A DNA stretch of 31,833 nucleotides from a virus. Both the position numbers and the translations under genes were made by a program. Shown here piece by piece: positions 1-31,833 of the stretch (within the stretch, counting starts at the first letter, position 1; each line of letters starts with the position of its first letter). The stretch is taken from positions 1 to 31,833 of the IMG/VR virus record IMGVR_UViG_3300035099_000108, one strand, 5' to 3'. Under the pieces are notes generated by a model. The model searched no databases. It was not told where the DNA came from and saw only the letters and a program-made list of their open reading frames with translations.

Positions 1-212
1 CTCTTCGCCACGTCAATCAGCGAGGCGGCGCGGCTCACGTTCTGCCAGCCCCATTCGAAGCGCTTTTGGCGCTTGACCGTGCGGCTGGTCAGCATGTAGC
101 GGGCCTGCCCATCGGGATGGACTAGGTAGGTGTGGCGCTGGCCCTGCTTTCTGCTGTAGCCTTTCGCCAGCAGGTGGCGCTCGATGCGTTCCTTGGCCTC
201 TGTGCTGGTCAT
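1..212 (-). CDS. Hypothetical protein, 3' part cut by the window edge
   Basis: An open frame starts at ATG 212 and runs off the left edge, giving about 70 residues beginning MTSTEAKERIERHLLAKGYS. The visible part is basic and polar with no motif I recognise. A GGAG site lies 7 nt upstream of ATG 212. A second ATG at 215 overlaps the stop of the glutamine amidotransferase gene (ATGATG), so the two genes are translationally linked and this is the last visible gene of the amidoligase cassette. It was not called automatically because it has no stop in the window. The open frame and ribosome binding site are seen directly; the function is unknown. Confidence 0.6.
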   Translation of the reverse strand, partial: MTSTEAKERIERHLLAKGYSRKQGQRHTYLVHPDGQARYMLTSRTVKRQKRFEWGWQNVSRAASLIDVAK

Positions 213-214
213 CA

Positions 215-937
215 TCACTCTCCTGGGCTGTCCGTGTGCACCGCCACCTCGCCTTGCCTCAGCTCCAGCCGGTATACAACCTCGGGCCGGGCGGCGGCGA
301 AGTGAGCGGTGAGATTCACTGCGTCGAGAGCCCGCGTGGCAATCGCCTGGGTGGAGGCCCACCACAGTCCGGGCAGGCCGTCAACTCGGAACGCCACGAG
401 CGGCTGCTCGCCGTTGGTCCAGGCGAGCAGATGACGGGAGCGCCGGTTTATCGCCAGCACCGATTGACTGCCACCCATGCCCAGGCACACGATCGGCCCA
501 TCCACCTCGCCATAGCAGGCGAGCGCCCGCGCCAGCAGCTCGGAATCGCATTCCGAGGTCAGGCGCAGACCGTGGCTCAGGGCGATTATGCGGTGGCCGT
601 GAAGATGGCCATTGTGGACGACCGCCCAGTCGCCGGCCAGGTGTGGATGGTTGTTGCTGTTGACGGCCGGCGCACCCAAGGTGGCGTGCCGGGTATGGCC
701 GATGACCGCCACCAGATGCTTGCCGAAGACCGGGGCGAAGATCTGGGTCGTGAAAAAGCGTCGGGCCGGCCAGGGCTGCTTATCCCAGAGGAGCTTGCCG
801 CCGGCCGTCAGCGCCGCATAGCCGCTGGCATCATCGCCCCGCTCCTGGTGGGCCAGCGCCAGCTTCATCATCAAGGTGGCCACCAGGTCGCGCTCGGTCT
901 TCTCGTAGCGGCCGATGAAGCCGAAGACGCCGCACAC
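215..937 (-). CDS. Class II glutamine amidotransferase (Ntn-type GATase)
   Basis: A 240-residue protein expected to hydrolyse glutamine and release ammonia for a partner ligase. It begins MCGVFGFIG, so Cys2 is the N-terminal nucleophile after removal of the initiator. GHTRHATLG (about 80-88) supplies the conserved Arg, HNG (108-110) is the oxyanion Asn-Gly, and SECDSE (128-133) carries the glutamine-binding Asp. These are the class II GATase signatures of the PurF/GlmS/AsnB group. The length matches a stand-alone GATase domain with no synthetase attached. The start is GTG directly after the TAG of the upstream gene, with GGAGG 8 nt ahead; this start is required because Cys must be residue 2. 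It lies in one tight operon with an amidoligase, so the inferred role is to feed ammonia or otherwise assist an amide-forming reaction. The substrate is unknown. Confidence 0.88.
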   Translation of the reverse strand: MCGVFGFIGRYEKTERDLVATLMMKLALAHQERGDDASGYAALTAGGKLLWDKQPWPARRFFTTQIFAPVFGKHLVAVIGHTRHATLGAPAVNSNNHPHLAGDWAVVHNGHLHGHRIIALSHGLRLTSECDSELLARALACYGEVDGPIVCLGMGGSQSVLAINRRSRHLLAWTNGEQPLVAFRVDGLPGLWWASTQAIATRALDAVNLTAHFAAARPEVVYRLELRQGEVAVHTDSPGE

Positions 938-1228
938 CTACTGCACCTCCAAGCAATCTCGGTCATGAATCTGGACCTCGATGACGGTCCACGATCCATG
1001 CCCGGTGAAGTCGACCCCGATCTTGAGGGCGCGCTCGCCCTTGGCGATGCGGCGGCCGCATGCCCGGCAGACAGCCCGGCCGCTGCCGGTGATCACATCA
1101 ATCTCACCGTAGACCCAGCCGGGCGCGTAGTACCAGGGACGCTCGCCCCGCCGCACTCTCTGGTCCGCGACGGCGCGGCGAATCTCCTCAACATCCTGAG
1201 GCTTGAGCATATGCACCTGGCGGGTCAT
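938..1228 (-). CDS. Small protein with a PARP-type zinc-finger-like motif
   Basis: About 96 residues from ATG 1228, one base after the TGA of the preceding gene. The C-terminal half reads GRAVCRACGRRIAKGERALK and ends HDRDCLEVQ, which supplies a CxxC pair plus a late H..DC pair. The spacing and the IAKGE turn resemble the PARP-type zinc finger, a DNA-nick binding fold, although here it would be a single small domain. An in-frame ATG at 1240 with GGGGAAG upstream is an alternative start. The gene sits between the amidoligase and the glutamine amidotransferase and is co-transcribed with both. A role in presenting a nucleic acid or protein substrate to those enzymes is only inference. Confidence 0.7.
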   Translation of the reverse strand: MTRQVHMLKPQDVEEIRRAVADQRVRRGERPWYYAPGWVYGEIDVITGSGRAVCRACGRRIAKGERALKIGVDFTGHGSWTVIEVQIHDRDCLEVQ

Positions 1229-1229
1229 G

Positions 1230-1481
1230 TCAGCGCCCATCCGCTTCCCCGGCCTGCCCGCCGGTGGGGTGCTCTGCAAGCCAGCGGGTCACCGCCTTCG
1301 TCTCTGCTGCGCCGTCTGGTTGCAGCCCGAAGAACTTGTAGGTGCTGACCTCCCGGTTCGCACCAGCCCCGATGATGATGCGAACCCGTTCTCCCAGGGT
1401 GTTCCCCCAGCGGCTCAACATATAGCTGCGCTCAATGCGAATCCAACGCCCGTCCTCGAGTTGAAGCGTGGAGCGAATCAT
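1230..1481 (-). CDS. Hypothetical 83-aa protein of the amidoligase cassette
   Basis: The start chosen is ATG 1481, one base after the amidoligase TGA, with GGGAGG 8 nt upstream. An upstream in-frame start at 1502 would overlap the amidoligase by 20 bases and has no better ribosome site. The N-terminal part looks like a small beta sheet (IRSTLQLEDGRWIRIERSYM), followed by alternating hydrophobic residues and a helical, acidic C-terminus (RWLAEHPTGGQAGEADGR). No catalytic or metal-binding motif is visible. Its position inside the cassette suggests an accessory role; the function is unknown. Confidence 0.65.
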   Translation of the reverse strand: MIRSTLQLEDGRWIRIERSYMLSRWGNTLGERVRIIIGAGANREVSTYKFFGLQPDGAAETKAVTRWLAEHPTGGQAGEADGR

Positions 1482-1482
1482 C

Positions 1483-2430
1483 TCAATTCCCTCCCCGGTC
1501 ATACTTGCGGGCGAGGCGCTTCAGCTCTCTCTTCACCGGCTGGAGATCTTCGAGGTCGGCGATCCAGCCGGCCATCTCAACCTGTGATTCCCCCACGCTG
1601 CGCCGGCCCATCGTCCAGCCGGCCAGGTAGAAGAGCCGGTTGACTTCCCGCAGGCCCTGGCCCTGGACGTGGTAGGTGCGCTCGCTCGCCAGCGCGTCCC
1701 AGTCCATCTTGGCGACCTCGGTGGCGCGCTCGGCGAGGGCGAGGCAGGTACAGATGTGGCCGACCATCTTTGTCCACTCGACGGTCCCAGCGAAGGCTCT
1801 GAACTCGACCGTCGCCTTGGAGGTGAACAGGTTGGTGAGGTTGAGGGTGTGGTAGCGGGCCGCCTGATTCACGAGCCAGGAAAGCTCCTCCCGCTTGCGT
1901 TCAGGCGACTTCGCCTTGCGGATGCGGTCCGCGTCCTCCTTGCGGGCCTTGATGGTGCGGGCATAGCGCCCGTTCTCCCGCTGGTGCGTGCCGGTCGATG
2001 CGTAGAGCGCAGTCTCGTGCATGGCGACGTGGTAGAGCAGCTTCGCGACCCATTCGGCGATGGCCCCGACCTCCGGGCCGGCGACGCTCTCACAACCGAC
2101 ATGCACGTGGAATCCGGCGCTGCGATTGACCACCGCCCCCAGAGTCTTCAGCTTCTCCGCTACCAGCTTGACCTGCTCGATTCCGGCCCGGCCCTGCAGG
2201 ATGGGACTGACGATCTCGACTGGCACGTAGCCAGGGCGGTCGGTCCAGAGGCTGCCGTCTCGCTCCGCGGTCCAGCCCTGCGGGAAGGGGAAAGGCAAGG
2301 GGCAACCGTGGTGGTAGGAGCCGATCCTGATGCCGGCCCGCTCGATCTCAGTCTGCGGCAGGAAGCATTCGATCTCACAACCGAAACTGAATCGCTCTGC
2401 CTTCCTGCTCGTTGTTTGCGTCTGCTTCAC
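1483..2430 (-). CDS. Amidoligase family protein (glutamine-synthetase-like COOH-NH2 ligase)
   Basis: A 315-residue protein carrying the characteristic motifs of the amidoligase superfamily (Pfam Amidoligase_2 type): FGCEIE (16-21, metal/ATP-binding Glu residues), ERDGS (56-60), VEIVSPIL (71-78), GFHVHVG (106-112), RYHTLNL (192-198) and TVEFRAF (207-213). These enzymes have a glutamine-synthetase-like fold and are predicted to form amide or isopeptide bonds with ATP. The length is typical and no key motif is missing. The start is GTG 2430. Its ribosome site GAGGAA lies inside the 3' arm of the dyad at 2438-2537, so translation may be controlled by RNA folding. A class II glutamine amidotransferase follows in the same operon. 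Likely substrates (cell wall, peptide tag, modified base) cannot be told from sequence. Confidence 0.82.
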   Translation of the reverse strand: MKQTQTTSRKAERFSFGCEIECFLPQTEIERAGIRIGSYHHGCPLPFPFPQGWTAERDGSLWTDRPGYVPVEIVSPILQGRAGIEQVKLVAEKLKTLGAVVNRSAGFHVHVGCESVAGPEVGAIAEWVAKLLYHVAMHETALYASTGTHQRENGRYARTIKARKEDADRIRKAKSPERKREELSWLVNQAARYHTLNLTNLFTSKATVEFRAFAGTVEWTKMVGHICTCLALAERATEVAKMDWDALASERTYHVQGQGLREVNRLFYLAGWTMGRRSVGESQVEMAGWIADLEDLQPVKRELKRLARKYDRGGN

Positions 2431-2437
2431 CTTGGTA

Positions 2438-2537
2438 TTCCTCGGCTCCGGTCTGAGTCACCCATGACATGCCTGCAATCCGGCAGAACCCGTGGTGGTT
2501 TCTGCAGGACACATGACTCACGCTGATGCCGAGGAAA
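2438..2537 (-). promoter_or_regulatory. Long structured leader that can mask the amidoligase ribosome site
   Basis: The stretch before the amidoligase gene is a nested imperfect inverted repeat. On the minus strand the outer arms are TTCCTCGGC (2536-2528) and GCCGAGGAA (2446-2438). The next pair is TGAGTCA (2520-2514) with TGACTCA (2461-2455), then CCTGCA with TGCAGG, and at the tip GAAACC with GGGTTC closing a short loop. The 3' outer arm contains GAGGAA, the only good ribosome site for the GTG start at 2430. A TTGACT just upstream resembles a -35 box, but no convincing -10 follows it. The pairing is seen directly; regulation is inferred. Confidence 0.5.
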
Positions 2538-2611
2538 GTCAAGCCGAAAGGGGGCGCACACAGGGCAGCGTCGGGGGACGTGGGGCGACGTGAGGGGAGC
2601 CAGACGCGCCG

Positions 2612-2636
2612 AGGCCCCGCTGAGGCGCCGGGGCCT
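2612..2636 (-). terminator. Possible terminator hairpin after the lysis region (no U-tract)
   Basis: A perfect 8-bp stem, AGGCCCCG / CGGGGCCT, with a 9-nt loop lies about 30 nt downstream of the last lysis-region gene. No T-run follows on the minus strand, so an intrinsic terminator is not assured; it could instead stabilise the 3' end of the late mRNA. It separates the lysis block from the amidoligase cassette. The rest of the gap 2431-2667 holds the structured leader and no credible gene. Confidence 0.4.
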
Positions 2637-2667
2637 GGAAGGGGGGTCGCGAAGAAGGGTTGTGCGC

Positions 2668-2910
2668 CTACTCGGTCATTGCATCGAGCGCCCACACGAA
2701 GGTAGGCAGTCCCTCGGTGAACTTCGCCTGATCCTCCGGGGAGAGCCGCTCGATCCATCTCTGCACGCCTGGATCGCTCAGCACCGCGGCCGCGGCCGGC
2801 TGGTAGGACTCGCTGGTCGTCGCGGGATCGCTCGCGCGGACGCCCTTGAGGTTATCCCAGAGCGTGCCCAGCCGGATCGCCAGGTAGAGGTACTTCATCC
2901 AGCTCCACAC
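2668..2910 (-). CDS. Small protein next to the amidase, possible lysis accessory
   Basis: An 80-residue protein. Two GTG starts are possible. GTG 2919 overlaps the amidase stop (GTGA) but sits only one base after the strong AAAGGAGG site; GTG 2910 has a 10-nt spacing and is preferred. The N-terminus (WSWMKYLYLAIRLGTLW) is aromatic and hydrophobic, able to form one membrane or amphipathic helix. The rest looks like a small soluble helical domain ending FVWALDAMTE. Its place directly after the endolysin suggests a lysis or envelope role, but no known holin or spanin feature (such as a lipobox) is visible. Confidence 0.65.
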   Translation of the reverse strand: MWSWMKYLYLAIRLGTLWDNLKGVRASDPATTSESYQPAAAAVLSDPGVQRWIERLSPEDQAKFTEGLPTFVWALDAMTE

Positions 2911-2915
2911 TATGC

Positions 2916-3350
2916 TCACACCTCCTTTCGCAGCAGATTCCGCATGATGGCCACGTCGAAGCCCGGGCAGGTCTTGCCTTGCTCAATGCCGGAGGGCCTC
3001 TCTCGGTGTCCCACCACGCGGTGCATTGGCACATTATAGGCAGCGGCCAGGCGCTGCACCAGCGCAAACAGGCTATCCCATATGGCCTGGGTCATGTAGC
3101 CGGAACCGACGGGGAGCGCGTCGCCCGCGCCCACGCAGCAGACCCCGAGGCTGGTCGCGTTGTCACCCTTGCAGTGCGCGCCCACCTCGCTGTTCGTTCT
3201 CCCTTTGTGCACCTTGCCGTCGCGCGTGATGAGGTAATGGTAGCCGATATCAGACCACCCGAGCTGCTGCTTGTGGTAGCGCCGGATCGACTCTAGCGTG
3301 CCGGTCGGGGTGCCCGTCTGATGGACGACGATCATATCGATCTTGCGCAT
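2916..3350 (-). CDS. N-acetylmuramoyl-L-alanine amidase (endolysin, Amidase_2/T7 lysozyme type)
   Basis: A 144-residue enzyme expected to cut the amide bond between N-acetylmuramic acid and L-alanine in peptidoglycan during lysis. MIVVHQTGT (6-14) provides the first zinc His, GYHYLITRDG the conserved Tyr-containing strand, VGAHCKG a conserved core segment, and near the C-terminus VVGHRE and GKTCPGFD supply the second His and the Cys zinc ligand, as in T7 lysozyme (His, His, Cys plus Lys). The length equals the bare catalytic domain: there is no wall-binding domain and no signal peptide, so export would rely on a holin. The start is ATG 3350 with AGGAGG 8 nt upstream; the longer reading frame upstream overlaps the preceding gene and is rejected. 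Confidence 0.92.
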   Translation of the reverse strand: MRKIDMIVVHQTGTPTGTLESIRRYHKQQLGWSDIGYHYLITRDGKVHKGRTNSEVGAHCKGDNATSLGVCCVGAGDALPVGSGYMTQAIWDSLFALVQRLAAAYNVPMHRVVGHRERPSGIEQGKTCPGFDVAIMRNLLRKEV

Positions 3351-3351
3351 C

Positions 3352-3660
3352 TCAGCGTCCTCCTTCGCCCTCCGTCGCGCCGGCGCACTTCTGAATGACG
3401 GCCGCCACCACCGCGCTCTGCTCGCAGAGGTGGCCCAGCGTTTCGGCCATCCGGTTCTGAGACGCGCGGTTCTCACTCATGTGATTGCCCAAGAAGGTGC
3501 GGTTGCGCTCGCTTTCCTGTTCCAGCGTCTTCAGGAAGGCATCCCGCGCCTGGGCTTCGGCTATCGCCCGCGCGTTCATCATCCTCTCGAATCGCCACAG
3601 CAACAGCGCCGCCATCGCCACTGCCGCCCCGGCCTCCTTCACCAGTGCGCCCCAGTCCAT
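3352..3660 (-). CDS. Single-span membrane protein, holin-like
   Basis: A 102-residue protein with one N-terminal transmembrane segment (about 5-24, with VAMAALLLW at its core) followed by a long polar, helix-forming tail that can make a coiled coil (about 28-70), and a C-terminal CEQ...KCAG segment with two cysteines. It precedes the amidase by one base, the classical holin-endolysin order. A ribosome site AGGAGAGG precedes ATG 3660. Small one-span proteins with coiled-coil tails are common beside phage endolysins and are often annotated as holins or hemolysin XhlA-like proteins; the family cannot be settled here. Confidence 0.75.
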   Translation of the reverse strand: MDWGALVKEAGAAVAMAALLLWRFERMMNARAIAEAQARDAFLKTLEQESERNRTFLGNHMSENRASQNRMAETLGHLCEQSAVVAAVIQKCAGATEGEGGR

Positions 3661-3699
3661 TCCTCTGACCTCTCCTGTGAAGTGTCTGAGACTCTTGCT

Positions 3700-4044
3700 T
3701 CAGCTTCCGAGTGCATCGATGTAGATGGTGAGGTCGCTCTGCCCCTCGCCCGCGGCCCCTTGCGCCTGCACCTGCACCCACCGGTCTACCCTATCCATGC
3801 GGTAGACGCAGCTTGCGCCGGCCCCCAGAGTCAGCAGCGCGTGGCCGGTCAGGTCTTCATCGAACCATGGGCCAGTGGCCGTTGGCCCGACCTGAATCTT
3901 CGCGCTGGCCAGCGCCAGGACGCCCGTATTGGTGAAGCTGAGCGCCCGCCTGGGCAGGGTCCCCAGGTCGCGAGGTGGTAGCACCACCTCCAGGGCCGCC
4001 TTCGATACGGCCGTCTTCGTGATCGTCTCGTGATAGATTGGCAT
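3700..4044 (-). CDS. Hypothetical beta-rich tail-region protein
   Basis: A 114-residue protein with alternating hydrophobic and polar residues throughout, an SFTNTGVLALASAKIQVG strand pattern, and a WVQVQAQG...LTIYIDALGS C-terminal sheet, all suggesting a compact beta sandwich. There are no cysteines in metal-binding spacing and no catalytic motif. It lies between tail genes and the lysis pair in the same operon, so it is probably a virion surface or tail accessory protein. The start is ATG 4044 with AAAGGCG directly upstream. I do not recognise the family. Confidence 0.7.
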   Translation of the reverse strand: MPIYHETITKTAVSKAALEVVLPPRDLGTLPRRALSFTNTGVLALASAKIQVGPTATGPWFDEDLTGHALLTLGAGASCVYRMDRVDRWVQVQAQGAAGEGQSDLTIYIDALGS

Positions 4045-4062
4045 CGCCTTTCGCCTCCGTTC

Positions 4063-4302
4063 CTATGCTTTGACTGGCCCGAGCAGCCCGATGGGCTGGC
4101 CGGTTTGTGTATCCATCAGCAGGGCCACCGACTGGCCGATCTCGGCCGAGGCCCCGCCGATAGATGAGACCACATACTTCATGCCCTTGACCTGCACCCG
4201 GTAGGTCTCCGGTCCATCCATGCCGGCCACCACCCCGATGACAGCCGGATTCGCTTTCCCGCCAAGCTTTCGGATAGCTCGATACAGCCGGCCGGCGCTC
4301 AT
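4063..4302 (-). CDS. Small hypothetical tail-region protein
   Basis: 79 residues from ATG 4302, which overlaps the stop of the preceding gene (ATGA) and has GGAGG at a good distance; a GTG codon at 4305 directly before it is an alternative. The middle section (YRVQVKGMKYVVSSIGG) and the end (GQSVALLMDTQTGQPIGLLG) have the strand-turn pattern of a small OB-like or SH3-like barrel, as often seen in small baseplate or fibre-associated proteins. Function unknown; the tail-module context is the only guide. Confidence 0.65.
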   Translation of the reverse strand: MSAGRLYRAIRKLGGKANPAVIGVVAGMDGPETYRVQVKGMKYVVSSIGGASAEIGQSVALLMDTQTGQPIGLLGPVKA

Positions 4303-5675
4303 CACTCGGCCTCCACGATCCGGGCGGCATAGACGTCATCGCCCTGGCGGAAGGCGCAGAAGCCGTCGCGCGCGGAGGGTGTCTCCATGCCGCCGCCGGC
4401 CACGATCCCGCGGGTGGTATCGGCGATGGGCAGGATGGGGTTGTTGGGGTCCTCGATATCCTCTTCGTCATTGCCCGGAGGGAGGCCATACCGGAAGAGT
4501 CGGCCGGCGCCCATGTCCGGGTAACGACTGGTGGCCCACGCGACCTCAGCGGCGGAATCATCCTCGAAGTTCCGCTGGAAGGCGGCGGTGGCCCCATACC
4601 AGAAGTCGAGGAGGACGGCCTCATCTTCCCACGCGATGGCGCCGCCACTCAGGCGGCCCTGCTTCCAGACGAGCCCGCGCGCCTGATCCTGGTAGGCGAC
4701 ATGCAGACGGCCATCCGGGAGGCCCATGCAAGCGAACTGAAAGCCATAGGCGTCGAAGCCGGGATCTGCGGCCGCTCCCCATGCGCCCCCGCTCCATACC
4801 CGGTAGATGACGTCATCGTACATCGTCTCGTCAACCTGGAGACTGCTCATGCGGAAGAGGACCGGCGCGCCATTCACCACGCAGAGCCAGGGCCGCCGCC
4901 AGTTCTCGGGCGGGTTGTCGTGGAGAGCATAGAAGTTCTCAGTCCACGCGGAGAGGCTGTTGGGCGCGTTGCTGCGCCACATATGCTCCTGCCACTTGGG
5001 CGGCTCGGTGATGTAGGGATAGCTCGACCAGCTCGCGATATGGAAGTAGCCATCCCCGTCCTGGCACATCGACGCGTCCAGCGGCTGCCCCTCGAAGCTG
5101 CATGGCAGTGGGCCTTCGAGAGACCCGAAGCTCAGGTTGCCGGTGTCAGGATCAATGCTCACCCGGCGCGCATAGATTCCGAACGGCTCCCTGCCAACCT
5201 CGATGATCGAATCTCCATCTGCCAGCGTCGCTCCGCATTGCACATCTGCATGCATGCCCTGGCCGCGGTAGGTCCAGTTGGAGGTGAGAAAGCCCTCGAC
5301 CTCCTGGCTGAAGTACTGCACGCCCGTCTTCACCCAGTAACGGCCGCTGCTATCGCGGTGGGCCACGCCGAGTTTCGTGCTGGGCCTGTCGGCGGCCACC
5401 AGCACCTGGTCCCACTGCTTCCCGACCGCCGGCGCGAAGAGAGTGGGGAGTAGAGAGCGCATGTTCCTGCAGGTCACCAGCATCCCCTGATCCACGCGTG
5501 CCCAGGGGGCCAGTTCGCCCAGGGCGGGCATCCGATTGCCAGCCACGAGCACGCGCTCATGCCGCCCCTCGAGGGCCACTTCGCCAGGCGAGCGAATGGC
5601 CGAGACGCGGGCCAGACCGGCCTTGTCGCCACCGCGCAGGATGCGCCGTATCACTCTCGCCAAGCGCGCGCTCAT
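4302..5675 (-). CDS. Putative tail receptor-binding / beta-propeller protein
   Basis: About 457 residues from ATG 5675, which overlaps the previous stop (ATGA); ATG 5687 is an alternative but has its GGAGG only one base away. After a basic N-terminus (RLARVIRRILRGG), the protein shows repeated blade-like strands such as DGYFHIASWSSYPY, DGRLHVAYQDQ and AAEVAWATSRYPD, rich in Trp and Tyr. These resemble the BNR/propeller repeats of phage adsorption proteins. It is encoded right after the large hub protein, the usual place for the tail-tip receptor-binding protein. The propeller reading and the binding role are inferences from repeat pattern and position. Confidence 0.6.
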   Translation of the reverse strand: MSARLARVIRRILRGGDKAGLARVSAIRSPGEVALEGRHERVLVAGNRMPALGELAPWARVDQGMLVTCRNMRSLLPTLFAPAVGKQWDQVLVAADRPSTKLGVAHRDSSGRYWVKTGVQYFSQEVEGFLTSNWTYRGQGMHADVQCGATLADGDSIIEVGREPFGIYARRVSIDPDTGNLSFGSLEGPLPCSFEGQPLDASMCQDGDGYFHIASWSSYPYITEPPKWQEHMWRSNAPNSLSAWTENFYALHDNPPENWRRPWLCVVNGAPVLFRMSSLQVDETMYDDVIYRVWSGGAWGAAADPGFDAYGFQFACMGLPDGRLHVAYQDQARGLVWKQGRLSGGAIAWEDEAVLLDFWYGATAAFQRNFEDDSAAEVAWATSRYPDMGAGRLFRYGLPPGNDEEDIEDPNNPILPIADTTRGIVAGGGMETPSARDGFCAFRQGDDVYAARIVEAE

Positions 5676-8600
5676 GAGTCGGCCCATGCCTCCAGGGAGA
5701 CCTCATGTACCCACGCCGCCTCCGTCACGTCGAACTGCGTACGCAGGCGGGTGATGATGGCCACCATATCAGACATCTCGGCGGGCAGGTTGGTAAGGGT
5801 CACCCGGTCGCCCTTGCGATAGGGGAAAGGCCGCGGCCAGAACAGCTCGAGTTGATAGAGCCACTTGCCGCTTTCGGAGGCGATATCCTCGGCGATCAGC
5901 TCGCAGATGCTGTCGCTCATGAGATTCGCGTCCGAATGCTCGCGGGGAATCCCGCCCACCGTGCCGATGGCGCTGCCGTGATACCGCCTGGTCTCCTCCA
6001 CCGCGCGGAGCCGGGTCGGCTGGCTGCCATCCTCCTCCTGCTTCCAGGAATGGTCGGGCAAGGAGGTCATCTGCAGCGCCGACTGCAGCGTGCCGGGCTG
6101 CTCGACCCGCGTGGGAAACCCTGTCTTGATCTTCGGCTCGCCGGCCACGATCTTCCACTCGGTGGTGGTATTGCGCACATCGGTGGGGGTGATCTGCTCG
6201 CAGCAGACCAGGCTCTTCTCCTTCAGCTCGAACTCATGGGTATCGTCATCGTAGACGCGCTTGTTCTCCTCTCGGCGGATCAGACGCCAGTCGGGATCGT
6301 AGCTGAACTTGGCAGTGCGCCGTTCGATCTTCTTCGTGGACAGGTGCATGTTGGTGGTCAGGGTGGTGCGCGATTCCATGAGGATGCGGCCAATCCAGCG
6401 ATCGCCGTCCCAGACCTCCTGGAAGTCCTGGTCCTCGACTTCCTCCTGGACCTGCACCCAGGCGCCATCCGGTTTCTGAAGGTAGGTCTTGACTACGCGA
6501 TGGCCAGAGCCATCATCCTCAGTTTCCACCGCGCTCTCGCGGTCATCTGGCCCCTTCTCGTCGGGATGATCCTCCGGCACATAGGTGGTGCGCACCACCT
6601 CGGTGCCGCCCCACACATCGACTTCGCCCACGGTTGCCTGCCGCTCGCGGGAGATGCCGCGCACGAGGCCCTGGCGACAATCGACCGTGCCCACCACAGG
6701 GCCGTTGCCGCGGCGGCGCACCACCAGGTTGTCGCCGTCCACCCAGGCATCGGTGCGATAGCGGCGGCTCATCTGAAGGGGGCCGAGCAGCCGGGCGAGG
6801 GCGCTGCTCATCGACTCATCGGGGCGAATGTCGAACTCCTTCAGGGGGTAGCTGGGCGCGTCCCATATCAGGCTCAGGCCCACGAGCGCCGCCAGACGAC
6901 TGGCGATGGTGCTCGCATATGCCCGGGTGGCCTGGGTGGTATCCTGCTCCGAATAGGCCCCGAGTCGGAAGCCCCCTATGTCGCGGCCCCGCTCCTCGAT
7001 CAGCAGCGCCGCCTTGTCCCGACCATGCAGGTCGGTGACGATCTCCCGCTCGGAGATGCGGGCGGCCGCGCCGTCAATGCGGAACACGCCATAGTCATCG
7101 AACCCCAGGCCGGCCAGCCCGAGGCGCACCTGCACCAGGTCTCCTTCATCCAGCGAGCGCCACAGCTGGGCTTTGGGGAGGAGGGGAAGGCTGGGGTCGG
7201 ATTCCACCAGGGTCAAGTCGAACCCGTCGGCCAGCGCCTCCAGCGAGGACTCGATGGTGCAGGCCCTGATCTGACGGGAGAGGATGGCAACCCGCTGGGC
7301 AGTCTCGAGTGCGGCCGCCGAATCGGCGATCCCGCTGAGCGTCGCGGCCAACCCGGTCTGGGCATCGGCGCCGATCCCACTGTCGACACCCTGATAGTAG
7401 CCGACAGGGGTCTGGGCGGTGTCCACGCCCGCGCCCGAGTCGCTGCCCGCGACCGGGTTGATCTCCAGCACCGCTTGATCATCGGACGAGGCATTGGCAT
7501 CGCTGAGCGCGATCTCGTACCAGAGGGCGGCCAGCTCCGCGCCAACCATCGGCTCGAGACGCAGGTGCTCGACGACAGGCGGCTCGACCTTCTGGTCGAC
7601 GAGCGCCCCGGAATCGGAACCAGTCACCCGGTTGTGGACGACTTGTCCGGCGCCTTCGGCGCCGGCCCCGGTCTGCTGCTGCTGGTAGAAGGCCTCCACC
7701 CCCGGATGCCAGACCCATGCCCAAGGCGGCCCCTGCGGCCCCTCCGGGATGTAGAACATCCGCTCCAGGACGTAGTAGCCGGCGCGCTCCTTATCGAGGA
7801 CGGCGGAATCAGAGGCGACAACGACGTTATGAACGACCTGGCTCGCGCCTTCCGTGCCGGTGCCACTATCGCTACTCGACTTGGCGGTCAGTTCGCTAAA
7901 GGTGACCCGCACATACATGCGGCACATGCGGCAGGAGACGGTGCCGCTGTATCGCTTGATCAGGGGCTCCAGCGCGTTGACCTCAGCCGCAGTCCAGGCC
8001 TGGCCGGTGGCCGGGTTGGTCGTCCATTCCCGCTCGACCTCGGTCCAGACCCCCGCGTTCTCTTCGAAGCCGGTGGCATGCCAGTAATCGACTCCCCCAA
8101 CGCGCACGCCGAGTTGCCCGAGAGTGTTGCCGGTGGAAGCATACCGGCGCACTCTGGCCACCACCTTGACCGAACTGATGGTGGCCGAGCCGGGCACCCC
8201 GCCGCTGATCACAAAGCTCTCGATCAGATCGGAGACGCCCGAGTTGATGCTGTGGCTGTAATCATCGAGCGGTTCGGCGGCTAGGTTCGGGGGCAGACAC
8301 ACCGCCTCATAGTGCGCCAGGCCGTAGCCGGGATTCTGCCACTGCTGATAGTAGCCGGCCCCGGTCGGGACCAGGTTCATCGGACTGGTCTTGTTCTCGA
8401 CCCACAGGATCGGACGCTCGCTCGCCGTGGTGTGATCGGAGGTTCGGAAACCAGCGGTGGTGGCGGCGGCCTGGTCCGCGTCGAGCTTCAGCAGGAGACC
8501 GTAGTTGCTGTAGACCGCGTCAAGCCAGTCGCGCAGCAACTGGCTGAGAACGAAGTGGAACCAGCACCCAGCGTTATCCCGGACCCCGGTGTTGATGTCC

Positions 8601-8971
8601 TGAGAGGCGATGGTGGCCGCGTCGAAATCGCCGCCAGGCGCGCCCCAGCCCACCCCGCTCTGCCGGCTGTTCCAGGTGACCTCGCCCTCGACCCAGGAGG
8701 CGGTGATCCGCTTCGCCTGCGCGGTGGCGGGGAAGGTGCCAGTCGGGGCCTGCGCCGGATGCAGCAGCATCTTGGCGAACGCGACTTGGCTGCCTTGGGT
8801 GATGCCCAGGCCGGAGAGGTCCCACTGGATCAGGGAGCGGTACCGGCTGGCCGTGGTGGCGCGGTTGATGTACATCGAGGCGGCCGACCCGTAGTTAGTA
8901 CCGGGCGACGCCTCGCGTATCTCGGCATCTTTGCCGGCCGCGCCGGGCTGGAGCAGAGTCTCGGAAGCCAT
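5672..8971 (-). CDS. Large tail hub/tip protein with N-terminal DNRLRE-like domain
   Basis: A 1099-residue virion protein. Residues 1-170 match a DNRLRE-type beta domain (GTNYGSAASMYI, RSLIQWDL, SWVEGEVTWNSR, GLLLKLD, ERPILWV), otherwise found in surface adhesion proteins. Residues about 175-365 form a second beta domain (STGNTLGQLGVRVGG, YSGTVSCRMCRMYVRV). Residues about 366-565 are a low-complexity linker with repeated SDSG.G...AGQVVHN units. Residues about 566-1099 look like a baseplate hub / tail-associated domain (RACTIESSLEALADGFDLTL, DYGVFRIDGAAARIS, DLHGRDKAALLIEERG), as in gpD/Gp37-type siphovirus hubs. The order suggests a tail-tip protein that joins an adhesive module to the hub. 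It overlaps the next gene by 4 nt. Confidence 0.72.
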   Translation of the reverse strand: MASETLLQPGAAGKDAEIREASPGTNYGSAASMYINRATTASRYRSLIQWDLSGLGITQGSQVAFAKMLLHPAQAPTGTFPATAQAKRITASWVEGEVTWNSRQSGVGWGAPGGDFDAATIASQDINTGVRDNAGCWFHFVLSQLLRDWLDAVYSNYGLLLKLDADQAAATTAGFRTSDHTTASERPILWVENKTSPMNLVPTGAGYYQQWQNPGYGLAHYEAVCLPPNLAAEPLDDYSHSINSGVSDLIESFVISGGVPGSATISSVKVVARVRRYASTGNTLGQLGVRVGGVDYWHATGFEENAGVWTEVEREWTTNPATGQAWTAAEVNALEPLIKRYSGTVSCRMCRMYVRVTFSELTAKSSSDSGTGTEGASQVVHNVVVASDSAVLDKERAGYYVLERMFYIPEGPQGPPWAWVWHPGVEAFYQQQQTGAGAEGAGQVVHNRVTGSDSGALVDQKVEPPVVEHLRLEPMVGAELAALWYEIALSDANASSDDQAVLEINPVAGSDSGAGVDTAQTPVGYYQGVDSGIGADAQTGLAATLSGIADSAAALETAQRVAILSRQIRACTIESSLEALADGFDLTLVESDPSLPLLPKAQLWRSLDEGDLVQVRLGLAGLGFDDYGVFRIDGAAARISEREIVTDLHGRDKAALLIEERGRDIGGFRLGAYSEQDTTQATRAYASTIASRLAALVGLSLIWDAPSYPLKEFDIRPDESMSSALARLLGPLQMSRRYRTDAWVDGDNLVVRRRGNGPVVGTVDCRQGLVRGISRERQATVGEVDVWGGTEVVRTTYVPEDHPDEKGPDDRESAVETEDDGSGHRVVKTYLQKPDGAWVQVQEEVEDQDFQEVWDGDRWIGRILMESRTTLTTNMHLSTKKIERRTAKFSYDPDWRLIRREENKRVYDDDTHEFELKEKSLVCCEQITPTDVRNTTTEWKIVAGEPKIKTGFPTRVEQPGTLQSALQMTSLPDHSWKQEEDGSQPTRLRAVEETRRYHGSAIGTVGGIPREHSDANLMSDSICELIAEDIASESGKWLYQLELFWPRPFPYRKGDRVTLTNLPAEMSDMVAIITRLRTQFDVTEAAWVHEVSLEAWADS

Positions 8972-8984
8972 GCGATGGCCTCCG

Positions 8985-9521
8985 CTAGCTCAAACTGATC
9001 TCGACCGTGAGTTGCCAGCTGCCTGAAGACTTCGTGCCCAGGTTCTCGACCTTGCGGTTGAGGAGCTTGTGGGAAGCGGCCCCATTGTCGACCGCCCATT
9101 CCAGCCAGGCGAAGTTGCCCTCGCCCGATCCGAAGATGGAGCGGAAGGTGATCTTCTTGTCCGCCAGCGCGCCCACCACCGGATAGCCCACCTCCATCGC
9201 CTTCCAGGCAGTGCTCGACCCGAGCAAGTCGGTATCGGTGTCCTGGGCGGCGGTGTTGTCATTGCCCACCCCCAGGCGCGCGTTCGCGTTGCTGTAGGCG
9301 GTGGCCGATAGGCCGGCCAGCAGCTTCCACAGGGTCTCGATCCCGACGCGGAGCAGCACATTCTCCTCCCGCACGATCTCCTCGGTCGGGGCATGCTCCG
9401 CATAGAATCGGCGCTGGCCTTCCTCCTCGCCGTAGAGGGCGATGTACTCATCCACATCGCCGTCGAACTTCCGCACTGTGGTGCGGCACCTCCACTGCAC
9501 CTTTTCTGCTGTCGCCATCAT
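8985..9521 (-). CDS. Phage tail-associated protein
   Basis: A 178-residue protein of a widespread phage tail family, recognised from ATAYSNANARLGVGN followed by a TDLLG segment, an ITFRSIFGSGEGNFAWLEWA segment, and an end reading LLNRKVENLGTKSSGSWQLT. In related phages this protein lies close to the baseplate or tail tip; its precise role is not established to my knowledge. The N-terminus (VQWRCRTTVRKFD, then an acidic helical stretch) is less conserved. GGAGG lies 8 nt before ATG 9521. It stands directly upstream of the large hub protein in the same operon. Confidence 0.7.
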   Translation of the reverse strand: MMATAEKVQWRCRTTVRKFDGDVDEYIALYGEEEGQRRFYAEHAPTEEIVREENVLLRVGIETLWKLLAGLSATAYSNANARLGVGNDNTAAQDTDTDLLGSSTAWKAMEVGYPVVGALADKKITFRSIFGSGEGNFAWLEWAVDNGAASHKLLNRKVENLGTKSSGSWQLTVEISLS

Positions 9522-9533
9522 GGCTGCTGCCTC

Positions 9534-9770
9534 CTAGACAAAGTTGATGTCGGCTTCGGGCGCCAGCACCTTCTCGGCCGCCCCGGCCGCCAACGCCTGG
9601 TTGATGACGGTCACCCGCAGCTCTATAGAATCCCGCAGCCGAGGCGAGACCGTCATCTGCAGCTGCTGCGAATCGGTGACCCGATGGGTGTAGACGGAGG
9701 CCTGCAGCATCTGCGAATCGATGACTCGCTGCAGGACCTCGACCTGGACCTGTTGGGAGTCGGTGATCAT
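9534..9770 (-). CDS. Small tail protein with a repeated 14-15-residue motif
   Basis: A 78-residue protein whose first 60 residues are four tandem copies of a short unit: ITDSQQVQVEVLQR, VIDSQMLQASVYTHR, VTDSQQLQMTVSPR, LRDSIELRVTVINQ. The pattern is [IVL].DS..LQ..V..R, giving a regular beta-strand repeat likely to form a fibrous or solenoid element. The tail (ALAAGAAEKVLAPEADINFV) is less ordered. The start overlaps the preceding gene by one base. The context is the baseplate region, so a thin fibre or spacer is plausible. I do not recognise a named family. Confidence 0.7.
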   Translation of the reverse strand: MITDSQQVQVEVLQRVIDSQMLQASVYTHRVTDSQQLQMTVSPRLRDSIELRVTVINQALAAGAAEKVLAPEADINFV

Positions 9771-10486
9771 CAGGCTCCCGTCTCCACGAAGGTCGCCTTG
9801 GCATAGCGCGGGTTGCCCACCTGGGCCGTGCCGAGCGGCACGTTGTAGCGCATCCAGCAGGCCACATAAGAGCCGACGCTGAGATTGCCGATGGTGATAT
9901 CCGCGGCCGTCCAGGTGCCCGGCGCGCCGGAGGTGTTGAGGGTGGGCGGCGCCGCGCCCAGGCTCGCGTCCGGCGTCTGATCGAGATAGGTGGTGGTGGC
10001 GTTATCCGGGATCTCGGCGACGAACTTGAGCGCCCCGCCTCCGACCGCAGTGCGATAGACCCGCCGCTTGGTAACTCCGGCCGGTCCAGTGGGGATGTTG
10101 CTGAGATTGACCTTCTGGTTGCCAGAGGTGGTGGTGATGGAGCGCCTGGTGCCGGCCGGAGTCTCGCCATTGGCCGTCACGAAGGTGATGGCATGCTCGT
10201 AGTAGCCGATCTCCAGGGCGATCCCTGTGGTGAGAGCAGAGCTTGGCTGCCCAGGGGCGTCGACTGGAACATCGGGCGCGATCTGGAGGTAGTCATCACC
10301 GTCGTTCCCGCCGACCGCTTCGATCTGGAACTTGCATCCCACCAGCGTCTCGCTCTCGGTGGAGGTGTTCTTCCACCAGGCCCGGCGGGGAGTGGTGCTT
10401 TCGCCATCATGCACTGAGCCCTCGTCATAGTTGGCCTGGGCCGGGGTGCTGCCATTGCTCTCGTATCGGCTGACCTGTTTAGCCAT
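9770..10486 (-). CDS. Baseplate/tail fibre-like protein with a fibronectin-type segment
   Basis: About 238 residues from ATG 10486 (GGAGAG upstream); in-frame codons farther upstream would lie inside the metallopeptidase gene. The middle contains ITFVTANGETPAG, VNLSNIPTGPAGVTKRRVYR and IPDNATTTYLDQ, a fibronectin-III-like unit common in phage tail and baseplate proteins (two strands, an IP.GP turn, then RRVYRT, then a DN...Y.D end). The C-terminal part (WTAADITIGNLSVGSYVACW) looks like a further beta domain. It is likely a structural tail-tip component. Confidence 0.68.
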   Translation of the reverse strand: MAKQVSRYESNGSTPAQANYDEGSVHDGESTTPRRAWWKNTSTESETLVGCKFQIEAVGGNDGDDYLQIAPDVPVDAPGQPSSALTTGIALEIGYYEHAITFVTANGETPAGTRRSITTTSGNQKVNLSNIPTGPAGVTKRRVYRTAVGGGALKFVAEIPDNATTTYLDQTPDASLGAAPPTLNTSGAPGTWTAADITIGNLSVGSYVACWMRYNVPLGTAQVGNPRYAKATFVETGA

Positions 10487-10850
10487 CGTGCTCTCCATAG
10501 GCCCGCATGAAGGCGCGGGCGAGATCGTCGGCCGCATGCTCCATCGCGTCTTCCATCCACTTGCGGGCCAGGGCCTGCGCGGGGGCCGGCAACTGATCAG
10601 CGATGGCATCGCCCGCGTGCTGCATCTGGCTCAGGAACAGATGGCAGACCTCATGGCAGGCGATCAGGCTCGATGCCTGATGCTGGGGCCGGAACCGGAA
10701 CACTACCTGGCGGTGGGGCCGGATCACCGAGTAGTTGGCCGACGCGTCGATGTGCTCATCGGCCAGGGCTGTCATCTGCCAGTCGGGATCGATGATCAGT
10801 CGGCCAAACCAGGTGCGGAACAGGGCCTCCCACTGCTCTTGATTGCTCAT
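10479..10850 (-). CDS. Predicted zinc metallopeptidase (HExxH, short phage type)
   Basis: A 123-residue protein with HEVCH at 66-70 and a second conserved helix, MEDAMEHAADDLARAF (about 99-114), in which Glu104 is the likely third zinc ligand. This arrangement matches small zincin-like domains (ImmA/IrrE- and SprT-like gluzincins). A beta segment (RQVVFRFRPQ) precedes the active-site helix. It overlaps both neighbours (ATGA with the upstream gene, 8 nt with the downstream one), so it is part of the tail operon rather than an insertion. It might process a tail protein or act during entry; no target is visible. Confidence 0.7.
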   Translation of the reverse strand: MSNQEQWEALFRTWFGRLIIDPDWQMTALADEHIDASANYSVIRPHRQVVFRFRPQHQASSLIACHEVCHLFLSQMQHAGDAIADQLPAPAQALARKWMEDAMEHAADDLARAFMRAYGEHDG

Positions 10851-11221
10851 GCCACCACCTGCAGCACGTCGAAGATCATCTCCACTCGATAGGCCCCCTG
10901 GCCCCGGATGTACTCGGAAGTCAGCGATCGGAAGAATACGTGATACTCATGCCCCCGGTTATCCACCCAACGCCAGGCATGGCCCACCTGCGCGAACTTG
11001 TCGGCGAAGCTATCGAGGGTGGCCTGACTCATCCAGTCGGTGCGCAGCTTGATCTGCCGGTCCACATCGGGCGCGCCGAAGTCCTGCCAGACCCGGCCGT
11101 CGGCGGTGGCATGGCTGCTGGCCCGGCGCTCGGGCGGCACATCCTGGTAGATGGCCGGGTCCTCGTCCAGGTAGGTCTTCTGGCTGCCGTCCAGTTCGCT
11201 CAGATAGCAGGTGCTGGACAT
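10847..11221 (-). CDS. Putative distal tail protein
   Basis: A 124-residue protein encoded between the tape measure and the baseplate genes, where distal-tail (Dit-type) or tail-completion proteins usually lie. The sequence is beta-rich with the pattern DGRVWQDFGAPDVDRQIKLR, WRWVDNRGHEYHVFFRSL, YRVEMIFDVLQVV, which resembles the sandwich of small tail-hub adaptors. The start is ATG 11221; the stop overlaps the next gene (ATGA). The gene directly upstream on this strand is the tape measure, 538 bases away, with the plus-strand membrane gene between them. Confidence 0.6.
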   Translation of the reverse strand: MSSTCYLSELDGSQKTYLDEDPAIYQDVPPERRASSHATADGRVWQDFGAPDVDRQIKLRTDWMSQATLDSFADKFAQVGHAWRWVDNRGHEYHVFFRSLTSEYIRGQGAYRVEMIFDVLQVVA

Positions 11222-11271
11222 TGTGGCTCCTGGGCGGATTCACGGAACATAGCGCGTGGAGGTCCCATGCC

Positions 11272-11778
11272 ATGAGAAGCACAGTGCGAACGGGCTTGTG
11301 CGCGGCCGCGCTGGGCGCGTCCGTTGGCATAACCATCGCCGCGCGCTGCACGCAGGAAGAACTGCCGGAGTATCGCCTGAACATGGCCGTGATCGCCGCG
11401 CTGCTGGGCATTATGGTTGGCCTCGCACTCTATGCCCTGGTCCGGCGTCTGGGTGATCCGGCCCGGCGCAAGGAATTCCTGGTAGGAGCGGGCGCTCTGG
11501 CGATCCTGACGGCATTGATCTTTGCGGTAGGAACCGGGGTCTACTATCTGGGTGAGCGCGGAGCGCCGGCGCGAGCACAGCGAAGGGCGGCCCAGAGAGC
11601 CGTGGAGGAGAAAGAACAGGCCCAGCAAGCACGAGACCAGGCGCTGGCACCCATCCGCGACGCCTATGCCCACCAGCTCTATGGGAAGACATATGCAGAG
11701 CTTGACCGCGATCACAAAGCGGCTGTTGAGTATATGCGAGCATACAATGAGGCCGCGCCTACTGCCTCGCATAGGTGA
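11272..11778 (+). CDS. Three-helix membrane protein on the opposite strand, moron candidate
   Basis: The only convincing plus-strand gene. The 168-residue product starts at ATG 11272 with a strong GGAGGT 8 nt upstream. Predicted membrane helices are at about 8-25 (GLCAAALGASVGITIAA), 37-57 (LNMAVIAALLGIMVGLALYA) and 69-93 (FLVGAGALAILTALIFAVG), followed by a charged coiled-coil tail at about 97-128 (RRAAQRAVEEKEQAQQA) and an amphipathic end. Its last 20 bases overlap the 3' end of the tape measure gene tail-to-tail. The opposite orientation inside a late operon suggests independent expression, as for lysogenic conversion or superinfection-exclusion genes. No clear promoter is visible (only a weak TTGTGG / AACATA pair upstream). 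Holin or exclusion function is inference. Confidence 0.75.
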   Translation: MRSTVRTGLCAAALGASVGITIAARCTQEELPEYRLNMAVIAALLGIMVGLALYALVRRLGDPARRKEFLVGAGALAILTALIFAVGTGVYYLGERGAPARAQRRAAQRAVEEKEQAQQARDQALAPIRDAYAHQLYGKTYAELDRDHKAAVEYMRAYNEAAPTASHR

Positions 11779-14700
11779 CCTCCCGCTCCAGCAGCTCTGC
11801 GAGCTGATCGGCGATCTTCCCGATCTCGGCCGTGCCCCCTAGCTGCCGCTGGCCCAGGTAGAAGTTGAACACCCTTGCACCCTGGCCCGCGCCAGGGGGA
11901 CCGCCCGCCACCGCCGGCTCGAGTCGGATATTGGCCAGCCCCTTGAGGCGGCTCTCCAGCACGTCGAAGACGTTCTGCGCCACCTGGACGATCCGGCCTC
12001 CGGTCTCGTTGATCTGATCGCGCAGCGTCTTCTGCTCGCCCTCGATTTGCCGAAGCATCTCCTGCTGCTGTTTGCGCTGCTCCTCGAAGGCGGCCCGATC
12101 TTGGGCGGCGAGTTCCTCCTTCGCCTGCCGCATCGCCTCGAAGGTGGACTGCAGCGCGTCCCTGGCGGCCGGCTCCGGCATTTCGCCGGCCTGCGCCATC
12201 TCCAGGATGAGCTGGCGTTCGCGCTCCAGGGAGTCCAGCCGCTCCTGCGCGCTGAGTTGCTCCTCGGCCCGCCGCTGCTGCAGCGCGGCCAACTCATCGG
12301 CCGCGATGCGCGCCATTGTCTGCTCGTCTTCCTCGCCCGTGAGACGGGCCAGATCCCGGCGATGCTGGAAGGTCAGATCGATCAGAGAAAGCTCGTAAGC
12401 ATGGAGCCGCTGGCGCTCGGCCAACTCCTCCCGCGCCCATTCCTTCCGGGCATCGGCCAGCCGCTTCTCGCCCGCCTCAAGCTCCGTCTGCATGCGCTTG
12501 CGCTCGGCGAGGATGGTCTGCGCGATGCGCACCTCATCTTGGGCGAAGATGCGACTCTGGCCGGCCGCCGCCCGAGCGGCATCGATCTGGTGGATCAGAT
12601 CGAGCACCTTGGTGAGTTGGCTGAGATACTCGGAGGTGGAGAGCCGATCTGCCTGGCGCATTGAATCCGCGGCCTCCAGCCAATTGGAGACGATCTCTTT
12701 GGCCGCTTCTTCGAAGGCCTGGGCGCGTTCTTCGGCTTCCTGCCGCGCCAGTTGGATCAGCTTCGCCCGCTTGATCTGCTCGGCCGCGGCCGACGCCTTT
12801 TCTGCACCAAGCCGCTTCTCATTCTGTTGTCGCCATTCCTCGGCCTCGGCCTGGATGGCCTTCACGCGCGCTTCATGCGTCTTGCCCTGGGCCTCGAGTA
12901 TCTCTGCTTCGAGCTTCAGCACCTCGGTGCTGGCCTGCTGCTCGGCCGCCACGCGCTCCTGCGCGGCGATCTCATTGGCCAGTTGCTCATCCACTCCCGC
13001 CTTGATGCGAGCCTGCCGCTCCTGCTCGATCTCATCGAGGCGATTCTTGAGGGCGGTTTGCCGTATCTCATTGAGGCGCTGCTGGGCGGCCTCTGTTTCC
13101 TTGGCCGCGGTCATCTCGGCGCGCTGGCGGCGCTCGGCTAGCTCCACGCCTCCCTCGAAGAGTATCATCTGCTCCCGGCGCAGCCGGGTGATCTCGCCTT
13201 CGACGGGGGTGAGGCGCTGCAAGAATGCCTGCGCCCAGGTGAGCTTCAACTCTTCAGGGAATCGCTGGACCTCGGCCCGGGCCTTCTGCGCCCGGTCCTC
13301 CAGCCGCTGGAGAGAGTCGTTGAACTCGTCCACATCGGCGCTGGCCTTGATGGCGGCCGAGGCGACGGCGATAGCGATGGTGGCCAAGGCGCCATAGGCC
13401 ACATTGGCCACACTGATAGAGCGCGCGCTGGCGGCCAGACCAGTCCCAAGGGCCTTCACCTGGATGAGCATGGTGGCCAGGGCCTTGCCCGAACTGGCCA
13501 GAGTGACATTCGCCGTGGCCACCGCCACGATCATCTGGCGGATCGAGCTGATCATGCCGGTGATCAGCGGCACGGCCGGCTTCATCTGCGTGTTCCAAAG
13601 AATGAAGGCGGCTGCGAGCGCGGCAACCCCGGCCGCCAGCGCCACCACTAGCGTCAGCAAGGTGCGCAGGGGCGCGGGCATCTTCTGTAGCAGCGAAACG
13701 GCCGTCCCCACCACCCCGGTGAAAGCCTTCAGGATGGGCAGCAGCGCGGAGCCGATCTGAATGCCAAAGGCCTGGATGCTCGCCCAGGTCTTCTGCCACT
13801 GCAGCGATAGAGACTTGGCCTGTTGCGCCAGCGCCTTCGCAGTGGCCCCGGTCGCCTGTTCCATGAGCGAGAACTCATCTCGGAAAACGCTGGCCCCATC
13901 GGCCGCCAGCACCAGCGCGCCCCGCAGCGCGCGAATCTCGGGGAAGAGGGCAGTCAGTTTCTCCGTCGACATGCCCGCATTCTGGGCCACCGCCTGCATG
14001 ATCTCGGCTTCGCTGGCGCCGGCCTTAGCCAGCGCGTCGATATCGGTGACCGAGGTCTTGAGCACCGCGCCCAGATCGCCGAAGATGCCCACCAGACCTT
14101 TGCTGGCCAGTGTGGTGGCGTCCCAACTGATACCGAGTTCCTTTGCTGCGGCCTTGGCATCATCGGTGGGATCGATGAGGGACATCATCACTCGGTTGAG
14201 GGAGGTGAAGGCCTCGGCCGGCTGGATGCCGGCCTTCGTCATCGCGGCGATGGCCGCCCCGACTTCCTCGAACTTCACATTGGCGGTGGCGGCGGCGGCC
14301 ACCACTTCGCCGACATTCTGGGCCAGATCTTCGAAGGTCAGGACGCCTCGCTCGACTGTCTTGAACATGATGTCCGAGACTTCCTGGGCCTGGTCTGCGC
14401 TGAGGCGATAGGCATTGAGCACGCCGGTGATAGCGCGGGAGGCTACGGCAGTCGTGCTCAGACCGGCAGTCGCCGCCTTGGCGGCGGCCTCCAGGACCTT
14501 CAGGCCTTCCGCTCCATTGAAGCCGCTGGAGGCGATATCGTAGAGGCCTCGCGCCAGCACGGCCGGCGCTTGTCCCGTCTTGCCGGCCAGCGCCAGCACC
14601 GCATCCCCGAGCGCCCGGATGTTCGGCTCGGTCTCCTGCAGGATCGAGTTCACATTGCGCATCTCGCGCTCGAACTCGACCGTCCATTTGACCGCCACAC

Positions 14701-14860
14701 CCAGGCCGCCGGCCGCGGCGGCGGCGAAGCCAGCGAGCACCGTGGCGGCGCGGCTGGCCTGCGCGCTATATTGCTCCAGCAGCGAGTTGGCCTTGACCAG
14801 CCCCTCGCGGAAGTTGGTCATGTCGAGACGCAGCTGGGCTACGATTGCGCCGACAGTCAT
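11759..14860 (-). CDS. Tail tape measure protein
   Basis: A 1033-residue protein, the ruler of a long non-contractile tail. The N-terminal third has the core of the TP901-type tape measure family (EREMRNVNSI, ALAGKTGQAPAVLARGLYDI, RAITGVLNAYRLSADQAQEV, IAAMTKAGIQPAEAFTSLNR). Hydrophobic segments at about 374-425 (ILKAFTGVVGTAVSLL, LVVALAAGVAALAAAF) and 487-503 could cross the host membrane during DNA entry. Residues about 513-957 are a long charged helical region (many EQER, EEWRQ, EERAQ stretches) that can form coiled coil. At the usual helical rise the length implies a tail of roughly 150 nm. The start overlaps the chaperone stop (ATGA). The 3' end overlaps the convergent plus-strand gene by 20 nt. 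Confidence 0.93.
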   Translation of the reverse strand: MTVGAIVAQLRLDMTNFREGLVKANSLLEQYSAQASRAATVLAGFAAAAAGGLGVAVKWTVEFEREMRNVNSILQETEPNIRALGDAVLALAGKTGQAPAVLARGLYDIASSGFNGAEGLKVLEAAAKAATAGLSTTAVASRAITGVLNAYRLSADQAQEVSDIMFKTVERGVLTFEDLAQNVGEVVAAAATANVKFEEVGAAIAAMTKAGIQPAEAFTSLNRVMMSLIDPTDDAKAAAKELGISWDATTLASKGLVGIFGDLGAVLKTSVTDIDALAKAGASEAEIMQAVAQNAGMSTEKLTALFPEIRALRGALVLAADGASVFRDEFSLMEQATGATAKALAQQAKSLSLQWQKTWASIQAFGIQIGSALLPILKAFTGVVGTAVSLLQKMPAPLRTLLTLVVALAAGVAALAAAFILWNTQMKPAVPLITGMISSIRQMIVAVATANVTLASSGKALATMLIQVKALGTGLAASARSISVANVAYGALATIAIAVASAAIKASADVDEFNDSLQRLEDRAQKARAEVQRFPEELKLTWAQAFLQRLTPVEGEITRLRREQMILFEGGVELAERRQRAEMTAAKETEAAQQRLNEIRQTALKNRLDEIEQERQARIKAGVDEQLANEIAAQERVAAEQQASTEVLKLEAEILEAQGKTHEARVKAIQAEAEEWRQQNEKRLGAEKASAAAEQIKRAKLIQLARQEAEERAQAFEEAAKEIVSNWLEAADSMRQADRLSTSEYLSQLTKVLDLIHQIDAARAAAGQSRIFAQDEVRIAQTILAERKRMQTELEAGEKRLADARKEWAREELAERQRLHAYELSLIDLTFQHRRDLARLTGEEDEQTMARIAADELAALQQRRAEEQLSAQERLDSLERERQLILEMAQAGEMPEPAARDALQSTFEAMRQAKEELAAQDRAAFEEQRKQQQEMLRQIEGEQKTLRDQINETGGRIVQVAQNVFDVLESRLKGLANIRLEPAVAGGPPGAGQGARVFNFYLGQRQLGGTAEIGKIADQLAELLEREVTYARQ

Positions 14861-15213
14861 TGCCCTCTCCGGTCAGTCAAGCCCAGGGAGCGGATCAGCT
14901 CTTCGGGGTCCATCGGGCGCTCGACTCCGGCCTCTCGTCGCAGCCTGCGCACGGCCGATCGCAGCGCTCGCCAGGCTTTGCGGCCCCCCTGCGCGGCGGC
15001 CCCGGCCAGATAGCGCAGGTCGAGTTGATCGGCTCGATGGAGTGCCCGGCGCCTGCGGATGCATTCCACCCACACGAGCGCCTGCGCGGGAGTCACGTGC
15101 CAAAGCACATACTCATGCGTCCAGCCGTACTCATGTTGCAGCAGATCGAACGCGCCCGCCCAGCCGAAGGCTAGGGTGTCCTCGTTCTCGCGATCTGGAG
15201 GGCGCGCACGACT
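14857..15213 (-). CDS. Tail assembly chaperone T part, made as a -1 frameshift fusion (GT)
   Basis: This frame has no usable start of its own for its conserved beginning. It is open from the slippery site at 15213-15219 to the stop at 14857 and reads SRARPPDRENEDTLAFGWAG, then DLLQHEYGWTHEYVLWHV and TPAQALVWVECIRRRR, clearly protein-like well upstream of the first GTG (15108). Joined in the -1 frame to gene G it gives a fusion of about 239 residues. This is the G/GT arrangement of lambda-like tails, where the T domain recruits the tape measure and tail tube during assembly. The C-terminal part is basic and helical (RKAWRALRSAVRRLRREAG). An annotation starting at GTG 15108 would miss 35 residues. 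Confidence 0.85.
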   Translation of the reverse strand, partial: SRARPPDRENEDTLAFGWAGAFDLLQHEYGWTHEYVLWHVTPAQALVWVECIRRRRALHRADQLDLRYLAGAAAQGGRKAWRALRSAVRRLRREAGVERPMDPEELIRSLGLTDRRGQ

Positions 15214-15575
15214 AAACCCGAGATCACCGGTAGCTGGTTGATCTCCATCATGGCCACGACGATGCCCAATGCCTGGGCCAGATCGAGATGCTCCTTGACA
15301 TAGGCCTCCTCGATGCCGAGGAGCCGCTCAAGGATTCGCCCCAGCCACTTGGTGATGATGGGGAGGAGCACCTCCAGATGCTGGTCAAGCCTGGTCAGCT
15401 CGATCTCGGGGTGCTCGTTGATGATCTGCTTGACGATGGTGCCCAGGTCGGCGGCCACCCGCTCGTAATCGCCGATCACCAGCGGGCGAACGACGATCTC
15501 CTTCTCGCCCACCATGAACCGGCGCTCCTGCGGCAAGACCACCTGAGCCGGGGTCGGCTGAACACCTTCTCCCAT
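15171..15575 (-). CDS. Tail assembly chaperone G
   Basis: 134 residues from ATG 15575, with CAGGAG at a normal distance; the longer frame back to 15635 has no ribosome site. The sequence shows a short beta N-terminus (RRFMVGEKEIVVRPLVIGDY) followed by helices (LTRLDQHLEVLLPIITKWLG, DLAQALGIVVAMMEINQLPV), the usual make-up of siphovirus tail chaperones that lie between the tail tube and tape measure genes. The G ORF contains the slippery heptamer GGGTTTA at 15219-15213, 14 codons before its stop, from which the longer GT product is made. Confidence 0.85.
   Translation of the reverse strand: MGEGVQPTPAQVVLPQERRFMVGEKEIVVRPLVIGDYERVAADLGTIVKQIINEHPEIELTRLDQHLEVLLPIITKWLGRILERLLGIEEAYVKEHLDLAQALGIVVAMMEINQLPVISGLVVRALQIARTRTP
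15213..15219 (-). other. Programmed -1 ribosomal frameshift site, G GGT TTA
   Basis: On the minus strand the bases are GGGTTTA, read in the G frame as G GGT TTA, an exact X XXY YYZ slippery heptamer. Slipping back one base places the ribosome in the downstream open frame, which then continues to 14857 with no stop. The position (near the 3' end of the first chaperone gene, just before the tape measure) is where tailed phages place this event. Direct reading; the efficiency is unknown. Confidence 0.85.
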
Positions 15576-15600
15576 TGCACTCTCCTGCCCCGGTAGGACT

Positions 15601-15627
15601 GGCCGGCTTGCTAGGCAGAGGCCGGCC
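15601..15627 (-). other. Intergenic hairpin between tail tube and chaperone genes
   Basis: Arms GGCCGGC (15601-15607) and GCCGGCC (15621-15627) form a perfect 7-bp GC stem with a 13-nt loop in the gap between the chaperone start and the tail tube stop. There is no T-run. It may stabilise the abundant tail tube message or reduce read-through. GGCCGG strings are common throughout this genome, so a chance dyad is possible. Confidence 0.35.
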
Positions 15628-15653
15628 GATCCCACCTGGATTGTCTGGCCGCG

Positions 15654-16466
15654 CTAGGCGGCGTATTCCTCGACTCGTCCAACCTGATCGCCGACCGCCC
15701 GACTGGTGTCGGCCAGGATCGTCACCTGCAGCGGCAGGTCGACCTGGTCGTCGCGGTTCCAGGAGAGCGCCCCGGGGGCCACGATGGCGCAGCGGTAGAA
15801 GGTCACCGCCCATTTCTTCCCGCTGCCGGCCGGCAGGATCACCATCACCGGCTTCTCGGTGATGGCCGTGTCGCCGCCGAAAGTGAGGCGGCGCCGGCCG
15901 CTGCCCAGGTCCTCGATGGTGGCCGAGATGCCCCAGACATCTTTGAGGTTCTCGAGGCTGACTTCCGCCAGCGGCACGGCCAGCGAGAAGGTCTCGCCGA
16001 CCTTCACCGTCCGCACCGGCACCAGCGACTGGTCAGTCTCGATGTCCGAGGTCTCCACCTCATGCTCGAGGTCCAGGCCGCCATGCGAGTGCCCCATGTA
16101 GCGGCCCTCGACATAGATCGCCTCGGGCGCGCCCTTGATCACCGCATCGGGATCGGCCACCCCGGCCACATAGAAGAACAACGCCGAGGCCAGGTAGCCA
16201 TCCGGCGTAGTCTCGCCGTCATCGGCCACCCCGATATCGTACATGCCGCCGGAGGGAAACTCGGTGGCATGCAGCGTCAAGGTCAACTCCGTCGCCGAGA
16301 CATAGGCGACCCGCGTTGGGTCCACCACTGTCCAGGGTGTGGTGCCGTGCTTGCGCACCAGGATTTCGGTCAAGGTCGGCGTGTCAATGAATCCCGTGCC
16401 GAGCACGGTGATCGCATCAGCGGCCTTCCCATAGGAAGGCTTCACATCCGTGATCGTAGTAGCCAC
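15654..16466 (-). CDS. Major tail tube protein with N-terminal IPT/TIG Ig-like domain
   Basis: A 270-residue protein starting at GTG 16466 (AGGAG upstream). Residues 5-105 look like an IPT/TIG immunoglobulin-like fold: ITDVKPSYGKAADAITVLGT at the start and strands up to ASALFFYVAGV. Residues about 110-270 look like the tail tube domain (EVETSDIETDQSLVPVRTVK, LAVPLAEVSLENLKDVWG, KKWAVTFYRCAIVAPGAL). It lies directly before the chaperone pair, the standard place for the tube protein. Ig-like domains on tube subunits project from the tail surface and are thought to bind carbohydrate or cell surfaces. More often such a domain is at the C-terminus, so its N-terminal place here is a small oddity. 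Confidence 0.8.
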   Translation of the reverse strand: MATTITDVKPSYGKAADAITVLGTGFIDTPTLTEILVRKHGTTPWTVVDPTRVAYVSATELTLTLHATEFPSGGMYDIGVADDGETTPDGYLASALFFYVAGVADPDAVIKGAPEAIYVEGRYMGHSHGGLDLEHEVETSDIETDQSLVPVRTVKVGETFSLAVPLAEVSLENLKDVWGISATIEDLGSGRRRLTFGGDTAITEKPVMVILPAGSGKKWAVTFYRCAIVAPGALSWNRDDQVDLPLQVTILADTSRAVGDQVGRVEEYAA

Positions 16467-16490
16467 GTCCCTTTCTCCTCTTGCCCTCGC

Positions 16491-16892
16491 CTATAAGGAT
16501 GGGGTCCTCAGATCGAGAGCGATGTTGAATGAAGCGAGGTGCGCGGTCGCATTCCCCGCCTGCTCGGTTCCCACATAGGCCGGACTGTTGAGCGCCTCGA
16601 TGGTCAGCGCCCACAGGCCGCCGCCAAGATCGACATTCTGCTTGCCATGCAACTTGCTGTAGAGGCTATATGCCTTCCGCTCCGCGCCGTCTGGTGTGCC
16701 AGCCCGGGCGAAGAGCATGACGGTCGGATGCTCCCGCTGAGTGTAGCGATCTGGCGGGTAACCGCCCGTGCCATGTATGCTCACACAGGCGAGAGGGGAG
16801 GAAGGCCGGTGGCGCTTGAAGATATCAATGGCCACGGTTCCCTCGCCCTGCCCGTCCAAGTAGGCAGCAAGTTGGTCGATCAGCAGGCTCAT
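16491..16892 (-). CDS. Tail terminator / minor neck protein
   Basis: A 133-residue protein with the pattern of tail-completion proteins: an N-terminal helix (LLIDQLAAYLDGQG), a strand-turn-strand segment (ACVSIHGTGG, PTVMLFARAG), a helix (GAERKAYSLYSKLHGK) and a final sheet (HLASFNIALDLRT). It lies between the gp10-type neck protein and the tail tube, where the tail terminator is expected. It overlaps the upstream gene by 4 nt (ATGA). Assignment is by order and fold pattern rather than a diagnostic motif. Confidence 0.65.
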   Translation of the reverse strand: MSLLIDQLAAYLDGQGEGTVAIDIFKRHRPSSPLACVSIHGTGGYPPDRYTQREHPTVMLFARAGTPDGAERKAYSLYSKLHGKQNVDLGGGLWALTIEALNSPAYVGTEQAGNATAHLASFNIALDLRTPSL

Positions 16893-17392
16893 GCCAGCGC
16901 CCCTCGCAGATGATCCGCCAGGTTCTCCTGATAGCGGTCGGCCTGTTCCTTGAGGTTATCCTCGAGGTACTTGGCCTTGCCGCCCTTCGGATGGTTGAAG
17001 TCCAGGCGCTCGTGCTGCACGAGCGCATAGGGAGTGTTGAATCCCGCCTCCCCGACAACAGCGTCGCCCAGGCCGCCCTCGACGACTTTCCGCTCGACCA
17101 TCTCGGGGGCCTCAGGCTGGTCCGCCACTTCGCGGAAGCCCCGGCGGGCGACTGCCTGACCGTTCGCGTAGACGGCCGCATGCCCGCTGGCCCGCAGCGT
17201 GCCCTCATCCACGGGCGCGTCCCGCATGGCGCGGCCCAGCAAGTCCTCGGTGTTCTCGATCATGCCCTGGACCGCCGCGCCTTGGACGCGCTTCCATACC
17301 TCGCCGTCCCGGCCAAGCTGCCGGGTCATCTCAGCGATGCCGGTGAAGACGACTCCATACTTGCCGTAGGCCCGGCGGCCGATGGTGGGCAT
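16889..17392 (-). CDS. HK97 gp10-like neck / tail component
   Basis: A 167-residue protein. The segment RAMRDAPVDEGTLRASGHAA, followed by VGEAGFNTPYALVQHERLDF and KAKYLEDNLKEQ, is the signature of the HK97 gp10 family: a helix with a PVDTG-like turn, then Y-A-x-x-V/E-H with hydrophobic flanks. These proteins sit at the head-tail joint or act in tail joining. It is encoded between the head closure protein and the tail terminator candidate, consistent with the conserved order. The start is ATG 17392. Confidence 0.78.
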   Translation of the reverse strand: MPTIGRRAYGKYGVVFTGIAEMTRQLGRDGEVWKRVQGAAVQGMIENTEDLLGRAMRDAPVDEGTLRASGHAAVYANGQAVARRGFREVADQPEAPEMVERKVVEGGLGDAVVGEAGFNTPYALVQHERLDFNHPKGGKAKYLEDNLKEQADRYQENLADHLRGALA

Positions 17393-17393
17393 G

Positions 17394-17720
17394 CTAACTC
17401 GGGACTCCTTGCGACTGCAGATAGGCCAACTTCAGGATGGCCGCACCCCCCAGCCCCCGCGGGACCGAGAGGGCGATCACATCCACGTAGACTGTCTGGT
17501 CGAGAGAAAGCCGATCCCCGACCGCTATGGTTTCACCCGGCCCAAGGGTCACCGTCACATCCGAGGTGACCTGCTCTCCCTGGGCATTGCGAATCAGCCG
17601 GTTTTTCTGAAGCCACCGGCCCTTCATCTGCGTGGCCGCGCCGAAGGTGGGCTGCCCGTTCTCGTCCACGCCTGTCTTCGGCTTGCGCCAGATATCCTGA
17701 GCCAGCTTATCCTCGATCAT
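17394..17720 (-). CDS. Head closure (stopper) protein candidate
   Basis: 108 residues from ATG 17720, which overlaps the stop of the connector gene (ATGA) and has GGGGAG upstream; GTG 17741 is an in-frame alternative. The sequence (TSDVTVTLGPGETIAVGDRL, TVYVDVIALSVPRGLGG) describes a small beta barrel, as in SPP1 gp16 / HK97 head closure proteins. The place between the DnaT-like adaptor and the gp10-type protein agrees. Assignment relies mainly on gene order. Confidence 0.65.
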   Translation of the reverse strand: MIEDKLAQDIWRKPKTGVDENGQPTFGAATQMKGRWLQKNRLIRNAQGEQVTSDVTVTLGPGETIAVGDRLSLDQTVYVDVIALSVPRGLGGAAILKLAYLQSQGVPS

Positions 17721-18301
17721 CACCCGCTCCCCGGAGACCACTCGCCTTCCGGCAAGTCGGAGGCGGCGATGATGCCGCCCCGGTCGACGTAGGGCGCGAG
17801 CAATGCCCTGGCTTCGCTGCTCTCAAGTGCATGCTGGCCGGCCCCGGCCCCATAGGTCTCGCTGAGACCATCGACCGAGAAGCTCGTCACACCCGCCGCC
17901 TGCAGCGCGCGCCGTTTCTCCTGCTCGGCTCCCCGGGCCAGCAACGCCAGCGCCTCTTCGCACTGCGCGTCTTTCGCGGCCTGGGGGATGATCCAGGCGC
18001 CGGCGCTGTCCCGATCTTTCCGGCGCGGGAATGACAGCGCCTGAGTCTGCAGATACGGGGCCAGCGGATCATAGGGAAGTCCCTCCGCTGGCGCTCCGGG
18101 GTAGCCGTACGGCCGGCGGTGCACCCGGATGCGGCAGGCCTCGATGCGGCGGCAGGCCATGAGCAGCGCCTTCTCCCGATCGGCCTCAGAGGCCGAAGTC
18201 CAGGCGCTCGCATGGAGGCGTTGGCCGAAGTAAGCGCCGGCCGCCTCCAGCGTCAGGTAGCTGTTGCTGGCCGCCCCGCCGATGGTGGCGTCGAGGGCCA
18301 C
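17720..18301 (-). CDS. Head-tail connector (adaptor), DnaT-like type
   Basis: A 193-residue helical protein. SNSYLTLEAAGAYFGQRLHA followed by EADREKALLMACRRIEA is the hallmark of phage head-tail adaptors annotated as DnaT-like or gp6-type: an SYLTLEEADAYF-like start, then a helix that packs against the portal. GLPYDPLAPYLQTQALSFPR and the PQAAKDAQCEEALALLARG helix complete the usual pattern. It would bind the bottom of the portal ring. It starts 3 nt after the upstream stop. Confidence 0.8.
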   Translation of the reverse strand: MALDATIGGAASNSYLTLEAAGAYFGQRLHASAWTSASEADREKALLMACRRIEACRIRVHRRPYGYPGAPAEGLPYDPLAPYLQTQALSFPRRKDRDSAGAWIIPQAAKDAQCEEALALLARGAEQEKRRALQAAGVTSFSVDGLSETYGAGAGQHALESSEARALLAPYVDRGGIIAASDLPEGEWSPGSG

Positions 18302-18304
18302 GGC

Positions 18305-18697
18305 CTAGCTCTCCTCCTCGACATCCGCCGCGTGATACCAGAGGATGTGAATGGCGTGGCCGGGGATGAACGGCTTGGGCGTCGGCGGCACCACCAGGAT
18401 GTGCTCGCCATACCGCACCAGCAGATCTTTGCCGGTGAGGCTGCGAAGGCTGATGGCCATCCCTGTCTGCGTGATCCGCTCCAACTCCTGGGTCCGGTTC
18501 GGCTCCGGCAGCGCCATTGCTCGGCCAAGCAGCCCGAGCTTTCGCGGCTCAACGGATGCCGTAACCACGGCCATTGGAACCGGCGCGGCTTCTGGGGCCG
18601 GTGCGACCGGCGTCGCCTCGCCCCCTGGAACCTCAGTCTCAGATGCAGCCGCCGCAGTCAGTTCCGCGTCTTCCTGCGGCATGTCCTCTCTGCGCAT
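18305..18697 (-). CDS. Hypothetical protein between capsid and connector genes
   Basis: A 130-residue protein with a low-complexity Ala/Pro/Glu N-terminal half (about 1-50, TPVAPAPEAAPVP) and a compact C-terminal half (about 60-130) containing MAISLRSLTGKDLLVRYGE, ILVVPPTPKPFIPGHAIHIL. The ribosome site AAGGAG precedes ATG 18697. It may correspond to the small proteins that sit beside the head-tail adaptor in many phages, but no family was recognised. A strong hairpin separates it from the fibre/decoration gene upstream. Confidence 0.65.
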   Translation of the reverse strand: MRREDMPQEDAELTAAAASETEVPGGEATPVAPAPEAAPVPMAVVTASVEPRKLGLLGRAMALPEPNRTQELERITQTGMAISLRSLTGKDLLVRYGEHILVVPPTPKPFIPGHAIHILWYHAADVEEES

Positions 18698-18715
18698 CGG
18701 GATCTCCTTATCTGA

Positions 18716-18762
18716 CGGGGGCCGGCCCTGCCAAGAGGCGGTGTGGGGGTGGCCGGCCCCCG
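18716..18762 (-). terminator. Perfect 12-bp GC hairpin after the capsid genes
   Basis: Arms CGGGGGCCGGCC (18716-18727) and GGCCGGCCCCCG (18751-18762) are perfect complements around a 23-nt loop, in the 105-nt gap between the fibre/decoration gene and the next gene. There is no T-run downstream on the minus strand, so a classic terminator is uncertain; mRNA protection or partial attenuation below the capsid genes is equally possible. Apart from this hairpin and the GGAG site at its downstream edge, the gap holds nothing. Confidence 0.5.
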
Positions 18763-18802
18763 CGCATTCGCTTGCCTATCCCGTCCTCATGCCGTCGCCC
18801 CA

Positions 18803-19537
18803 CTAGGCCAGGGCATAGGTCAGGATCACATCAATGTGCGTGCAACCCGAGAGGTCGTCTCCGGTCTTCCCGATGGTGATGACATCATCCGCGTCGAGCG
18901 CCACGAATGATGCTCCATCGGCGAGGATGGCGGCATTCGCTGCCCCTGCGCGGAGCAGGGCCGACTGAGTGAGCCCGGCCACGGCCGCCGCCAGCAGCTT
19001 GGTCGCGCCATCGAGGATGTCCACCGTCGTTGCGCCAGCGGCAGCGCCGCCGATGGCAATCAGGGCGACATCCACGAGGCGAACAGCGCGGCCGCTCGGC
19101 GGGGTGACCAGGGTATGGCCGGCATTGACCTCGGCCGCGGTCACCCGATGGCGAATGGTGAGCGCGATATCGGCGGCCAGTTGAGCCGCACCGATACCAC
19201 CCGCCTTTACCTGGAGGGTATCGGCAGCGATCTCGATGGTCGAACCGTCGACCTTCGCCTCGAGAGAGCCATCCGCGTTCTGGCCCAGGCCGGCGCCGGC
19301 CACATCCGCGTTCACCTTCGCCTTGGTAACCGCGTCGTCGGCAATCCGGCCTGTGACCACACCCAGGTTCTTCAGCTCGATGGTGTTGCCAGCCCCGATG
19401 TGGAGTCCCACCTCGTCGACATGGCCGGCCACAACCCCATTCTGCAAGTCCTGGATGATCGTGCCCAGCGCCACTTCGGTGAGGTTGGGACACGTGAGGG
19501 TATTCAGCTTCGCCTTTGTGGCCTCGTCAATCGGCAT
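18803..19537 (-). CDS. Capsid fibre / decoration protein candidate
   Basis: A 244-residue protein. The N-terminal two thirds carry fibre-type repeats (GVVTGRIADDAVTKAKVNAD, LGQNADGSLEAKVDGSTIEI, LQVKAGGIGAAQLAADIALT) like those of phage tail and head fibres, and the C-terminal part (RAVRLVDVALIAIGGAAAGA to DVILTYALA) looks like a small beta sandwich. It is encoded directly after the major capsid protein, the usual place for decoration or head-fibre proteins, and far from the tail-tip genes. Head placement is inferred from position; a displaced tail fibre remains possible. Confidence 0.65.
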   Translation of the reverse strand: MPIDEATKAKLNTLTCPNLTEVALGTIIQDLQNGVVAGHVDEVGLHIGAGNTIELKNLGVVTGRIADDAVTKAKVNADVAGAGLGQNADGSLEAKVDGSTIEIAADTLQVKAGGIGAAQLAADIALTIRHRVTAAEVNAGHTLVTPPSGRAVRLVDVALIAIGGAAAGATTVDILDGATKLLAAAVAGLTQSALLRAGAANAAILADGASFVALDADDVITIGKTGDDLSGCTHIDVILTYALA

Positions 19538-19580
19538 TGGTTGCCTCTCCTGTCTCTAAGGTGATTGGTCAGCCAGTCGA

Positions 19581-20570
19581 CTAGGCCAGGTCCTGCAGCG
19601 ACCCCATCCGATAGGGGTTGCGGCAGACCAGCTGCGAGTAGTGGATCACCCAGAAATCGGCAGCGTCCTTGGTCGCGCCAAGAACCAGGATGCCAAAACC
19701 AGGCACGCCCGGCACTGCCACGACATTGCGCAGGCCGGCGATCTCGGCATTCTCGCTCGTCACCGGCAACATGTGGTATTCGAGGAGATTCTCGTCGACG
19801 AAGTCCATGCGGCCGGTGGGATAGCCGGGCACCAGGATCAGGGGAATGCCCTCGAAGTCCAGCGCCTGGTAGCCACCCGTCAGGGTGCGCGGGTCCTGCT
19901 GCCGGCGCTCTCCCCGGAGCAGATCGCCGTACTTGTACCACTGGGCCGACCCAGTGTAGATGGCAGTCACGCGGCCGCCGCGCGTCTCGAGGATGGTGCT
20001 CTTGACGTCGCGCATCAGCGCCTCGGTGAGGTTGCGCGGGGTGCCGCCATTGGCGTTGACGTAGGCCTTCCACCAGGTGTACGTGGAGCGGTCGAGGCCG
20101 GCATACGTGCCGGTGTCCGCGATGGCGGCCCGCAGCCCGGTGATGTCCTTGTTCGAGTTGCCGGTGCCATCGCTCATCAGCTCGGTGTTGATGTTAGAGC
20201 GCATGTCCAGCAGCCCATTGTCCAGTTCGAAGCGGAGCGGATCGACAACCATGCCGCCGCCTGCGCCCACCGCAAAGGCCTGGCCGCTGACCGAGATCTC
20301 CACCCGGTTGCTCTTCCAGGCCAGGAAGGCCTCTTTGGCCGCCTGGTTGCCCGCGCCCCCGCCTGCATCTCCCTCGCCATAGGAGCTGGCGGAGGTGTTG
20401 CCCGCATATCGCACAGGCCAGCGGATACCGTTGCCGCGGCCCGTCTTCACATTGCCCCGTTCGCCCAGGCGGACGAGCATGAACGTCTCCTTGTGGAGCG
20501 CGTCCACCCAGGGGCCTGCATAGAGCTTGACGATTAGCTCTGCCAGTGTCGTCAGAGTCGCACCAGCCAT
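19581..20570 (-). CDS. Major capsid protein (HK97 fold)
   Basis: A 329-residue protein directly after the scaffold gene. Features of the HK97-like fold by sequence pattern: an N-terminal helix with ALHKETFMLVRLGERG, a loop segment GIRWPVRYAGNTSASSYGEG (E-loop region), a long spine-helix region (FELDNGLLDMRSNINTELM), a P-domain core (VTAIYTGSAQWYKYGDLL) and an A-domain end (GIPLILVPGYPTGRMDFVDE, FWVIHYSQLVCRNPYRMG). The length matches capsid proteins made with a separate scaffold rather than an N-terminal delta domain. A GGAG lies upstream of ATG 20570. Confidence 0.85.
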   Translation of the reverse strand: MAGATLTTLAELIVKLYAGPWVDALHKETFMLVRLGERGNVKTGRGNGIRWPVRYAGNTSASSYGEGDAGGGAGNQAAKEAFLAWKSNRVEISVSGQAFAVGAGGGMVVDPLRFELDNGLLDMRSNINTELMSDGTGNSNKDITGLRAAIADTGTYAGLDRSTYTWWKAYVNANGGTPRNLTEALMRDVKSTILETRGGRVTAIYTGSAQWYKYGDLLRGERRQQDPRTLTGGYQALDFEGIPLILVPGYPTGRMDFVDENLLEYHMLPVTSENAEIAGLRNVVAVPGVPGFGILVLGATKDAADFWVIHYSQLVCRNPYRMGSLQDLA

Positions 20571-20607
20571 GATCTTCTAGTCTCCTTGTCGCCCGGAGGC
20601 CAGGCGG

Positions 20608-21318
20608 CTAGAGGGTGCCGGTTTTCAGCGCCTGCTCCAGCCGGTCGCCGGCCTCGGCGAGTGTCTTCGGGGCGGGCGGCTCCTGCTGATTCGGATTGCT
20701 CACCGACCCCACGGTCTGCTGCTTCGGATTCGGCTGGGTGGAGACCAGATAGGGCTTCTGCTCGACCAGCGCCTTGACCAGATCGTCGACTCCCGTAACC
20801 CGGCCTTCATCATCCATCGCCACCGATGCATAGCCCGGCAGCGATTGCGCGATGACGAATGCCGCGTCGGTGTCGATGACTCCGGCCTTGGTCGCGGCAA
20901 CCAGGAACTGCGAGCGGATGACGTCGCCCCTGCGGGCCGTCGCCTCCTTCTCGCGGGCCACGCGCTCCTTCTCGTAGAGGTCCTTGTACTTCTCCTGCTC
21001 CTCCAGAGCTTTGCGCTCGGTCTCTTCCTGGGCGGCGGCGATCTCACTCAGCCTCCGCTCTGCCGTCCTCGCCCGGGCAGTCAGTTGGCCGATCCGCTCC
21101 TGGACGGCGCCGGTGAAGATCGAGTCTTCGATCTCCAGCGTGCCATCCTTGAGCAGTCGGCCGACCTGTTCCTGAGTAAGCTTGAGGGTAACGCCCTTCG
21201 CCTGTGTCGCCGGCGGTTGCGATCCCTTCCCGTCGCCCTGGCCACCCTGGCCGGAGCCGTCTCCGGCTCCTTCCTGGCCCTGCCCGTCGCCCGTCTTCTC
21301 CTGGTCGGTGTCTGCCAT
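20608..21318 (-). CDS. Capsid scaffolding protein
   Basis: A 236-residue acidic, highly charged protein. Residues 1-40 are low-complexity Gly/Gln/Asp, residues about 75-130 form a coiled coil (ARARTAERRLSEIAAAQEET, EQEKYKDLYEKERVAREKE), and the C-terminal third is Pro/Gln/Asn-rich. Scaffolding proteins of this type (SPP1 gp11-like, DUF4355-like) guide procapsid assembly and are expelled or degraded. It lies immediately before the major capsid gene and has a GAGGAG ribosome site 6 nt from ATG 21318. Confidence 0.83.
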   Translation of the reverse strand: MADTDQEKTGDGQGQEGAGDGSGQGGQGDGKGSQPPATQAKGVTLKLTQEQVGRLLKDGTLEIEDSIFTGAVQERIGQLTARARTAERRLSEIAAAQEETERKALEEQEKYKDLYEKERVAREKEATARRGDVIRSQFLVAATKAGVIDTDAAFVIAQSLPGYASVAMDDEGRVTGVDDLVKALVEQKPYLVSTQPNPKQQTVGSVSNPNQQEPPAPKTLAEAGDRLEQALKTGTL

Positions 21319-21390
21319 CTCAGTCTCCTCGGTGTTGACGCCCCGCGGCGAAAGTGCCCACCATATCGCTGGCGGACGAGCGAGTTACGA

Positions 21391-21408
21391 GAGGCCCTGT
21401 CGGGCCTC
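21391..21408 (-). other. Short hairpin directly after the paralogue gene
   Basis: GAGGCCC and GGGCCTC pair around a TGTC loop, beginning two bases after the stop of the gene ending at 21410. There is no T-run. Its 5' arm GACGAGGC shares eight bases with the conserved leader motif seen at 22419 and 26683, which may be chance. The remainder of the 91-nt gap before the scaffold gene holds only the GAGGAG ribosome site. Confidence 0.35.
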
Positions 21409-21409
21409 G

Positions 21410-21784
21410 TCATTCCCCTGCGTACATCGCCACCTTCTCCATGTCTTTCATGTGCCGGCCGAGGTGCTGGAGGGCCTTCACCCGATCGCTGCGGCGCAGA
21501 TGAGTCTCTTCATAGGGCCGGCCCTCGCCCCATGCTCCCTCGGTCGCGCGCTCGGCGCTCTCGCGCATGCGGGAAGCGCAGCCATAGACTGCATCCCGAT
21601 TGACCACCATCATCCCGTCTCGCACCTCGTGATGCGGGCCGGCGCGAAGGGAGCCATCCTTGGAGACATAGCAGTAGGCCTCGTCAAACATCTCGCGGGA
21701 GGCCCCGCCGAGGGCCTGCTCCAGCTCCACCCGGGCCTCGTCATCCCAGGCCAAGTCGGAAATCCGCTGGTTGTTGATGCGCAT
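21410..21784 (-). CDS. Hypothetical head-region protein, paralogue of the next gene upstream
   Basis: A 124-residue protein. The core DEAYCYVSKDGSLRAGPHHE, then MMVVNRDAVYGC and HLGRHMKDMEKVAMY lines up with the neighbour at 21794-22153 (EAYLYVPN, GPHHEL, LVVNRRAVHA, LRKHYRGMEEE), so the pair arose by duplication. A similar PHHE...V.R.AV...L..H.. module occurs beside prohead protease or scaffold genes in many phages, though the protease part itself is not seen here. The start is ATG 21784 with AGGAG upstream. Function unknown; the position suggests capsid assembly. Confidence 0.72.
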   Translation of the reverse strand: MRINNQRISDLAWDDEARVELEQALGGASREMFDEAYCYVSKDGSLRAGPHHEVRDGMMVVNRDAVYGCASRMRESAERATEGAWGEGRPYEETHLRRSDRVKALQHLGRHMKDMEKVAMYAGE

Positions 21785-21793
21785 GCGGGTCTC

Positions 21794-22153
21794 CTAGTCG
21801 CCCGACTCTTCGGGCATCTCCTCTTCCATGCCCCGGTAATGCTTGCGGAGATGGGCCAGCCCGGCGACGATAGCGGCGCGGGGCCAGTGAGGGCCGCCCG
21901 CATGTCGAGCGCCGTGGAGTTCGCCTAGCCTGGCATGCACCGCGCGGCGGTTGACCACCAGGGTATTGCCCTTCAACTCGTGATGAGGGCCGCCCCATTC
22001 ACTCGAGTTCTCGAGGTTGGGGACATAGAGATAGGCCTCCCTGATCGCGACAGCATCCCCCGCATCGGAGAGCTTGCGGGCCAATGCCGTTCGCTTCTCT
22101 GGAGGATATGGATCGTCGGAGATGGTGGCATTGTCGATCTTGATATCAGCCAT
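21794..22153 (-). CDS. Hypothetical head-region protein, first of a paralogous pair
   Basis: A 119-residue protein with the shared core EAYLYVPNLENSSEWGGPHH, NTLVVNRRAVHARLGE and AGLAHLRKHYRGMEEE. The N-terminal part (MADIKIDNATISDDPYPPEK) is specific to this copy. GGAGG precedes ATG 22153. The duplicate lies 9 nt downstream in the same operon. No catalytic motif is certain: the two adjacent His residues are conserved in both copies but could be structural. Confidence 0.72.
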   Translation of the reverse strand: MADIKIDNATISDDPYPPEKRTALARKLSDAGDAVAIREAYLYVPNLENSSEWGGPHHELKGNTLVVNRRAVHARLGELHGARHAGGPHWPRAAIVAGLAHLRKHYRGMEEEMPEESGD

Positions 22154-22159
22154 CAGCCT

Positions 22160-22342
22160 TCACCTCCCTGGACGGCGGCCCGCCTTGAATCGCCGACTCG
22201 CTTTGCCGGCGCGACCTGCCTTCCGACCGCGATATCCACCGGCGAATGCGGCCCTGCCCTGTCGCTCGGCCTGCTCCCTGGTGGGATAGACCTTGCCGTG
22301 CCGGCCCCACCGGAATCCGCCTTTCACTGCCCGCACAGGCAT
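22160..22342 (-). CDS. Small, very basic phage protein
   Basis: 60 residues from ATG 22342 with GGAGG upstream. The product begins MPVRAVKGGFRWGRHGKVYP and continues TREQAERQGRAAFAGGY, a widespread small phage protein type whose role is not known to me, followed by an Arg/Lys/Gly-rich tail that should bind nucleic acid. It is the first gene after the leader and terminator at 22368-22494, so its expression depends on read-through of that terminator. A longer frame from 22393 would include the terminator stem and is rejected. Confidence 0.75.
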   Translation of the reverse strand: MPVRAVKGGFRWGRHGKVYPTREQAERQGRAAFAGGYRGRKAGRAGKASRRFKAGRRPGR

Positions 22343-22367
22343 CGCGATCCAGCCTCCAGTCCCAAGC

Positions 22368-22423
22368 AAAAAGGCGAGCTTCTCATGGCCCACGCGGTTG
22401 CATCGGCTTTGAGAAGCCCGCCT
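22368..22423 (-). terminator. Intrinsic terminator in the leader before the 60-aa gene
   Basis: On the minus strand AGGCGGGCTTCTCA (22423-22410) pairs with TGAGAAGCTCGCCT (22385-22372), 14 bp with one G-U pair, around a 24-nt loop, and is followed directly by a run of T (22372-22368). This is a textbook Rho-independent terminator. Because a promoter lies only about 90 nt upstream and no gene lies between, it works as a leader terminator or attenuator rather than as an operon end. Confidence 0.82.
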
Positions 22424-22438
22424 CGTCGTGTCAACGCC
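22419..22438 (-). repeat. Conserved 20-nt leader motif, copy 2
   Basis: On the minus strand this is GGCGTTGACACGACGAGGCG, identical over all 20 bases to the copy at 26683-26702, with weaker similarity further upstream (AACCCAATA here, AACCAAATA there). The last bases run into the 5' arm of the terminator stem. It lies between the promoter -10 box and the terminator, so it would be in the RNA. Confidence 0.85.
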
Positions 22439-22466
22439 AGCGGGAAACTATTGGGTTTCGGCCACC

Positions 22467-22494
22467 ATCATAGCACGGCGCGGTGGCCTGTCAA
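22467..22494 (-). promoter_or_regulatory. Strong sigma70-type promoter before the second leader
   Basis: On the minus strand TTGACA (22494-22489) is followed after 16 bases by TATGAT (22472-22467), with an extended -10 TGC directly before it. The expected start is near 22460. It lies just after the small membrane protein gene (stop at 22504) and drives a leader containing the 20-nt motif and a terminator. The remainder of the 161-nt gap holds nothing else. Confidence 0.78.
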
Positions 22495-22503
22495 CAGAGA
22501 GAC

Positions 22504-22740
22504 TCACACAGCAGGGGAAATCGGCCGATCGGCCCGCCCCTCTACCCCATGCCCGCTTCGAAGCGCCCCGCTCAAGCCAACGTGGCGCGGCGTTTTCGGC
22601 CCCGGATGCGCTAACCTGCCTGGAATGCCGGTTCGGCAGCCTTCGCCGGTGTAGCCGCGGAGCCGAAGCAAGGCCCATAGGCCCACCAGGAGCTTCATTC
22701 CGGCGACGGCAACCAGCAACATGGCGAGCATGCCGATCAC
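22504..22740 (-). CDS. Small membrane protein
   Basis: A 78-residue protein starting at GTG 22740, overlapping the stop of the upstream gene (GTGA). Residues 1-27 are a continuous hydrophobic stretch ([20 protein letters not shown], then LWALLRL), one membrane helix, followed by a basic, Gly/Pro-rich soluble tail. It closes the head sub-operon before the promoter at 22467. Small one-span proteins here have no assigned role; the tight coupling supports it being real. Confidence 0.6.
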
Positions 22741-22997
22741 TCCGACATGTCGAACCTGGGGAGGACGGAGGAGTCAGGCCGACGCACCCGGCGCAGATAG
22801 CTCGGCAACTGAACTCCTGGCTGGAGTAGGAACTGCTTCCCTTGATCTCCCTGGTAGGGACGCCTATGGTCGTGGACCATGCGGAAGATCTCATCAGGTA
22901 TGCCCGCGGGAAAGGCCTCGCACGTCGGGCCGGCGGGGCCAACCTCGCCCCGGCGAAAGCGCGCGCAGTAGAGACACAGTGGAGCTGGGCCGCTCAT
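22737..22997 (-). CDS. Cys-rich small phage head-region protein
   Basis: 86 residues from ATG 22997, two bases after the stop of the MuF gene. The sequence [20 protein letters not shown] then [20 protein letters not shown] and YQGDQGKQF is a pattern I have seen in small proteins of phage head modules (C..C...C.AFP.GIP..I....H..P..GDQG..F). The three Cys and one His could hold a metal. The ORF extends to 23048 but those codons overlap MuF and lack a ribosome site. Function unknown. Confidence 0.75.
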
Positions 22998-22999
22998 GA

Positions 23000-24868
23000 T
23001 CAGATGTTCACCCCCATACGCTTGGCGGCCGCCTCGAGACGGCTCCATGCCCGCCGCCTGGCATTGCCGGCCGTAGGCAGTTCATCCAGCCACCGATACT
23101 GTGGCCGGGCGTATCTTCGCGCATTGGGGCCGGTGATGGCAAGCAGCTCTCGCAGCGAGTCAGCATACTCATTGCTCCAGCCGGCCGGCGCATGATGGAG
23201 CGCGGCGAAGGCCTCGGCGAATCCCTCGCTGGGCCTGGTCGAGCCATAGATGCTCACCAACTGGCGGGCAGTCGTGTCAGACCAGGCGCCCCACCACATG
23301 TTGAAAGTGTCCTTTGTCAGCCCCCACCCGCTGGGCGCCACCACCTCGGCCCAGGCTTCGCTCGCATCGACCCGCTGGTACCAGTAGTGCACATGGTGGC
23401 CGAACTCGTGGGTGATGATGGATTCGACGGTGTCGCACCCGGCCGGATGGAAGCCGGCGGCCACGCTCGACTTGAGCGCCTCCTCGAGGCGTTCGGGCGA
23501 GGCGAACCATCCGGGGTTCAGGGCGAGCACGCGCTCATCGGCAGCATAGGGGCCGCGCCCCGGCACATACCAGGCATGGGCGAACTCCCCGTGGAAGCCG
23601 GTGGCGGCCTGGCGCAGCGCCTCCGGCATTTTCTGCTTCTCGACATAGGTGCCGAAGTAGGTGATCCCGCGGGCCACCGCGGGATATTCATGGGCCATCT
23701 CATTCCATTGGCTCACCACGCGGGTCAGATAACTTGAATGCACTCCCCGGAAATCCACCGCCACCTCGGGATAGTGTTCATGCATCCACCCCTCGGCTTG
23801 CGCCGCGTTGGCGAAGGGCGCGTCAGGCAGCCTCGGCTTTTCCCCCGGCGCCGGTTGCGCTATGCCTGCCGGCCGATTCCGCTGAGCCACTCGACGCGCT
23901 ACCGCTCCCCTGCCGGCCGCCCGCGCTCGGCCCGGGAACTCCCTGCGGAAGCGCCGCTGCAGTTCGGCTGGAGACCTGTTGAGGACGTCAGGCGAGATGA
24001 TCCCCGCCTTCTTCTCCTGGTCGGTGGCCAAACGCTCCACGAATGGTGTCAGGACATGCACGCAGCGCGGATGGAATGGCGGGCCGCCCCCAATGGAGCT
24101 GATCGATGGGTAGACGGGGTGGGGAACATCGCCGATGCTGACCACCGCGTTCTCGTAGTAGACGCAGAAGTCGGCCGCATTGTGGGCCGAGACCTGAGCC
24201 AGCTCGATCCCATGCTCCCGTAGGCGATTGATAGTCCCCTTGGTCATCGCCTCGCGAGTCGTCGTACGGGCCACCATCTCCGAGTAGCGGTCCAGGTCCC
24301 ACTTCCGGCCGAGCTTGTCGGTGAAGTAGGGCCGGCCCTCGGCCAGCAGCCTCTCCCTGATTTGCCTGCTCACATCGATGCGCGTCTTCCCCTCGGCGAT
24401 CCCCTTCGCCACCTCCTCTACGCCCACGCGGCGGAAGACGTCATTGACCCGCCGGCCGATCTGGGCCACCGCGAAGTCGGTGGTGCGCAGCATCTCCTCC
24501 ATCACCGCCTGGGCCGCCTCCCGATGCACCTGCGAGAAGACCTCGCGCTGGCGCCGGCCCAGGTTCACCCCGGCCTTGCGGATGTTGCGCGCCCCCTCGT
24601 CTGCGAACTCCAGGCCGATGTGATAGGCGCGAGGGATGTTGGTCTCGATCCAGGCGGCCGCCTCGTCGTGGAGGGTGGCCAGCATCGTCTGATACTGACG
24701 GAGATGGGCGATAGCGCGCTGGCGGGCGAAGAGGGTCGCGGTGGCATCCCCGAGCACGTCGAGCATATCGGCGGCGCTGTTCCGATAGAGTGCCGCCAGG
24801 GAGTTGATCTCGCCCTGGAAGGCGCGCCGGAACTCCTCGATTCGCCGCCGGCCGATCGGCGGGGGCAT
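23000..24868 (-). CDS. MuF-type head protein fused to a C-terminal zinc metallopeptidase
   Basis: 622 residues from ATG 24868 (GGGG just upstream, 7 nt after the previous stop). The N-terminal half is the phage Mu gpF-like minor head domain: [37 protein letters not shown], then [13 protein letters not shown] and [14 protein letters not shown] (about 265-276). After a Pro/Arg/Ala-rich linker, the C-terminal half is a zincin: [13 protein letters not shown] with His487-Glu488-His491, and [17 protein letters not shown] with Glu552 as the likely third ligand, resembling lethal-factor-type peptidases found on MuF proteins. MuF proteins are packaged at the portal and can be ejected with DNA, so the peptidase may act in the virion, in maturation, or in the cell. 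Confidence 0.85.
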
Positions 24869-24875
24869 CGCGCCC

Positions 24876-25187
24876 CTACCGTCCCTGCGTGGCTGCGCCT
24901 GTGGCGGCGGGTGGGGCGGTGGCCGCTCGGGAGGGGGAACGGCTGCGGCCCGCCCGCACTTGGCCCACACGGCCAAACCTGGGGGCCTTTCTGAGCCACA
25001 CTAGGAGACGCAGCCAGAGCCGCCGCCAGCCGGGGAGGCTGCGCCACCAGGCGGTGGCCGCCAGAGAGGCCTCCTGCTCGGCCATCATGCGCCAGACATC
25101 CTCTCGCCGATGGCCCTGCAGGCCCAGGCGGCGCCGGCCCTGCTTGTTCATGCGCCCGTAGACCCGGCTGCGGAAGACGCGGCTCAT
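24876..25187 (-). CDS. Small basic protein between portal and MuF genes
   Basis: 103 residues from ATG 25187, overlapping the portal stop (ATGA), with a G-rich ribosome site upstream. It fills the space between two well-defined genes exactly, which supports it. The product is strongly basic (MSRVFRSRVYGRMNKQGRRR), with a Trp/Leu-rich amphipathic or membrane-associated stretch (AATAWWRSLPGWRRLWLRLL) and an Arg/Ser/Ala-rich disordered end. Family not recognised. The longer frame upstream to 25439 lies within the portal gene and is rejected. Confidence 0.65.
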   Translation of the reverse strand: MSRVFRSRVYGRMNKQGRRRLGLQGHRREDVWRMMAEQEASLAATAWWRSLPGWRRLWLRLLVWLRKAPRFGRVGQVRAGRSRSPSRAATAPPAATGAATQGR

Positions 25188-26620
25188 GCCTGATCGCCCC
25201 CCTCGCCGCCCTGCTGCTCCTCGCCCTGGCCGACCGGCTTGCCGCGGCCGGCTCCCGCCCCGCCGGTGAGCGCCACTGCCTGCCCGGTCTCCTCGGCGAT
25301 GCGCTCCATTTCGGCCTCGACTGCATCGGGGCCATCCAGCCGCCGCACCGAGGACTCCATCGAGGTATTGCCGGCCGTCAATCGCTGCGACTCGATCTCC
25401 ACCATCTCGACCATGTCTTCGGGCAGGCCATCCGCCCACTGGATGGTCGGCTCGGCCGGCTCATATCTGCCGGAGCCGTGAGTCACATCGAGTATCTGGG
25501 CGGTGAGCAGCGCCGACTTCAGCGCCGCGTCGTAGTAGAGCCGCTTGCGGTTGATCTTGGCCAGAGTGCGAATCAGCCGAAGTTTCAGCGCCCGGCCGCT
25601 CTCGACCGTTCCGTACTTCGTGAGGCCGAACGCGCTGGGCGAGGTCTCCGAGCAGATGAACAGCAGCTCCTCCAGCCGCTCGACCTGCTGGTAGGCGGCG
25701 GCGAGTTGACCCTCCCAAGTCATGTAGCTCGGCGGGCTGGACCCAGGATCGATCTGAATGGCCTCCATGTGTTGGAACGCGACCTTGCCCTCCTCGTCGA
25801 TGAACCCCGGGGGCAAGATGATCTTCGGGGCCACATGCTTATCCAGCACCACATCGATCTGCGAGTAGCGGTTGTTGAGCGCCTCGAAGAGAGACTCCAG
25901 TCCTTCGTAGTCGCTGATTCCCCAGAAGCGCGACCCATAGCGGAAGTTCGGCACATGGAAGATCGGGATGTGATCGAGGCCGGTCTCCTCCTCCTCGGGC
26001 AGGCCCCGATAGGCTTCGAATGTCTCCAGCGGCACCTGCTCGGTGGCCCGACCGCCGGTGAATCGCAGCAGACGGTGGCGGATCACGCCCGGCTCATGCT
26101 CCTCGAGGCGCAGATAGCGCATCCCCGGATTCGTCGGGTCAGTCTTCACCCAGGCCAGGGTCACCCGCAGCACCCGGCGGACGTCATCCTCGTCGATCTC
26201 AGGGAAGTAGATGCCGGCCGGCACCTCCTCGATGATCGCTTCTGGTTGCTCCGATTGGGGAGTGCGCTTCCCCCACCGCACCTTGAGCACCGCGTCGCCC
26301 CGGAATGAGTTGGCCAGCGCCGACTCATAGCACATCAGCTCGAGGCTGTTCTGAATGACGATCTGGGCCAGCGCCTCGGCTGCAGGTTCATCCTCCTCGG
26401 CGACCAGGAAGTCGGGGTATTCGCCGAAGAGCAAGTCGGCCGACAGGCGGGAGATCAGGCCAGCGAAGTTGGCGATGATGTAGCGGCGCAGCTGATACTT
26501 GCCCGGCTGGATGTTCCACAGCTCTTTGTGCCGGCCCAGGAAGAGCTTCTCGAACCGGGCATATCCCAGGACGCGTTCCTGGTGCGCGGTCGGAGGATAG
26601 ACTGTGAGGTCGAGCGCCAT
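25184..26620 (-). CDS. Portal protein (SPP1 gp6-like)
   Basis: 478 residues from ATG 26620, with GGAG in place. It forms the dodecameric portal ring through which DNA is packaged and leaves. Supporting features are the gene order (after the large terminase, before MuF), the N-terminal membrane-like stem residues (LRRYIIANFAGLISRLSADL), the core (HIPIFHVPNFRYGSRFWGIS followed by DYEGLESLFEALNNRYSQID), the clip/stem segment (LEELLFICSETSPSAFGLTK then YGTVESGRALKLR) and an acidic low-complexity C-terminus (EEQQGGEGGDQA). This is the SPP1-type/DUF1073-like portal pattern. A longer frame to 26698 would run through the terminator and is rejected. A private promoter and leader lie at 26645-26753. 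Confidence 0.9.
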   Translation of the reverse strand: MALDLTVYPPTAHQERVLGYARFEKLFLGRHKELWNIQPGKYQLRRYIIANFAGLISRLSADLLFGEYPDFLVAEEDEPAAEALAQIVIQNSLELMCYESALANSFRGDAVLKVRWGKRTPQSEQPEAIIEEVPAGIYFPEIDEDDVRRVLRVTLAWVKTDPTNPGMRYLRLEEHEPGVIRHRLLRFTGGRATEQVPLETFEAYRGLPEEEETGLDHIPIFHVPNFRYGSRFWGISDYEGLESLFEALNNRYSQIDVVLDKHVAPKIILPPGFIDEEGKVAFQHMEAIQIDPGSSPPSYMTWEGQLAAAYQQVERLEELLFICSETSPSAFGLTKYGTVESGRALKLRLIRTLAKINRKRLYYDAALKSALLTAQILDVTHGSGRYEPAEPTIQWADGLPEDMVEMVEIESQRLTAGNTSMESSVRRLDGPDAVEAEMERIAEETGQAVALTGGAGAGRGKPVGQGEEQQGGEGGDQA

Positions 26621-26644
26621 TGATCGTCTCCATGCCCGCCATGC

Positions 26645-26688
26645 AAAAGAGGCGCCCCGGCCGCTTGCGCGGTTTCTGGGGTCGCCTC
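26645..26688 (-). terminator. Intrinsic terminator in the leader before the portal gene
   Basis: On the minus strand GAGGCGACCCC (26688-26678) pairs with GGGGCGCCTC (26658-26649), leaving one bulged A. Inside it a second stem, CCGC/GCGG, closes a GCAA tetraloop (GNRA type). TTTT (26648-26645) follows at once. It stands 24 nt before the portal start and about 30 nt into the RNA from the promoter at 26725-26753, so it acts as a leader attenuator or end of a small RNA. Confidence 0.8.
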
Positions 26689-26702
26689 GTCGTGTCAACG
26701 CC
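26683..26702 (-). repeat. Conserved 20-nt leader motif, copy 1
   Basis: On the minus strand this is GGCGTTGACACGACGAGGCG, the same 20 bases as at 22419-22438. The following hairpin differs completely in sequence between the two loci apart from the first stem bases, so the identity is not explained by a simple recent duplication of the whole region. It lies downstream of the predicted transcription start. Confidence 0.85.
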
Positions 26703-26708
26703 GGCGCG

Positions 26709-26930
26709 TTATTTGGTTGGCTGTATTCTAGGAAGGGGTGAGGCTCCCGTCAATGGCGGCTGCGATCGGCCGAGTAGGTATTTCGGCTCCCATGTGAGGA
26801 CATGCGCTTCCCGAGGTTGCCCCGCTGACATGGCGATCTCTATCACCAGACGACCGTGCCCGCCAACGGCTGCGCGCGACACGGCCTCGCAGAGATCGGC
26901 CCATGACTGATATGCGGGGTCGTTGGCCAC
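26709..26930 (-). CDS. Hypothetical 73-aa protein after the large terminase
   Basis: The frame starts with GTG immediately after the terminase TAG (TAGGTG), with GAGGGG 6 nt ahead. The N-terminal 50 residues look like a real small fold (YQSWADLCEAVSRAAVGG, then GRLVIEIAMSAGQPREAHVL), while the end is Pro-rich. The last codons contain the promoter for the portal leader, so the stop overlaps a regulatory region. Function unknown. Confidence 0.55.
   Translation of the reverse strand: MANDPAYQSWADLCEAVSRAAVGGHGRLVIEIAMSAGQPREAHVLTWEPKYLLGRSQPPLTGASPLPRIQPTK
26725..26753 (-). promoter_or_regulatory. Sigma70-type promoter before the portal leader
   Basis: On the minus strand TTGACG (26753-26748) is followed after exactly 17 bases by TAGAAT (26730-26725). 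Both boxes have 5 of 6 consensus bases at ideal spacing. The expected start is near 26718, so the RNA would carry the 20-nt motif and then the terminator at 26645-26688 before reaching the portal gene. Confidence 0.75.
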
Positions 26931-28562
26931 CTACAACCCCTCGGGGCGCTGGCTGGTCCAGCGCGCCACCGCCCGCTTGCGCGCCTGCCAGGCGATGCCG
27001 GCCGCCATCACCCGATCATCATAGGCCCCCTCTTCGGCCTCCTGGCCGGTCGGCTTGGCCACGAAGGTCATGCACTCGCCGACCAGGCCCTCAGAGTGGA
27101 TCACCATACTGCCCTCGGAGATCGCCGCCGCCAGATCATCCACCAGGATCGGCTTGGTGGCCTGGTCAGTCGGCCAGCCGAGGATCGGCTGCGTGCCTGT
27201 CCGCGCGTCATACCGCATGTGGTAGTAGAGCCGCGGGTAACGACAGGAGTTCCGCAGCGTGTTGAGAGTCGAGTGCCCGTGGTTATTGCGCTCCACCGCC
27301 AGCAGCGCCCGGTTGTAGCGCCGGCCCAGCGCGTCGAGCAGGTGCCCGAATCGGTCGGGCGGCACGCGGCCGTGCAATTCCGCCACCTGCTCGCCCGAGC
27401 GGTGCTCGATCACCACCGCGCAGGAGGCATCCCCATCCGGCAGGCCCTCTCCGATATCGGCCCCGATAACATAGACGGCCTGCGGCTGCGGCCGCTTCCA
27501 CACCAGCAGATGAGCGGGCGCCAGGGAAAGCGACTGGTCGCCCGAGGTACGCAGGGAGGTGATCGACTCGGGCTTCGGCTCCCCGGCGATGCGAGCGGCC
27601 ATCCGGCTCAGCGCCTCCAGATCGAAGACGGCGCGCGTGCTCGCCAGGAAGCAAGACATGTCATCCTCGGGATACTGCTCCTTGAAGCGGTCCCGCAGAT
27701 CATGCTGCATCAGCCGCCGCCATTGGATTTGGCCGAGGGTCACATGATAGCGCCGCACCAAGGCCTGTTCATCCGGGGCGAGTGGGGCCATGTCGGCCGG
27801 CACGGCCGCCGAGTACTCCGGGTGCTCGAACCAGGTGTAGAAGTGCCCGGTGAATCGACTGCCTGGGTTCCTGGTCTCCAGCCACATGCGGTGGAACTCG
27901 TTGCCGATCCCGTTGGCCGTCGATTCCAGCACGATCCGCCCGTCGGCCGGCACCGCCCCGAGCAAGGCGATGAGCGCCTCCTTCGGGTTGGTCCACCGCG
28001 AGACCTCGCTGCAGTGCAGGTTGTGAATCGTGAGGCCGTGGCCGAAGCGGCCGCTCTCGGCCGTGCCGCAGTAGAGCCGCGACCCATTTGGCCAGATGAA
28101 CTCCCGCTTGTTCTCGCGGGATGGCTCGCCCACGCGGAGCTTCTCGATGGCAGGAAGCATCTGCCAGTAGAGCTTCCCGATCTCGAAGATCTTCTGGGCC
28201 GAGTCAAGATCGTGGGCGACGAGCACCGAGACGGTGTTCTCTCGGCGGATGCAGTCGCAGAAGAAGAGCGCCTCGATGAAGGTGGTGAACCCCTCCTGCC
28301 GGGCCTTCAGGATGATATCGCGGGCGGTCCGATACTGGTCATAGTCCCGCTGGACCTGGTTGAGCACCAGGCGCACCACTCGCCGATGCTTGTCCCTGAT
28401 CCACAGGTTGCTCTCGATCCAGGCCCGGTCACTCAGCTCCCCCTGCTGCGCCTGCCTCTGCGCGTTCAGCAGCGCCTCCAACTCCTGCCGGTCTGGCCCG
28501 CTCAAGGACTGCGACAATTGCACGCAGTCGCTCAAGCTCGGAAGCTCTAGCATACTGCTCAT
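26931..28562 (-). CDS. Terminase large subunit
   Basis: A 543-residue DNA-packaging motor. ATPase domain: a degenerate Walker A, KARQEGFTT (86-94), of the R-x-G-x-S/T type; Walker B, IHNLHCSEVSRW (about 179-190), with Ser185-Glu186 in place of the usual Asp-Glu, as in some Mu-like terminases; and the coupling motif VLESTANG (211-218). RNase-H-like nuclease domain: IGADIGEGLPDGD (366-378; Asp369 and acidic partners), LAVERNN (421-427; Glu424) and YDDRVMA (514-520; Asp515/516). All essential elements are present. The start is ATG 28562 with GGAG upstream; it overlaps the small subunit gene by 134 nt, which is long but required because the N-terminus lies in the overlap. Confidence 0.95.
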   Translation of the reverse strand: MSSMLELPSLSDCVQLSQSLSGPDRQELEALLNAQRQAQQGELSDRAWIESNLWIRDKHRRVVRLVLNQVQRDYDQYRTARDIILKARQEGFTTFIEALFFCDCIRRENTVSVLVAHDLDSAQKIFEIGKLYWQMLPAIEKLRVGEPSRENKREFIWPNGSRLYCGTAESGRFGHGLTIHNLHCSEVSRWTNPKEALIALLGAVPADGRIVLESTANGIGNEFHRMWLETRNPGSRFTGHFYTWFEHPEYSAAVPADMAPLAPDEQALVRRYHVTLGQIQWRRLMQHDLRDRFKEQYPEDDMSCFLASTRAVFDLEALSRMAARIAGEPKPESITSLRTSGDQSLSLAPAHLLVWKRPQPQAVYVIGADIGEGLPDGDASCAVVIEHRSGEQVAELHGRVPPDRFGHLLDALGRRYNRALLAVERNNHGHSTLNTLRNSCRYPRLYYHMRYDARTGTQPILGWPTDQATKPILVDDLAAAISEGSMVIHSEGLVGECMTFVAKPTGQEAEEGAYDDRVMAAGIAWQARKRAVARWTSQRPEGL

Positions 28563-28947
28563 CGGTCATCTCCACGGTCGTCGTGATCTTCTGTGGTGCA
28601 TCGAGCCCGAGCAGTTTGGCCCGGCGATCCATTAGGCGCAGGATGGCCCGGAAGGCGAGCACATCGCCGCTGATCGCTTTGACCCACCAGTGCATCTGCA
28701 ATGAGTCGAGGCGCTGCGCTTCCAGCTCTCGCACGAGTTCGGCCGGCCCCTTCGCCGCTCGCCGCAGCGCCGAGTCGACCGCCTTGTGCGCGCCGCCCCG
28801 GTTGGCATAGCCGAGCGCCTCGGCGATCTGGTCATAGCTCGATCCCGCCAGGCGCATCTCCAGCGCCCGCTGGCGTTTCAGCGCCTGTGTAAGTCGCCGA
28901 TCCGCGCTGACCTGGGCGCTCTGGTTTGTCCCTTCGGGCGGCGACAT
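28429..28947 (-). CDS. Terminase small subunit / packaging HTH protein
   Basis: A 172-residue protein directly before and overlapping the large terminase. An N-terminal helix-turn-helix (RLAGSSYDQIAEALGYANRG, about 32-51) would read the packaging site. The middle, KAVDSALRRAAKG and FRAILRLMDRRAKLLGLDAP, is a helical segment often found in phage small terminases. The C-terminus is Ala/Glu/Gly-rich and overlaps the large subunit. No strong ribosome site is seen (AGGCTGG only). The HTH and position make this role likely, though generic HTH proteins also occur here. Confidence 0.75.
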   Translation of the reverse strand: MSPPEGTNQSAQVSADRRLTQALKRQRALEMRLAGSSYDQIAEALGYANRGGAHKAVDSALRRAAKGPAELVRELEAQRLDSLQMHWWVKAISGDVLAFRAILRLMDRRAKLLGLDAPQKITTTVEMTDEQYARASELERLRAIVAVLERARPAGVGGAAERAEAGAAGGAE

Positions 28948-28970
28948 GTTTCCAGCCTTGGTTTCCTGTT

Positions 28971-28988
28971 CTTGGCGAGATCACCAAG
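28971..28988. promoter_or_regulatory. Imperfect 18-bp palindrome before the small terminase gene
   Basis: CTTGGCGAGATCACCAAG matches its reverse complement at 14 of 18 positions (arms CTTGG.GA / TC.CCAAG). It lies 24 nt upstream of the small terminase start, downstream of the promoter at 29166. It could be an operator or an RNA hairpin. No second copy was noticed nearby, so the call is tentative. Confidence 0.35.
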
Positions 28989-29135
28989 GCAGAGCGATCC
29001 GTTTCCCGCCCGGCTTCCTGCCTGGTTTGCCCCTTGATTCACTCGGTGCCCGGGTCACAGGTCCAGCGGCTCTCAGGCGGTAGCTGGAGTTCCTCGCCGT
29101 CTGTCCGTACGTGTTCGCGCTGGAGTGTCACCATT

Positions 29136-29162
29136 GCGGCCGAGCGCGAACCGCTCTGCCGC
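29136..29162 (-). other. Hairpin at the 5' end of the terminase transcript
   Basis: GCGGC-GAGCG pairs with CGCTC-GCCGC (two 5-bp stems with one mismatch between them) around a 5-nt loop. It begins within a few bases of the transcription start predicted from the -10 box at 29166-29171 and has no T-run, so a 5' stabilising hairpin is more likely than a terminator. The gap 28948-29171 otherwise holds the palindrome at 28971 and a doubtful 31-codon frame. Confidence 0.45.
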
Positions 29163-29165
29163 GGC

Positions 29166-29174
29166 ATTATATCA
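29166..29174 (-). promoter_or_regulatory. Extended -10 promoter for the packaging/head operon
   Basis: On the minus strand the bases read TGATATAAT: a perfect TATAAT (29171-29166) with the extended -10 TG one base upstream. The TGA is also the stop codon of the zinc-ribbon gene. At the -35 distance only a weak GAGCCA is present, as is usual for extended -10 promoters. Transcription would start near 29159 and run into the terminase genes. Confidence 0.7.
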
Positions 29175-29441
29175 CGGCTCCCCACGGTTGGCTCTGCAGC
29201 CGGGGCATAGGGGGAGATCGTCATCACCGTCCAGGCTGGCCGCTTGCCCGACCAGCAAGGCCGCCCCGCAGTCAGTGCAGAGCGTCTCGGCCGGCTCCCA
29301 CATCCGGTCCTCTTCATTCCACACCCATCGGCGGCACTCTAGCGATAGGCTGGTGCCAGTCCCGCATTTCGGGCAGCGCGTGATCCGCCCATTCGCCTGG
29401 GTGATGATGATCTGGCCGCAGGAACATGCAAGATGAACCAT
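29172..29441 (-). CDS. Double zinc-ribbon protein
   Basis: 89 residues from ATG 29441, overlapping the stop of the ParB-like gene (ATGA), with GGGAGGGG upstream. Four knuckles are visible: CSCGQ and CPKCG near the N-terminus, CTDCG and CPGCR near the C-terminus, consistent with two zinc ribbons joined by a charged linker (ECRRWVWNEEDRMWEPAE). Such proteins may bind nucleic acid or a polymerase. Its stop codon is embedded in the -10 promoter of the next operon. Specific function unknown. Confidence 0.75.
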   Translation of the reverse strand: MVHLACSCGQIIITQANGRITRCPKCGTGTSLSLECRRWVWNEEDRMWEPAETLCTDCGAALLVGQAASLDGDDDLPLCPGCRANRGEP

Positions 29442-30067
29442 CAGGCATCCCCTCCCAGGTAGGCCCGGCAGATCTCGATCAAGCATTGGCCGCGGCGAGC
29501 GCCACGGCCTAGCTCCTCCTTCGCCTTCGCCATCGCTCGCTCGAACTGAGGATGCTCCTTGCCGAGGAGAACGATGGTCACCGGAATCGGAGCCTCGCCT
29601 ACACCCTGGGCGGCCTGCTCGTCCAGCGCAGCCTCGAGATCGGGCGGGAACTTCAGCAGTTCCAGGGAGTCGACTAGCTCGCTCACGGACCAGGGCAGCA
29701 TCCTCGCGAGGTCATCTACGGCATAGGTGCTGTTGAGATCATGTACCAGCTCGGCGAGTCGCCTGGGGATCGGCTGGCCCCGCAGATAGTTCAACTGCAG
29801 GCCGCGGACCTTGGCCTCCTCGAGGTCGATCTCCCACACTTCGCATGGGACCTCCTCGATGTTGAGATCGCCGGCCGCCCGCCACCGGTGGTAGCCATCG
29901 ACCAGCAGGAACTCGCCTGGATTGCCTGGCTCCGGCATGACCTTGAGTGGCTCCAGGATGCCCTTCTCTCGGATGCTCTCCACCAGCTTCGGGTAGTTGG
30001 CCGGATCGAAGGCGTTGACATTCCAGTCGTTCGGGTGGATGCGCTCTCTGGCGATCATCACCGGCAT
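29441..30067 (-). CDS. ParB/sulfiredoxin-fold (ParB-like nuclease domain) protein
   Basis: 208 residues from ATG 30067, with AAGGAGG upstream; the longer frame to 30331 lies inside the neighbouring gene and is rejected. Residues about 1-95 hold the ParB N-terminal domain: MIARERIHPNDWNVNAFDP, YPKLVESIREKGILEPLKVM, EFLLVDGYHRWRAA, the last being the GERR-like active loop with HRW in place of ERR. The middle (LAELVHDLNSTYAVDDLARM then PWSVSELVDSLELLK) is an HTH-like helical part. Phage proteins of this type regulate transcription or act as small nucleases or NTP-dependent DNA binders. It overlaps its upstream neighbour by 10 nt. Confidence 0.8.
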   Translation of the reverse strand: MPVMIARERIHPNDWNVNAFDPANYPKLVESIREKGILEPLKVMPEPGNPGEFLLVDGYHRWRAAGDLNIEEVPCEVWEIDLEEAKVRGLQLNYLRGQPIPRRLAELVHDLNSTYAVDDLARMLPWSVSELVDSLELLKFPPDLEAALDEQAAQGVGEAPIPVTIVLLGKEHPQFERAMAKAKEELGRGARRGQCLIEICRAYLGGDA

Positions 30068-30447
30068 CGCAGTGCCTCCTTCATCTCTTCCTCGCCGACG
30101 CATCGGATGGGAACGGCCGGGTGCAGTTCTCGGAAGACTCGCTCCTGGATGCGCTCGATGATGACTGCGGCGCAAGGTCTGCAGAGATAGACATGGCCGG
30201 CATTTCGCTCTATGCCCATGGGCCGCCACACCTGGGTCGGACTCAGCAGCTTCACTTCGGCGATTGAGATCGCGTATACATCCGACTCGGAGTCCATGTC
30301 GAGCACCACGGCGCGCTTGTCCTCTTCCCACTCGGGGGCCAGGTCGGGGCGATGCTCGATCCTATAGTCGGCATAGCCCACTCTGATCTGCTCTTGGCAG
30401 CGCTGGCAGCGGGTCTCGAAGATCAGTCGCTTCTCGGCCTTAGGCAT
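30058..30447 (-). CDS. Hypothetical protein with two CxxC pairs
   Basis: A 129-residue protein with CQRCQ near the N-terminus and YLCRPCAAV near residue 90, consistent with one zinc site that joins the two ends of a small domain. Between them are strands such as RAVVLDMDSESDVYAISIAE. The helical C-terminus carries VIIERIQERVFREL. AAGGAG lies 8 nt before ATG 30447. It belongs to the early-type gene cluster with the HAD and ASCH genes. Function unknown. Confidence 0.72.
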   Translation of the reverse strand: MPKAEKRLIFETRCQRCQEQIRVGYADYRIEHRPDLAPEWEEDKRAVVLDMDSESDVYAISIAEVKLLSPTQVWRPMGIERNAGHVYLCRPCAAVIIERIQERVFRELHPAVPIRCVGEEEMKEALRCR

Positions 30448-30449
30448 GG

Positions 30450-30965
30450 TCAGTACTCCTTATGCTCGTCGTTGGCCCGTTTCGCAATCACCCGGGCAAA
30501 CCGGGCGAGCGCCTCGGCGGCGAAGACAGACCGGCGCGAGGAATCGGGCCGGCAGAGATGTCTCTTCATGGCATGGAAGTGCGCATACAGAGGTTCGGGC
30601 TCCATCGCCCGATCATCGAGATACACATGCGCCACCGGCTTGCCGGTCAGGTGCGGCTTGAAGCCCCACATGTATCCCTGGGTTCCCTCGGAGGTGGAGA
30701 CCCATTCGAAAGCGATGCCCCAGATCTCGTCGAAGGGAACCTCATGGGAGATCAGATAGAGGACCATCGCCTCGCACTTCTGGGTGCGCCCCGGCTCTGG
30801 CCAATCGGAGTTTACACGGCTCGTGTGGATGATGATCTTCCAGCCTTCTGCACGGAGGGCGCGTAGGGCCTCGATCACCTCGGTGCGCGGCGGCCCGCAG
30901 TCAGGGAACGCATAGCGGCAAATAGTGCCGTCGAAGTCGACGGCGATGGTGAGAGGATAGTTCAC
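30450..30965 (-). CDS. HAD-superfamily phosphatase
   Basis: A 171-residue protein starting at GTG 30965 (GTGA overlap with the ASCH gene; GGAGG upstream). Motif I is AVDFDGTICRY (nucleophile Asp in DFDGT), motif II IIIHTSRVN (HTSR), and motif III and IV candidates are KPHLTGKP and VYLDDRAME. The size and the DFDGT/HTSR/DDRA set match small phage HAD enzymes, including nucleotide- and polynucleotide-phosphatase types. The substrate cannot be named. The C-terminal tail is basic and helical (FARVIAKRANDEHKEY). Confidence 0.85.
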   Translation of the reverse strand: MNYPLTIAVDFDGTICRYAFPDCGPPRTEVIEALRALRAEGWKIIIHTSRVNSDWPEPGRTQKCEAMVLYLISHEVPFDEIWGIAFEWVSTSEGTQGYMWGFKPHLTGKPVAHVYLDDRAMEPEPLYAHFHAMKRHLCRPDSSRRSVFAAEALARFARVIAKRANDEHKEY

Positions 30966-31339
30966 CCGCAGACCTCCTCAACGGCGAACTCGACTCGCCA
31001 GCACGGCTCCTCCATCGCCTGCGCGCCATGCATTTCGCTCCAGACATGCAGGAAGTGCTGCCATGACGGGAAGCCTTCCCGCTCGGCCTCTTCGTTCAGC
31101 ACGTGGGCTCTCTCCACCATCGGCAGCCCCGCCAGATAGGAGTCCAGCGCCGCCCCCGGCTCGCGCTCCCACACAACTGAGGCCACGCGCAGCAGCGCAA
31201 AAGGGCGGCCAAGACGCGTCATCCTGGCCTGGTAGACCCGCCCTGGCTTCATGCGCGCCCGCTGCCACCGCCGGCGCGTGACCGTCTTCTCGCCGCGGCG
31301 AATCAGCTCCACGAAACGCGGCTGGAACAGGATCGGCAT
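30962..31339 (-). CDS. ASCH-domain protein
   Basis: A 125-residue protein whose start, MPILFQPRFVELIRRGEKTV followed by TRRRW, is the ASCH signature (F.....I..G.KT.T.R). ASCH domains share the PUA-like fold and bind RNA or modified bases; phage and bacterial members include RNA-binding and N4-acetylcytidine-amidohydrolase-type enzymes. The remaining part (VYQARMTRLGRPFALLRVAS, then FLHVWSEMHGAQAMEEP and CWRVEFAVEEV) fits the beta barrel. It lies two bases after the recombinase stop. Confidence 0.82.
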   Translation of the reverse strand: MPILFQPRFVELIRRGEKTVTRRRWQRARMKPGRVYQARMTRLGRPFALLRVASVVWEREPGAALDSYLAGLPMVERAHVLNEEAEREGFPSWQHFLHVWSEMHGAQAMEEPCWRVEFAVEEVCG

Positions 31340-31341
31340 GA

Positions 31342-31833
31342 TCAGGACTGCCTCGCGGTGCGCGCTTGGCCATCAGGCTGGCCGATCACCCGCAGGTGAG
31401 GCCGCCCATCCGGCAGGTTGGCCCTCGGGTGGGCGCGCTGGTAGACCCACATCAAGTGCTCGCGGCTCACATGGGTGTAGGTCTGGGTGGTGCTGAGCTG
31501 CGAGTGGCCCAGCATCTCCTGGACCGAGCGCAGGTCGGCCCCGCCGTCCAGCAAGTGCGTGGCGAAGGTGTGCCGGAGCGCGTGAGGTCCGAGCGCCCGG
31601 CCGACCGCCCGCCTGGTATACTTGACCACCATCCGGCGGATGCTGCGGTCGGCGATGCGGCCGCCTCTCTCGCTGATGAACAGGGCCTGGGTGGCCATAC
31701 CGTTCAGGAGCGCCGGCCGGCCCCGCTCCAAGTAGGCGTCCACCGCCGCGCGAGCGGAGGCGCCCAGCACCGCCAGCCGCTCCTTGTCGCCCTTACCGCG
31801 GACGCGCAGGATGTCCTCCGAAGGCAGATCATC
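31342..31833 (-). CDS. Tyrosine recombinase, Xer type (5' end outside the window)
   Basis: The open frame enters from the right edge and ends at 31342, about 163 residues. It contains [15 protein letters not shown] (catalytic Lys hairpin, V.GKG.KER), [15 protein letters not shown] (HxxR box), [17 protein letters not shown] (LGH box) and YTHVS (nucleophile Tyr). These are the C-terminal catalytic elements of XerC/XerD-like integrases; the first catalytic Arg lies beyond the window. The C-terminal tail ([20 protein letters not shown]) is phage-specific. A start at GTG 31770 would cut off the Lys hairpin and is not credible. It may integrate the phage or resolve its genome. Confidence 0.9.

Follow-up and report, generated by a model that had tools for sequence, protein, structure and literature searches.

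What does a promoter followed closely by a strong terminator do inside the head operon of a phage, and why is the same 20-nt core found in two such places? The window (the whole stretch analysed, 31,833 nt of IMG/VR virus record IMGVR_UViG_3300035099_000108) is a phage fragment with a minus-strand gene order of TerS-like, TerL, 73-aa ORF, portal, minor head, 77-aa gene, scaffold and major head protein (Table 1). The gene in the TerS position (28429-28947, minus strand) matches phrog_645, which is labelled RNase E and is probably a mislabelled family. The module at 22368-22494 sits between the minor head and 77-aa genes, and a portal copy lies between TerL and portal. A preliminary description of the second module, which named a sigma70 promoter, a terminator and a 20-nt core matching the portal copy exactly, was confirmed in all three parts: TTGACA (22494-22489) is followed after 16 nt by an extended -10, TGcTATGAT (TATGAT at 22472-22467), AAACCCAATAG lies between the -10 and the core (22458-22448), and the strong terminator, with a 14-bp stem from 22423, ends in TTTTT (22372-22368). 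It was also correct that, apart from the core, the two copies share no more than a short stretch resembling AACC.AATA and the first bases of the stem. An 18-mer of the core occurs exactly twice in the 31.8-kb record, and neither the core nor its complement was matched elsewhere in it within 3 mismatches; shuffled sequence never gave two matches, even when 3 mismatches were allowed. Scored as sigma70 matches across window 16000-31833, the promoters of the two modules rank highest (11/12 and 10/12).

Table 1. Features of the two modules and the neighbouring genes in the window
Feature	Position	Strand	Details
TerL	26931-28562	-	
73-aa ORF	26709-26930	-	directly after TerL
Portal-copy module, whole	26753-26645	-	
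Sigma70 promoter, portal copy	26725..26753	-	TTGACG-17-TAGAAT, within 3' end of 73-aa ORF
5' box, portal copy	26709..26721	-	GCCAACCAAATAA
Putative antiterminator hairpin, portal copy	26683..26706	-	CGCC-GG-CGUUGACACGACG-A-GGCG
Predicted terminator, portal copy	26645..26688	-	
Portal protein	25184..26620	-	first gene downstream of portal-copy module
Minor head gene	23000-24976	-	
Sigma70 promoter, second module	22467..22494	-	TTGACA-16-TATGAT, extended TG
5' box, second module	22448..22460	-	CGAAACCCAATAG; family consensus GACAACYGAATAG
20-nt core, second module	22438-22419	-	GGCGTTGACACGACGAGGCG
Putative antiterminator hairpin, second module	22417..22444	-	CCCGCU-GG-CGUUGACACGACG-A-GGCGGG, contains the 20-nt core
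Predicted intrinsic terminator, second module	22368..22424	-	
77-aa ORF	22160..22393	-	phrog_31267; first gene after second module, before scaffold and major head protein

A profile search with the portal protein gave 51 loci and about 30 related phages. Apart from L050, every locus that includes sequence upstream of portal and whose portal is about 56% identical or more showed promoter, box, hairpin and terminator there, and loci with a portal identity of 40% or less gave no covariance-model match. Beyond the window, the exact contigs were L003, L004 and one relative, L005. The stretches around the modules in L003 (15.6 kb) and L004 (11.9 kb), both from IMG/VR 3300032118, are identical to the window, and these contigs are apparently pieces of the same phage. 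L005, whose TerL and portal are 57-58% identical to those of the window, has a module at each of the corresponding positions, with two changes in the core of its second copy, one of them in the loop. The covariance model detected 57 copies, 11 of them outside the model-building set, in 44 loci, every copy oriented with the head genes, and no matches with E between 0.006 and 1. It had been proposed to check whether every copy sits between a promoter and a terminator. In the whole records of relatives, every one of the 57 matches had a terminator in register, and a sigma70 match of 9/12 or better lay upstream of 44 of the 48 unique copies; copies without promoter or terminator were not seen. Most whole records, up to 84 kb, had exactly two strong copies, one upstream of portal and the other between the minor head and the scaffold/major head genes, and the earlier idea of a structural operon split into units thus applies to most of the phages. 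One 26-kb record (G012/L056) had four modules; of the additional copies, one is immediately upstream of the major head gene and the others precede a later gene at 9175 and a gene at 23656. A 51.8-kb record (G008) had one copy. Within the four-module phage, the inner hairpins differ by compensatory changes.

Several variants and doubtful matches were also noted. A further G+C-rich hairpin is present between the -10 and the 5' box at L046:8850-8885, L049:12260-12312 and L035:6930-6973. Upstream of a TerS-like gene (L030:3110-3175), a CAACTGAATAG box precedes a GGGAGG-CCGUGUUGACGCACGA-CCUCCC hairpin that has no terminator and was not matched by the covariance model; this is possibly a degenerate or terminator-free relative of the module. 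Other matches of the wider exact pattern AATA-N-GTTGACACGACG were attributed to chance, and the pattern ACAACYGAATA-N-GAGGCGGG was found in 2 records of the family itself and in 3 stretches elsewhere, none of which is a convincing new member. No similar module DNA was matched in isolated phages, and a genome collection scanned with the TerL and portal profiles gave no matches. A simple repeat or mobile element was rejected because the flanks are unrelated and the copies are fixed at operon joints.

Comparison among these phages indicated that the core is most of an RNA hairpin and not a linear motif. The predicted hairpin comprises an outer stem, a 2x1 internal loop, a 4-bp inner stem and a small loop, and cores vary between phages by paired changes (CGUU-GACAC-GACG, CAUC-GCGCA-GAUG, CUCG-ACAUC-CGAG and CCGG-AUAA-CCGG). 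Given 35 aligned copies, RNAalifold predicted the hairpin unprompted, with compensation at 6 of 7 pairs; the second inner pair was A-U in 12 copies, G-C in 12, U-A in 7 and C-G in 3. The full structure was paired in 91.4% of cells (77.3 +/- 1.2 in shuffles), slid versions of it reached at most 51.5%, and covariation was 0.486, compared with 0.210 in shuffled alignments (0/500). The pair count is inflated, because most of this alignment (A4) was collected by a scanner that demanded pairing. It was therefore redone on 22 sites upstream of portal, chosen by position and not by structure, which provides a less biased check. Here, 83.0% of cells were paired (75.4% in shuffles) and covariation was 0.359 (0.212; 0/500), a count lowered by the aligner misplacing the CCGG types. 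Selection on the core, as suggested in the preliminary description, was thus borne out across the phage family; beyond that reading, the hairpin is kept by compensatory changes and the core sequence is phage-specific, not universal.

The hairpin is also tied to the terminator behind it, as in all 57 copies the 3' strand of its outer stem doubles as the 5' base of the terminator. In the second module, the 5' arm of the terminator begins with the same GGCGGG that closes the antiterminator, and at least 4 common nucleotides were found in 47 of 48 unique copies (in the 48th, L046:11832, the script parsed the wrong hairpin). Since one strand is common to both, the two structures exclude each other. 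On average, the terminator fold was 6.7 kcal/mol more stable than a combination of the antiterminator with what remains of the terminator. When leaders of growing length were folded for the second module, the antiterminator was the best or near-best structure until the terminator was complete, at which point the terminator won; in the folding model, this order is what a switch dependent on a factor would show. The modules combine two features of an antiterminator/terminator attenuator: RNA hairpins that have a strand in common and cannot form together, the later being an intrinsic terminator, and an antiterminator pairing conserved in evolution. Judged from the sequences, in which anatomy, mutual exclusion, covariation, conservation across the phage family and a specificity common to both copies can be read, each module is probably a switchable transcription terminator right behind its own promoter (probability about 0.7). 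For the situation in vivo, we infer that by default the nascent RNA would fold as the terminator and transcription would end about 75-100 nt from its start. The alternative hairpin, formed by the 20-nt core and a short upstream strand, would take the GGCG(GG) strand from the terminator base, and while it holds, the terminator could not close beside the U-run and RNA polymerase would continue into the head genes. As the alternative hairpin is the weaker fold, it would depend on being bound by a trans-acting factor, for which an RNA-binding antiterminator encoded by the phage and reading the inner stem-loop is the most likely candidate. One such factor may serve all modules of a phage, in which case the portal/minor head and scaffold/capsid units would open together.

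If a factor of this kind is involved, the hairpins of one phage should resemble each other. In 16 phages, the similarity of the inner hairpin between the two copies was 0.85 within a phage and 0.26 between phages (0/100,000 permutations), whereas no within-phage excess was seen for the upstream 40 nt (0.09 vs 0.075), and the distal terminator showed next to none. The type of hairpin was unrelated to portal distance (Mantel r = 0.005): L033, L034/L035 and L059 have portals that are 94-97% identical and yet different hairpins, and the window and L005 share an identical hairpin at 57% portal identity. The hairpins at both sites change together, which agrees with the prediction for a cognate trans-acting partner. 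These data point to a phage-specific trans-acting factor that would stabilise the antiterminator and open late transcription unit by unit. On the other hand, phage-specific hairpins could instead mirror different hosts.

By analogy, the working principle appears to be that of the ANTAR and BglG/SacY attenuators. In the ANTAR leaders of the EutV system (eut operon of Enterococcus faecalis), several intrinsic terminators of a single operon have a short common sequence that overlaps their 5' part, terminator formation is excluded by a small hairpin and all sites are served by one factor (PMC3369931). However, an ANTAR site consists of a tandem pair of hairpins whose hexaloops are conserved at their first and fourth positions (A1, G4), whereas the module has a promoter of its own, a linear 5' box and one hairpin, with 4-6-nt loops of changing sequence (such as GACAC, GCGCA, AUAA and GAGUA). 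For the BglG/SacY/LicT proteins, the end of the RAT hairpin overlaps the foot of a rho-independent terminator and the two structures are mutually exclusive, the hairpin being stabilised by protein (PMC9981650). The modules share the overlap and the mutual exclusion, and their hairpin would likewise be stabilised by a protein, but they differ from RAT in the hairpin itself, in having several recognition types within one phage family and in their association with phage head genes. Membership in either class fails on the proteins tested for, which were not detected, and, for ANTAR, also on the RNA form: no ANTAR domain (PF03861) was above cut-off, with one sub-threshold partial match, and the CAT RNA-binding domain (CAT_RBD, PF03123) was found in 0 of 17 records, which may be incomplete and could rely on a host protein. 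A NusG-family protein of the LoaP/RfaH type (PF02357) was likewise found in 0 of 17 records, Rfam gave no covariance-model match at gathering score, and our literature search, which covered papers outside subscription, returned no account of such elements before phage head genes.

One component of the module goes beyond a plain hairpin switch. The 5' box (about 13 informative positions) is conserved across the family at 5-53 nt from the -10; because this spacing varies among phages, the box should act in RNA or as a separate site. A plain hairpin switch does not need it, which suggests a further component, perhaps a nut-like one. A similar, AACTGCATA-like stretch occurs in the rRNA spacers of several bacteria, a resemblance that was not above chance in an 8-record test. 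In phage lambda, N acts through nut sites (boxA-boxB) that combine a linear box with a small phage-specific hairpin, and the specificity differs between related phages. The module might be a loading site of this sort, with the 5' box as boxA analogue, the hairpin as boxB analogue and the terminator overlap secondary, at which a phage protein and host Nus factors would be recruited and make RNA polymerase processively terminator-resistant. We regard this as a plausible although not the favoured explanation. It would account for the order of a linear box and a small phage-specific hairpin and, if the box works as RNA, for the variable distance to the promoter, but it requires neither an outer stem nor its precise overlap with the base of the terminator, both of which are kept everywhere, and it has no need for a module at each unit, as a processive complex would persist. 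The modules also differ from lambda nut in that the hairpin is wired into the terminator and located in the head operon and no canonical boxA was seen.

Other explanations appeared less convincing. It is unlikely that the hairpin alone modifies RNA polymerase as a cis-acting RNA without a phage protein. The put RNAs of HK022 lie downstream of early promoters, are present as two structured copies per phage acting on termination and need no dedicated trans-acting protein (PMC9378689), and no antiterminator domain was above cut-off here; but put is about 70 nt long with two long stem-loops (PMC9378689), whereas the module has a single short conserved hairpin of phage-specific sequence, whose inner loop and stem vary freely among close phages yet match within a phage, which contact with RNA polymerase alone does not predict. 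Late control of the Q type, in which a phage protein binds the promoter or early transcribed DNA and travels with RNA polymerase through the terminator, would explain a promoter with a terminator close behind, the layout of lambdoid late promoters at which GafZ and Q act (PMC11150451, PMC6606751). This is very unlikely, as the conserved elements here lie at variable distances from the promoter and show covariation as paired RNA bases; in addition, the Q-family proteins PF06530 and PF03589 were not found above cut-off. Finally, a promoter, a short conserved core and a terminator without an ORF between them resemble an sRNA gene, and the product might be a short terminated RNA that pairs with a target or acts as a sponge, with the core as seed. 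The lack of a further core or complement match in the record, the pairing of the core in a conserved hairpin with compensatory changes and the constant position of the copies before head genes in sense orientation make this the least probable of the readings considered.

If the modules are switchable terminators, a cognate factor might be found among the phage proteins that change with the hairpin. All contigs covering the TerL-portal stretch and a module carry one of two small ORFs after TerL (relatives include L005:2467-2706 and L057:3455-3736). The first family is present in all except the phages with CCGG/CUCG A-rich tetraloops, and the second exactly in those phages (L033, L036, L043, L062 and L057); no homology between the two protein families was detectable. 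L059 and L034 are 95% identical at the TerL C-terminus and 96% at the portal N-terminus, and their small proteins are 43% identical and their hairpins different, whereas in L034/L035/L037/L038 the hairpin is identical in type and the small proteins are 91-97% alike. In L035, an insertion parts the small gene from the module, yet hairpin and protein match those of L034/L037/L038; the insert, about 1.6 kb at L035:1150-2760 and missing in close relatives, looks like cargo. Mantel analysis gave r = 0.25 (p about 0.01) for small protein vs hairpin, compared with 0.17 (p 0.06) for portal and 0.12 (p 0.12) for TerL. The 73-aa protein is predicted to fold as one helix and a beta-hairpin (alpha-beta-beta, pLDDT 83), for which a search of PDB folds returned no credible match. 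The 70-100-aa product after TerL is therefore a candidate cognate factor, but only as a rather doubtful lead, because it is linked to module 1, several other genes likewise differ between phages with unlike hairpins and the protein is not notably basic. More broadly, it is conceivable, if somewhat unlikely, that the modules represent a new class of phage antitermination, in which a small phage protein, possibly this product, binds the phage-specific stem-loop in every late-unit terminator and protein and hairpins are exchanged together like lock and key.

The small gene and module 1 also overlap. The 73-aa ORF ends with a stop codon inside the portal-copy 5' box; in many phages the small gene likewise has its stop codon inside the 5' box, and its LT codons overlap the -35 TTGAC. 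Leader-peptide attenuation of the portal copies was held unlikely, because transcripts from the module promoter start too late to carry the small ORF and the stop codon is absent in about a fifth of copies.

Taken as switches, the modules would form an apparently undescribed RNA-switch family that, in a large group of uncultured phages, gates transcription of the head genes one unit at a time. That the hairpin changes in step at two sites separated by several kilobases, while the portal hardly changes, amounts to a natural specificity-swap experiment, which makes it feasible to look for a new antiterminator. Orthogonal switches of such kind would be useful as gene-control parts. If the lock-and-key exchange is true, it would give each phage private control of its head genes.
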